64,000 bases of DNA from Myrmaecium sp. VS I D KN 1 (taxonomy: Eukaryota; Ascomycota; Dothideomycetes; Valsariales; Valsariaceae), in contig JADQAV010000022.1 of assembly GCA_019775845.1 (NCBI GenBank), positions 200,830 through 264,829 of the forward strand, given 5' to 3'. The position numbers and the translations under genes were made by a program. The notes beneath the pieces were generated by a model that was not told the origin of the DNA, ran no database searches, and was given only the letters and a program-made list of their open reading frames with translations. Shown piece by piece: positions 1 through 64,000 of this stretch. Within the stretch, counting starts at the first letter, position 1, and every line of letters starts with the position of its first letter.

Positions 1-537
1 CAGCAGTGACTGAGCGTAGCTCTACAAGCAAGTGCAGTAAACTCTTCTTGGCCCGCTTTTATTTTCCTTCTTCAGTATATCACCATACGTGTCTTTCTTT
101 GCTATAGCGCGAATATTCAACATTCGCCTTTTTCTACTGTCCTTTGTAGTTGATATCATGACCAATTTTGTCAAGCAATACATATTTCCTCCTCGTTCAG
201 CAAATTCTCTCTAGGTTTTCTTCCATCGTCAATATCAATTCCCCTCGCCGGTTTCCACCGCACTTGAGACGATCTCGAGAGTCCGGTTTCTGCACTGAAC
301 CTAACCCATGATCTCTCAATCGCGTCATGTGTTTCTCCCGTCAAGCTTCAATATTTATCCTCCAATCAAATCCATCCCTTTCAATGTCAGTTCAAGTGTC
401 TGGTTGCTGCACTAAAACCGAACCCTAGATTTCTCAACCACATCACCTCCTTCTTCTGTCGAGCTTTAAACCCAATCAACTATTCTATCTCGTCCGTTCC
501 ACTGTCCGTGGTACTATTCTCTGCGAATCGCTTCGCC
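1..537. other. Upstream region of the 538 gene, no CDS seen
   Basis: No convincing coding sequence. The stretch is pyrimidine-rich near its right end, as expected for a fungal promoter or leader, and contains the imperfect direct repeat listed separately. Confidence 0.5.
279..482. repeat. Imperfect ~90-bp direct repeat, two copies
   Basis: Copy 1 lies at about 279-369 and copy 2 at about 394-482. Both run from a GGTTnCTGCACT-like block, through a CTCAA-containing middle, to a CAAGCTT or CGAGCTT block and a CCAATCAA end. Many differences are C/T or G/A transitions. The pair lies just upstream of the 538 gene, so it may be an old duplication of promoter or leader sequence. Confidence 0.55.
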
Positions 538-1022
538 ATGCCTCCGAAGGAGGGTCCCGTCGTCCACATCGACGACAGCGGTGTCGCCATCCACATCACC
601 GCGCCCGGCACTTTCAAGTTTGAAGGGCTCCATCCACCAGCCTCAGCGAGCTGGTATTCACACCATCCAGCACGACCCTAACCTTGCACATTCATCACTC
701 AGTTAACAGCCAGGACATCCACGTCCACGCACTAAGTAAGCCATGAGAAGCACCATCGTCCGTTCTGCACCAAACAAAAGCTAACGAGCAAAAAGCCGCA
801 GTCGACTTCATAATCTTCGTCGGCGTTAACACCGCGCACGAGCCGGCCGTACTCCGCATGGTGAACGGCTGCGCGACGGCGACCTTTGAGATCCCTTTGT
901 TGCAGAGACGTCCCTGGGATCTCCGGACGGAGGATGGCTGCACGATGAAGACGCATCTTGCTAAAACTTGGTGCAAGGTGAAGGCGGGTTTGTTGCGTGC
1001 GTTGGGTGGTTTCTCCGGCTGA
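538..1022 (+). pseudogene. Short member of the local divergent family, with a frame break
   Basis: The ATG at 538 follows a good CGCC context and opens a short N-terminus with the APGTF motif also seen in the 1764 gene. Exon 1 appears to end at 735, followed by a 66-bp intron (736-801) with a GTAAG donor, a CTAAC branch point and a CAG acceptor. Exon 2 (802-1022) encodes a strand (DFIIFVGV), a second strand (ATFEIPLL), an acidic linker and a basic helix. This is the same C-terminal module as in the genes at 3967 and 13319, and the intron is again phase 1. The frame of the first ~30 codons does not join the frame that reaches the intron: one base would have to be gained or two lost around 620-640, and no usable intron fixes this. 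It is either a pseudogene or a sequence error. The product would be about 160 residues. Function unknown. Confidence 0.5.
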
Positions 1023-1763
1023 GGCTGCTTCGCGATGAGATATGATGTGGAGGTTGCAATGCGCAATCTTTCGGGGCGATTGAGGCTGTTTTGCAATGAG
1101 ACATAATGCGGTGGTTGCAATGCTCAACCCTTCAAAGCTGAGTTCTATCTGGGCTCATATCATGTGCTGATGATTTAGCTATCTACAGGACTTCCAATTT
1201 TTCTCCTTACGTCGCTTTCCTTCGTCCTGTTTGCTTCTCCATGAGTTCCCTCATGAAGTCAGCCCGTCCTCTATCATGAAATGTACTTTTACGATGTGGC
1301 CATGGTTACAGCGCGGGTTTGGTATAGACAGATATAGCAGAGAGTGGATGTTGATATGCTGAAATGCGTTGGACTGGTGTTTACCAGGCGTCGAATCGGG
1401 CGGCAAGGAGTTTGAATCCTTTCGCGCTGCTATATCCCACTCTCTCCACAATCCGGGAGCAGGCGTTTGAGACGGTATTACCTATACTAATGACCATGCA
1501 GACGTTAGCTTTCATATGATGTTCCTTCTGTTCAGTGTACAAGATGATATAGCGTAGTAACGTGGTACTCTAGCAGTTCGGTTTGCGTTGTTCTGTAGTA
1601 ACTCGCGCTAGGTCAAGGTTGATCTGGAGAGTTGTTGTTTTTGTTTTTGCCTTCCAGCTTCAAACCTTTACAAGACTGAATTCTTTTGAGGAAATCTCCA
1701 TCTTTCCACCTCTCTACTCAGGTTCTAGCTGCAGATTGTCTTGCCCGTTCTAATTCGGAAACC
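1023..1763. other. Intergenic, no gene seen
   Basis: Only short random open frames. Sequence composition is ordinary and nothing conserved was recognised. The right end (about 1640-1763) is probably the leader of the 1764 gene. Confidence 0.5.
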
Positions 1764-2729
1764 ATGCCACTGGAAGACACTGTCTCACATGGCTTGAAAG
1801 AATCGGGTATGGACGACGGGAACTTCCAGCTCATCCGACCTGGCACCGTCACGATCCGCTGGGGTCCCCTCGGAAACGAATCCGGCGAAAGCGGCAGTAT
1901 CAAACTCGCCCACCCTGGCACCGTTACTATCTGCTGGAGCCCCATTGAAAATGAGGCTGTCGGAAACAGTTCCGCCTCAATGAGAGAAAGAGCGACAGCA
2001 ATGACGCTGCCGCAATTGACAATCAATACTGCTCCAACTCTACCAACCCCAAGCCCTACTGCTGCTGCCACTACCCACAAAGCCCGGACGACTGAAGCAA
2101 TTACTCCAACTCTTGTCAAGACACACCCGGTAATTGAGATAACCACCAAACGTAATGTCCACAATCAAGGGGGCGCGAGCGTGTTGGCTGGTAACGTCGA
2201 CAACCGGACTGTGTCGGGAAGGAAGCGCACCCATAGCGAACGCCGATCGGTAGAACCATCACCACACCCTGAAGAAACGGATGAACCATACATCAAGCAA
2301 GAGATCGACCAGGTCTATGATGATAGCGACGTTGGGTCAAGTCCTGTCCGGCGCAAGACCCTCCCAAGAGCTTGCCGCTCACGCGTACGAGCTACTACGC
2401 AATACGACAGCGAGATGGACTCAATGTATTCGTATTCGGACTGGAATATGGACGACGACACAAGCGATGTCGAGGTTGAGGATCGAGAGACCGAGAGTAC
2501 TGACGACGACGCATATCAGGGCCCAAGCAATGTCGGAAACGAGAGCAGAGAGAACGATGAAGATAGCAACGGATCTATCGAAGAAGATGATATCAGGGAC
2601 AGCCAGGGGACCGGTGACGAAGGTCTAAGTAACTGCAACGACAGCAAAGAAAGTGATGGGTGGAATTTTTTGTATAAACGAAGAGGATATCACTGGGGAA
2701 TGCGAAGCAAGTGGCGGCGGCGGAGGTGA
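1764..2729 (+). CDS. Acidic nuclear-type protein of the local family, two PGTVTI repeats
   Basis: The first in-frame ATG with a sensible context is at 1764 (MPLEDTV), giving about 321 residues. Near the N-terminus are two copies of a short repeat, RPGTVTIRWGP and HPGTVTICWSP, about 25 residues apart. It resembles the APGTF of the 538 gene and HPSAVTVRI of the 3967 gene. The middle is Thr/Pro-rich and disordered, followed by a basic GRKRTHSERRS motif close to QKRTHSQRDS in the 3967 gene, then a long Asp/Glu/Ser-rich tail. The simple reading stops at 2729. Phase-1 splicing from about 2628 to 2684 would instead continue into another open frame up to about 2777, where there is a GTAACT donor. The 3' end is therefore uncertain and the true product may be longer. 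No known domain recognised; a nuclear location is inferred from the basic motif. Confidence 0.55.
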   Translation: MPLEDTVSHGLKESGMDDGNFQLIRPGTVTIRWGPLGNESGESGSIKLAHPGTVTICWSPIENEAVGNSSASMRERATAMTLPQLTINTAPTLPTPSPTAAATTHKARTTEAITPTLVKTHPVIEITTKRNVHNQGGASVLAGNVDNRTVSGRKRTHSERRSVEPSPHPEETDEPYIKQEIDQVYDDSDVGSSPVRRKTLPRACRSRVRATTQYDSEMDSMYSYSDWNMDDDTSDVEVEDRETESTDDDAYQGPSNVGNESRENDEDSNGSIEEDDIRDSQGTGDEGLSNCNDSKESDGWNFLYKRRGYHWGMRSKWRRRR

Positions 2730-3966
2730 TACATTATCGACAAAGGAGAGCAAAAATGATTCTGAAAAGTGTGATAAGTAACTTGCGATCTTTTGGATTT
2801 TCCGTACGCCTAGGCTAACCTGTCACGATGAACATTTGGCAGGACCTCGCTGATATCGGAATCCGCCAATTTCTTCTAAGCCCAACGGGCTTCAGCGCCG
2901 GCATAAAGCCATGCCTTGATTACATCAAGATCGAGATCGAAAGGCAGGACCAGGCGTAATTACTGGGACACTAGAAGCGGTGCCTGAAAGGCGCCAGATC
3001 GTGCTAAAGGATCGAAGAAATTCCATCACAATTCGTATAACTCGAGAGAGTACGTAAAGCGAGCCAAGTCCTTTGCGAAATAGATGTGCCGACTTAATCA
3101 GCTAGCATAGTAGTGAGGTAGCCGGATTACTGGAGCCCAACAAATCAACGACTGGTGTTAATATAATCAAACAGCGCAAGGTTTCCGGTAAACGTGCGGG
3201 TGTCTTATGGTGAACGAATGATGCCAGTGAGCGACCATTATCACTCCATAAGTGAAGTTGGAGCTTCACGAATGGATTCCGAGTTAAGGTGGAAGTTTGA
3301 GGAGGAAGAGTAGAGTACTCACAGATTTGGATTAGGCTGAGGCTAAGTCCCAAAAGATTTGGTACATTGCCTTAAGTAAAACAGGAGTTTACTGGACACT
3401 CAGACGAAGAGAGCTTGAAATGTTTACTAGACAAACATGGCTCCAGGTGTATGTACAGTATGTGTGAGACCAGTGAAATGTTAGAAAAAGATTTAGAGCT
3501 TTCCTCCCGCCGACAACCCCGTAGGATTTATAGACATATTATGATTCGGCAACGCTGGACGAGCCCAAACCTCCAGGAACAAATCTACGGACCGTGATTT
3601 TAGTAAAGCATGGTGGATTTCCCTCCCAGCCCGATACCTATATTACCACGCTCAGTGAGACGACCAAACACCATCAGCAGCAATCTCAGCAGCAATCATC
3701 CTACGTAGGTACACACCATTGCTTTCGCCCTCTGAGCTTGCAAAGCTTCCCTCAGCCAACAATATCGCTTGGCCTCCCTTTTGCCACTCCGCTGAGCAAT
3801 CAGAAGCTGGTCACGATAGACCGGCTCCTTTCACACCGGCACGGCCTTTCGTATGTCCGCAGCTCACCATCTGAAGTCACATCCGTCAGCCTCACATTTT
3901 CTCCCCCAAACCTCTTATCTTGGCCCTTTCCCTTGGACATCTGCGTCGGCGCGTCAAATTGGAGAT
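2730..3966. other. Intergenic with coding-like fragments
   Basis: No complete gene. About 2778-2842 has the form of an intron (GTAACT donor, CTAAC branch point, GGCAG acceptor). Downstream, 2843-2959 reads as DLADIGIRQFLL and onward to a stop, and about 2990-3050 reads through a strand-like NSITIRITRES. These could be lost 3' exons of the 1764 gene or remains of another family copy. The rest, to 3966, shows nothing clear. An in-frame ATG at 3853 could extend the next gene. Confidence 0.35.
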
Positions 3967-5222
3967 ATGCCAGCCCAGACCATCTCCTTCCATCAAGGAC
4001 AGACTGGGCAAAGCGTACACGTATTGATCACCAGCCACCCCAGCGCGGTGACAGTGCGCATCTCACGGTCTTGCGCAGAGGAGGAGGACGCGTTCGATGA
4101 AAGCATTGAGATCGTTGCCGGACCTTCCGGTCTGCAGAGCTCGAAGAAGGTGTCAAATCTGATTACTGCCAAAAGGGAGGAATCCAATAAGCCTGCAGAT
4201 GGACAAAGCGACGCGGTTTCTGTCAAGCAATGCCCGTCGGCGCCGGTCTCACGGGCGAACAGTTCAGCTACCGAGATGGCATCTAATGGACACCGTGAAT
4301 CGCTTGTTGTAGAGATCATAACTGCTGGTGAAGGAACCCCCGGAGGACAGAACAACAGAAAGAGGACAGAGAAAATGAAGTCCGCCAGCGTCCAAAAACT
4401 CAGTACCCAAAAGAGGACGCATAGTCAGCGAGACTCCATGCAGCTATCTTCCACCCCATCTCGCAAGAAGTCCGAGAGCCTCGCAGACCGAGCTCCCAGC
4501 CCAGCAACACAACTGTCAGCCGGTGCCGATCCCTACGAGGTCTACCTCACCCAACTCGGACGTAAGTACATCCATCCTACCCATTAACTCACCAAAAACA
4601 CCACCACCCTAACCCTCCATCTAGGAGATTGGATCGACATCAACGACCTCCCGGGACCGCCAAACATCGACCCGTACCGCGAGTACCGCAACCGGTTCGA
4701 GCAAGCGCACCTCATCGCGCGCAAGCTGGACCAGCGGCCCGGCCTGCCGCTCTCCAAGCACCCCCAAGACTACGGCGACTTCTGGGTCGAAGTGGAGGAG
4801 GCCTATTGCATGTGGGAGAACGAGGATGAATGCATCAAGCCGTTGCGGTTTCGTAAGCATAGTACGCTACGCCCCGCCCCCCTCTGCTCCCACTTCCGTC
4901 AAAAAAAAAAAAAAAAAAGTCCGTCTGATACCTACTGACCCCCTTCCTCCATCCAGGCTGCATCGGCCTCAAGCCCCTCAGCGACTTCCGACTCGCGCTC
5001 TACTTCGGCAGCCACGCGGGGGAGACGTCGATCGTGTTTCTGGTGCCGTTGAAGGAGATCCCGGCGGATTATGGCGAGGATGGGAGGACGGAGAAGGATC
5101 ATAATATGAGGATGTTTGCTCACGTGTTTGGCATGCTGTGGAACGTCTTTCGCAAGGTGGAGACGGAGCCGATTAGGCCGTTTGTGTTGGAGAGGATGGG
5201 GGAGTGGTCGGCGGCTTTGTGA
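3967..5222 (+). CDS. Divergent family protein, best complete member with two phase-1 introns
   Basis: Three exons: 3967-4561, 4625-4852 and 4957-5222, giving 362 residues. Both introns are GT-AG and phase 1; the first has a CTAAC branch point and the second contains a run of 18 A. The N-terminus has the HPSAVTVRI motif. The middle is disordered and basic (QKRTHSQRDS, a possible nuclear signal). After intron 1 comes a folded part starting RDWIDINDLP and including DFWVEVEEAY. After intron 2 comes the module FRLALYFGS, TSIVFLVPL, an acidic loop and a long helix (MRMFAHVFGMLWNVFRK). The DFWVE block matches DFWVD in the 13319 gene. No named domain recognised. An upstream in-frame ATG at 3853 is possible, but 3967 matches the short MP-type N-termini of its two left neighbours. 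Function unknown. Confidence 0.75.
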
Positions 5223-6052
5223 GGAGAGAGGGGGTGGGTGGATGGGTTGGAGAGGACTGTGGGAAGTGGAGGAGTGTGGGTGATCGGGTTATGAGATACA
5301 GATTCATCAGCCAGGTAAAGGAAGCATCGTGAAGACGCCCCAACCCAGGCAGATAAACAAAAAATACAACCTCTCACCTCTCTACAACCCACTGTGGTAA
5401 TGCTGTGCAAAGAATACTACTACCCAGCAAGCTAAACGATAAGAAAGACAAGGGAAGGCAAGAAGATAAGAAATATCAAAAGGAAAAAGGTCTAGGTATA
5501 TCGTCCTCTAAGCCACCGGCTGTGGGACCAAACCAAGATAGCAGCATGTACATCGAGCGTATAGAATGAAAAGATTTGACACAGTCAAAAGGAAACAAAT
5601 TGAGAAAGAAAGAGATAGGAAGTCAAAGCATGCTGAAAGTGGAGGTTCGTTGCCTGGCCATACACACATACCATACCATACTTCTATGAAACTAAACCCC
5701 CCCTCTCCCTCAATAGGCACGCACGCACGCAGTCACACATCCACCCCTCAACCTCCCCTTCCTCTCCTCTCCTCTCCTCTCCTCTCCTCTCCTCTCCCCT
5801 CACCTCACCTCACCGAAAACACAATACAACACAACACAACACAACACAACACAACACAACACAACGCAACATAAATCCAAGCACCCACTCCACTCCATTC
5901 CATTCCACCTACCCGCCAACAAAAGAACCAAAACAAGAAGAGAAAGGTGAAAGCAAAAACGCAAGAAAATCCACCAGGGTATCCTATCCCATTCCCATTC
6001 CCAATCCCATGTCCATCCCAATCCAACCTTCCCACCCCCCACCGCTCAAAGC
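5223..6052. other. Convergent 3' region between two genes
   Basis: Lies between the end of the 3967 gene and the end of the Afi1 gene on the opposite strand. It should hold both 3' untranslated regions. It contains the pentanucleotide repeats listed next, and no coding sequence was recognised. Confidence 0.6.
5759..5866. repeat. Two adjacent 5-bp microsatellites
   Basis: A (TCCTC)n run at about 5759-5800 grades through CACCTCACC into an (AACAC)n run at about 5820-5866. Both have a 5-bp period and are strand-asymmetric: C/T-rich, then A/C-rich on the plus strand. Confidence 0.9.
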
Positions 6053-8700
6053 TCACTTAGCAGGCACCTCCGGCGGCCTCTCCTCCTCCTCCTCTGCATC
6101 CCCATTCCCCCCACCCATAACCCCCATACCCCCCCCAACCCCCATTCCCCCACCAAACAAACCAAGCTCCTCCCTTCTCACACGAAAGAAAGCCAACTTC
6201 GCAAACCTGCCAAGTTGCGCCCAAAAATGCCGTCCCGCATCATGCATCCTTACACGCTCCAGGACCCTCACCGCCGCCCGTCGCACATCGGGCCGGGGAT
6301 GAAACAGTCCCAACCCGAGCGGGAACAGGCCCGCCGACGACTCGCACACCACGCCGAGCAGGTGGAGCAGGGTGTGGTAGCGGCGTTCGCGTTCGCGTTC
6401 CTCCCTGTCGGCGTCAGCCTCGGCGTGTGCCTCGGCGGCACCTTCGACGACGCGCTCCAGCCCCAAATACACCGCCGCCGCGCCCTCGCTGCCGGGGCGC
6501 AGCAAGCGGAGGCGATCCAAGGCGGAGCCCAGATCGACCCCCCTCAGGCCTTCCGGGCGGCGCACCCACCGCATCGCCTCGTCCTGGACGTAATTGTAGT
6601 AGCTGCGGGTGTTGCGCCAGCCCTCGATGCGGTACACGTTCGCGGCCAGCTCGCGGGTCTTGCTCGCGTCGTCCGGCCAGACGAGGCCGTGGCCGAGTTG
6701 GCGGGCCAGGTCGGCGGAGCCGGGGGAAGGCGAAGAAGAAGAAGGGTTGGTTTCGGTGAAGGGGTACAGGGCGCTGGCGCCGAAGACGAGTTCTTCGAAG
6801 GCCGCGGCGATGCGGGTGAAGCGGTGGACCCAGGCGCGGAGGAGGCGTCGGATGGCGGGCTCGCCGTGCCGGGAGGCGATGGCGTGGGTGAGGGTTTGGA
6901 TGAAGGCGGTGTCGCCGGTCGGGTCGTCGGCGGGGGAGGGCGGGCCCGAGGATTTGGAGGAGGAGTTGGTGAGGGCGTTGAGGCTGGTGGGGAAGCCGGA
7001 GGAGGACGAGGAGGAAAAGGGCCCGGCGGTGCCGGAGGAGGTGCTGAAGGGGTTGTGTGTCGAGCTGCCGGCCGAGGTGTTCGGCGGGTGGCCCGTTTGT
7101 TGCTGCTGGAAGAAGAGCAGCCCTTCCGTGATCGGCGCGCCTTCGATGCGGTTGGAGATCTTCATGCGCCCGGACGGGAGGTCGACGAGCAGGTCCCACC
7201 ATTCGGGCTTGTGGCCGAAGGCCGGGTTGGTGACGCCGGCGATGAACCCGGGGACCTTGAGGAGGTCGTCGATCTTGGTGAGGTCGGTGTAGGGGAAGGC
7301 GTGGCGGGTGAAGCCGCGGAGGAGGCCGCCGGATGCGAGGGCGCAGGCCGCCAGGACCGCTTCGGCGACTTCGGAGGAGGGCCGGTTGTGCCCGAGGAAG
7401 ATGATGCGTTTCTGGGTGAGCAGGGCGTTCATGAGCACGATGATCGGATGAGTGTAGGGCCCGCTGGTGGTGAGGTGGGGGTGGAGCGGACTGAACGGTT
7501 GCGGCGAGGTGGCGTGTGGTGTGGAGAACGTCTGGATGAGCTTGATGAGGGAGAAGTCGCCGACGGTTTCGGTTGAGACGGCAGTGGGGACTTTGATGGG
7601 CACGGGGATGCCGTTGTACATGACACGCGATTCGAACTCGTGGGTATCGCGGGGCAGGGCGTAGCGCGGACGCGTGGACTGGGTCGAGGAGGTGGATCCT
7701 GGCAGGGAGTGCTTCTCGGCGTCTTCAGCCATGCGTTGCTGGATCATCTGGTCGAACTTTTCGATGAACATGTCCTTGACTTCCGTGGACTGCAGGATAT
7801 GACGCTCAAGAGGTGTGAGCTTCGGCATCAGGGAAAGGTCCATGGAATTGAGCGCGTTGTAGAGCGACGCGAGGGTTTCCGGTACTGGTGCACGGTAGTA
7901 CTCTTCCAGAGCGAGCAGTAGCAGCGGCTGTGCGGTGTGAGTACATACGCCTTATGGGTCAGTATTTTGTGAGGGTTCGGTACCTTGTAGATGTGCAGGA
8001 ATGAATGCCGCGTGCAGATGGCCATGGCTTTGACCACCGCACCACGCTTGACCGTGTGATCCTGCTTCGTGAAGACCAGATTCAAGACGTACACGAGCGG
8101 CGGCCCCTCGATATCCTCCTCGTCCGAATCGCTCTCCCCGTCCTCATCATCCAGGTCGGAATCATCCCCGCTGTCCAGGCCCGTTCCACCAGCCAGACGT
8201 TCCTCCCTTCGTTGTTTCCGCCTCCGTTTCCGCTCCGCCCTTTCCTCCTTTTCCTCCTCCTCGGCGGTGGTGTCCTTGTGCAGGAAGAAGATGGTCCAGT
8301 CCTGGCTGCGCAAATGGGTTTGGTCCGGCAGCATGAGCTCGGCCAGCATGTGCTCGTCCCCGCTGATGGGGCCGGGGTACTGGTGTTCCATGATCGAGCC
8401 GCGATCGATGTCGAAGGAGGCGACGAGGATGTATTCCACATGGTTCTCCGGCGAGTTGGCGGGGTATTGCGACTTGAGCTTCCGGCGCTGGGGTGGTCTG
8501 GGCGCGGAGATGGAGGACTGATGCGAGTTGCGGTGCGAGGAGGCGGAGGAGTCGGCGGACTCGCGCACGGCGGTGGGATTGGGTGATCGGCTCGGTCGTC
8601 GACCCAGGGCGGAGGGAGAGCGCGAGGTGGGAAAGGAGGAGAGGGAGGGTCGGCGGCCGACCGCGGCGTTGGGGAAGGAGAAGGAAGGATTGGCAGACAT
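6053..8700 (-). CDS. AFI1: Afi1-like Arf3 docking / polarity protein
   Basis: Two exons on the minus strand: 7984-8700 and 6053-7927. The 56-bp intron is GTACC to CACAG, and the product is 863 residues, close to yeast Afi1. The N-terminus is Ser/Arg-rich. From about residue 85 it carries the Afi1 docking domain: [13 protein letters not shown], then [11 protein letters not shown] and DWTIFFLHK, followed by a basic then acidic insert. The spliced joint gives [16 protein letters not shown] and leads into the SPA (stabilization of polarity axis, DENN-like) region, with [21 protein letters not shown] and KRIIFLGHN. Yeast Afi1 recruits the GTPase Arf3 to polarised cortical sites, and this protein is expected to act the same way in tip growth. 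The long Ser/Pro-rich linker around residues 480-560 and the Gly-rich C-terminus are low complexity. An in-frame ATG at 8730 is an alternative start. Confidence 0.9.
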
Positions 8701-9472
8701 GTCGGGGTTACGCGCAACGGCCACGGCCATCACAGATGTGCGGAGCTGCGGGACGGTGCGGTGGACGGGAGAGTCGAGCGTTCAGGAGGGGCGGGATGCC
8801 CTGACGGCGGGAGAGCGGAGCGGGTGGAGAGGTCCGAAGGGGTCGTCCGGGGGCTGTCGTCGTAATCAAACCGATAGCGGAGATGGCGGAGTGGAGCCGC
8901 GACAGACTGGCAGAGTGGCTAGAGAGGGTTGGGTTGCCAGATGCCAATAGTTGGGAAAATCATTGGAGACGGAGTGGATTGAAACATACAATAATAGGGG
9001 AGCACGCACTGCGGTCAGGGCCATGCATTGATGCCTTGGTCCCTGGCACATTCAAGGGCTGGCTGCCTGAGCAGCTGCATGTCTCACCGCCCTCCACAAA
9101 TCGCATGGCTGAATGCCTGAGGTGTTCACCCCCGCCAAGCATTACCCCGGACTTAACGTGGATATGGCAACCCGGCCGCTAGTTTGTTTGTCAACACCCG
9201 ACAACCTAAGGCCATCCGTCGTCCACACGTCCACCCGTCCAACCACTGCAGCCGCACATCACCATTCACGCGCCAACCTTACGTGTATACACCGTTCTTT
9301 CCACCCGATCACCTTACCCGGCCTGACTGATAAGACACACACACACAACGCACACCATCGGTGCGACTGGTTCATCATCATCAAACCTTAACTGTGTGAG
9401 CGCAGAATCACTGTCGTCTGCCTGCCAGCCCGTCCGGCCGATAAAAGATTGCAGGACGCCCCCAAGTTCACC
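8701..9472. promoter_or_regulatory. Shared upstream region of Afi1 and the EF-hand gene
   Basis: About 770 bp between two divergently transcribed genes, so it must contain both promoters. No clear TATA box or known operator was seen. A short CA run occurs at about 9331-9345. Confidence 0.5.
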
Positions 9473-10983
9473 ATGGTACGTCTTTCCCGCCTGTTTTCTC
9501 CGTCATGATGATGACTGACGTAGAGATAAACATCATCCAGGCCACCCCGCCGCAGCTGCACCACCGGCCCTCCGTGCGCGCCTCCCCCTTCCGCCGCGCA
9601 GGAGCATCTCCCCTCGCGCCTTCTCCCTCGCAGATCCGCCGTGAGCAATCCCCTCTGGCCTCGCCCCTCAAGCCTCCTGCTGCCAGTGCATCCTCGCGTC
9701 CTGCCACCCCGACCGGATTGTCGCCCGAGAAGCCTAACAAGTTCCTTGACTCGCCGCTGCGACCGACCAACCCCAACCCCAGCAACCTCGGCCTGACCGG
9801 TGCCGCCAATCCTCCCTCCTGGCTGAACAGCAGACGAGACAGCCGTGCGGACACTCCAACCACGCCGACACGGGGCCTGCCGCCTACGCCCACACGCGGA
9901 AGCACATCGCCAACTCTCACCCGGGACGCGCTCCCCTCGCCAACCCGCGAACAGCCCTCCTCGCCCAGCCGCCAGCCCTCCACCGTCTCGACATCGACCG
10001 ACGCCTCTGCGCCCGGTGAACACACTCCGGCCGCCACCCCGCCGCCAGAGGAGGAGCCCACACCCGCCGCGCCCGCCTCTCCTGCTCCCGCCGCCGCTCC
10101 CGCCGAGCCCGCCAGCCAACCACGCACGCCCTCCTTCCTCCGCGAGAGCACGCCCAACGCCAGTTCGACAACGCCATCCTTCCTCCGCGACGCAACCAAC
10201 GCTCTCCGACCCACTACGCCCGCCCACACCCGCAAAACCACTCCCCAGCCCAGCACGCCCAACTACCTCAGCGCGCTCAAACCCACCCCAGCCACCAATA
10301 ACACCAACACCACCATGGCACCCCCCTCAACACGCCGCACGCCCACCCCCGGCACCGCCGCCGCAACCCCCCGCACCTCCTTCCCCCCCACCTCCTCCAC
10401 CTCCTCCGACCCCCTCGCCCGCCTCCCCCCCGCCCTCCTCCACTCCCTCCGCGAATCCTTCTCCGTCCTCGACAGCCGGGCCAGCGGCACGCTCACGCCC
10501 ACCCAGCTCGCCGAGGCCCTGCACACCATCGGCCTGGACTCCTCCCCCGTGGCCGTGGCCACATACTTCCCCCCCGGCGCGCCCGCGGAAATGACGCTCA
10601 GCGCATACCTCGCGCAGCTGGCGGAGCCGCTGGCCCGGATGTCGGAGGCGGAGGAGCTGCTGGCGGCGTTCGGCGCGCTGGACGTGGAGGACTGGGGGTA
10701 TGTGGATTGTGAGGTGCTGCGGGGGGTGGTGCTTGCTGATGATGATGATGAGGATGGGGGGCAGGGGGGAAGGAGGTTGACGCGTAGGGAGGTGGAGGAG
10801 GTGATGGGGGGGTTTGTGGGGAGGAAGGTACTGCCGGTGCCAGGGAGGGGGAAGGGGGGGGTTGCGCCGGGGAAGGGACTGGGGGCGAGGGATGTTTTTC
10901 GGTATCGCGAGTTTGTTGGGGTGGTTAGTGGGGCTGGTGGCTCTGGGGGAGGTGAGGGGGAGGAGGGGGAGGGGAGGGTGTAG
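9473..10983 (+). CDS. EF-hand-fold protein with long disordered N-terminus
   Basis: Coding exon 1 is only the ATG (9473-9475, context CACCATGG). Intron 9476-9540 has a GTACGT donor and CATCCAG acceptor, and exon 2 begins GCCACC, giving MATPPQLHH and 481 residues. About 300 residues are Pro/Ser/Thr-rich with many TPTRG and SPTRE-type motifs (possible proline-directed phosphorylation sites) and a repeated PSFLRE/PSFLRD. From about residue 299 a calmodulin or myosin light-chain-like region follows (LRESFSVLDSRASGTLTPTQL, then LLAAFGALDVEDWGYVDCEVL). Both loops lack the acidic residue at position 12, so calcium binding is doubtful. The C-terminus is Gly/Glu-rich. Exact family and role are not known to me; a cytoskeletal adaptor is a guess. 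Confidence 0.75.
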
Positions 10984-10994
10984 GGTTCTTTTTT

Positions 10995-11020
10995 GGGGGG
11001 GGGGGGGGGGGGGGGGNNGG
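10995..11020. repeat. Poly-G run with two ambiguous bases
   Basis: A G homopolymer just after the EF-hand gene includes two N at 11017-11018. Its true length is unresolved in this assembly. Confidence 0.9.
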
Positions 11021-12037
11021 ATTGGGGAGTGTGAGGTTTTTTGTGTTTGGCTTTGTTTTCTTTCTTTCTTTCTTCTTGATGAGATTTATTGAACCGGTGG
11101 GTGATGAGGACTGGGAATGATCATGCGGATGGGAATACTGATGCTGCTGCTGATGACCCGAAGAAATGGGATGGGTTTAGGATCTCTTTACTCCGTTTCC
11201 TCGGTCTTGTTTTTTCTTGCTTGCTTTTAGGCTTTCGGGAAGTAACTAGGATCATACACTGTACTGTACAGTACTTAAGGTACTTCATGATTATTACCGT
11301 GATTTCTCGTTCTTTATGTTTTTTGTTCTTCCCCACTTGCAGGTGGGGGACGGGGTGGGATGAGCGGGTTGGGTTACTATGGATGGCTGGATGGATGTGC
11401 TTCCTAAAGCTACTACAGTGCAGTGTGATTCAGTTATACGATACTGTACGGAATATGAGTTGGAGCTCATTTGTGGTATTGAAGCTACAGTAGGTGGGAT
11501 TTATCCTCCTTCCCTATCCTCTTTTATCCTCCCCCTGCCCCTGCTCTAACTAGATGTACATCTCCACCGCTGGATAGGAGGACTGTATACCTTCGTCTAC
11601 AGGACTATACCCTCGGTATATAGTACAGTGTAATATAATGCCATCTGGGCTTCAGGTCCAGATCCATCCGTGGCTGTTCGTTTGTATTTTCCGTAGGTGG
11701 ACAGGTAGCAGCTCGTCCTCTATTATCCTTCGTCGACTGCGCCAAGGATCTTTACCGCTGGCTAGGTGCCTGAAAGCCTGGAACGATCTCTCATACAGGT
11801 TTTTCCCTTCCTTCCTTGTATCTTTCTATCTTCCTCTCTTTCCCAACTGCTTGATTTGGATCCGTTTGGTCTGCAGGGTAGTATATAATAGTACCCTGTT
11901 CCCTTTTTCGTTCTTCTCCTCCTTCCCCATTTATTTTTCCTTCTCTTTTCATTCTGTCTTTCGCTCTTTTCTAGAGCAGGCGGATCATCTGCTCGCTTTG
12001 CCCGGCGTATAGTGGTGTTTCTTTCTCTCATAACAGT

Positions 12038-12110
12038 ATCGTACATCGTACATCGTACATCATATCGTACATCGTACATCGTACATCATATCGTACATCG
12101 TACATCATAC
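12038..12110. repeat. Nested 7-bp / 26-bp tandem repeat
   Basis: The unit TCGTACA occurs in blocks of two or three separated by TCATA, giving a higher-order period of about 26 bp. The core GTAC is palindromic. Confidence 0.9.
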
Positions 12111-13318
12111 AAAACCGCAAACAAGGACGATGACGTGCCGGGGTATGAACTCGTGCTCACGACCATACACCCTCCGTTCAATTCTTTGTGGGCAGCTTAG
12201 CGCCGGACGGGGTTGTTTGGTTGTATGAAGAAGGGCGGTGCGTGGACTGGATCCCGATGAGACGGGAGAAGAATTGTAGATTACGGGGTGGTGGATGATT
12301 TCGACTTCATGTGAGATTCTTGGTTCGGGATTGGTTTTGAGGACTGCTTTGTGAGGGTTGTTCGGATCCATATATCTCCGTGATGCTTTTTTTTATCCGT
12401 CCTTCTTCAGGATGTGAGAGGGTTTATAACTTCTTCTTCCACCTCGTTTCTTCTTCCTTTCTTTTTTAATCCGTTGCCTTCGGGTCGATGTCATCCATCC
12501 ACAGTCCGATCTTGATTTCCAGCGTGAGTCCGGCTTTTGGTTGGGCTTTTTTTTGCCCTTCGTCGTTTTTTGCTGGTTCTATGAGGATTGTCCATGACAA
12601 AACCGGAGTTTTGTACTTCCAATCGGTCACTCGGCTGTGAGCATCCTGTAGCGGGCAGCGGCTCGTGTTTGTTATGTCCCGATTTCTGCTTTGTTAGTTT
12701 GGATATGTTTTTGAGGCATCCAGAAGGTGGTGAATGGTGGTGTAATTCACACCTTTCTTTGTGCGTCCGTGAAGCATAAGAAGGACATAGTAGCCGGCCG
12801 TGTGGTAGTAGAGTAGCGGTTCAGAGAGGATGTCCCTTTTTTCTGCTCCTGTCTTTCTCCCGATTCTCTGCTCCTCCTAACCGTGGGATGCTTCTTGTAT
12901 CATGTGTGTTTAGAAGGGTGCTATATGCACACTTCTCTTCTGCCATCTGCTTGAGGGCCTTTTTCTTCCCTTTTTGATGCCATGAAGCTTTCATGGGAGG
13001 TTCCTCGGACGTTTCTTGCGGATGAGTGGATGCGCAAAGCAGACGATGCTCTTCTTTCTTTCCTGGTGCTTGCTCTCAACTTCACCGCTTGAGTCTTCGA
13101 CGGCTGCTTGAGAGAAGAGCTATCCACGACGCCTCTGCCGGGAGCATGCCACGGTGCTTTCCCGTTGGAAGCGGGCCATCATCTTCACCGTTCTTGTGTC
13201 TGTCACCGTCATGGCTCGGTCCAAGCCTCTCCTCTCTCCATGTATACCGCTATTTTGAAGAAGACTCCCCCCCACTCCAGCAAACCACCACCACCAACAA
13301 CCAACCCACCCAACACGC

Positions 13319-14588
13319 TCACCCCCGCTCCGGCGGCGGCTTCCGAACAAGGCTCTGCAGCACGCCCACCATCCTCGCAAAGTTCACCGCGTTATAAGCG
13401 CCATCGCTGGCGTCCTGAAGCCGCAAGTACCGGGGATCCGGCCGCTGCATGTCCAAAACGAAATCATACCGGACGCCATGTTCACCAGCATCGACACCGG
13501 TAAACGTGTCGCCAGGCTCCCGAAGCCGGATGGAGGCGAAGATCTGAGCGTCGCCCTCGACGGCTTTCCATAACGCTTGGGCTGGGGAAGGTGTTAGTTT
13601 TGTCTGTTATACCTAGAAGTTGAGATGGGAGAGAGCGGGGGGACGTACGCCGTGGATTCGCACTCAACGGATCGATGAGATGGCTGACGCTCCGCCGGTC
13701 CTCGCCGTCGACCCAGAAGTCGACGGTGTTGAAGAAGGGCCAGACCATGAGCCGGCCGTGTTCGACCTCGCCGGATTCTGGGTCGCGGGTGGCGACCCGC
13801 AGCGCGCAGTTTCCTCTTCCTCCTGATGGGGGTACCGTCAGCGCGGTGATGTTTCTCCATTCGCGGTTCTCTGTGGGCAGGCGGGGTTAGTTGCTGGCTT
13901 GGTGGGAGCAGTGGGGGATGGAGGGTTGGTAGGTACCTCTTGCGGTGTTGTCTTGTAGAGACTCGAGTTGGATGGTTTCTGGTTCTTCCGTTCTCATTTT
14001 CTTTGTGACTACAAGCGCTTTGGCTTGGTCTTCTTCGTCTTTATCAAGGTCCGCAGAGTCGCGTGACCGCTTTCTGTTGTTAGATGGGCTTGCTTCGACC
14101 CTTGGAGGGCTGGACTGGATGTGCTCAGTTGCTTCGGTGGCCGCTGTGGGTGCAGTCTCACGGTTGTCGACGGTTGGGGATCTCTGGGTACTGTTATGCT
14201 TGGTCCTCATGTGCTTGTCGAGGCCTGACTGATAACGGTAACGACTGTTGCAATGTTTGCAGCTGTGCTGCTTGCGCTTGCATGACGTCGCTGCTGTTTT
14301 GTTTCCTTTCTGCTTAGTATAATGCTGCTCATTTGGCTGTGCTGAAGTCGTTGCTTCGGGCCCGGTGATAGCCTCCGTGGAGGTCTTTGCTTTCTTTGAA
14401 GCTACTTCTGCGTTATGTTCGACTGACTCGTCGAGCTCTTCGTGAGACCGCTTGCGCGATTTGACTGCACCCTCATTGAAGGTTAAAGTGCGGTTGCGTA
14501 GTTGTCTTTTCTGGACAATGGTGTTTGAAGCACTGTTGTCGTGCTTGTTTGCCTTGCTACCGGTGCTTCTCAAGTTGCGGGAAGACAT
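13319..14588 (-). CDS. C2H2 zinc-finger protein with the family C-terminal module
   Basis: Three exons on the minus strand: 13937-14588, 13649-13870 and 13319-13581, giving 378 residues. Both introns (66 and 67 bp) are GT-AG and phase 1. Start chosen at 14588 (MSSRNLRSTG, context CCAAGATG); an upstream in-frame ATG at 14714 looks like leader. Exon 1 is basic and disordered with SRKRSHEELDES and NRKRSRDSADL, and has one C2H2 finger (CKHCNSRYRY... HMRTKH, spacing C-x2-C-x12-H-x4-H). After intron 1 comes REWRNITALTV and NTVDFWVDGED. After intron 2 come the strand AQIFASIRL, the strand VRYDFVLDM, an acidic loop and a helix (YNAVNFARMVGVLQSLVRK). This is the architecture of the 3967 gene with matching introns. 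It is probably nuclear and may bind DNA or RNA through the finger; the target is unknown. Confidence 0.75.
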
Positions 14589-14953
14589 CTTGGTTGCTTG
14601 TGACTTACGTCGGTATAGCGAAGTGAAGGAAGGTTGGGAAGTCGGATTGAAAAGGTTGGTATAGAAGCTGAATGCTTGAGATGTGGAAATATGAACGACA
14701 GAGTGAGTGCTCAATGAATTTTCGGTGGAGAAGAGAAGAGAAGAAAAGTAGACTTGGGAATGTCAAAAGTTCTGTTGATGCTTTGCTGCTCGCTGTGATT
14801 ATCTTAGCCAAGCACGGCTGGCAAACGCCTTGACAACGCAGACACGTGCGTACGAGTCTTCATTCGAGTCTTCACTCACTTACCTTCACTTCTAAAATTA
14901 TCCTGCTTTCCTTCCTTACTCCCTCATCTCTATTGCTACTCAGGTAAATCACA
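14589..14953. promoter_or_regulatory. Divergent promoter of two family genes
   Basis: 365 bp separate the start codons of the 13319 (minus) and 14954 (plus) genes, so both are expected to use this stretch. A near-direct repeat CGAGTCTTCATT / CGAGTCTTCACT occurs at about 14854-14878. Just before the plus-strand ATG is a CTACTCAG sequence, also seen upstream of the 1764 gene. Confidence 0.5.
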
Positions 14954-16383
14954 ATGGGTTGGGAACTTGAGACCGACAGTAGCCAGCCTGAACTGGATAA
15001 TGACGGAGATGTCACCGTCGCTACTGAGTTGAAATCACAACATCTCGTCACTGCTGCTCGGGTTGAGGCGTCCTTGCCCAAGATTGATGATTCCTTTCAA
15101 CCCTCTTCTCCTGTATCAGAAGAGAAAGCTGTCAGCTATCAGGACGGTGAGAAACACTTCGTTAGTGACAGCGTCTCGTCCCCAACCAGTCACGTCGATA
15201 TGACCACTGTCACCACCCACGAATGCTTTCATAACAACGCAGCACTGGGAGGACGTCAAGACTCAAAGAGCTCAAACGTCTCCCAGTCAATTACCAAACA
15301 CAACACAGCGCAACAAACAGCAATGTTCAAGACCAACAAGCCGTCTCGTTCCAGCCACCGGGGAGAGGTCGCATTGAAGGAAGACCGTGTCAGCTCAACA
15401 TCGTCGACGGCTTCAACCAAGCCTTCTGGGCGTCAACCCCCTGCGACTAGGAAGAGGACTTTGTATCGTCGAAAAGTATCCACGAAAATCGCTTCTCACT
15501 CTCCCTTGAGTCCGCCTAGATACAACATGAACAATAGGAAGAGAACGAGTGACGCCTGCTCTTCGCTATCTCTGGAAGAGAAGGCTGACCGAAGGAAGCC
15601 CAAGGTACAGCAGGACACTAATGTCGCTCCCAAGTCGCCAGAAGACAAACATAGTTCTTCCTCACCAGAGACACCGTATCGTCCTCCAACCCTTATCGAA
15701 CCAGTACCGAACCTCGTACTGCCAGTTCCCGCTTTCAGGGTTCCATACCGTCGTCTGTTCAAGACCCAGCCGGTGCTTTATCCCGGCACGTCGGCCACTC
15801 GTGTGGACGCAGTCACACGCAGAAGTCTGGACCCTCGTCTTCAGTTAATGAAGGTGGACCCGATTCCAGAGTTTTCAGATCAGCAATGGCTTCCCATCGC
15901 AGCTATCCTCGATGAGCCCGAGATCTCTTGGCTTGATATGGATGATGACCAAAGATTCGAGTTTTCCGACGTTCTTTGGGTTGAGAAGCAACTCCTCGGG
16001 AAGCTGATCCTCGACCATAACCCTTGGAAAGAGAAACGCAGCTTCTTGATCCACGAATATGGTCCTAACAGGAAGATCGCCCTTACGCTGACAGAATACG
16101 GTGGGCAAAGTCGAGACATACAGCCGTGAAAGACTATAACTAACTTTGAATAACAGACATCACTTGGATGAAACGGAGCACGGCGGAGAGAGCCGAGATC
16201 CTTGTTCATTTCGGCCACGTTATTCGGAACCCATGTCTGCAGAACACGTTCCGCATCAGAATCCCTCAACCCGCTGGACCTGCAGAGTTCAGAATCTGGG
16301 ATGACATGTTGGCCACCATGGCTCGCGTCCAGCAAATGTACAAGGAAAAATCGTTGGAAAAGCAGGGCTCAGGCTACATGTGA
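14954..16383 (+). CDS. Divergent family protein, two exons
   Basis: Exons 14954-16100 and 16157-16383, 457 residues. The 56-bp intron starts GTGGGC, ends AACAG and is phase 1, at the same place as the last intron of the other family members. The N-terminal ~190 residues are disordered (Ser/Thr/Lys). A basic block NRKRTSDACSS and a Pro-rich stretch (RPPTLIEPVPNLVLPVPAF) follow. The folded part begins QQWLPIAAILDEP, includes FSDVLWVEKQL (compare DFWVE in the 3967 gene) and IHEYGPNRKIALTLTEY. After the splice come DITWMKRSTAERAEILVHFG, NTFRIRIPQP and the helix WDDMLATMARVQQMYKEK. It lacks the upstream phase-1 intron found in its relatives. Shares a promoter region with the 13319 gene. No known domain; function unknown. 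Confidence 0.75.
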
Positions 16384-17187
16384 ATGGTGCGAGATACTGG
16401 ATGCCATTGAAACACTCATGGAGGAAGGTACATAGCCGCTTTGCGTCGAAGGGCTCCTGAAAAATGCGTTTATCAGTAAACGAAATTTGAATGTAGTGCT
16501 GCGACCTTCAGTCGCGGTTTCCACCTGAGGTTGGTCTCAATACCAATCATGGGCACACTTTCATAATGAGTTGATGTATGTTTTCTGATATTCTCGCATC
16601 CCTTCATAAGCGTAGCGTCGGTATGGCGGCAGCTTCAGATATCACAGTCATGTCCAGCGCAGAAAACGCTGCTTCCCACTGTCTCATTGTTTTAATACTC
16701 CGAAAATCGCCGGTTGCTTGGTGAATAAGCCCTAGATGCATTGCGTGGCTTGTAAGCCGTAAGCTCTATGCAAATTGAAGTAAAGGATGTTAATAGGGTC
16801 CATACATTCAAACATGCAGAATCTACCATGAGCAGCAGACACCCAAACGCTCATATGAGAGCTGTTACTAAAAATTGGCTTATTATTCCTAGGTTCTATG
16901 ACGCGATGTTTCCACAATGTGTCTTGGATGATGAAATCTCGCACATGTTTATTGACTTGATCTATAATCCAGTGACTACCCTACATTTGGAGTGAAACGG
17001 ATTGTCATCTGTAGTACATGAAAGGGAGCTTGCTGTCGTTCAAAGCTCTTTGAAAACTCCGTCTCTCTCTTATCAATCTTCCGCCATCCCCTTTAAACGT
17101 ATAGCCCTCAACTGGGTATAATGACAGACCACATATCTCCGTCCAAAGTCTATACCTTCGTACGCGTTACGCTGAGTAGGGTCAAGC
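16384..17187. other. Convergent intergenic region
   Basis: Lies between the 3' ends of the 14954 (plus) and 17188 (minus) genes. More AT-rich than its surroundings. No coding sequence or repeat recognised. Confidence 0.5.
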
Positions 17188-17943
17188 TCACACCCTCGGA
17201 TCGCGGCTTACATAGCCGAGCAGTCGTTTCTTGAAACCACAGAAGGCATCACAGGCCACGTCATTAACATGAGCCATCAGGATCGGCGAGAATAAGTCGA
17301 CCGTTGGAGACGAAGCTGCAGGGGAGATAATGATCTTCGAAAACCCCCTTGTCAGCTGCGCCATCCCAGCAGCCGGCCGTGCTCGAATTGAGACTGCCTT
17401 GGCTTTCTTCCTGCGCCGTTCTTCCGTCGGCTCCGCTTCCGTGTCGGAATCCTCGGCGTCCAAGGCGTCGAAGACCCGCTTGCGAGCTTGGGCGGCTACG
17501 GTCTTGAGGTAGAGGCGGCGGGGATCACGGCTTGAGATGGTGCGTTTGGTGGACAGCTTGCGCTGAGCGTAAGGCACTGGGGCCTTGATAACGCGTTGAA
17601 GCGTGTAGCTGTCTCCGTCGGTAGTAGTTGCGGATGACTCTGCTCCTGACAAGCCGCCGTTGACTTTGAAGCCTGGGAAAGGGCTGGCGACATTGCTGGC
17701 AAGCCCACGAGGGTGGAGGAATAGCAGATCGGTTGCAGGCAAGAGAGGCTTGCCAGGACCAGCGATGGACTGAGATCCGTTTGAAATGGTGATGTGCTTA
17801 AGACCGTGGATTACTTCATCGGTCATCGCATCTAGGCCACGGTCAACGTTGCCAAGATCGTCTGTCATCTTGTAGCGGATGTTGTGAGAGACGTGCTGAG
17901 CGTCAGAGTGTCCCATAGACTTCGACGAAGTTGTGGTAGACAT
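17188..17943 (-). CDS. Probable family protein, intronless short member
   Basis: A single 251-residue frame with an ATG at 17943 (MSTTTSSKSMG). N-terminal part has KHITISNGSQ, then a disordered centre. A basic segment STKRTISSRDPRR resembles the KR(T/S)xSxR motif of neighbours, followed by an acidic patch (DAEDSDTEAEPTEE) and RRRKKAKA. The C-terminus gives a strand GFSKIIISP, a second strand TVDLFSPIL and a helix (DVACDAFCGFKKRLLGYV). This order matches the module at the ends of the 3967, 13319, 14954 and 18489 genes, without the intron. Membership is inferred from layout, not from strong identity. Probably nuclear. No known domain. Confidence 0.6.
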   Translation of the reverse strand: MSTTTSSKSMGHSDAQHVSHNIRYKMTDDLGNVDRGLDAMTDEVIHGLKHITISNGSQSIAGPGKPLLPATDLLFLHPRGLASNVASPFPGFKVNGGLSGAESSATTTDGDSYTLQRVIKAPVPYAQRKLSTKRTISSRDPRRLYLKTVAAQARKRVFDALDAEDSDTEAEPTEERRRKKAKAVSIRARPAAGMAQLTRGFSKIIISPAASSPTVDLFSPILMAHVNDVACDAFCGFKKRLLGYVSRDPRV

Positions 17944-18488
17944 GGTGTGAAAAGTAAGGTATACAGCTTTTGCTGGAATAACGGATGAAGGTTGGCGATC
18001 TAGTGTTGTCTAAGTTTGTAAAGCGGCTTTATCTTGCGAGAGAGAGAGATTTGAGGGAAGTAGTCAAGATCGTCTGGAGGGAAGAGTGAGGTGAGGAGGG
18101 CTGCAGGAAAGTCGTGGCTCTTTAAATACGTAGCAACGCGAAGCAAAAGTCACGTTTCGAAACAACCGTGACATGAGGACAATAGCAAACGCGGGAGATC
18201 AAGGCAAAGGCCGGATTAACCCATTGGCCAGAATCAGCTATTGTGAGAGATAATACGTAAATTATAACACTTGCTACTGCTTCAAGCAAAGAATTTTCTG
18301 AATTTGGACCAGAAGGGATGAAAAGGCATCCAATATTCGTAGAGTCACATAGTTGAATCTACCTAGGCACAACGCAGAAGGAGACAGCGTGCGTGCTATG
18401 GAAGGTGCCTCATTAGTTACGTCAACAGCTCCAAACGAGCTACACCAATTCTCGTGGAAGATCCAGTCACTTCCTTCATCACATGGGC
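17944..18488. other. Intergenic, promoter side of the 17188 gene
   Basis: About 545 bp. It should contain the promoter of the 17188 gene and the 3' UTR of the 18489 gene. A short GAGA run lies near 18040. Nothing else recognised. Confidence 0.45.
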
Positions 18489-19401
18489 TCACATATGCCA
18501 GATGAGATCAGGAACCTCCAAAATCTCCACCGCATGCGCCAATGAAAACCCATACGAAGCTGACGCACGGTACTCCGCGTACGCGAGGCCCTTCAGAAAC
18601 TCCTTCCAAACGGCTGTGTTGTGCACCACAAGCTCGTCACGACGCTGGGGGAACGTGTCCGGGAAGTCCTGCAGGATGCGTGCGCGGAAGGTGGACGTCT
18701 GCGCGGGGAAGCCGTCCTTGACACGGATCAGGATGTAGGCTTCCTTGAAGGTAAACTCCTGTTTCCACATGACAACTTCAGCCGCGGGTTGGTAAGTTAA
18801 TCTCTCAGAACGACGCTGTGTTGACGTGACAGGGGGGGAGGCTGGGGGACTTACTGCATTGATCGAGGTAGTAAGTGTGCATAAGGTAATGGACCGTTCC
18901 ATTGACCGAGTTCAGACGGAGAGTGTCGGACATGAAGCTCTCAAGATGCAGAACGTCCTTGAGTTCTAGGATGCCCTCTTTGGGTTCGTGAGCAGCACCG
19001 AGACAGGAGGCGATCGACCACCATGGCAGATTATTGGAACCTGCAGATATACGTTAGTAACTGTTGATCGTAGTCCGGCCAAGGGATGTGTTACCAGCGG
19101 GAAATGGGGGAGCCGGTTCGTCCATCAACGCGAACGGCAGCTCAAGGTCCGCCAGCTCGTCTTTAGTGAAGTTTGCATTGAAATGCTCTGCGAAAGTCTC
19201 AAGGCCTTTAACAACGGCCGACTGTTGAGAGTCCGGAGGACTCGAGAGGTTGTACTCGGTTTCGACAGAAGTCACGGGCGTTTCGGCTTCAACAGGAAAA
19301 GTTTCGAACTGCGTGTGGATATCACCAAAGTTGTCGATATCGAGATCGAGTGGGTCTTGACCTCCAAAAATGCCATCAGTCGGCTGGTCGTAGTTCGCCA
19401 T
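18489..19401 (-). CDS. Divergent family protein, acidic N-terminus, three exons
   Basis: Exons 19095-19401, 18855-19040 and 18489-18775 on the minus strand, 259 residues. Both introns (54 and 79 bp) are GT-AG and phase 1. Start MANYDQPTDG at 19401. Unlike its relatives the N-terminus is acidic (DPLDLDIDNFGD) and lacks a clear basic motif. After intron 1 comes NNLPWWSIASCLG and a helix-rich region ending YLMHTYYLDQC. After intron 2 come MWKQEFTFKEAYILIRV, STFRARILQDFP, a charged loop, and a helix NTAVWKEFLKGLAYAEY. Both intron positions and phases correspond to those in the 3967 and 13319 genes. It is therefore a family member with a replaced N-terminal region. Function unknown. Confidence 0.7.
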
Positions 19402-19760
19402 TGTATTTGCAGTTACCAATATAACGATGCGAAAGCAGAACGACGTGACGAGCACCCCTGTTTCCAGAGGGAGAGAGGTCTTGGAGAGAGCGACAGCGGG
19501 CTAGATATATCGGTGGCAAAGCATATCCCGTGTCGCTTAGTTGCCCGGCAGCGTTGTTGACTGAGGCTCGAAGCCTATTACTGCTTGACATGTGATCCAG
19601 AGAGCAGCAACCCGTGCGCTGTCCATAAACAAACGGCCCGTCCCGCTGTCGGTCCAGATCCAGTCAGGTTGACGGAAGAAGCCTTTCAATCAGAAAAGAC
19701 CAACTTCTCCCTACTCCGCTGGCTTGCAAAGTTGCATGATCAACTTAAGACACCGCCATC
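19402..19760. promoter_or_regulatory. Divergent promoter region of the 18489 and 19761 genes
   Basis: 359 bp between two divergent starts. No clear core promoter motif seen. Confidence 0.45.
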
Positions 19761-20714
19761 ATGCCGCACTGGCGCCACTATGTGCCAGACGAGAATTGCA
19801 GCGACACTGAGTCGGACAGCGACAGTTGCGTCGACCATCCCAAAACGCTGACGAAGGAGCTTGCCACCACCGACAGAACTCATGGCTCAAACGAGGAATT
19901 GCATTCTCCTCACTTGAACACGGATTTACCAGCAAGCCGTTCGCAGTCCTCGTCACCCAGTGACCCAGGTCATATCGATTCTGAAGCGGACATCCACGCA
20001 CTGTGCAAGGCGTGCAAGACCTGGTTCGTCGACCGTGATTATCTTGAGAAACATACCGCGATGAAGCATGGAAACCAGACGTCGTTGAGAGAGTCTGCAG
20101 CGTTGCAAGGAGAGACGGCGACTTTCGAGGTATCGCAGAAGTCTGTGTCGCAATCTGCGTCCGCGAATGAACGCTGCGATAGAAGTACGCTCTCCTCCAT
20201 ATTCGAGATACACTCCTTTGAACCAAACTGCACAAGCCAGGGAGGTGGTAGCAGCATCACCAAGCCTGGTGCTGAAGTCTTGAAGCCAGCTCAGCGCACA
20301 GCAGTCGCCGCCAACAACAACTTCAAGTGCGCCGCCACTGTTGCGATTCAGCAGGTATCAGTTCGCGAAGATGATAAGCCAACCGTCTGCTCTCAGACAT
20401 CGACTGCGTTATCCTCCTCTTCCCCTCTCGGCAACGCAAAACCAACGCCACCCTGCTCCCAGGTGTGCAGCCGCGTTATAAAGACGCCTACCCCACGTCT
20501 GCGACGCACCCAGTTCAATCCGACCCGTGCGACCTCTGGTGCGCAGACATCTACGCATGAACCAGGCGCCGCGGCTCAGGAACCTGCAGAGAAGCCAACA
20601 GGAGAACATGTTCCTTCGGCCAACCAAGAAGAAGCACAGATGATGAGTCCACCAGCCACGTTGGAGGAAGAGGGAGCAGAACTCTCTTGCACCAAGAGCT
20701 TCACGATGGCATAA
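19761..20714 (+). CDS. C2H2 zinc-finger protein, mostly disordered
   Basis: Reading starts MPHWRHYVPDENC at 19761 and is open for 317 residues. The N-terminus is acidic/Ser-rich (CSDTESDSDSC). One C2H2 finger lies at about residues 79-100 (CKACKTWFVD... HTAMKH). Its spacing, C-x2-C-x12-H-x4-H, is identical to that of the finger in the 13319 gene. The remainder is Ser/Thr/Pro-rich with no recognisable fold. After the stop, 20740-20807 can be read as QWREAGTGWKARWDPVNGG to a stop and directly follows a TTTACACAG acceptor-like site. A 3' exon is possible, but I could not find a convincing donor. The C-terminal module of its neighbours was not found. Probably nuclear; role unknown. Confidence 0.6.
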   Translation: MPHWRHYVPDENCSDTESDSDSCVDHPKTLTKELATTDRTHGSNEELHSPHLNTDLPASRSQSSSPSDPGHIDSEADIHALCKACKTWFVDRDYLEKHTAMKHGNQTSLRESAALQGETATFEVSQKSVSQSASANERCDRSTLSSIFEIHSFEPNCTSQGGGSSITKPGAEVLKPAQRTAVAANNNFKCAATVAIQQVSVREDDKPTVCSQTSTALSSSSPLGNAKPTPPCSQVCSRVIKTPTPRLRRTQFNPTRATSGAQTSTHEPGAAAQEPAEKPTGEHVPSANQEEAQMMSPPATLEEEGAELSCTKSFTMA

Positions 20715-21605
20715 CTGGGGTTTACACAGCGCCAGCAATGGAGGGAAGCCGGTACTGGCTGGAAAGCGCGCTGGGATCCTGTGAACGGAGGCAGGTTCTA
20801 TGCCTGAGGCAGAGTGTTTTGATATTTTTGATTCCTTTCCAGCGGCTTCTTTAGAGATCCGTGATACTAGGCTCTTTGCTGTATAGCGTGTCCTCCAGAC
20901 TTAGCAGAAGTTGAGAAGAGGAATACTATGCAGAGCCTGATAAGATGATGTGGTTTCGTCGTCCCTAACTGTTCGTTTTGACCTCGATCAAATATTGAAA
21001 TTGTCCTCATGCGGGATTGAGAAGTGGCCAGATTTGTTATAGGGCGCCGCCCAAGGCTTTCTTGTATGAAGTGCTTGAAGACGCCTTCTGAGAGGTCGAA
21101 GTTGGTAGAGATACACATTCCAAGGCTTGACTATAACGATGACGTGAATAATTCAGGATTAAGTGACAATGGACTTGATTAAGAAGGCCGGAAGGGGAGC
21201 AATATGAGATATCAAATATTCCAGTACTCCTCAACAAGACCTAAATTGGAATATGAAATAGACGGAGCAGCAGACAGAACTAGAACATCGACCAGCGAGA
21301 ATTGAGAGAAGAAAGCGAGAATTGAGAGAAGAGCGGACGATCTGAAATTGAAAATGAGAGAAGACTGAGAAAGCAGGACTTGAGTATAGGAGCCGTCGAA
21401 AACGACCTGAAAAAAACAGGTGTCCGTGTCGGCACCGACGTCGTCGCATTGCGTGTTTCTCGTAGGGAAGCCGATACTGTACAATAGTCATACAAAGCCA
21501 TCATTCTTTTTGATAAGTCCATGGATGGCGACCATGCTCTCAGCCTGTTAGGAGCAGTTGGTTTCTCCCCGGAACGCCGACAAACCTGCCATCATATTTT
21601 TTCCC
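20715..21605. other. Convergent intergenic region
   Basis: Between the ends of the 19761 and 21606 genes. A GAGAATTGAGAGAAG direct repeat occurs at about 21296-21330. Apart from the possible 3' exon of the 19761 gene (20740-20807), no coding sequence recognised. Confidence 0.45.
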
Positions 21606-22337
21606 TTAGAAAAATCCGACTACCGTCTTCGGCTTCTCTTGTTTTGTTGCTGCCTCGATCCTCGCATCTGCATCCGCCTTCTCTTGAACCAGTCTCGCCT
21701 TCTCTGCCTCCTCGGCAGCCACCCTCTTCGCTTCCCTCTCCTCCTCCCTCCTCCTCCTCTTCTCCCTCCACATCTCCTCCTCCCGCTCAATCTGCTTCAG
21801 CACTACACCCAGACGTCAGCACATGCCCCCTACAACAAGCGAAGCCAACCGTCACTTACCTTCCTCCCACTCCGCCTCCTCCCTCCTCCTCCCCGTCCCC
21901 AGCAAGCCCTCCACATCCACCTCCTCCCCCCGCTGCACCCGCTCCACCGCCTCCCGCAGCACCGCAATGCGCGCGTCGGCATGACGGTTATAGTTCAGCT
22001 TATCTCTCCGCAGCAGCATGAGCTGGATCGCCTGGCTTCCGGCCAGCAGGCCCAAGATAATGAGGCTGGTGTACGGATTCCACTCCCGCGGCGGCGCGTG
22101 GGGGTCGCGTCTCTTGAAGAGGTTGCGCACGAACGACGGGATCACGCTCTCCCACAGGCTCCGCTGAGCCACGCGCGGGAGCTTGGATTCGGGGATGGAG
22201 AAGCGGGAGCAGGTGGGGCGCGCGGTGCTGAAGGGACAGTGGGGGGTGGTGGAAGGAGACGTCCTTGGTCGGCGCGGTCTTAAGGCGCGGAGCACGGGAC
22301 GCGCAAGCTGCGGTATTGATATGCGTGAGGCTGACAT
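21606..22337 (-). CDS. Mitochondrial-type single-pass membrane protein (DUF5321-like)
   Basis: Two exons on the minus strand, 21860-22337 and 21606-21802. The 57-bp intron has a GTAAGTG donor, and the product is 224 residues. The N-terminus (MSASRISIPQLARPVLRALR) is rich in Arg and Ser without acids, like a mitochondrial presequence. A segment around residues 89-107 (YTSLIILGLLAGSQAIQLML) is the only clear transmembrane helix. It is followed by a coiled-coil-like charged helix (VLREAVERVQRGEEVDVE) and a very Glu/Arg-rich C-terminus. The WNPYTSLIILGLLAGSQAIQ and IAVLREAVERVQRGE blocks match what I recall of the fungal DUF5321 family; that assignment is from memory. Likely in the inner mitochondrial membrane. 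No function known. Confidence 0.75.
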
Positions 22338-23370
22338 GGTGGGTGTTGCTTGCTGTGAGGAGCAGAGGTGGATGTTCTTGTGCTGGGTCCCGCGACGGAT
22401 TTCTTCCGGCGGAGGTCGGGAGCTGGAAGTTTAGGGCGGGCCCGATGTCACCGCCTTGGCACCGGCGGCCGGAAGGGTGCAACCGGGACTTCGATTTCCG
22501 TTGCTTGTTGGAACGTCCGCAACATCGACGTCCCGGCTGATCAGAACGATGGGATATCACGATTATGAATAAACGGTTTACGTCTTCGTTGATCTACCTT
22601 GGAAGAGGCCCCCACGAAGGTTGATAGCCTTCCCTCCATACAATCCCGAGGCAGGGTCATCATGCCTCAGCCTCGCTCCGTCATGGCGGAGGCTGTGAAA
22701 TGATACGCATATTGATCTCCTTGCTTCATGGCTCTCCGGGGATGGGGACCGAACACTGGTTGACCGGACCTCTTATCAGGACCGGCTTCTGGCTTACCGA
22801 TGAGCCATTCACTCTGCCGCTGTAGTAGGCGGCTGCAGCCCAATAGGATCCCACCTGGAAAATGACTTGGCTTCGCATGCGTCCTCGTCAAGGAATGCTC
22901 AGAGCGGCTAGCGAAGGAGCAGCCAGCCGTTAGCAGGACCGCGCTCTCGAGGCGACAGCACTGTGGTCCTGTACCACCGGCCCAGGGCAAGCGACGCCAG
23001 TCATGGGAACACACGGCTATGCCATCTCATCCATCACCGGTCAGGCTCTCTCTCTTATCTTCTCCCACTCTGCGGATGCATTCTGGGCGTCAAATTCAGA
23101 TGAGGCCCCCCAACGATGAGCGTACATGTATGCTGCCTGCCAGGCAATCGGTTACCTGTCATGGCTATCCTCCATCTCATGTCCTATATGATATTTAACG
23201 CGCAGAGTTCTCGCGGTTTTGTTATTCTATCTCTTTCCGTGGCCAGCCTTTCCGACCTGAAAACTGTCCGCTTTCAGTCTCCTTCTGTTGGTCCCAGTAT
23301 CGGGCAATATCTGAACTCTTCCAAAGCCCGTTGCCAGGGAGAGGCTGTCCTCCCGAAGATCTAGGCAGGC
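22338..23370. other. Divergent intergenic region, no gene seen
   Basis: About 1 kb between two divergent genes, so it should hold both promoters. No known motif or repeat recognised. Confidence 0.5.
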
Positions 23371-25846
23371 ATGTCAGGCTTTAACCAGTGCGCCAGTGTA
23401 TATCTGGAGCAGGCTCCTTACAACCATACTCTTGTCGAACTATGGGGTTGGCCGGGCCATGTCATAGGCATACCGAAAAACGAAACCACCCAGGTGTCCA
23501 AGGCGGGCTGCGTGCATTTCTGCGGTAATGAACCGTACTATTACGAGTGGTCAGAAGTCGCGCAGACGCTGACCACCTGGATCCTGCCCATCATCGGTGT
23601 CATCGTGCAAGCGCCGTTCGAAAGCAATGCCCGACGCAAAACTTTCGTTGCGCTCGCACGATGGCTAGGTTCGCCGATGGCATCCATCGCGTACATTCTA
23701 TGGAACATCAAAGTGACGGCCAAGTGCGCGTTGATGGGTAAGGTGCTGATGGCACGTGGTGGGCAGATCAAGGCTGATCCCGTTTCTCTCACATTACAGT
23801 GGACATGGCGACGCCTTACAACCACGAGGATCGAGACGAGAATAGCGAGTATGCTAGCATCCGGGACTCGTTCTTCATACTGGCCATCATGAACCAGTAT
23901 AGCGTTCATCCTGACATTCTCATACGGGAGCGAACCTCGAAACAAAAGGAAGCCGAAGGCTTGCTCCGCATCGTCCTCTTTTCGAAGGATCTGCGGCTCA
24001 AGGATAACAAGAGATCGCTGGCTGACAGACGCAAGAGGCTGGCGAAAGAGCTGAGGGATCGGCGACGGAGAGGCGTTGTGCCTGTCTTTTTCTCCACGCT
24101 ATGGTTTCTGTTCGCTCTGGGGCTCAGTGTAGAGTCAGGTCTGTCTCAGGCCCTGTCATGTCGATCAAAGCCACCCGTGCTGACTCTCTAGCCTTCGGGA
24201 GCCTGGGCGAGAATGCCACCGCGCACGACTTAGCACTCGGCCTGCTCCTAGCCTGGCTGCCCGTCCTCGTCCTCGCAAGCATCATCGACCGCAACCCCAT
24301 CGCCGCCCCAGAGATCGGCGACCAGCTCAACAAGCTGGTCAAGCTCGTCAGCGACTCCCTCCAGGATCCGGAGATCCGCGCGGAGTACTACAAGGCGCTC
24401 GACCGGCGCCGGTCCGACCCCGAGATGGCCCGGCGCGTGGAGCAGGTCTGCAGCCAGTTCCGCGACCACTACCCCGAACACGGCTTCTTCGTCGACTTCG
24501 CGGGCCAGGGGCGGATCCGGTGGCACTACGGCGTCGCCCACGCCATCCTCTGCGGCATCGAGAACGCGTACGTGGCCGACAAGGGTCGCGGCTGGCTGTC
24601 CGACGACGCGGAGACGGCCCGGCTGATGCTCGTCCTCGACGATTCGGGCAAGAAGCTCATGTGGTTCGACTTCCGCGAGGTGGTGCAGATCCTCGGCGCC
24701 ATCGCCATCGTGTTCGGGACCTGCGCGGGCGCCTTCATCCTGTCGTTCTTCACCCCCACCGTCGGCCTCGGCTGCCGGAGCGGAGGGTACATCATCTTCG
24801 TGGTCGTCTCGTTCGCGCTGCTGTGCTTGGAGCTGCTGGTGTGGTGGGTGGAACCGCCGCCGAGCCCTCCGCGGAGATCACTCATGGCAGACGAACAAGC
24901 AGCCCAAGAGGAACCGAACCGTAACCCCCGCCACCACATCTCTCGTCTCTCTCAGCACCTCAAGCGCCTCTGCAGGACCTGGACATCCATCTCGCCCCAC
25001 CGCTACCTCGAATACACCGTCTTCCTCCCCCTCGAGATCGCCAACGCCTGCTGGCTCAGCTACATCGTGCTCGCGCAAACAACCGGCATCTACCGCTCCT
25101 GCGCCTGCGTAACCAGCACCTGGGCCGCCGGCGGGGGTTACGTCGACTTCACGCAGCAAGACCGCACCAGCGCCGCGTGGTCGTTCCCGTACTGGACGGC
25201 AGGCACGGTGGTCGGGATGACCGCCATGGGCATCGGGCTCGGCCACATCGTCGCCCAGTGGATGCTGCAGAGCCATCTGGGAACGTCGTCGTACGCCCAC
25301 GCCCAGCGCGGCCTCCGTCGCACCCGCCGCTTTCGCCGCGCCACCTACTACTGCGTCCGCCTCCCGCTCCGCTGGCTGCTGGGTAAGCTCAGCGGCTGGG
25401 CGTGCGCCGCGCTCGCACATCTCTGTCTTACGTCCTCGGCGTTCGAGCAGAAGAGTTTGCTATGGACACCGGACGTCGGTCCGTCCAAGAAGAGGCCCAC
25501 GACCACGTCTCTCCCGCCCCCTTCTCGCTCCCTCTCCGTCTCCTCTTCTTTGCTCCCCACCGGCTTCTACACCCCCAAGCCCGACGAGGATGATAGGAGC
25601 TCCATCCCCCTCCCCTCCCCTAGCGGCCATCCCTACCTCGTTAATATGGATTACCCAACCCCGTCCCCCTTCGACGTCGACAGCCAGGCGCTCTGGCGCG
25701 ACGATCGACCGCCGCTGCCGCGGTCTGCGCACTCTTTCGCTGCCATTCCCGGCGCCGTGTCGCCGGGACGGACGCTGGTGGGAAGCCGTGGGATCTCGGC
25801 GGCGGCGTCGGATGATGGTGAGGATGAGTCGAGAGGCTGCGCATAA
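23371..25846 (+). CDS. Fungal multi-pass membrane protein, uncharacterised
   Basis: Exons 23371-23737, 23800-24138 and 24192-25846 give 786 residues. Introns are 62 bp (GTAAGG to TTACAG) and 53 bp (GTCTGT to CTCTAG). The N-terminus is Cys-containing and luminal-like (FNQCASVYL, an NHT glycosylation site). Then come several hydrophobic helices: TTWILPIIGVIVQAP, VVPVFFSTLWFLFALGL, ALGLLLAWLPVLVLASI, ILGAIAIVFGTCAGAFIL, YIIFVVVSFALLCLELLVWW, and others near FLPLEIANACWLSYIVL and GTVVGMTAMGIGLGHIV. A basic cytoplasmic loop lies near residue 190. The last ~130 residues are Pro/Ser-rich and disordered. I recognise the general look of large ascomycete integral membrane proteins of unknown function, but no named domain. 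Transport or sensing cannot be decided from the sequence. Confidence 0.8.
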
Positions 25847-26190
25847 AGGGACGGGGGAGGGAGCATAGAGGAAGCAACAGCAGCAGCGGCAACAGCAGCA
25901 GGGAACACGGGTGATGTCGAGGGCTCGAGGAGTGGAAGCGCTGTTACATTATTTCGGTTTCCCCGTTCAGAAATTCTCATTTCTTCTTTCCGCCAAGGCA
26001 TTGGAGGGAGATGGTGTTTGGGTTAGGGGCTTATTTCTATCGAGGAATCATTGGCGATTTGGTACGATTGTGGTTCTCTATTCGAGGGATTTGCATGACG
26101 TTCTTGTTAGTCGATATATATATATAGTAGATATCTATTCGAAGTTATAGTACATAGTAGATGAATCGCAGAGATTACTATATATTTCTA

Positions 26191-26925
26191 TTAATATATC
26201 AACGCATTTGGATCTATCCAGTTTTCCATGAGTAATAGTGAAGGGGAATGATATCTCAAGGCTAAAGGCCATTTTTGCTTTATATGGGTTGTTCGTGGCC
26301 TCGCAGTATAATATGTACGATATGCCATCACTTCTCCAAGCGAACAGCTGAAAGGGTATAGCACGCGGCGGAGGAACCGACGACGGTCTTCATGCGGAAC
26401 AACCCGTACTTCTAAGACCGACGACCGCTCAAAACCCATGCCGGCTAACATGTCAAGTTCCGCGAAGGCATTCTCGGTAATATACATGGAGAAAGTGTTG
26501 CTTCGAAGGACAAGAAGAGAAACTGCAATGACTACTATAGTAACGGCGCGGATTAACGCAGCAACAGCGAGCAAGCAACACGAAAGACCTCTACCGCCCC
26601 AGCCTGAGAGGGCGACCGTCCCTTTTCCTCGCCTCCCCAGGCATTTCTCAACGGTAGACTGACTGCGGTGGGGTGGTTGCCTCATCCGGAACCTATCCTC
26701 CCCCGGCGGAGGCGCAACTACCAAACCCGGAAGGAGAGAAGAACGCACACAAGGTCCGACAGGAACCTTGAACCCCATCAACGCTACAGTACCTCTAGAG
26801 ACAGTCCTAAGGATGACACGGTCAAGAACAGACACGATGCGCCGCGCTACGATAGGAAGTCTATCTCCAGCCTCATTCGATCGATTGACCGGGAACGGGC
26901 AGAGGAGAGGGGGTGATGCATCCAT
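26191..26925 (-). CDS. Doubtful small membrane-protein frame
   Basis: A single open frame of about 244 residues from an ATG at 26925 (MDASPPLLCPF). It has one hydrophobic stretch (LLAVAALIRAVTIVVIAVSL) and no recognisable domain. A TATATA element lies about 20 bp upstream on the same strand, at about 26942-26950, which is close for a fungal promoter. It could be a real orphan gene or a chance frame. Confidence 0.2.
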   Translation of the reverse strand: MDASPPLLCPFPVNRSNEAGDRLPIVARRIVSVLDRVILRTVSRGTVALMGFKVPVGPCVRSSLLPGLVVAPPPGEDRFRMRQPPHRSQSTVEKCLGRRGKGTVALSGWGGRGLSCCLLAVAALIRAVTIVVIAVSLLVLRSNTFSMYITENAFAELDMLAGMGFERSSVLEVRVVPHEDRRRFLRRVLYPFSCSLGEVMAYRTYYTARPRTTHIKQKWPLALRYHSPSLLLMENWIDPNALIY

Positions 26926-29900
26926 CAATCCCCCTTTTTCTCATATATAGGAAGAAAACAGCAGAAAAAGGAGAAAAGACGGAAGGAAATTGAGAGCGTA
27001 GAGAAGCGGAACGTACTGTGCATAACTACTTGACGCATGGATAGACCTGCGGAGGTCAAAGAAGAGCAGCGATGGCTTCTATCTTGCAATGGGATGGGTA
27101 CTGTAGGTACCTACCTATCTACTTACCTTCCTAACGGTATTCCACGGCACCGCATGCATGATATACTGAGAGACTACTTATTTGAACAATGAGCGGAGAG
27201 AGCACCGCTCGTCAAGAGGGGCTGTTTGCTTGCCAACATCACCAGCAATGTACCCCCCCATCCAAACCCACCCGGCACAGCACCGCACCAACCCCCCACC
27301 ACACACAACACTCCCATCCGAAACAACGACAACGAACGGACGGACAGACTTTACGACGATGAAGAAGACGTCAAAAGGTCAACCCGACCGGAAAGAAAGA
27401 TAGATTCGCTGACGGTAATTGCGTCATCCAGCATGGAGAGAGAGTGGGGAGTGAGTGGTTGGGCGAATAACGAGCATTATTGCGCATGGCATGGCATGCA
27501 TGCAGTGCCATCCCCTTCTTCCCCTTCCCCTCCCACAGTCGGCGTGGCGCAGGGACGAGATGGGCTGCGGAATGCCATGATACGATTCCCGTCGCCGAAA
27601 GGAGGCAGGGCTGCGGAGGGATGACGGAAGGATGGAAGGATGGAAGGAGGAAGGGGGAAATGCCGCGATCGGAGGTTGTTTGTTTGCTTGCTTACTTCAC
27701 TTGCTTGCTAACTTGCTTCGCTTGCTTGTTTGCGCGGCCGAACGGAATGACTGAAGGAGATGGCATGCAGCAACCAACCGACCGATCGGTCAGTTTCCTT
27801 CGTCTTAGCTGCAGGGCGAAAGGAGGGGGATCGAAGATTAGGAAGCGGCAGATGCTGTATGTGTATGCACGATATCGGTACCCTAACTACGACAGAATCA
27901 GACCATATGGTAACTGAAGAGTAGGAGGGGAGGGGACAGTGGGGGGTCAGCTGGGATGCGATGCGATGGTTGGGACAGAGAAGGGGGATGTTGAATGGGA
28001 CGAGATACGGTGCATGCCGATGGTCGGAAGAAGCCGCCTGTGAGAGAGATACATAGGAGAGAGGTCGCCGACGGTGGATGGGATGTCTGAGTGGAGGGCG
28101 AAAGTGGCCCGGTAAGTTGAGATGGATGGATGGAGGGATGGATGGCCGACGGATGCGGGCACGTCCACCGGCTATCTCCTTCCACCCCGCATTAGCACCC
28201 AGCATGAGCACGAGGAGAGAGGAGGAGGGAAGGAAAGAAAGATTGAAGCCCGGCAACAGCGCTTGCAAAACAATTGAAGATGCTGCCCAGATGGCTGATG
28301 GCTGACGGCCGGGGGGTTGGCTGGCTGGCTGGCATGGCATTGGACCCCCCCGATGGACCCTGACGAATGCATGCCATGCCGGCTGTCGGGCGGAGGAGGA
28401 GCTGTCAAGGGAAGGGAAGGGGGGGACTGGAAGGGAAGGAAGGGCATCACGCATTGTTCAAGGCGAGATTGCCGCTGTGAAACCGACGCCAAGAGATGCG
28501 CGCCATCGTAACCGTCCGAGACCACCCAGGCATGCCGGGTCCGTTATCCAATGCGCGCGCGCACTGGGCGGAGAGGGAGGGGAGGGGGGTGTGTGCAGGA
28601 GGATTCGACCGCATGGATTGCGACTGCGGATGCGGCTGCGACACCCTTTCCTTCTTTCCAGCAGGCGCTGCGAGAGCGCAGCCTGCGCAGTTAACTCAGG
28701 GTGGTTGCAAGCTGCTCTTTCACGGCGGAAAGGCTGCTCTGCCAGCCTTGCTGAATTACTACAGCCGTCATCGCCATCGTTCGTCGTTGTGGTGGTGGTG
28801 AGCTGTCAGATGATAGGTAGGCGCTGAGAGGCGCCCTCGGTCGCGCTGAGGAGCGGTGTGCGTCTCCCGCCCGGCACTTCCATCCCACTGGGTAAAGTGG
28901 GCTCTATGGCTCTCTCTCGAGAGAGAAACCCGAGATTCGGAAGCAGAAGCGTTCGACAGTGCGGAGTATCGTGCTTTAGGGGGTGCGCACGACGAAGTTT
29001 GTACGAGGATCTTTTTACTCGAGGGGAGGGAATCAGGGTCTGCTGCGGTCAGAGCCGATGGTGGTTGGGGACTGGACGCTCTGCTTTGCTCTGCTCTCAG
29101 CATCCTCCCATGCACGCGGTGAGCGATGCCGCTGCGGTGTAGCATACCTGGCTGGGCATGCCCTCTCGGCGTCCTACAGCAACCATCCCTGTGTGCGCCC
29201 CTGGCTGGCTGGCTGGCTGGCTAGAGGTACATAGTCGGAGATGATTCCAGCACAATTGTTGCGACCTCGCAGCGCGTTAATAATGATGATGAAGCGACAT
29301 CGTTATTAACAAATCGTATTAAAACGAACGTCTGACGTCAGTACCCCGTGTCGATGGAGCAATCAGGTGGGTCGAAAAGCGGGAGGACCACGCCCTACGG
29401 CGCTGACTAAACGGAAACAAATCCTGGCTGGCAATTGAACTCGGGACCGGACGTCCAGCAAACGAAACAAACCGGATTGCCCGCTGCGCCGGGCCACACT
29501 TTTACCCACACCCACACCCACCGCACACACAGGCTGAACACCCGCTCACCGAGGAAGCAAAAATAATTCCCGCAGGCTATTCCTTGCAGAGGCGTGCAGG
29601 TAACGTTACTATTTTATGTTTCCCCCCCCTTCACGCCAAGGGACTCACTCCATCGGACCGAAGGTGTGGGATTATCGAAGTATCGTTGTATACGGATTGC
29701 GAAATGTGAGATCCGTTGCGGACGAGCTTGGATCGCATAGGAATCCAGCGCTGCTATACACGTAGCAGGTACATACCTACACTTGCAGGCTGAACGTTTC
29801 TATCGGTATAAACAGAGCTTTAAGAAAGGAGTGTGAATGGAAGACTAGAAGTATATAGTACCTCTGCTTCTTCAGGAGCCGATACACTTCAATCACCAAG

Positions 29901-31015
29901 ATCGGAGCACACACGCGACTGGCAACGAGCGAGCAACGTGACTTTCCCCGGTCACGACCACTGGCGACTTTGCGCCTGTCGCCGATGCTGACAGAGGAGA
30001 GGAGAAGCGTCCGGTGATGAGACCGAAAGGGCAGGAAATCTTGTTGCTCGGCTGCCCTGCGCGATTTGCCCCCCAAAAATGTCATCACCGTTGCTCTGGA
30101 ACCATCCGACAACTGGAAAAGAAAGGGTCGAAGTGGTTGGGTGAGCAGGAGGACGACCGTGACTGACGATTCGTCGGGACGGTTCTTCTGCCAGTAATCT
30201 TTTCTCGCAGCAGAGAGTGTGTGTGTGTTAGTTATAGGGAACAGGGGGAAACTTTAAAGATGCCCGCCCGATCATTGCTCCAGTAACAGCTAGAAACTGG
30301 TCCTTTCGGGATTCTCTCTCTCTCTCTTTCTCTCTGCCTTGCGAGAGAGCAAGATTACAGCATGTTTGTTGTTGTCATCGATGGCAGGCCAGCCTGTTAG
30401 CGGGCTCATAATATAAATTTTCGCCTTTAGCGCAGCCGTCCCCCCCCTTCGGTACCGTACCTTTAGCGGGCTTACCTTCTCCTGCCTTACAGGCGCGCCC
30501 ACACACACACTGCCCACACGCTGGCCACACACAATGCCCACCACACTACCAGCCGACCGCGCCGAATGCTGAAACCGAGTTCGCCCTTGGCCGCACTCGC
30601 GCGCCCCCTTCTCCCTTCTTCCCACACCACCTCTCTCTCTTCTGCACCCGCGCACACTGAAAACCTCTCCCCCTCCCGATCGACCCGCCGCGTTCCTCGC
30701 GCTTGTTCTGCGAGAGCGTGACCGTCGCTCTCCCTTTTCTCTTTTCCTTTCCCTTGTCCTTTTCTTTCTCCTCCCGCGTCCTCCAATCCATTTGCTACAA
30801 GAATCATTCCCGCATCCGCCCGCGTCCCAGTGCGGTGTTCGCTCTCCAGTGACCGCCGGCCGCCAGCATCGCCACAAGAAGGCACTGCTGCGGATCGATC
30901 CTTGTACGGTTCGCCCCTCACTCACTTCGCCCAGCATAACATCCTGCTAACACCCGTTCCGCAGCGGTTCGCAAACCTCTCGAAATCGCCCGTCCAACGC
31001 TCCTTCGCCGTGGCC

Positions 31016-31036
31016 ATGCAGAGATTTGTTTTATAA
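31016..31036 (+). promoter_or_regulatory. Possible short upstream ORF in DUF2457 leader
   Basis: ATG in a GCC context followed by five codons and a TAA, about 310 bp before the main start. It can act only if the transcript begins upstream of it, which the sequence alone cannot show. Confidence 0.25.
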
Positions 31037-31347
31037 CAATACTGTCCTTAGGGACAACCACGATCCTTCCGCCTTCAGCTATCGCCGTCGCCGCCAGACC
31101 GTCGCCGTGAAGGGACGGTCTGCTCCTTGGAACATTCGTCTAGTAATTGCGACAGACCTCTGCACGTTGTGTCCGTTCAATTCTTGTCCTACGGCTCCAG
31201 GACCGCTTGTGTTGTAACAGCGACATTGTTCATCGGAATCATCCATCGATCATCGAATGCGTTCATCTTTTTCCGCAGCCATACTCTGAAGACCGCAAGT
31301 CTACATTTGCAGGGACGAGACCCGGGGTCTCGCAACAAACCGACACC

Positions 31348-33711
31348 ATGATGCACCATCAGGATTATTTCTCTGGGCACAGCATGCAAGAAAGCAAAAC
31401 GGCGACCAACTTGCCAACTACAATGGGAGGGTGCGAGGAGGAGACCATCAACGACAGCGACGAACCGCCGGACGAGCGCCAAGAACATACGCCTCGTGCA
31501 GTCACGCGCCCTCCACCGTTGGAGACCAGAGACTTCAACAAGAAACCGCCGAACTCGAGCGAACGAAAGGAATCTCTCCTTACTCAGGCCCTGCACACCT
31601 CTCCGACCAAGAGTGAATCAGGAAGCGGATATGACCGTCACAACGGGTCCCGCCGTGGTTGTTCGACGGCTTCGACCTGCAGCACCCGTAGCGCTACGTC
31701 TACGGAGCTCACAAGCGACGCCAGCCCTACCAGCCCCGACACGAGAACGAGCTCCCCCAGTCCGCCACCACCCACCACTGCGTTCCAAGGCCTTCCTCCT
31801 ATCTTCAGCAAGCCGTTCCTCGGTACCGTTTCGATTCGCCCTGAAGAGGATACTCTGTCTCCGTTGCAGAAGCCCAGTGCTTCTGACAACGCAGACAGCG
31901 CGGTCGAGGCTACGCTTGGACGCAAACGCTGCATCACTTTCGCTTGCGGGCGCAAAGACGTGGCCGCGGCCCCGCCTGCGCCCATCACGGCACCTGAGCC
32001 GCCCAAGGAATCTCCGCCGAAGCGAACATGCACCATCAAGTTTGCATGCCCAAGCAAGGTGTCCACGGATGGACCGACCGCCAGCAACAAGCCTCGCGTT
32101 CGGGCCGTCAGTCCCGCTCCGGTCCGCAAGCAGCCCGTTGCGTCACCGAGACGCGAAAAACCCCAGCGCGGCTCCGATGCCACCATCCGCAACAACTCCC
32201 CGAAAGCATCACGAAAGCCTGCGAAGCCACGCCGTTTCAGCGAGAACTCGGACATCGGTCGCTCCGAGGCGACGCGCTTTGCGGAGTTCCGCAACTCGAG
32301 CGACGAACAGGAGGATGATGACTGGGTGCAGGAATCCACATGCTTCCGCAGTCGCTTGACGGTTCAAGATACGTTGAAGGTTGAATATGGGCTTCGTCGC
32401 CTGGCTGAGGAGGTTGAAGAGGAAGCTGTCGAGGATGAGGAAGATGACGAAGACGAAGACGAGTTGGAGGAGCTGGAAGATGAGGACGAGGATGATGAGG
32501 ATGAAGACGACGAAGACGATGCCGATGATGAAGATGCCGAAGAGGAGGATGAGGCACTCCATTCCAGTGGTTACGTGTCAGAAGGGGGTTTTCAGACCGA
32601 CGATGAGGAAGGTTTTGCCGGTTCAGACACCGACAGTGATGCCGGCTCGGATTATCGCTGGTGGGCACCGGGTGCCTCCACCACCGCTACCTCCATCGAT
32701 GCTTTGGAGCATATCCGCTCCCTCAGCCGCAAGAGTATCTCGGAGTCCTCCATCAACTCGGATGGAAGTGGCTCAGAAGCTCACCATAAAGCCGTCAAAT
32801 CACTTGGACGCAAGAGGTCCCGTGCCGTGAAGATCAAACCCGACACTCCCGAGCTGCCGGACAGCACCGACTTCGTTTGCGGTACACTCGATGAGGACAG
32901 ACCTCTGGAAGAAGCTTACATTTCACAAGTCGAGGCCAGACGAGCTGCGAAGCGCAAGGCGACCCCGCAAGACATTGACCCTACATTCCCTACCTCCGAC
33001 CCTGAGCTCGACGAGGAAGATGATGACGACGTCGATGATCTGGAAGACATCCCTGAAGAAGAAAGCGATGCCTACATGTTCATGCATGGCCAGCCTGATC
33101 CCCATGACGATCCGCGCGGACGTCGTCACCCCAGTTCTCGGAGACATTCGCCGAACCCGTCGCCTAGACGCTTGCGGTCTCCCCCGTCTACCAAACGCAA
33201 TGTCGCGCATCGCTCACCACCCCCTCGCCGCCTTTTCGGTGGTTCTCCTCCCAAACGTCTGCGATCGCCACCAGCCGGTCGTCTGCGCTCCCCTCCTCCC
33301 ACTCGCCGCACCTCATACGTCGCCGACGCCAAACCTGAACGGACAATCCGCTTCAACGGGCTCGCAGAATGCCCGCGCCCTACCCTGGCCTCCTCGGTTC
33401 CGAAGGGTATTGCCGCCGAGCAGATGAAGCAACGCTACTTCTACGAAGAAGAGGAGGACGAAAAGACGAGGGAGAACCTGATCCGCGGAGCCATTGATAT
33501 CCGCGCGGGTCTCGAGCGCAAGCGCCAGCGGCGCAAGGAACGCCTATATCAGAAGCACTGCCGCAAAGCTTGCAAGGACAAGGATCGCACGTTCAAGCCG
33601 GGCAAAGGCGCCTCGCGCATGAGGGAGATGGGTCTGGAGCTCGCCGCCTACAAGGGTAAAGGAGCGGCCGCCTTCACGCAATTTGCGGACGTTCGCATGC
33701 TCTCGTACTAA
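31348..33711 (+). CDS. DUF2457 family acidic protein
   Basis: Single exon. Start at the ATG pair 31348/31351 (MMHHQDYFSG), 787 residues; the frame is open further upstream without a better ATG. The N-terminus is disordered and Ser/Thr/Pro-rich. It contains RKRCITFACG and the related RTCTIKFACP, then Arg-rich phosphosite-like stretches. The centre has a conserved-looking WVQESTCFRSRLTVQDTL followed by about 60 residues that are almost pure Asp/Glu. Later come RYWWAP-like and Ser-rich segments, an SR/RS-like region (RRLRSPPS, RRLRSPPP repeats) and a basic C-terminal helix (LERKRQRRKERLYQKHCRK). The order fits fungal DUF2457 proteins, which have no defined role. The mix of acidic tract, SP-rich repeats and basic tail suggests a nuclear chromatin or RNA-associated protein; that is inference. 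Confidence 0.8.
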   Translation: MMHHQDYFSGHSMQESKTATNLPTTMGGCEEETINDSDEPPDERQEHTPRAVTRPPPLETRDFNKKPPNSSERKESLLTQALHTSPTKSESGSGYDRHNGSRRGCSTASTCSTRSATSTELTSDASPTSPDTRTSSPSPPPPTTAFQGLPPIFSKPFLGTVSIRPEEDTLSPLQKPSASDNADSAVEATLGRKRCITFACGRKDVAAAPPAPITAPEPPKESPPKRTCTIKFACPSKVSTDGPTASNKPRVRAVSPAPVRKQPVASPRREKPQRGSDATIRNNSPKASRKPAKPRRFSENSDIGRSEATRFAEFRNSSDEQEDDDWVQESTCFRSRLTVQDTLKVEYGLRRLAEEVEEEAVEDEEDDEDEDELEELEDEDEDDEDEDDEDDADDEDAEEEDEALHSSGYVSEGGFQTDDEEGFAGSDTDSDAGSDYRWWAPGASTTATSIDALEHIRSLSRKSISESSINSDGSGSEAHHKAVKSLGRKRSRAVKIKPDTPELPDSTDFVCGTLDEDRPLEEAYISQVEARRAAKRKATPQDIDPTFPTSDPELDEEDDDDVDDLEDIPEEESDAYMFMHGQPDPHDDPRGRRHPSSRRHSPNPSPRRLRSPPSTKRNVAHRSPPPRRLFGGSPPKRLRSPPAGRLRSPPPTRRTSYVADAKPERTIRFNGLAECPRPTLASSVPKGIAAEQMKQRYFYEEEEDEKTRENLIRGAIDIRAGLERKRQRRKERLYQKHCRKACKDKDRTFKPGKGASRMREMGLELAAYKGKGAAAFTQFADVRMLSY

Positions 33712-35371
33712 AAACGCATCATCCTACCACCATAACATCTACATGATCCGCCCTACATCATGCCATGACATCATCTCCGCAAAATAACTTTTTCTCTCAC
33801 CACCGCAACGAGGAATCCTTGGAAGGAGCGCCGCCACGCTTTGCTGGCACCTTTTCTGCGAGTTTTATTCTTCGCTATCGGGGAATGAAACTCGATGGTC
33901 GCTCATTCAGGATTCCCGTTGCTAGCCTACTTACCTTCTTACCTTCCTCTTATCTACCTCCCCAACCAATAAATGGAACCACCCGCTGTTCACCTTTGAC
34001 CCACCTCGAGGGAGCCTTCTCCCTTTTATTGCTTCCTATCCTGTCCTGTTTTTTGATTTTGTCTATCTATCACTATACCCCCCTTTCATGCATGGAGCAC
34101 TGTTTGGGCTGAAAAGTGAAAGCATTCGCCGGAGTGTCTCGTTCTTGTGAATGAGATGGCTCTGCTGTCTGCTGCTTTTGTTTCTTCTTCTTTTCTTCCC
34201 CCTTTTCTCCCTTGACCCCGGCTTTTGTTGTTCGCTTCGCGTCTCAGTCGAACCGAGCCCTCGGGTTCTCTTCTCTGAAGGGGGAAAAGAGGGAGGGTGC
34301 GGGCTCTTTTCTTCGGACGGGGAGATGGTGGTTGGAGGTGGGATGGAGCGGGAAGGGGTTTTTTCTCTGAATGTTTCTACTTTTTATTCTTTTTTTTATA
34401 TATTTTTTTGGGTTCTGTGTAGACTTCTTCTTCTTCTTCTTCTTTCTTCCTTTTCTTCTTACCTTCTTGTGTATATACTTTTTAAACGAACTACTTTCTT
34501 TTATTGAGAAGTGGTCTTCTGTGTTTTCTTGGGGGTTTAGTGGGTGGGTGAGTGTGAGTGGGTGGGTGGGCGAGTACCTTACACCCTCCCCGATGAGTAG
34601 GAAGGGGACGAACCATTCATTCATCCAGCGAGCGACTTCTTCACTTGAAGCCAGTTACACGCCACTCCACTCCACTCCTTTCCATTGTAAGTACTGTGTA
34701 CCATCATTAGAACCGGTTTCACCCCTCTTTCTCTCTTTCTATCTCTCCCTCTCTCTCTTCTCTCGATCTCCCTCTTGCTCGACCTCGGAAAATTACTTCA
34801 GGAAGTTCTCAGTTCATGAAATCGCAGTCGGCATTTCATTCGTAGCGTTCTACGTTTCATGGCGTGGACGTTCCATGGCGGTCGCCGTTTCATGGCTGTC
34901 CACGTTTCACGGTGGTCGGAATTTCTTCATGGCGTTCAGCGATTCCATGAACATCCAGGTTTCTTCCTTGGGGGTCGGCGTTTCAGCCTCTCATCGAGCG
35001 CCACCATCGTCGTCATCGCCTAAGAGTTGTGGCTGATGAGGAAGATGGGATGGAGATGGAGCGGGGGATCTACAGGGTCTGGCACGTGGGGGAAGGGGGG
35101 ATTCAGGGGGAGGGGGGAACTTTCCGGTGTTCATTTCATGGTTGAGTGGTGAATGGAATAACTACCTAAGTGGTCTCAGGGAGTGAAAGCGTTTCGATTG
35201 CGGTACGTCCACATGAAATCTCGTTTCAGGAAGACGCCAATTCTCCCCGACTAGCTGACAAGGCCAGGTACTTGCTACGCCATGGATCTATAGCCTTCCC
35301 TGCGGTATATCCCCATCCCCTCACCAACACCGACTCACCCAGCAGCAGCAGTAACATATCCCTCTACCCAC
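33712..35371. other. Convergent 3' region, no gene seen
   Basis: Between the DUF2457 stop and the transporter stop. Contains long T/C tracts (about 34170-34210, 34380-34450), the GGGTGGGTGAGTG stretch near 34542-34575, and the degenerate repeat at 34812-34992. Nothing coding recognised. Confidence 0.5.
34812..34992. repeat. Degenerate 17-21-bp tandem repeat
   Basis: About ten copies of a unit like TTTCATGGCGGTCGACG follow each other at 17-21-bp intervals (starts near 34833, 34854, 34870, 34888, 34905, 34922, 34943, 34960 and 34981). Further single TTTCATGG or ATGAAA-type blocks occur near 35135 and 35210. Confidence 0.7.
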
Positions 35372-37702
35372 TCACCCTCTTATCTCCCCCTCCCTCACCC
35401 CATCCACCACACCACCCTTCGTCCCCTGCGCCGGCGGAGGGGCAGCATCCGCATCCACATCCCGCCCCTCATCCACCCCCACCGCGCCCCTTTCCGTCGA
35501 CGCGGCGACCAGGTTATGGTCGTCGGTCAGATAGACGTCCGGCAGCAGGAGGGCGAGCAGCAGACCGAGCGCGCTGGCGGCGACGGCGGCGTAGACCATG
35601 GCGCGCATGGTGTCGGAGTACTGCCATTCTGATCAGCCCATTCACCCATCTAAGGACAAGAAAGAGGGGAAGAGAGGAGGGAGGATGGTACAGTGCATAC
35701 CGCATAATCAACCGCATCCCTCTCCGCCGTCCCAACAGGCGGGACACCATTCGTAATCGAGTCAAACACCGCATCAACCACATCCTCTCCACCCGCACCC
35801 GCACCCGCACCCACCTCCCTCAAGTACCTCCTCAAATTCCCCTTCAACGTCCCCGTATAAATCCCCCCGGCAACCGCACTCCCCACGCTGGCCCCCAAAA
35901 ACGCAAACAGCAGCACCAAGCCCGTCACCTGCGCCATCTCCGCATGGGGGACCTGGATCTGCGCCGCGACAAGCATCACGGGGCTCAGCAGACCCGTTCC
36001 AACGCCCTGCACGGCCTGCACGACGAAGAGCTCGGCGGCCGGGTTGCGAGCGCCGCGGAGCCGCAGCATGAGGCCGTAGCCGAGAAGGCGGACGGCGGCG
36101 CCGACGGCAGCGACGGTCTTGTAGCGCCGCCGTCGGCCGATGAGGAGACCGCTCAGCATGCCGACCAGCGCGGCGACGACGCCGTTGGTGTAGGTGAGGA
36201 AGGTGGCGTCGCGGGGCCCGAAGGCGCGGGCGACGGTCGCCCAGGCGTAGAGGTAGGTGTGGGTGGCGGCGAAGCCGAGCTGGTCGAGGCCGTTGAGGAG
36301 GAGGCTGAGGAGGATGGAGGGGTTGTGGAGGTAGCGCGGGGGTAGCACAGGGTGGTGGGCACGGCGGGATTCGTAGAGCGGGAGGAGGAGCAGGAGGCAC
36401 AGGGCGCCGAGGAGGATGAGGGTGATGATGTAGGGGGTGGACCACCGGGCGGGCGTGGTGGCGGCGAGGGTGATGGGGAGGAGCAGGAGTATGGCGCCGG
36501 CGGTGAGGAGGAGGGTGCCGCCGAGGTCGATGAGCGAGGTGAATTGGCGGAGGGAGATGCGGCGGGTGAGGAGGATGTGGTGGCGTTTGGCGCGCCGTTG
36601 GTAGTAGAGGAGGGTGGTGATGATGAGGGAGGCGCCGACGGGCATGATGATGGCGAGCATGCCGATGCCCCATCGCCATCCGATCCCGCCGATGACGGAC
36701 TCGACGATGAACGCGGACACCCACGGCATGATGAGGAAGGGGAAGAAGGAGAAGCTGAGCGCGAAGCCCCGCCATCGCATGCTCGAGACGTCCGACAGGA
36801 TGATGTCGTTCATGATGTTCGTGCCCGTCTGGCCGACGGTGTAGAAGATCAAGCTGGCGGCGTAGACGTCGAAGCGGCGGGCGGACGCCTGCAGGATGTA
36901 GGAGAGCAGGTAGAAGCTCACGGTGAGGCAGTACGTCTCGCCCCGGCCGAGCACGTCGGCGAGCTTGGCGATGGGCGGCTTGGCGACGGCGAACAGGATC
37001 GTGCAGGCGGTGCTGACGGTGGCCAGCTTGGAGACGGCGTGGAAGGAGGAGGCGGCGTAGTTTTGGTAGTTGTACACGGTTGTGTTGTCGAGTTCGCTGG
37101 GGATGGTGGTGGTGGTGGTCAGCCTTGTACCTTATGGATTGTTCTTCCTCGCTCGTTCACCATCACCTCCCTCTCCTTTCCTTCCCAGTGACATCCACAA
37201 CTGACTCTCTATAGGGGGGAATGACTTACTATGTAATCATCATCATCCCAACCCTATCCAAACCACCGTCAGCATCCTCATGCCTCATGAGACGGGGAAG
37301 TCCTTCTTACCCAGCCCACACAAGATACTTCCCATATCGCCTATTCACATCGTGTTAGCAGCGGAGCTTCAAGCGGAGCAGCAAGCGGAACGGCAGAACA
37401 AGGAATCCGAACTGAAAAGAAAGACCAAAGAGGGAAAGAAAAACGGATAGCAGGGTGCAATGCAATGCTCACCCCCAAACCGCCTGCGCAGCTTCAACCC
37501 GCGTCACGCCCCCCGCCTCCTCTTCATCCTGAACGATGAGGGTGGTGGCGCCTTTGGTCGGGCCTTCTTCCTGCTCCTGCTCTACCACGGCGTCTCCATG
37601 GCGGTTGTCTGCTTCTGTGGCGGCGGCGGGAGAGGAGGGAGACGTAGGAGAGGAGGAGGCGGCCGGCCTTCGGAACTTGTTCACGGCGTTGGAGAGACGC
37701 AT
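35372..37702 (-). CDS. Siderophore-type MFS transporter (ARN/Sit family)
   Basis: Five exons on the minus strand: 37473-37702, 37311-37340, 37230-37253, 35701-37096 and 35372-35620, 642 residues. Exons 2 and 3 are micro-exons of 30 and 24 nt; together they rebuild EAAQAVWGRYGKYLVWAG then VGMMMITYELDNTTVYNY, the start of TM1 typical of ARN/Sit transporters. Further family marks are the loop AKLADVLGRGETY, FYTVGQTGTNIMNDIIL, SSMRWRGFALSF and the RWGIGMLAIIMP region. The sequence is long enough for the usual 14 helices, ending with MVYAAVAASALGLLLALLLPDVYL. The N-terminal ~75 residues are cytosolic and acidic (VEQEQEEG), and the C-terminus is short and acidic. Expected role: proton-coupled uptake of ferric siderophores, or export or uptake of a related chelate, at plasma membrane or vesicles. 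No siderophore synthesis gene lies nearby. Substrate unknown. Confidence 0.85.
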
Positions 37703-39176
37703 GTCGTCGGTCTTTTGCTGAAGGGATTGGTGCTCGTGCTCGCTGGGTGCTGTAGCACCAGGCGGGGGGAAGAATCAAATGGAAAGGTGGAAGAAGAAAT
37801 GAAGAACGAAAGAACGGAGAAAGAGGAGAGGAAAGCAGTTTGTAGAACGAGTCACAACTGAAAGTAGGGGGAAGTGGATAGGACATAATACATATCACAT
37901 CTACCCATCACCCACCCATCCCCCTTCTCCCCGGTCATCGGTACGTGTAGGCGTAGGGGTAGCGGGTATATCGGAACCCATAGGTAGCGGTCATACCTGG
38001 AGTTGTGGTGGGTTAGGGGTAGCACCACCGCCACTACACCCCAGCCTTACGAGGACGTAGGGGGGGAGGGGTAAAGGTAAACGGGAGGGGTAACGGGAGA
38101 TGCAGAGGGAAGGTGAGGGGGAGGAGGGAGGGGCTTATCAGGATCCTTCTTCCCCCATCCCCCCCGCCCCCCCCCCGCCCTTCACTCTCTTCTTTCCTGG
38201 TTTTGATATTGGTTTTAGGCATGCTTGCCATGTGCTTAGGACGAAAGGGCGGGTCGAGGATGGAGGGAAGAGATGGGGAGAGAGATGAGGGAAGTGATTG
38301 AGTGAGCGATCACAAATCAATATACTGTATCCTCTCTCCTCCTTTCTGTATCTGTTAAATGCCTTCCAACGATGCTACGTCTCTGTCTCTTGACAGAAGC
38401 GTGCCTACCCTTCATCTACAATACCAGAGCCCCAGTCCCAGAAACAAATACATCCAGTACACAAGAGAAAACATCTAGCTCAGGACCACAAACCAAAGCC
38501 GAAGAGCGTGCTGCTTGACAATGCGTCTGCGATCATTGGCTCATCCACTCACCTCGCCAGCTGCATGTACAATAAAACAATATGCAGATGCAGCATGCAG
38601 ATGCGGACAACCCCAGCTCGAACCGTCCAACCAGAGAAGCTATAGTAATCAACATGCATGCGAGAACGTCAACCTCGCCATCCATCTGTGTTCAAAAACA
38701 CTCATAGTATGTCCCCGTCATCTGACGACAGGCGGGAGGAGGGAAGGGAAAGCGGGAAGGCGGGAGGAGGCGATGGGAGGTGAAGTGATGAGGTAGGAGG
38801 GAAAGGGAGGGGAAAGGAGGGGAGGATGGGCTTCGTTTCCCCGTCGTGAGGCTCAATGGCTTTATAGGAAAGAGAGAGGAAAAGAGAGAGAATCACGTTC
38901 AGTTCACACATAGTTTGGTCAGTAGGACGGACAGAAAGGTAAGTAGGCAAGTAGGCAAGGAGGCAAGGAGGCAAGGAGGCAAGGAGGTATATATGTATGT
39001 AGGTACTCGACGTAATGATTTCATCTCATACATCGTCCATCCATCATCCATCACCACAACGCCTCATCCAGAAGTAAAAAGCAAGAGAAGGAACAAAAAG
39101 AAAGAATAGACGGAAAAGTGCCAAAACCCAAAACCCAAAACCCAAACAAAAAAACCAAGACCCTCCCTCAACACCA
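37703..39176. other. Intergenic region, no gene seen
   Basis: Upstream of the transporter and downstream of the hydrolase. It holds the transporter promoter. G-rich/A-rich tracts at about 38040-38140 and an AGGCAAGG repeat at about 38946-38987. GATA-type sites (TGATA/TTATCA-like), which often mark iron-regulated fungal promoters, were not found in a convincing cluster. Confidence 0.45.
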
Positions 39177-41428
39177 TCACAACATCCCAACCCCCATCCG
39201 TCTCCCCCTGCGCATGCCCTCCCAAAACCCCTCTCCCAGCCGTCGAAGCAAGCCCAGCTCCCTAGTATACACCTCCCCCCCACCCGCCACACCAACAAGC
39301 GGCCTCTCATCAACCTCACACACCATCCCCTCCGGCGGCAAGACCCCACGCTGAAAATACCTCCGCACGACCCCCACCGTGCACAGACTCGGCGCCGACA
39401 GCGTGCAATGGCCCTCGCCGCGCTGAACCAGCACCGCCGAGCCCGCAAACGCCGCCGCCATGCGCCACGCGTTGCGGATCGGCGTCACGGCATCGAGCTC
39501 GTTGCCCAGCCACAGGATCGCGCGGGACGGGTCCGCCGCCGCCGCCGCCGCCGCGGCAAACGGGCCCATGAACCGCCAGCGCGCCCGCGCCGTCCAGCCC
39601 ACGCAGCCCAGCCGCGTGTGCGCCCAGTAGTCGCCGATGGCGGCGCTCTGGTTGCGGAGCTGATGCCAGTAAAGCCGGAAGGCGTCTTCGTCGGCCACGT
39701 CACCGAGCCAGGCCGCGTCCGAGCAGAGGATGGCGCGGGACGCGTCCGCGCCGTCCCAGCCGGGGGCCACGCAGTCCGGGCCGTACGGACCTTCCTCGAT
39801 GCATTGGGCGCTCCGGCAGCCCACGCAGCTCCGCTCGCCGGCCTTGAAGGTCGCGAATGCCGTCCCGTTGCCCCACGGCGGTAGGTCCGCGAGCAGCTGC
39901 GCCAGGATCGGGAACCCCCAGAGCGGTTGGTAGAGCGCCGTCTTGACGATCAGCTTCACGTCCGTCCAGGTGATGACCTCGGGTCCGCGCTCCGCGTCCC
40001 CCGGCACCGACAGCGGATCGTCGTAGATACGGTCGAGCAAGTCCTCGTACGCCGCGCGCAGCGCCTGAACAAGCTCTTCGGACGCGGATACGGACGGGGA
40101 AACCGCCGCGGAAAACGGACACTTCAGCGGCCCCGCCGCGACGCAGTACTCAAAGAAGCGCGTCAGGATCGCGTCCGCGTCCTGGAGGTTGCCATCGCCG
40201 ATGCCGCGGTAGTACAGGTCGGCGTCTACAACGCCGTCGAGCGCCATCCGGCCGATGCGCTCCGGGTGCCGCGCCGCGAAGGTCGCGCCGATGATGGTGC
40301 CGTAGGAGAAGCCCCAGTACTGCAGCCGTTCCGCCCCGCGGCGCCAGCGGGTGCGGGAGAGCGCGGCGGCGCGGGCGCGCGGACAGGCGATGTCCGAGGC
40401 GAGCCGTTTAGCCGTCTCCTCGCGCCAGGCGCCGTGCGCTTCGATCAGGCGGACCATATCCTCGGTCACGGGGGTGGTATTGACGTGCTCGGCGAGAGCC
40501 TCTTCACCGGGTGACGGCGGGGTGGCAAGGGTGGCGGAGCAACCCTCGGCCATGGCTTTGGCGCGGCGCCAATTCAGACGCAGGCTGTTTTCCGAAGAGC
40601 CCAGGATGCCTTCCGCCTCGTCTTGGAGGTTCCACGCTTGCCGGGAGAAGCTGTCGGGGAAGCAGGAGATGAGCGGGGTGGTGAGGTTGATGCCGCGCGG
40701 GTCGAAGCCGATGAGGTCAAAGTACTTCTCTGTACTGTTGGCAGCACGGTCATCGACGGAGAAAGAGAGAGCCGGATCAACGTCGGAATCAAGGACCTGC
40801 TGGAGCTCGGCTCCAATGCGGAGCAGGAGCGCAACACCGCTGCCGCCGGGTCCACCTGGGGAAAAATGTCAACATTTCCCATTCACACTGCACAGATGAC
40901 GCAAACCGCAAAGGCAAGCATGCACAACGCACCAGGATTAATCAACACCGCCCCTCCATACCGCGGATCAGTAACAGGCACCTTCGCCGGCCGGCGCGCG
41001 ACCGCAACCGCGATCTTGCGGCCCTTGCCGTCGGCGCGGTGGTAGTCCATCGGCACCTCCAGTCGCGCGCACTGCAGACCGTCGTAGCAGTCATGGTACG
41101 CGAGCTCTGGGGAGGGTGTGATCTGCGACATGAGCGTCAGTTATGTGGACGAACAGGAGAGCGAGAGAGGGGCGGCAATGGGACTCACATCACCCCACCG
41201 AAACCCGCTCGTTGGCTTCCGTTCTCCGGCTGTCACCGTGACGGCGTGGAGCGGGGACGCAGGTTGGGGGCTGAAGACGCGGTAGTAGAGGAAGACGAGC
41301 AGGGTGCCGAGGACGATTGAAGCAAAGCGGCGACGTCGCTCCGGTCTCGGTAGGGAAGATGAGGACGCGGTGGAAAGCAGAAGAGCCTCCTCGACCTCCA
41401 TATCCGCCTTTTCAGACGGTGGTGGCAT
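39177..41428 (-). CDS. Membrane-anchored TAP-like alpha/beta hydrolase
   Basis: Three exons on the minus strand: 41189-41428, 40933-41122 and 39177-40855, 702 residues. Both introns are GT-AG. Residues about 36-53 (FASIVLGTLLVFLYYRVF) after a short charged tail form a type II signal anchor. The lumenal part starts with CYDGLQCARLEVPMDYH, as in tripeptidyl aminopeptidase (TAP, family S33-like) enzymes, then the oxyanion segment NPGGPGGSG and FDLIGFDPRGINLTTP. The nucleophile elbow GFSYG is at about residue 326, an Asp lies in GNELDAVTPIRNAW (about 598) and a His in GEGHCTLSAPSLC (about 629), which completes the triad. Cys-rich insert (ERSCVGCRSAQCIEEG) suggests disulphides. Likely releases N-terminal peptides or proline-type residues in the secretory pathway or at the cell surface. 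The exact substrate is unknown. Confidence 0.85.
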
Positions 41429-42621
41429 GGTGGCTGATGTATGAATGGTGATAGGTACAGTCACGCGTGATTGATATAGGATCGTAGGAACGAGAGAGAA
41501 AGAGAGAGGTAGACAGGTAGACAGGTCGAGCGTAAGAAGAAGAAAGACTGGAGGAAGACACGAAAAGAGAGAGGGCGAGAGAAACACGGGAACGAAGGTC
41601 AATATAAGTAAAACCCCAAGCACCCACACGCAGCCCGCCCAAACCGGAAAGAAGGCAGGCAGCCAAGCAAGCAGGCAGGCAGGCAAAAATCCCCCCCCCG
41701 GCGGTCAAGCGGCTGAGCTGAGTAAGACGCCTCGCTGATTCGCTACGGGTATGTCCGTCGCTCTCGCTTGTGTTCATGCACGTAGCCGTTCTGGCGACGT
41801 CCGAGTCTGGGGGCCTGCTGTCCTCACGCGCGCGGCCTCGCTTGGTCGGGGAAATGAGTGGTGGTGGTTGTTAGGGGAGGTGAATCGGAAGAAGTGCGGG
41901 TTTGGATGGATAGGTGTGATAGGTAGGAGCGCGGGGTGGGGCCTTGGCACTCGCTCGCTCGTATCGGAGAGGCTGAGCTGCCAGTAGGAATGGGTGGTTG
42001 ATGTGCAGAAGGTGAATTGAATCAGATTCATAGATGCTGGCTACTTAAGCGGTCCCATGAAGATACGTGAGAGAACGCCCTCGGAACGAATTTGGAATCC
42101 AGTTCCAGTTCACAACACAATTCCTCCCCACACCTCTCCCTCTCTCCCTCTTCCCCCCTCGCCCTCACCTCGAAAGAAATTCCCCCCTCACATACCTATC
42201 ATTCTCTCTGTGCCGCGACACCTCTCCCCTGTGGAGTGTGTGAGATCATGTCAAAAGCGCGCCCCATGCTCTCCCCTCTCCGCGTCACGTCGTCCATCAG
42301 ATACCCCGCCCCCATCGACTCCGCCCACTTGGGAGACCAACCGTAGTAGATGGAGGTAGGATGTGGAGAAGCTGGAAGCGAGCGGTGGATGGGAAGCCGT
42401 CGAGTCCTGCGGCGGAGGAGGCAGGCAGACAGGTACATACTGTAGGTAAGGCAGGATGTGGGAAGGTCGTCCACTTCCAGCCTTCCGCCGTCAGCTCTCC
42501 GCAGATGGAGAAGCCGAGAAAGTGAAGGCGAGCCCACACTCTCTGCACACCCCATCCCCTCCCCTTTCCTCCATCACAAACGAACACAAAAAAAATCCAA
42601 AACCCCCTCCATCTCCCCCCC
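41429..42621. other. Intergenic region, no gene seen
   Basis: Promoter side of the hydrolase (CT/GA-rich, about 41480-41600, with AGGCAGGC repeats near 41655-41685) and the 3' flank of Nnf1. No coding sequence recognised. Confidence 0.45.
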
Positions 42622-43410
42622 TCACCCATCCCTCTCCAACTCCCCCTCAACAGCCCTAACCTCCTCCCCCAACCCCCCCACCTCCTCCACCCCCAGCACA
42701 CTCGCCGCATCTTCCAGATCCCCAACCAGCCTCTCCAACCAAGCAACCAACCCCTCCACCTCCCCCCTCTGCCTCCTCACCCCCTCCACAAGCTCCCCAA
42801 CCACGCCCTCCACCTCCCCCAACCTCATCCTAACCCTCTCCTCCTCCACCCTCAAAAACGGCCTCATCCACGCATCCCTCAAAACCCTCGGCCCCAAAAA
42901 ACCCACCTGTCCCCCGTCCCCCCCATCCCCATTTTCCTTCCGCCCCCTCGCCTCCCCCAACACCCGATCCAGCCCGTTCAGCGCCCGCACCGCGTCCCGC
43001 TCCGCCAGCACGCGGTCCAGCTCCGCCGTCACGGCGGCCCGCAGCTGGCCTGTGAACTGGGCGTGCAGCTGGGCGAGCGCGGCCGGCGCGCGCGCCGCCG
43101 GGGTGGGGAAGCAGGTGCTGAAGTTGGTGGGGCTGAGTTTGGCGAGCGTGGCGTTGAGGGCGGAGTGCATGGCGGTGGTGAGGGCGGTGGCGCGCGGGCC
43201 CGGGGTGAGGGGCAGGGGCGCTGGGCCGGCGGGGGAGGGGCTGCGGGAGGTGGTGGTGGTTGTGGTGGTTGTGTTGTTGGTGGTGTTGTTGTCTGTGTGG
43301 TTGTTGTTGTTGGAGGTGGAGGTGTGGTTGTTGTGCTGGTCGTCGGTGCTGGTAGCAGCTGGGGCAGCAGCAGCAGCTCCCGCTCCCGACGACGGGTCCA
43401 AAGAAGCCAT
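42622..43410 (-). CDS. NNF1: Kinetochore MIND complex subunit Nnf1
   Basis: One exon, 262 residues, ATG at 43410 (MASLDPSSG). The first ~70 residues are low complexity (Ala, Asn, and long Thr runs). The conserved Nnf1 part begins about residue 72 (RATALTTAMHSALNATL), with the signature NFSTCFPTPA, then FTGQLRAAVTAELDRVLAERD and LNGLDRVLGEAR. The C-terminal half is charged helix with heptad-like spacing (REVEEERVRMRLGEVEG-like), suited to the MIND four-helix coiled coil. Nnf1 pairs with Mtw1 in the Mis12/MIND complex that links the inner kinetochore to the Ndc80 complex. The N-terminal homopolymeric tail is longer than usual for the family, as far as I know. Confidence 0.85.
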   Translation of the reverse strand: MASLDPSSGAGAAAAAPAATSTDDQHNNHTSTSNNNNHTDNNTTNNTTTTTTTTSRSPSPAGPAPLPLTPGPRATALTTAMHSALNATLAKLSPTNFSTCFPTPAARAPAALAQLHAQFTGQLRAAVTAELDRVLAERDAVRALNGLDRVLGEARGRKENGDGGDGGQVGFLGPRVLRDAWMRPFLRVEEERVRMRLGEVEGVVGELVEGVRRQRGEVEGLVAWLERLVGDLEDAASVLGVEEVGGLGEEVRAVEGELERDG

Positions 43411-44739
43411 CTCGCGCGTGGTGTCCTTCTTCCTTCTGAGGTCCTATGCACAGTATCGTCCAGGATGGAAAGAGAGAAAAGCGCACGTCGGCTGTGCGCA
43501 CGCTCACGTTCGGAAGATGTAGCTCGTCGTCGTCGTCGTCGTCGCGTTACAAGCGCACGGAGTCGCGCGTCTGGACAAACGAAGAATTTCGAAACCGGCA
43601 CCGCTCGCGTTCGTGTTCGCGTCCGTGGAGTTGTAGAGGAATTGGACGGTTGCGCGGCGAGTATGTGGGTAGGTACGTAAGTATGTATGATATAGCGACA
43701 GAGTGTTTGCGTGCTCGACTTCGCAAATACGGTGGAGGGGTCAAGTAGGAGTGGAGTAAACAAGGGCGGAGAACGGCACGGAGCGATCTACGAACGTCCG
43801 GCAAGTCGCGGGGTCACGTGCACAGACCGCTGGCTGTATGCGACCAATCACACCTAGGTACCTTGGGAGAGGACTCGGTCAACCTATTTGATTGTACATT
43901 TCGCGTTCTTCGAAGTTGCAGTTGTTATTTGGCAAGGAGGAATACATAATTCATAATAACGGGTAGTAGTAGTAATAGTTGGGTAGTTCACAGTAGGCGT
44001 GAGAAATATAGAAGGAGGGGTATCAATATTAATTCCACCGATCCTCCAGCCCGTCACCCTGTCAGCATGCCAACAGTCCCTCCTACCAATCCTCCTACCC
44101 ATCCTCCTACCCATCCCCATCCCCATCCCCATCGCCTACCACTCCAGATTCCAGTCCGAAAAACAGCAGGGACGTCGGCGAGGGGTAAGTATCCATAATC
44201 ATCACCGTTTCCCACCATGTCATTAGAGTAGTAGTGATTAAGCCAGCCAGCTCCCTCCGAGCACCGAGCCACACGAAAAACCAAGGAAATCCAAGAAAGA
44301 AAAACAACAAAGGGATTAGGGGAACACAAAAGAAAACTAAAGAAAAACAACCAACAAAGGAGATGAGCGATGGTGGAGGGTGGATATATATATGATAATA
44401 TATACTCCAATGATTGATGTAAGGGAAAATCGATTGATAAAGGAAAGAAGGAAAGAAAAGGAAAAGGAAAGGAAAGGAAGGAGGGGGTATAAAGCGCCAT
44501 AATCGGTTTTTTCCACCATCCGTTCATGCCCACCAAGCCATGCTATGCCATGCCATGCCATTGCATCCTCGCATCCATCCGTACCGCCACTCTTCTCTTG
44601 AAGGCTAAAGCCCCACTAGCACCAACCAGCACACATGTCATTCCTTCAGCGAAAACTCCCACGGGATGAGGTTCATTGGATTCCAGTTCCAGCGCAGCAC
44701 GCACCCCCACAAAAGAAAAAACACAACTCCCACCCGTCT
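43411..44739. other. Intergenic region, no gene seen
   Basis: Upstream of Nnf1 and downstream of the PH gene. Contains a CGT/CGTCGT run near 43525-43545 and CCATCC-type repeats at about 44072-44130. No coding sequence recognised. Confidence 0.45.
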
Positions 44740-46665
44740 TCAAAACGGCACCAACCCCATCCCCGCCACCGCCGCAAACGAGCCCGCCCGCTCATCCGTC
44801 TCACGATCCGCCGCCGCCGTCGCCGCCGCGGTATCCTCCTCGCTATTCGTGCGGCTCAGCTTCGCCCCAAACGCGCTCTCCACCCGCGTCATCTCCGCGC
44901 CCATCATCTTGATCGACGGGTGCGAGCCGACGACGACGACGGTCGTGGTGGCCGTTTCGATCTCCTCCTCGTCGTGATGGCTGCTCGGCAGACCGGGGGC
45001 CGCCGACGTGATGGCGTCGGCGTCGACGTGATCCTCCGCAGAGGAGGAGGAGAAGGTGTTGGTCGAGACGGGGGTGATTTGGAGGCTGAGGTCCGGCGTC
45101 GAGCCGAAGGACCAGCGGTGCGAGTCGTCTGTGCTGGTGGTGTCGGTGCGGCGGCTGGACGGGCGGGAAGCGATGGCAGCGGCGGTAGCGGTAGCGGTGG
45201 GGTGGTCGTCCTCGACCGTGCTGCCGGACGGCGAGTCCAGCGCGGCGTCCTCAGGGATGGTGGCGATGTCGGGCTTCTTGAAGCCGTGCGCGTCGTAGCG
45301 GGGTGGGTGGCATTCGAACGGCACGAGCTGCTTGGTCTTGAAGTCGATCCGCCACCGCTTGCCCTCGGAGAAGCAGACGTCGCTCGTGCGTGGGCTGGTC
45401 GCGTTGAGGATGGGCGCGCACCGCTTGCGGTAGCGCATGCATTGGCCTTCGGAGAGGGCGTGCACCTCAAAGGGATAATGCTTGGTTTCTGGGTTCGATG
45501 GCGCCGTCGTCGTGACACGATAGGAGTCGGTCGGAGTCGCCGTGGGTGTGGTCGACGGCGTTGCGGCTGTCTCGGAGGTGCTGACCTCTGACGGCGGCCG
45601 CCGGGCGGGGAAGCTCACGTCGGCGGGGTCCAGGTCGTCAGCTTCCGGATCTGAGGCATGTTGCACCGCGTTGTCAGGCGTCGCCGAACTACTATGCGTC
45701 TCATTCTCGTGGGCTGGCGCCGGTTCCCGGGTCGAGTTGCCGGCCAGGTTGGGATACAGCGTCCGGATGATTCGTTCCTGCTCCTCGATCAGGCGTCTGC
45801 CCGCGGGAGACATGTTGTTCAGATTCGCCAGGTCGACCGATCGGGTGTCGAGCGTGTTGCGCGGGCGGCGGCTGCGGCGGGGGAGGCTACGGTATCGGGG
45901 ATCGCTGCGATCGTCCAGCGGTGGCGCAATGTCCACGGAGGCGCAGAGGCTCTCCACCCAATCAAGCAGCTGCTCCTGCGTCTCACAGCAGAACAACATC
46001 TGCTGTGTTTCCACCCGCACGCGGAACACAAACTCTCGTACGGGCTCGAAGAGTTGCGGATCGGTCTGGTAGACCTTGGCCCGCTGCGACGGTGGCACCA
46101 GATGCGCCAAGGGCGAGCGAGGGGTGAGCTCCGTCTTCCTAAAGTCCGTCGCGACACCGACCTCGGCGTGCTGCATCGTGAAGGATTGCAGCAGCCGGCC
46201 GGGGCAGGGCGTCCGCTCCTTGCGGAAGAGCCCGGGCGTCTTCACGTCGTAGAGGTTGAGCTGGGTGCCGCAGAGCACGGCGTAGACGTCGTGCCATCGC
46301 CGGTCGCGGGCGTACTCGAACGGGGTCGTGAATTCGGTCTTCACCGCCAGCACGCCCTCGCTCTGCACCGTGCAAAGGTAAGGCGGGATCGGCTCGAGGT
46401 CCGGCTCGATGCTGGAAACGCTGGCACATTGCTTGCGCGTGGAGACGGTCGTTGCGAATTCGTAGCTCGGCGGTGCGTCCGACTCGGCGACCGCCGCGTG
46501 GGTGTGGAACGTGTTGTGGTAGCCGTAAATCGGGGTCTGCGGGGATGCGGTTCCCGCACCGGTCCTTCCACTTCGTCTCGAATCGACGTTGTCGGTGGAC
46601 TGCGGTTCGGTCGGTTGACCATGCCACAGCCGGGAAACGGCTGGCAGAGACGGTGCCAATGTCAT
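44740..46665 (-). CDS. PH-domain protein
   Basis: One exon, 641 residues, ATG at 46665 (MTLAPSLPAV). A pleckstrin homology fold covers roughly residues 94-245. It starts with IPPYLCTVQSEGVLAVKTEF and WHDVYAVLCGTQLNLYDV, has a variable loop, then FVFRVRVETQQMLFCCETQEQ and the closing helix LLDWVESLCASVDIAPP. The following RSDPRYRSLPRRSRR is basic. A second ordered patch at about residues 405-470 (FEVHALSEGQCMRYRKRC, WRIDFKTKQLVPFECHP) precedes an acidic, Ser/Thr-rich tail. It is typical of ascomycete PH proteins of unknown role that bind membranes or phosphoinositides. The long tail may be regulatory. Confidence 0.8.
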   Translation of the reverse strand: MTLAPSLPAVSRLWHGQPTEPQSTDNVDSRRSGRTGAGTASPQTPIYGYHNTFHTHAAVAESDAPPSYEFATTVSTRKQCASVSSIEPDLEPIPPYLCTVQSEGVLAVKTEFTTPFEYARDRRWHDVYAVLCGTQLNLYDVKTPGLFRKERTPCPGRLLQSFTMQHAEVGVATDFRKTELTPRSPLAHLVPPSQRAKVYQTDPQLFEPVREFVFRVRVETQQMLFCCETQEQLLDWVESLCASVDIAPPLDDRSDPRYRSLPRRSRRPRNTLDTRSVDLANLNNMSPAGRRLIEEQERIIRTLYPNLAGNSTREPAPAHENETHSSSATPDNAVQHASDPEADDLDPADVSFPARRPPSEVSTSETAATPSTTPTATPTDSYRVTTTAPSNPETKHYPFEVHALSEGQCMRYRKRCAPILNATSPRTSDVCFSEGKRWRIDFKTKQLVPFECHPPRYDAHGFKKPDIATIPEDAALDSPSGSTVEDDHPTATATAAAIASRPSSRRTDTTSTDDSHRWSFGSTPDLSLQITPVSTNTFSSSSAEDHVDADAITSAAPGLPSSHHDEEEIETATTTVVVVGSHPSIKMMGAEMTRVESAFGAKLSRTNSEEDTAAATAAADRETDERAGSFAAVAGMGLVPF

Positions 46666-49600
46666 GTGTAGGGCGAGGTGAAGGATATGTGAGATCGTAG
46701 GAATATATATAATCGGATGTGGTTAGAATCCCAAGCCCGACCTGTCGCGTAGAAGTAGAGTCGGGTTCGGAGGAGGATTGATTTCTTTCGGTTTGTCCTG
46801 TTACACGAGAGGAAAGCTGGATGTCATTGCGCTGCAATGGCAGGTGTTGGAAGTTCGAGGTGGAGGTGGAGGTGGAGGTGAGGAGTAAGAGAATCGCAGA
46901 CAGGACAAGAGGTCAATCGGAGAAGGTATCGGAGGGGTTTCAATGGAGGGGGTTTCTGTGAACGCAAAGAAAGAGAGGGATGGTCAGAGCATGTTCCCAG
47001 GAAGTTATAAATTTAATAAAAAGGCAGGTAAAAGTAGCGTGGACGGGAAAACGCGGGTTTTGTGCGCCCATGGAAGAGGAAGAGAAACTGGGAGTTTGGG
47101 TGAGCGGAGGGCGCCGTGCGCTGGGCAGCGCCAGCGACGACCTCCCTTTAGCTCTCCCGGGCGTACTCCGTACCTTGGTTGGCACGAGGGGCCAGAAACA
47201 AGAGGGGGGGAGGGGGGAGGAAGGGCTGACGTCGGCCTAGAATAATCACTGACTGACTGACTGCCTTATCACTACACCTCGGAGCAGTAAATAGCAGCAG
47301 CAGCAGCGCAAGAGCGATGGGGGGAGTCGGTGTGGATGTGTTCGCGCCTCAGGTTAGATTTGTCTGGTGCAGGCGAACGGCGAAACACTGGATGGATAGG
47401 CAGTTTCGTTTGATGAGAGGAGAGAGGGGTGCGGGCGGGTGCGTAACGTTATTATGTGAGAGGGGGAAGATGCTTGCGGGAAGCGTGTCAAACATGCACG
47501 CAGGAAGCAATATAGGGCTCGAGCAACGACGACAGCAACATTACAGGAGACGGGACATGCACGTTTTCAAGGCGGGCGGGTGTTGGTGATCCTCGGCCCG
47601 CCCGCCATCACACACACACTCTCTCTCTCTCTCTCTCACCAACTACTAGTTACCTAGGTACAAAGTCACTACTACTGTGAGAGCGTGAGAAGTGTGCCCG
47701 CCGAAGACGAACGAAGAACAGCTGGACGTCGAATGCATCCACTCTCTCCCGATCGCAAGACCGGCACGGGGGGTGGGCAGTGGGCGAGGGGGGGCGCCCG
47801 GCGGGAGCAGGGAGAATTCTAGATCGCCGGGGCGCAGCTCGACCCTCATTGGTCGAACCCCACACGCTCTCACGCCAGACACGGGGCGCGGAGCCCCTGC
47901 CAAAAATCCGCTCGCACATGAACGGAAGAGGCTGGTCGAAGGGCACCTTGGGCCTTGGCTGGTTGGTGGTGGTGGCACCGCCGAAAGAGGAGCCGTCATG
48001 GGAGCCGATGCGTTTCTCACTCAGCGGGGGGGGAAGGGTTACAGGAGCGCTAAATGCCCGGCGAGATGTGCCCTCGTGAGAGATGGAAGAGAGCAGAGGG
48101 AAAAAAAGGGCCAGAGCAGTCGCGAGACAAACCCCTTTTTGCTCTAGTGATCCTTCATCGACGGTGAATTTAGTCAACTCATCTATTTACTGTTTACCTA
48201 GGCGACCGTCCGACTGGGGGAACATGTGAAAGAAGGAGTGAGCGAGGCGGGAGTCGTCCTGGGCTGTCCCCTCAGCTTCATTCCGCCCTGCCCGCGGACG
48301 GGAACAGTGAAGACGGGGGAAGTGAGGGGAAAAGCAAAGAGAGGAGCTGAAGCAGACCACCAGCCATAATGTAGCTATAGCAGTGCTCTCTATTAAATGA
48401 TCACGACGACGGTCGCATAGCGAACGATACTGCAGTCGCATACTCGAGCGAACATCGCCATGCACATGCACCTTATGCGCAGATCCTCCCTCGGAGTGTC
48501 CTAAACTACACTCATCAGCTTCCCATCATTTCCAGGACGCACATACATCATCAACAGCACACCTCACACTTCATCTTCACCACAACTCTCCCTCCCATCG
48601 ATCGCCCGAGCGAATTCCCTCGCCGTCCGATGATGAATATCGGGGTCGGGGTCAGACCTGGAAAATCAGGGACTCGCCCATCGCACATCCATCGGCACTT
48701 GCCGAAGCGAACAAGCCAGACAGATCACGAGGAAGGGGGAGGCAGACAGGCGATCGATCCGATGCAGAAAACAGCGCGCGTGAGAACGACCTCAAAAAGC
48801 AGAAGAACGGAAAGTAGAAGAAGCAGAAGAAGAAAGCGCGCAGCTCCTCGTCGCATCGAAATCGCAAAGACGATCGCGAAAAACGAAGTGCATCCAGCGC
48901 TTTCTTCTCCTCTGACAGCCTTGGCCCTGCCTCACTCCCTCGACTCGGCAAACTCCATCCCCATCTTTCTGCCCTTCCGGGCACACCCTCGAAAATCCCG
49001 CACCTTACCCCATAGTACATTAAATCCTACCTATTACACCGAAGACGAATAAATAAACGATGTCAGCAATGCATGCATAGCATGCACACCTAGCATGTGT
49101 CGTAACTTACATAAACGACATCATTCTCTCGTGACACCCCGCCCCCTCCAATCCCCTCCTCCAATCATGCCCTCCGCGGAAAGCGATGGAGGCTCAGCTA
49201 GATGGAGTTGGAGATGGAGATGAGAAGAGAAAGGGGTGGGGTGACCGTCGTGCGTCGCGTCGCGCTCGGATGACTTTATGTCCTCTCTTCCTCTTTGGAT
49301 AGGGGGGAGTTGGTAAGTTACAGTTTAGAAGCAGCATAACGTCATGTAAATGCAAGACCTCCCGAAACATGGCGCCTTATCGTTCATGTGCATGCCCTGC
49401 TGCGCCTCTGCTGCTTGATGAGGCACCGCCTCATATTGTATTGCACAGAGAACATGAGGTATGGAGTAGGTCCGTAGTTATCGCATGACAGACAAATGGG
49501 AATCCTACCATCGACATCTACATTACCTACCGTCTTCCTTAATGCTGTAACTTTTCCCAGCCACCCTGTGAACGTCATCCTCATCCCGTGATGCCGAACG

Positions 49601-50528
49601 AAACCCGCCCGATACCCGACCGACATGCCTTTCACTCTCCATGTCCTCCGTACCGAACCGATCCGACCCGACACGACCGAGATACCTACTATCTTACCCG
49701 CCGTGCCGCCCGATAGATACGATCTCTCTCTTCGTTGAAGGACGGGAAGAAAGCAGACAGACGTCATCAACTACTACGCAGGTCGGGAAGGTAGATAGGT
49801 ACCGTATGTATAGTAGGTAGACAGAGGTTGTCCAGCCAACCCTCCAAACCACTGCATGCGTGCGGCAGCATGAAAGCAAACAAAACGAAATGACAAACGC
49901 ATAAACACCGCATTCACGCACTGTACTGCACCGCCACGGATGATATAACCCCCCCTCCCCCCTCCCCCCTCCCCCTATTACGTCGCAGAGGGGACTGCCT
50001 TGAGTGAACGGGAAAGGCCACGGCGCGCTCGAGGCATCTTGCGGAGCCAGGGGAGGCGGAGATGACGATGACGGCGGGGACGGTGGGAGCATTTGCAGCA
50101 TAGCCACCGCACGTCCACATCTCGGTAAGTACAGCGCAACGGCCCGTCGCGGCGGCCGGCGGCGACTTTGATCCTTCCATCCTTCCATCTATATGTCTAT
50201 GTCTATAGGAGGGTAGGGCGAGATAGGGCGAGATAGGTAGGAGGGTGAATTAGGGATTGGGGATTGGGTGTTCTGGCGAGGAGCGTAGGGCTGAGCGGCT
50301 TCTTTTGTGTGTGTGTGTGTGTGATTGTATGCGTACATACTACTGTATATTTGATATGGATATGGGTTGACTGATTGGCGGACTTCGTCCATTTCTTCGC
50401 CTTTTGCATGTGCGTATGTCGTAGGAAGGCGGACATCTTCCATACCCTCCATACCCTCCATACCCTCCAGGGAAGAGAACTCGAAAAGGAAGAGTAGCAA
50501 CCCCCAACACCACCCTCCATCTTTCCTT
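46666..50528. other. 3.9-kb gene-poor region
   Basis: No supported gene. Contains a GTGGAG repeat near 46858-46877, the CA/CT microsatellite at 47606-47639, a C-rich run at about 49950-49977, a GT run at about 50305-50322, and a threefold TACCCTCCA repeat at about 50443-50468. The left edge is the PH-gene promoter. Confidence 0.45.
47606..47639. repeat. Compound (CA)n(CT)n microsatellite
   Basis: An ACACACAC run passes directly into a CTCTCTCT run. Confidence 0.9.
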
Positions 50529-52440
50529 CTACCCCCCAAACGCCTCCCTCAACACCCCCTCCGCCCACTCCCCCTCCACCAACCCCTCCTCCACCATCAA
50601 CCCCAACACATCCGCCACCCTCTCCGGCCGCACATCCACGCTCACCCCCCTCACCCTCCCACCCCCCTCCATGACCGCCACAACCCACGCCTTCACCCTC
50701 GCCTCCTCCCTCAACTCCGCCTCCTCCATCCCCCCCGCCAACCGGTCCGCCCCCCGATAATACACCCCCGCATTGCGGCGCAGGACGTCCGCGCTGCCGG
50801 CGGCGACGGATGCCGGCACCGCCGCCGGCCACCGCGCGACGAGCAGGTGTCGGTGCAGCTCCGCGTCGCCGCGGGCGAGGTAGATGGCGGCTTTGCTGGT
50901 CGGGGCGGGGCCGGCGGGGGCCTGCGCCGCGCGGCCGAGGCTGTCTTGCGCTTGGGTGAGGGCGTGCCAGCGGGTGCGGAGGGTGGGGGTGGAGGGGGAC
51001 AGGGTGCTGATGGTGCTGGCGAGGCTGAGGAGGGCGTCGGCGTGCGCGCTGAGTGTGTCGGCGGTGGGTGGTGGGGTGTTCGTGGGGCTGGTGAGGGGGG
51101 CGAAGGCGTTGGTGATTTGGCTGAGGGCGGTGGAGGGGGGGAGGAGGTTGCGGATGACGGATGTGGTGGCGGAGGTTGCGGTGTAGTTGGCGATGGCGAG
51201 GGAGGCTTCGGCGGCGGCGGCGGCGCGGGGGTTGGTGGGTGTGTTGGTGTCGGCGGCGGTTGGTGTGAAGGTTGTGGTGGTGGTGGAGATGGAGAGGGTG
51301 GGGCCGGAGGTTGAGGGTACGGCGGCGGCGGGGTCTGCGGGAGCGGACTCGGGGATGAGGGAGAGGTAGGCGGGGATCTTCTCGTTGATGAGAGTGTTGG
51401 CGAGGGCATCGATGGCGTCGACGTTGTCGGTGCCAGCGCGGCCGGCGGTTTCGAGGAGCGTGGTGAGTGCTTGTAGCTGGGCGAGAGCGGTCTCGAGGAT
51501 CTGTTCTGGGGTGACGGGTTCGACGATGCTCGCCCATTGCTCGGGCTGCTCGGACTCTGGGTCTTCGCCCATTGCGGTGTCTTCCTCAGCTGGGATACTT
51601 GCTTGAGCTGGCTCCGATGTTTCGGCTTCGCCCGCTTCTTGCATCTGCGTCTGCATCTCCTGGTAGTCCAGCTCCTGGCGAGAGAGGCAGGAGCTGAACA
51701 ACTCGACGGCCTCGTGGAGGTACTTGATGGACTCCGGCGGTTCGGTTACCTCGGCGAGGGACGTCAGCACCTGCGCGGTGTTGAAGAGGATGTCGGGGTT
51801 GTCCTCCTTTAGGTGGAGGGCGTGACGGTGAGAATCCAGCGTCTCTCGCAAGAGGGATTCGGTGTCTCCGAATACCGCGGCAACGCGAGGATCTTGCGAG
51901 ATTTGAAATTGAAGAAGGCATCTGATGTGTGGTTAGACAGGTACGGTAATCCTTTCAAGCCGCTGGTCGTTGCCTAGATGGCCGGTGTGGTAGATAGAAG
52001 GAATGAAACGAACGGTGAGTGATAGACTGAGTGCTGAAAGAGAAATGGGCATGAAAACACGCAGGCTTAAACACAATGAAGATTATCATGCACTTGGACC
52101 ACACAACAACGAGAAAGAAAAGGATTTACTTGTTATACGCCAGATCAAACGACTTCGGATACTTCCTCAAGCCCGCATCGTACGTATCGATCGCGCGCTG
52201 GAAGAAGCGCTTGCACTTCTGGACGTCGCCCGCCCTCCACTTGCCCGCCGCCTTCTCGTGCTCGTCGGCCAGCTCCAGGAAGTCATTTTCGGTCTCCGGC
52301 GCCTAGAGGGGCAACCAAAAGAATGTCAGTCAGCAACCGCTGAACTCGCTGGGTTGGTTACGGTAGGGATGTTGACTTACGTCAGCCTCTTTCTTCCCGT
52401 GCTTCGGCTTCGGTTTCAGGAACTGCTTTGGTTTGGGCAT
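50529..52440 (-). CDS. TPR-type helical repeat protein
   Basis: Three exons on the minus strand: 52381-52440, 52130-52302 and 50529-51921, 541 residues. Introns of 78 and 208 bp. Starts MPKPKQFLKPKPKHGKK, a basic nuclear/ribosomal-type tail. TPR-like helices follow: FLELADEHEKAAGKWRAGDV, FFQRAIDTYDAGLRKYPKSF, then LLRETLDSHRHALHLKEDNP, DILFNTAQVLTSLAEVTEPP and YLHEAVELFSSCLSRQELDY. After an acidic linker (EEDTAMGEDPESEQPEQW) comes another helical part with ILETALAQLQALTTLL and a Thr/Ala-rich low-complexity middle. Helical pairs continue to the C-terminus. The basic N-terminus, TPRs and acidic stretch recall ribosomal-protein chaperones such as Acl4, but I cannot establish that. Confidence 0.75.
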
Positions 52441-52869
52441 GTTTGAGAATCCAGGAGGTCAATTCAATTCGTTTACTTTGTTCCTGGAGCTCTGTGTCTG
52501 AATGAGGTCGGTACGATGAGGCTCTGAAAGGGAATTTCTTGGCTTGGCGGTGGAGCTTTCATTCCATCAACGATCATTCCCACCACACGCCAGCATGTCA
52601 GTGGGGAGTTGATAATCCCCCAGGGAAAGGCAGCGAAAGCAAGATGCCAACGTGATCCATCAAGCTTTTCCAAAGTAGTCGCGTGCCTCCCATCCCCTCC
52701 CAGATCGCCGTCTTCCCCCTTCACAAGCCACCCACGTGACACCGCGCTCCCGTATTAAACGCGTCTCCGCGCAACCGACCTCCATACACCACATCCATCA
52801 TTCACGTCCACCAACCCTCTCATCCATCCATACCCAACTGGGCCTCATATCGCCATCGCCATATCCAGA
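52441..52869. promoter_or_regulatory. Divergent promoter of the TPR and methyltransferase genes
   Basis: 429 bp between two divergent starts. CGTGAC at about 52735 is the only suggestive regulatory site, and it is weak. Confidence 0.4.
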
Positions 52870-53298
52870 ATGGCAATCACCCCAACCAACCACGTCACCC
52901 CCTTCCAAGAGCGCGTCTACGCCCTGCTGCAACAGATCCCCCCGGGCCGCATCAGCTCCTACGCCGCGCTGGCCGCGGCGCTGCACTCCTCCCCCCGCGC
53001 GGTGGGCGGCGCGCTGAAGCGCAACCCGTTCGCGCCCGAGATCCCGTGTCATCGGGTGATTGGGAGTAGTGGTGTGAGTATGGGATGGTTTTGCGTGGTG
53101 GAGGTGTGAGTGCTGACAAGGCATGGGGGTTAGTTTATTGGGGGTTTTCAGGGCGAGTGGAGGAGGGGGGTTGTGAGGGGGTCGGGCAGTTGGGAGAGGA
53201 AGAGGGCGCTGTTGGAGGGGGAGGGGGTGCGGTTTGATGAGAGGGGACGCTTGGTGGATCGGGGGAGGTGGTGGAGGGAGTTTAGGGTGAAGGGGTAG
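52870..53298 (+). CDS. Short O6-methylguanine-DNA methyltransferase-type protein
   Basis: Exons 52870-53073 and 53152-53298, 116 residues. The 78-bp intron has a GTGAGT donor and TTTTCAG acceptor, and it lies directly after the active-site motif. The protein is the DNA-binding/active-site domain alone: FQERVYALLQQIPPGRISSY, SSPRAVGGALKRNP (helix-turn-helix with the Arg finger), then EIPCHRVIGSSG with the alkyl-acceptor Cys at residue 60. After the splice come GGEWRRG and RKRALLEGEGVRFDERGRL, the usual end. The N-terminal domain of full-length MGMT is absent, so the size is that of the alkyltransferase-like proteins (Atl1, about 108 residues). Those have Trp in place of the Cys, so this may be a true suicide methyltransferase or a hybrid. 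It acts in nuclear DNA repair. It shares a promoter region with the TPR gene. Confidence 0.85.
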
Positions 53299-53479
53299 GG
53301 GGTGGTGGTTAAGTGGCTTTTCTTCTCTCTTCTGGAGTATGGAGTGGGATGGCGTTTTGTGGCATGTGTGACGGATGAGGGGCGAAAATTTTGATACGGA
53401 TGTATATTTGGTGTATTGGCCGGCATCTCTCCATCGCCTTCAGCGGATCTTTTCCTGTACCCTTCCACGCATATATCGG

Positions 53480-55262
53480 TCATTTCCCAAGTTCTAGCTT
53501 CTTCATCCCCCCCGTCACCTCCTTCTCCTCCACCCCAGCTTCCCACCGACACCTCCGACACATGCACAACCCCCCCAGCGCCCCCGCCGCCCACTCCCGC
53601 CGCTCCTTCACCGGCAAGCCAACATCACAATAATGCCCCAAAACCTCCTCATCCTTCCTCAGCCCCTGCCAGCACGCCACCCGCTCCCGCTCCCCCTGCC
53701 TCCCCACCCACTGGACCCGCTCCTCCGGCGTCCGGACCCAGAAGCACATGCTCCCCTCCCACGCCCACCGCACATTCGGATCGCAATCGTGGTTCGCCAG
53801 GCACCACAGCGGATGCACGGCGCCGACCTCGGGCCGTCCGTCGGGGCCCTGCCGCGCGCTCGCCGTGCCGCGGAACTTGGCGTACAGCGTGTTGAGCACC
53901 CAGCCGTCATATCGGCCGCCGTTGTCGAAGATGTTGCGGTCCATCTTCTCCAGCACGTGCAGGGGGAGGAAGAGGTGGGCGGTCGGGGACCAGGGGAGGG
54001 TTTTTTGGGCGGTGGCGAAGGACGGCGGTGCGGGGGTGGCGGCGAAGGTGTAGTCGCCCCAGATGTATTTGACTTCGCGCAGGGTGAGCGGGTGCACGTC
54101 TTGCGTCTCGGCCATGGCCATGGTCCGGATGAGGAGGAGGGAGTAGAGGGCGTCGGCGGCTTCGGCGGCGGGGGCGTCGCGCGCGATGGCTTCGACGTCG
54201 GCGCCGCAGAGGGCGGGGTGGTAGGTGGTTTGGGCGAGGTCGTGGCAGGTGGGGCTGCAGAAGAGGGTGTCGTCGCAGTCGAGGCAGGGCGTCGGTTGGG
54301 GGGAGGTGTCGCTGGTGGAGGAGGGGAGTCGGGCGCTGCAGGCGTCGCAGAAGGTGTCGTGTAGGCGGCTGGTGGCGGTGAGGAGAGAGCGTTCGTTGAG
54401 GATCTCCTCGCCGGCGGGGATGTCGGTGGCGGCGAAGACACCGAGCTGCTTGACGGTTTTTGGTGTCCCGTCGCTGGCGACACCGTCGGAGGAATCGGTG
54501 AGGAAAGGGAGGTCGGTCGCGCGGACTTCCAGTTTCGGCGCGATCAGACGCAGTTGGGAGTTGAGGTCCTCGAGGGATTCGGCGGAGAAGCGGTCGGGCT
54601 CGTAGGTGTTCCAGGAATACAGTTCTCGTCGCACGAAGCCGCGGTCCGGGTAGTCGTTGACGTCGATCTTTTCGTTGTCCCAGTCCCAGCCGTGGCGGGC
54701 GAAGTAGGAGCGGAGCGCGGCATCGATTTGAGATTTGATTTCTTTGAGCTCCGGGATTTCCGGATGGGCTGTTAGGCCTCGTGTGCAGTACTCGTAGGCA
54801 CTCTTGAGGCAGCCGATTGTGAGGAAATTTTTGGCGAGTGAGGTGTATCTGGAAGAGCTTAGTATGGGTGAAAGAGTCTGTGAAAGTGACCATCTAAAGC
54901 GCGGAAGGACATGAAAAGGAATGGGAGCGGAGAGTGGGACAGTGGGCACCCTACACTGAAATCGACCAAAGAGCTCGAGCCTGGTCTATGGCTTCTTCTT
55001 CTTCTTCTGGCTCTTCAACATCCGTACGAAGCTGACCGCTCTCGCTAATGGCAATCTTCGCCGCCTCGACGGCTTCTTCATGATATTCCCCGCAATCATC
55101 CACAATCTCGTCGAGGAGCAGCAGCGCCTTATACGCTTCGCCAGCCGCAAGGTCAGGATATCCGAGGTCTTCGTATGATTTCACAAGTCCAAGCCGGAGA
55201 TCTACTCTATACGGCTCATCTACCACTCTTCCAAGCTCTTTTTCTATGTCGTGATTCGCCAT
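53480..55262 (-). CDS. MYND/SET-domain protein (SMYD/Set5-like)
   Basis: Exons 54955-55262 and 53480-54848 on the minus strand with a 106-bp intron, 558 residues. Start MANHDIEKEL at 55262; an in-frame ATG further up is possible. The N-terminal ~180 residues are helical with TPR-like repeats (LGLVKSYEDLGYPDLAAGEA and SLAKNFLTIGCLKSAYEYC). The SET region starts near GVFAATDIPAGEEI, is split by a MYND-type zinc cluster (FCDACSARL, CLDCDDTLFCSPTCHDLA, HPALCG, about residues 272-322), and has the NHDCDPN motif at about 457 and GHYCDVG. A CMCRRC post-SET Cys cluster follows. These are the parts needed for a protein-lysine methyltransferase. Substrate not predictable. Confidence 0.85.
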
Positions 55263-56288
55263 TGGCCGCGTTTTGATAAAGGAGAGAATGTACTCCGTAC
55301 ATTCAACGACAAAATGAAGAAGATGCGGGCTTGCCACCGAAAGAGAGCTCTCTTCTGTGTCTGCGAGATAATGTTCTACAACAGGCCCTTGGCGATAGAA
55401 AAGTTGTTGAAATTATGTATAATTGCTGATGTAGAAATTCACGTATCTGGACTTGATACTGCGTGTTGAAATTTTCCTACACGAGATTGACCAATGGCGG
55501 ATGTTATACAGCGTTTCAAAAGAACGTCCGTTGGTGTTCTAATTCCTTGGCGTGGATCGATGCATTGACAACTCGCGGCGTAGACATCCGACCTCTGGAA
55601 TACGTCACAGTCCAGCGTCCCAAGGATAGCCTCAGTCCTTAAGCTTGATGCAGGTGTCTGAGAATTGCGCATTCGATCTGTATGTAGTGGCGCCAGTCGT
55701 CGTACGCAAAGTGACGACGAAGCCGACGACAGCGCGACGTTGAGTTTCTACACCGGCGTGTTTCGTACCTTGCGTTCTGCTTCCTCTTCACTCTTGTCAA
55801 TCACATGTCAAAACGATTATAGTATCCTTATTGTTTTCTCTTACGCACTTGTTGTCTCGTTTGAAAAGCAGTTTACTTCTTTATAAGAACGGTTCATCCT
55901 CTTCCTTTCTGTCCAGTCGAACTTCACTTCAAAATCGTTTCCCACAAGACCCTACAGCAAAGTGTCAACTGCACCGAAGCAGGCTTCCTGGTAATTGTGC
56001 CATATCGCTTTTCGACTTATTTTTTCGGGAAGCTTGCTCTCAGTGGTATTGCATCCCTCCTGGGGAAACTTGCGTACGCACGGTCGAGGCGCGCATCTAC
56101 GCGCGCATCTACGCGACCAATCGTCTACGACCGGCTGCAATCTGGTCACAGTGTTGGCCGCCACCCGTACACCTCACCCAAACGCACGCTGCCGTTCGAA
56201 ATACACATTTGGCCTCTAAGAGCCCCCGTCTTGAATATCGCCGCTTACATTATCGGACTCTACCGCTTCTGTGCAGAGCAAGTTCCCA
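55263..56288. other. Divergent intergenic region
   Basis: About 1 kb between two divergent starts. A CGCGCATCTACG direct duplication lies at about 56091-56113. No coding sequence recognised. Confidence 0.45.
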
Positions 56289-57335
56289 ATGCTTTTGGAA
56301 TTGTCGCAACCGTTTCAGAACGGCGCCCAGGTGAAGCCGGAGAATTGAATAATCTTTGTGGACTGTGCTGATGCTATTGATGTAGGTCCACCAAGAACCA
56401 CCAAAGTCGGAGGAGACCGAGGTGGTTCGCAAATACCCGTCTATCCTCACCCTCCCACCTGAGCTTAGGAATTTCATCTACGGCCTGTGTTTGCGCAGTG
56501 AGAGGGGGATCTTCGTCTCCAAACTGCGCTACATCCAGGACGCTTACCCCGGCTCGCGCCAAAACCCGCGGTATCTCGCGCGGAAGATCGCTGAGATCAC
56601 ATCGTCTGCAGTTGGACTTCTCGATGTCTCCCGCGATATCTACCGCGAAGCGTCCGCGTTCGTCTATCGCGGAAACACGTTCCTCGTCGACGATCTCGAC
56701 ACCCTCGATTGGTTCCTGGACGCCATCGGACCCGTGGGGCGGGCGAACATCGAAACCCTCCGCTTCTGTTGGGCCAGTCGCAAATTCTTCCTGCGCGGGA
56801 AGGCGAAGAAGAGGGCGCGCACGCAACCCAGCGCCTCCTCGGCAGAACTCATCTTCCAAAAGCTTCGAATGTGTGAACACCTCAAGGAACTCACGGTGGT
56901 CTTCCCACGGGGTTTCTTCCGGGATGACTTGCCCACTGAACTGAGTCGCATCCGCGGAATGCATGAGTTGACAAAGATCCAGGTGCGCAAACTCGAGCTG
57001 CTCCAGCTCAGGAAGAGATCCTGTGGCGATGTCGATTGGAGCGCCAGGGAAGATATCCGCGAGCAGAGGATCACCCTGTTCATACGAGTTCAGATGGGTC
57101 CGTCCCCCCCGTAAAACTTCTCTCGGGTTGAAGTCCGCTTTTTTAACATGTGGAATTCAGGTCTTGTGCCCAGAGCGTGGTTGCTCGAAGCGATTTCGAT
57201 CCTGACAAGCTAGAGTTCTCAGCGTTCCGGCCTGGAGCTTCGTCGGTCTTGCTGCGGCTCACTGATGGTGGAGGACCGGCCTGTGGTGCCCGGGACATGA
57301 GGCTTATTGACTACTCTGTGCATACAGCACCATGA
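56289..57335 (+). CDS. 2EXR / F-box-like protein
   Basis: Three exons: 56289-56330, 56386-57110 and 57161-57335, 313 residues. The short first exon supplies the ATG (MLLELSQPFQNGAQ); intron 1 is 55 bp and intron 2 is 51 bp (GTAAAA to TTCAG). The protein opens the conserved part with YPSILTLPPELRNFIYGLCL, the LPxELRNxIY signature of the fungal 2EXR or F-box-like families. Then come GLLDVSRDIYREASAFVYRGNTF, LDTLDWFLDAIGPVGRANIE, and a basic patch (RGKAKKRARTQ). The C-terminal exon shows no named domain. Such proteins are numerous in ascomycetes and mostly of unknown role. An F-box function in ubiquitin ligases is possible only. Confidence 0.75.
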
Positions 57336-57772
57336 TCTTGCTTTCTATTCTCCTGCTTACGCGTCTTATTCCCCATGGTGTTGTCGCATATTATTAAAGG
57401 TTGCGACACATGGCCGATATTTTCTTTTAGGAGTTGCAAGGTTCAATAGCTCTTGAATTATGAGGAATGATGGGCTGTGCTGATGAAAAACATGGGAGTT
57501 TCTAAATCGGATGTTCTTGTATATCCTTATTCTATCAAGTCTGAATGAGGATTCCACTGAGAATGGGCGTGTTGACCGGTGGGACGAAAAGGTGTAATTG
57601 ATGCGCGGAGACCTCAACCTGATGAGGCGCTTCAGCTGTTGGCGCCTCAGGCATACACTCGAGCGACCCTTTATCTTATCGCTTCGCGTCGGCGGGCGGT
57701 CGAACGTCATCTCAATCTCCTTGCGAGACCTCCTGTGCAACTTCGTTTCGGCCGGTTCGTCCAGTTACAGCC
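57336..57772. other. Intergenic region
   Basis: Holds the 3' flank of the 56289 gene and the promoter of the LisH-WD40 gene. No known motif recognised. Confidence 0.45.
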
Positions 57773-59327
57773 ATGTTGCCCTCAGCAGCCGAGATTGTTG
57801 CTCGGTTCCTGCGCGCCAACAATTATACTGAGGTGCATCTCCTCTCGAAGCCATGAAACGCGTGCACTAACTGACGGAAGACGGATGCCAGACCTTGTCG
57901 GCCTTCCTCCAGGAAGCGAAGCTGCCTCCAGATGCGGGCTCCGCAGGCCCGGGCGATGTGACGATAGAGAAGATCTTGCAGGAGAAGAAGACCTTCGATC
58001 TCAGTGTGAATTTCGAGAAGCTTGGCATAGGGGAGGAGGACCGGGGATGGAAATCACCAGGTTCGAGCCTCTCCAGTGGTGCCTCCGAAAGTGTTGACCA
58101 TGTCTAATGCCATATATTGCAGCTCCTTGCTCACCTACAATGCTGCAACTTCCCTCGGCCTCGAACATCCTCAGTACGTCCATAGAGAATATCCTATTGC
58201 CAGGCATGGATGCGCCGAGACCATGTATAATGGTGACGACCGCGGACCGCCGTCTGCATTGCCTGTCGGCCGAGTCGCGATACCATGAGGTCCTTCGTAC
58301 ATTTGAATCCATCCAAGATTCGCCCATACTGTCATACACCGTACTTCAAAGTAGGTACCTCATCTGCGGGAGTATGTCTGGAAAGGTTGTCCTGTACGAT
58401 TGCAAGGAATGCGTCGTGCTGGACGATCGGCGAGACCATTTGAAGTACGTGGTGAAGATCGCGCATTGGCAAGAAGGCGACGATATACTCGTTGCCACTG
58501 CTGGCTGGGACTCGAAGATCAACGTGTACAGTATGCAAGCGTGCGGTGATAGACCATTGGCTCTCCAGGAACCGATGGCGACCACGGACCTTTTCAGTAT
58601 TCCGGAATGTGTCGTCTTTACCCGGCATCCCGACGCTAGTATGCCGCTGCTAATCATGACGCGAAGGGACTCCACCTTCTTGTACTACTACTCGCTCCCC
58701 TCGCTTGCAGGAGGAGCAAAGAGACAGCTCAGACTCGTGGGCAAGCAGAACCTATCGCCATACTCTAATGCATGGGTTGCGTTCACACCTGCCTTTGTCG
58801 CTGTGAATCCGATGGACTCGTCGATAGCAGCGGTCGCAACGTCTTCCATCCCCTCGATGAAGATCATTATTGTCCGGTTACTGCTTCCTCCCCCGCACGT
58901 TGTGGGGAGCGAATCCAGTAACCCAGTAGAGACTCAGCAGGTTACAACCGGGGAAGAGGGCGGTCCAGAACTCTCGCATGCGGCCCAGGCCCGAGCAGAG
59001 CTAGCTATCCAGGACAAGGAGGCGGCTGCGATCCTCGTGCATGCTACGACTCACGCAGCACAAACACCCTATTCCACTCCTGCGCTCTGTTGGCGGCCCG
59101 ACGGCTCTGGAATCTGGGTTAATGGGGACGATGGCCTCGTTCGTGGGATCGAGACCAGTACCGGGAAGGTCGTTTCTAGTCTTAGGGGCCACGAAGCCGG
59201 GGCCAAGATCAGATGTGTCTGGGCTGGGGCCAGCGATCAGGACGGGAAGGCCAAACAAGAGATCCTCCTCAGTGGTGGATTCGACCAACAATTGATTCTT
59301 TGGGCAGTGCAGGCAGCGGTTAACTGA
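57773..59327 (+). CDS. LisH-WD40 protein
   Basis: Exons 57773-57832, 57892-58060 and 58123-59327, 477 residues. Intron 1 has a clear CTAAC branch point; intron 2 has a weak GTTCGA donor. Splicing 1 joins YTE to TLSAFLQEAKL, completing a LisH motif (residues about 4-30: AAEIVARFLRANNYTE then TLSAFLQEA), which supports the model. The main exon has WD40-type blades: CIMVTTADRRLHCLSAE, YLICGSMSGKVVLYD, ILVATAGWDSKINVY, ALCWRPDGSGIWVNGDDGL and EILLSGGFDQQLILW. There are fewer clear blades than the usual seven, so some are degenerate. LisH domains dimerise, so a scaffold role in a complex (for example chromatin or ubiquitin-related) is likely. I do not know the specific orthologue. Confidence 0.8.
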
Positions 59328-60551
59328 GGAACGGCCGGGCGGCTATCACCCCGGTGCCGATCCGCGCCGCCGGGAACTGAAACTACGATTGTATACGAGT
59401 CATGTGACTGCTTTGCGGAAGCATGGTCCCGTGTCCCAAAAGCGAAGCACTTTCCCACATTATATTTGCTTTTTCCACGCCCTCCCTTCTTCGAATCCTG
59501 TCAATCTGTCAAAACGAATCTGTAAAGTCACGCCAGCTGTGTTCGCTCTCACCGTTCTGGCCCATGTCTGGCGCCCTTACCTCTGCGCCCCGTTCTTCTG
59601 GCAGGTCGACGTGCCTCAGTTGCATCTCCAGTCCATAGCAGGCCTGGCGGTAAATTACAACCATGGTTCAGCTTCTCTGGTACTATGCCTGGCCTCTGGA
59701 AGACGTACGCGTGTGCAGGGACTTCGCATGAGGCCTCGTCTCTAGCATCCTTTCGTCAATCCATTTCTCAACGAAGGATATTTGGCTGACTGGCAACGCT
59801 CTCTTTATTTATGTACTACAATGGCTTCAAACACTTTTCCCCATCGGGAAACTGGCACCCGCTACTGCGCATCTTGGCCTGGTCTACGAAGGGAGCGAGA
59901 TGTCAAGGGCACCCTCGCAATTGGCATCATTTCCCCGGATCTTGGAGCTTTACGCCGCAATCATTTAAGCATACGGACCAAGTTCAACATAAAAATTTCG
60001 AAATATATCAGGCCTTGTCTATGCATTGAAGTGCAGATGTATGTACATACCTTACAAGAAATTCGAGGGACACGTCTACTGCTACTTCAGCCTTTGCAGC
60101 GCAGTTGCATTTGAGGCGAGGGCTAGGGTCCTTGACTGCCATCTTCTCGACTGCTGAGAGGACCCATAGGCCGCCTTCCACTACGTTGGCAAAACGTAGG
60201 CCTAGATCAGACAGCCTTCAGGGTCAAAGCCATCTCGACTCATTTAACTACGCTGCAATCGGTGGCCGCCCCAAGGCAACATCGAGGCCACACCACGGAC
60301 TATATATGACCTAATTTACACCCTCTTCCTCCAGCTCGACCTTCAATCGTTTCATTTTCATTGTCCTAGCGTATCTGCGACAAGATCGCCATCCTTCGGT
60401 TTGACACATTGTACTGCTTCATCCTTCGCCACTGTATCACGCAGCTGTCGAAGTTTCTCCACCGACGTTCAAGGCTCACACTTACCTACAGTAAACATAT
60501 CGGATTCCCTATTTCCATTGAGACTTCGAATTCATAGTGATAAATCTAATA
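59328..60551. other. Intergenic region, no gene seen
   Basis: About 1.2 kb of ordinary composition. Several short frames lack recognisable features. The right end is the promoter of the RRM gene. Confidence 0.45.
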
Positions 60552-61792
60552 ATGATGATGCCGCCACGTCCACATGATAATTCGAGGGCGGGAAGCCATT
60601 TCCTGCTTGTTTCAGGCGTACGATACACTTGACTAAAATTGCAAAACACTTGCTAACGATTATAACGCAGCTTCCGCAGAATGTGACTTGGAAGATCTTC
60701 AAGGATATCGTTCGGGAGGCGCTCAATGGCCATGAACCACGTTTGACCGATCCCGGTTGGACTGATATCCATCGCCACGAGGTCCGCGGGCAGAAAGTCG
60801 TTACTGCCCGAGTCAGCCTGAAATCCGATACGGATGCTGATAAGGCGTATGGTCTGTTTCCGAGGCCCAGACAAGTTTCTGCGCTGACAGCCAATGTCGA
60901 TTAGCCTTACTGACTGGCCCTGTTAAACTGAACCATGGACGCCCCTTCCTGGTGCATCATTTTGACGACTCGAAGATGCCACCGGCGTTGTTGAGATGCA
61001 ACTGCCCTGCAATTTTCCCGAACACGTTCTGCCATTCTACGTCACTTTCGGCGATCACAGCCAGTCCCGTCAGAACCGTCAGTTCCATCTCCAGCAGCCC
61101 AATGATCCATACACCAGCCCCTGTGGCTATCAGTTCGGCTTCCACCACGCCCATGTTTCATACGCCGGCGCCCGCATCTGCGACCCTCAACCCTCTAGCA
61201 CCGGCATTTCCGGTCGGATACCCCATGGCTACAATGGCGCCGGTCGCTTCCGTCACTCATGGTATATGTACCGCTGCTTATCCGGTTCCGGGCATGATGA
61301 GCCCGCCAGTCAGCTATTCTATACCGACGGCGATACCGGCTCCAGTAGCATATTATCAACAGCCCCCACAAGGGCCATATTACTTGCCGTCTAGCAACGG
61401 GCGGCCGGTCAACGCAGCAAACGGGGTCGTCATCACGGAATCCCGTGGCGTCTTCGTCAAGCAGCTGAGTTATTCGATAACAGACCAGGAGTTTGAACGG
61501 CTTGTCAGCATGTCCGGCTGCAAGCCGCTGAAATGCCATCTTCACAGAGACCCCAAGACAGGGAAGCCGAAGGGCACAGGTACGGCACACTTCGGAAATG
61601 AGAAAGACGCGCAGAGGGCGCAGACGTTCCTTGACCGCAAGAAACACAAGGGTATGCAATTGGAGGCCCGTCCAGATACAGAAACGACCTCGCTGCAACC
61701 TGTCATCGCCAATGGATCTGGGACGCCAAAGGTGTGTTTCTCTATGCGTTGTTCGTTATTTCTGTCCACTTCTGACTGAAATTCAGCGGTAG
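60552..61792 (+). CDS. Two-RRM RNA-binding protein
   Basis: Four exons: 60552-60617, 60671-60851, 60905-61731 and 61787-61792, 359 residues. All introns are 53-55 bp, GT-AG, and intron 1 has a CTAAC branch. The last exon adds only Arg and the stop. RRM1 is split over exons 1-3: HFLLVSGLPQNVTWKIFKDI joins at intron 1, then TARVSLKSDTDADKAYALL crosses intron 2 and ends GRPFLVHHFDD. A long Pro/Ala/Ser/Tyr-rich linker follows (PVAYYQQPPQGPYY). RRM2 spans about residues 263-337 with GVFVKQLSYSITDQEFERL and GTGTAHFGNEKDAQRAQTFL. The RNP1 and RNP2 motifs are divergent: Gly and aromatic residues are partly kept. Likely a fungal RNA-processing or mRNA-binding protein. Within exon 3, 60970-61396 also reads open in another frame, but the total length and frame support the model given. 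Confidence 0.75.
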
Positions 61793-64000
61793 AAAGGCGA
61801 GGCTGTGGAGGCGTGCAGGTACCCGCGCTGATCTCCCTTTCCTTGGACGACCAATAGTCTTCAGGAAGATGATGTGTCTCCTCAGCGGTATCATCACAAA
61901 TGCGATAAGCACGGCTCGGAATGGTTGCCCCATGCACATGCGCACGCTCTTGCAGGCTTGACCACTCAAAATAAAAACATAGCAATGAAAGACACTGCAA
62001 TTTGGGAGACATATACTGAATTTCTGATGATGGTGTCGACATGTCGCAGGAGAAACAGGGGGGTTCAGCCGGTCCATCCTTGCTCTGCCAACGCCTTCTA
62101 TGCTGCACGTTCACTGGAGTTTGCAGTGCCTCAAATTGCCGCAGGGGCTCAAGCCGACACGCCACGCGCGCTGTCTAAGTATGGAATGGCCTCGTAGCAC
62201 AGCGTCGCTTGCCTTGAGAGATGTGCTGGGTTCTGTCCCGCTTCCCCGGCCAATGGATTCACCCGTGACATGTGCGACCCTGGGCGGTTTGAGCTACATT
62301 GAGCGCATCGGCCGTGTCAATGGCCCTCAGCTTCTCCATGTCATTCTGCGCTAACCCATCCTAAAGCTTTGATCCGTGTCCGTCCCCGCATTAGCGGCAC
62401 GTTCCCCGCTTGGTTAGAGACATTTGGCAAGGCTGAGCTTTGGAAGCACTTTCTAGAGCCTATCTACGTAACCAGCATTGCTTCTTCACGTACTTGCAAA
62501 ATTCAATGGCTGGCTGCTTCAAAAGCAACTTCAGACCATGCATTCAATCTTCATACTGCTGCAGGGGCTGTAGCTATCGATGGAAAATCCTGGTTCCACA
62601 ACCAGTGGCGAATATCTAACGGGTCTCACGCTTCTATTACCAAATGCATCTCGTCACTTGCCAAGGGCTCCACCTAACACCAGCACTCCCCGGACACCAG
62701 TATCCCGTTTCTAGAAGTACTACCTGGACGGGAAGGTCCTTTAAGACGCGATCTTACAACAGGGGTGATGCGGGAGAAGTAAGCGGGGATCGATCATAGG
62801 AGTTCGCCGTCCTGCCGCGGAACGCCGAAAAGCAGGAATTCAACCTCTCCACTTCGGAAGCACATTGCTGGAAGATGCGGTGCCCTTCGAGAGTATCCTA
62901 AGTAAAGCTGGCTTTCAAGGAGATTCTGCGTTTCGAACGTTTCTTATGCAGGCAAAAGTGAATATAAGGCTGCCCGTTAACAGTTTACCGCAGACTCGGT
63001 GTGACGGTAGAGGATTTATTCGAGAGCCCGGAACTCCCAAATCGAGCCAACGGATACGCACCATACAGGAAGATCAATGTTCAGAAGCACGGCCGCTCCC
63101 GTAGATCGGACGCTAGGTCCATTCCCAAGTCTGCATCCTGCGGACGGTGGACCGAGTTCTTTCGGTTTAGCGGACCAGGGCTGGAGGCGGCTGAACCGTT
63201 CGTGTGGAGTTTCCCGTGGCACATACAACGTTTTTGTTGAGTGGAAGCCGGGACTCTCGAAAGATCGATGGACCTCGATGCGAAACGTCTTGCGAGGAGG
63301 TTGGTCAAGTCGCTGTGACACGGGATGTACGGAAATCCAGATGGACCGTCATGTTGCATGTCGGTTCCTCCAAGTATCTACAAAAACTCGTTTCCATGCG
63401 GACCATCACGTCCCATCATCTGCCGTGTCATTCTTTCCACAGGAAAGACGGGCCAAGTCCACCATTGGCATGTGAAGTTGGCATCTGCTTCCATCCCATC
63501 AATGCGAACCACCGCCTCAAGGCATCAGCTCCAAGACTACTCCATCCCGGCTCAACATCGTTACGTCTCGCCTCCGTGGTGCTCACTTCCAGTGCCGCTG
63601 CGCAAATCGACCAGATGAAGTGCGCTCCCGTCTGTTGTCCAATGGTGATTGCCTTTGCATGTCGAACGGTACGGATGGATATCCGCAGCCGCGGTCTTCC
63701 TTGTCCCATCATGTATTGGCCTCGAGAACTGGCCAACCATTTCCTTGGAGAGATTACACAATCCGACGCGATGGCAACACTGCCTCCACCTCAACGGCCT
63801 TTTCAAACAGCCCGGTGCTGACCTGCGTGATGCGTTAGTTGCCGAGCAAACGCCAGGTGACTGACTCGCCGCATTTTACTTCCACAGGACACTGTCAGCT
63901 GTGAGTCACGGCATCCCTCTTAACGTAGAAGTACGCTCATTCTCGATACAGACACGCATCGTATGCTCAGTAGATCCGCTATCTCAGGGAACAGCCGTCT
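61793..64000. other. Right-end region, no gene supported
   Basis: Several medium open frames on both strands, none with a recognisable domain. A stretch at about 62865-62990 reads AVPFESILSKAGFQGDSAF, which faintly recalls the end of a condensation domain, but there is no continuing frame. Broken remains of an old gene are possible. Confidence 0.4.

What the first reader, a model, noticed from the sequence alone, without database searches (positions are those of the whole stretch)
538..19401. Cluster of very divergent paralogs sharing a strand-strand-helix module and phase-1 introns
Seven genes within 19 kb look unrelated by overall sequence. Five of them (538, 3967, 13319, 14954, 18489) have their last intron in phase 1, a few residues before a beta strand. 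A second strand, an acidic loop and a long amphipathic helix follow. Three (3967, 13319, 18489) also share a phase-1 intron just before a Trp-containing segment, and DFWVE/DFWVD/VLWVE recurs in three. Two more (1764, 17188) fit by their RKR(T/S)-like basic motif; 1764 also shares the PGTVTI-type N-terminal motif, and 17188 the module without the intron. N-terminal halves are disordered and differ greatly, including a zinc finger in one. This looks like a local, fast-diversifying nuclear protein family of unknown function.
Basis: partly seen in the sequence, partly recalled or inferred. Interest (0 to 1): 0.8.

Follow-up and report, generated by a model that had tools for sequence, protein, structure and literature searches.

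The report
Cluster of very divergent fungal paralogs
Five neighbouring genes in a fungal genome look like strongly diverged copies of one another that keep a small strand-strand-helix end module and an intron pattern; the module matched no known family in the libraries searched, and its job is unknown.

Summary
The core observation holds for five of seven genes. In 538, 3967, 13319, 14954 and 18489 the last exons resemble each other: summed similarity 403 against 300 +/- 20 for sets of ordinary proteins, reached by 0 of 2000. Left out singly, four of five stand out; 13319 is linked only through 3967. The best-scoring model of each of eight introns is phase 1. AlphaFold2 gives hairpin plus helix for two members at low confidence (pLDDT 57 and 53). 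17188 is not supported (345 of 600 random windows do as well). 1764 shares only a basic motif. In 538 the N-terminal motif cannot be joined to the rest by a canonical intron. No Pfam, PDB-sequence or Foldseek match identifies the domain. Nuclear function is inferred from basic motifs (NNRKR in three proteins) and one zinc finger. 'Fast-diversifying' could not be tested: no fungal relatives were reachable. Best reading: a local family of nuclear adaptor or regulator proteins of unknown age.

The parts
538..657 (+). A (538): possible first exon with the PGTF motif; not joinable to the rest of A by a canonical intron
   Evidence: Coding-like (0.172, 0 of 181 null stretches); the best joining candidate is a 29-nt 'intron'
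624..735 (+). A: penultimate exon, strand-rich
   Evidence: Open frame; donor GTAAGC at 736, phase 1
802..1022 (+). A: last exon, strand-strand-helix module
   Evidence: Left-out score reached by 0 of 600 real-protein windows and 0 of 1598 window ORF windows
1764..2729 (+). F (1764): disordered single-exon ORF with PGTVTI-like repeats and KRTHS motif; weak member
   Evidence: KRTHS shared with B; N-terminal alignment with B p 0.09 and 0.08; C-terminal 90 residues reached by 573 of 600 random windows
3967..4561 (+). B (3967) exon 1, disordered, NNRKR motif
   Evidence: NNRKR shared by B, C, D
4625..4852 (+). B exon 2, Trp segment and DFWVE
   Evidence: phase-1 introns 4562-4624 and 4853-4956; DNA repeat with C
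4957..5222 (+). B exon 3, module (stop codon ends at 5222)
   Evidence: model strands 2-7, 11-16, 25-30 and helices 43-68, 72-86, pLDDT 53
13319..13581 (-). C (13319) last exon, module
   Evidence: Related to B (4 of 478 and 0 of 485 windows); does not stand out against the whole set
13649..13870 (-). C exon 2, Trp segment and DFWVD
   Evidence: inverted DNA repeat 4773-4799 / 13699-13725
13937..14588 (-). C exon 1, disordered, NNRKR, one C2H2 finger
14954..16100 (+). D (14954) exon 1, disordered, NNRKR, Trp segment
16157..16383 (+). D last exon, module
   Evidence: Weak donor GTGGGC; left-out 0 of 600 real windows, 0 of 1550 ORF windows
19095..19401 (-). E (18489) exon 1, acidic, no basic motif
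18855..19040 (-). E exon 2, Trp segment
18489..18775 (-). E last exon, module
   Evidence: Left-out 0 of 600 real windows, 0 of 1184 ORF windows; model hairpin plus helix, pLDDT 57
17188..17943 (-). G (17188): basic-motif ORF; module NOT supported
   Evidence: 345 of 600 random real-protein windows reach its score

Best explanation
The genes at 538, 3967, 13319, 14954 and 18489 descend from one ancestral gene by local duplication and inversion. The family keeps a C-terminal beta-rich domain that ends in a hairpin plus amphipathic helix and is interrupted by phase-1 introns, while the N-terminal halves are disordered and dissimilar. Inferred mechanism: the proteins are intracellular and mostly nuclear. 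The N-terminal half carries the import signal (NNRKR-type basic motifs in three members), a zinc finger in one and an acidic stretch in another. The C-terminal domain is a protein-protein docking or dimerising unit, so that paralogs bring different N-terminal outputs to a common partner. SHOWN here: last-exon similarity of the set, intron phases of the best models, shared basic motif. INFERRED: common descent of the five, nuclear location, docking function, regulatory role.
For: Sum of ten last-exon alignments 403, null 300.1 +/- 20.1, 0 of 2000 sets of E. coli protein windows. Four of ten last-exon pairs stand out: E-D, E-A, C-B, B-A. Shuffles that keep the hydrophobic pattern do not reach the summed last-exon score (0 of 600). 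A, B, D and E each beat every window of other ORFs in this window (0 of 1598, 1276, 1550 and 1184). Six introns of B, C and E are phase 1; at a Fusarium rate of 172 of 534 introns (PMC5677156, passages seen) six of six is about 0.001. B and C share an inverted DNA repeat at DFWVE/DFWVD, and coding DNA over the domain scores 206, reached by 0 of 300 codon shuffles. NNRKR in B, C and D: 8 of 3000 plain and 5 of 3000 block shuffles give any 5-mer in three proteins. Two predicted modules have the same order of elements.
Against: phmmer finds no significant cross-match: best E 0.22 (C against exon 1 of B), and for a module 4.4 (E against D's last exon). Six of ten last-exon pairs do not stand out; two of these, B-D and A-D, are borderline at 3-6%. 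With alignments anchored at the intron, B (21 of 600 real windows, 99 of 600 shuffles) and C (40 and 112) do not stand out, only A, D and E do. Over the whole domain the signal is weaker (16 of 2000), and C never stands out against the set (65 of 600, 173 of 600, 163 of 1297). B-C DNA only narrowly exceeds other coding DNA of the window (206 against maxima 197 and 184). Models have low confidence, and their alignments share two rows. Two other genes lie between members. E has no basic motif. Nothing directly shows nuclear location or docking.
Confidence: 0.45

Rival explanations
1. Unrelated orphan genes: disordered, basic fungal proteins whose C-terminal exons happen to have a strand-strand-helix pattern, picked out by eye from many.
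Against: 0 of 2000 real-protein sets reach the summed last-exon score; pattern-preserving shuffles fail too (0 of 600); B and C share a DNA repeat and both intron phases.
Confidence: 0.18
2. A decaying tandem array: old duplicates under relaxed selection, some already pseudogenes, with no present family function.
For: A's first piece cannot be joined to the rest; F lacks the module; coding scores are modest; coding GC of A-G (0.52-0.58) is below that of 10 of the 11 other genes listed, H apart.
Against: B, C, D and E are open over two or three exons; the A-E exons lie in the upper tenth of 181 null stretches for coding score; RIP indices are not raised (composite index negative in every row).
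Confidence: 0.2
3. Domesticated mobile-element genes.
For: Proteins without Pfam match, scattered orientation, a zinc finger in one.
Against: Repeats of 22 bases or more in 1-21500 are few, short or simple; no transposase or retroelement match in Pfam for the proteins scanned.
Confidence: 0.07
4. Secreted effectors or self-recognition proteins under conflict.
For: Strong divergence of neighbouring genes; lineage-specific genes cluster with HET-domain genes in Neurospora (PMC10684091, search listing and start of abstract only).
Against: No hydrophobic N-terminal segment in B, C, D or E (12-residue maxima 1.24, -0.57, 0.12, 0.25); basic import-like motifs in B, C and D; no HET domain in the Pfam scans of these proteins.
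Confidence: 0.1

Closest known systems
Lineage-specific gene clusters of filamentous ascomycetes, e.g. Neurospora (PMC10684091, search listing and start of abstract only)
   Same: Neighbouring genes without a recognised family in the libraries searched
   Different: Here the genes resemble each other and share an intron pattern; no HET domain found in the proteins scanned; restriction to a lineage was not tested
PH-like beta-sandwich domains (a resemblance recalled by me: strands followed by a C-terminal helix with a Trp)
   Same: Several strands by eye and one C-terminal amphipathic helix with a W or F
   Different: No Pfam PH match in five domains, although the PH model finds a PH gene in this same window; no Foldseek match for the modelled part
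C2H2 zinc-finger regulators
   Same: C and the neighbour H (19761) each have one C-x2-C-x12-H-x4-H finger by my reading
   Different: Single finger, below Pfam's cut-off in C and without Pfam match in H; none seen in B, D or E

Membership tests
One local paralogous family (A-E) | Last-exon similarity above real-protein background | tested here: met
   0 of 2000 sets; C only through B; B and C not when anchored at the intron
One local paralogous family (A-E) | Shared intron phase | tested here: met
   Best models all phase 1; candidates in other phases exist for C intron 2, D, E intron 2 and A; no transcript data
One local paralogous family (A-E) | Same fold | tested here: inconclusive
   Hairpin plus helix in E and B, pLDDT 57 and 53; A, C, D not modelled as targets
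Membership of 17188 (G) | Module similarity | tested here: not met
   345 of 600 random windows reach it
Membership of 1764 (F) | Module similarity or N-terminal similarity | tested here: inconclusive
   No module (573 of 600); KRTHS shared with B; N-terminal p 0.09 and 0.08
PH-like domain | PH profile match | tested here: not met
   No match listed at E up to 10 for five domains (HMMER's filters drop most weak matches); the model works in this window
PH-like domain | Seven strands plus helix in a confident structure | not tested
   Whole spliced domains were not folded; only contiguous last exons were submitted
Fast-diversifying (positive selection) | dN/dS above 1 or rapid turnover between species | not testable with these tools
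   No fungal genome held; viral and bacterial/archaeal scans gave no relative
Nuclear proteins | Nuclear localisation | not testable with these tools
   Only basic motifs and one finger

The most novel reading that the evidence does not exclude
A fungus-specific nuclear domain family, absent from Pfam, whose neighbouring paralogs diversify so fast that they lose sequence similarity while intron phases and fold persist, as would fit an intracellular conflict or recognition system.
Probability: 0.12. Interest if true: 0.65.

Novelty: new member of a known kind. Interest (0 to 1): 0.42.

Why it matters
Genes that look like unrelated orphans may be diverged copies of one another; shared intron phases and end modules can hint at this where sequence searches fail. 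If the domain is real it gives a family to trace in related fungi and a way to ask why its members differ so much.

Tried and rejected
Whole-genome search: none held for this window. Relatives: alignments A2 and A3 in viral contigs gave none (64 and 47 pattern matches, none confirmed), A3 in genome contigs none (65, none confirmed). One piece of a flanking gene (Afi1-like) also gave none in viral contigs, so that collection can say little about fungal genes. Pfam: only matches far below the curated cut-offs, the lowest E-values being zf-C2H2 0.024 in C and QueH 0.056 and 0.031 in B. PDB sequence searches: weak matches only (best E 0.029 to an uncharacterised protein, next 0.06 to a ribosome production factor; none). 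Foldseek of both models: no match at E 0.001 or better. The first real-protein group null (53, 37 and 66 of 600 reach the observed sum) could draw overlapping windows of one protein, which I take to explain its very wide spread; it was replaced, which draws five different proteins. Four of eight rows used wrong frame coordinates and were redone. RIP as cause of divergence: indices not raised (there the Afi1-like gene still bears a wrong working label, and two genes were given with lengths not divisible by three, so I use no GC3 value). DNA similarity of A-B, A-C, B-E and D-E: not above other coding DNA of the window, though A-B was reached by only 7 of 300 codon shuffles. Exon-1 DNA of B and C: not above it (33 of 89). 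N-terminal protein halves: 5 of 28 pairs below p 0.05 on plain shuffles, but only B-C (0.01 and 0.0025) on block shuffles too. Literature: six searches listed no paper that I recognised as describing this family; only passages of PMC5677156 were seen.
Full report
WHAT IS THERE. I read the window as fungal from its short GT-AG introns and flanking genes; no genome is held for it. Between 538 and 19401 lie seven candidate genes, which I call A (538), F (1764), B (3967), C (13319, minus), D (14954), G (17188, minus) and E (18489, minus). Two other genes lie between members: an Afi1-like gene (6053-8733; Pfam Afi1 and SPA matches) and a gene with a weak EF-hand match, E 8.7e-05 but below Pfam's cut-off.

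GENE MODELS. B, C and E have two introns each, all phase 1 in the best models. I enumerated all GT-AG introns of 45-130 bases compatible with the frames on both sides. Phase 1 are 4 of 4 and 3 of 3 for B, 1 of 1 and 4 of 5 for C, 3 of 4 for D, 1 of 1 and 2 of 6 for E, and 3 of 5 for A; the best-scoring candidate is phase 1 in each case (four of eight rows were misframed and redone). D's donor is weak (GTGGGC). With a phase-1 share of 172 of 534 introns in Fusarium verticillioides (PMC5677156, passages), six of six in B, C and E has a probability of about 0.001. The first piece of A, with the PGTF motif, cannot be joined by a canonical intron to the rest, although it is coding-like. A may be broken, wrongly assembled or start elsewhere.

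IS THE MODULE SHARED? Using the last exons, four of ten pairs among A-E stand out against windows of 82 E. coli ORF-derived proteins from 98 kb: E-D (0 of 579, 2 of 431), E-A (2 of 605, 3 of 431), C-B (4 of 478, 0 of 485), B-A (5 of 605, 6 of 478). Six pairs do not; of these B-D and A-D are borderline at 3-6%. The summed score is 403 against a null of 300.1 +/- 20.1, reached by 0 of 2000 sets of windows from five different proteins; the best four pairs together are reached by 3 of 2000. Shuffles that keep each sequence's hydrophobic pattern do not reach the sum (0 of 600), so the pattern alone is not enough. Left out singly against the other four by local alignment, A, B, D and E are reached by 0 of 600 real windows and at most 3 of 600 shuffles, C by 65 and 173. 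Against 1184-1598 windows of other ORFs of this window, A, B, D and E are unmatched and C is reached by 163 of 1297.

RESULTS AGAINST. If alignments are anchored at the intron, A, D and E still stand out, but B (21 of 600 real windows, 99 of 600 shuffles) and C (40 and 112) do not. Over the whole domain the sum is reached by 16 of 2000 sets and by 2 of 600 pattern-preserving shuffles. phmmer finds no significant cross-match; the best is C against exon 1 of B, E 0.22, and for the module E against D's last exon, E 4.4. An earlier group null was reached by 53, 37 and 66 of 600; it could draw overlapping windows of one protein, and I replaced it.

B AND C. An inverted DNA repeat of 27 bases, 85% alike, spans DFWVE/DFWVD. 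Coding DNA of the domain scores 206, reached by 0 of 300 codon shuffles, but only narrowly above the best other coding DNA of the window (maxima 197 and 184; 0 of 110 and 0 of 109 reach it). In that DNA alignment the first introns lie about two codons apart and the second about four (my reading). Protein alignments place the second intron less consistently, so positional identity of that intron is open. Exon-1 DNA is not alike (33 of 89).

THE OTHER TWO GENES. G does no better than random real windows (345 of 600). The C-terminal 90 residues of F do not resemble the module (573 of 600), but F shares KRTHS with B and has PGTVTI-like strands near its start, as B has HPSAVTV; its N-terminal similarity to B is p 0.09 and 0.08. 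Across seven proteins (B, C, D, E, F, G, H; A left out) eight 5-mers are shared by two or more, against a mean of 1.93 in plain and 2.12 in block shuffles (4 and 13 of 3000 reach eight), and NNRKR occurs in B, C and D (8 and 5 of 3000 give any 5-mer in three proteins).

FOLD. AlphaFold2 on E's last exon with five rows gives strands 11-20 and 25-34, helix 43-74 and a further strand 82-86, pLDDT 57, pTM 0.45. On B's with two rows it gives strands 2-7, 11-16 and 25-30 and helices 43-68 and 72-86, pLDDT 53, pTM 0.37. Foldseek finds nothing at E 0.001 or better (174 and 176 matches at E up to 10). By eye the full domain looks like several strands followed by a helix with a W or F, which recalls PH-like folds; the profile test failed, while the same Pfam library finds a PH domain in another gene of this window. 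I do not file it there.

FUNCTION. A composition scale suggests long disordered N-terminal halves, and there is no hydrophobic N-terminus in B, C, D or E. B, C and D carry NNRKR motifs; C has one C2H2 finger; E is acidic (net -24) with an acidic-hydrophobic start and no such motif. I infer intracellular, mostly nuclear proteins that share a docking domain and differ in their N-terminal outputs. None of this was shown.

LIMITS. No fungal relatives were reachable: two scans for the family in viral contigs and one in bacterial and archaeal genomes found none, and one piece of a flanking gene was not found in viral contigs either, so absence there means little. Lineage restriction, speed of change, age, expression and splicing are untested. 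RIP indices are not raised. Six literature searches listed nothing that I recognised as this family.

VERDICT. Five of seven genes are probably divergent paralogs; one is weak and one unsupported. It is an uncharacterised family; its function and speed of change remain open.

Noticed in passing
Similarity to the N-terminal half of C is not significant (p 0.21 and 0.13), and its C-terminal 90 residues do not resemble the module (213 of 600).
   Followed up: partly
window 10990-11020: Long G run with two undetermined bases (N), perhaps an assembly gap, just behind the gene with the weak EF-hand match.
   Followed up: no
window 2686-3054 (+): Behind F, open pieces in another frame (one ends RNSITIRITREST) resemble the PGTVTI strands by eye; the piece scored (2686-2760) is not clearly coding (0.105 of null stretches do as well).
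   Followed up: partly
window 5760-5875 and 12038-12122: Simple tandem repeats (CTCCT and ACAAC units; ATCGTACATC-like units).
   Followed up: no
window 31321-33708 (+): Large acidic protein with a strong DUF2457 match (E 2.4e-140).
   Followed up: no
window 25766-31320: About 5.5 kb in which no segment reached the printed score of the coding-potential scan.
   Followed up: no
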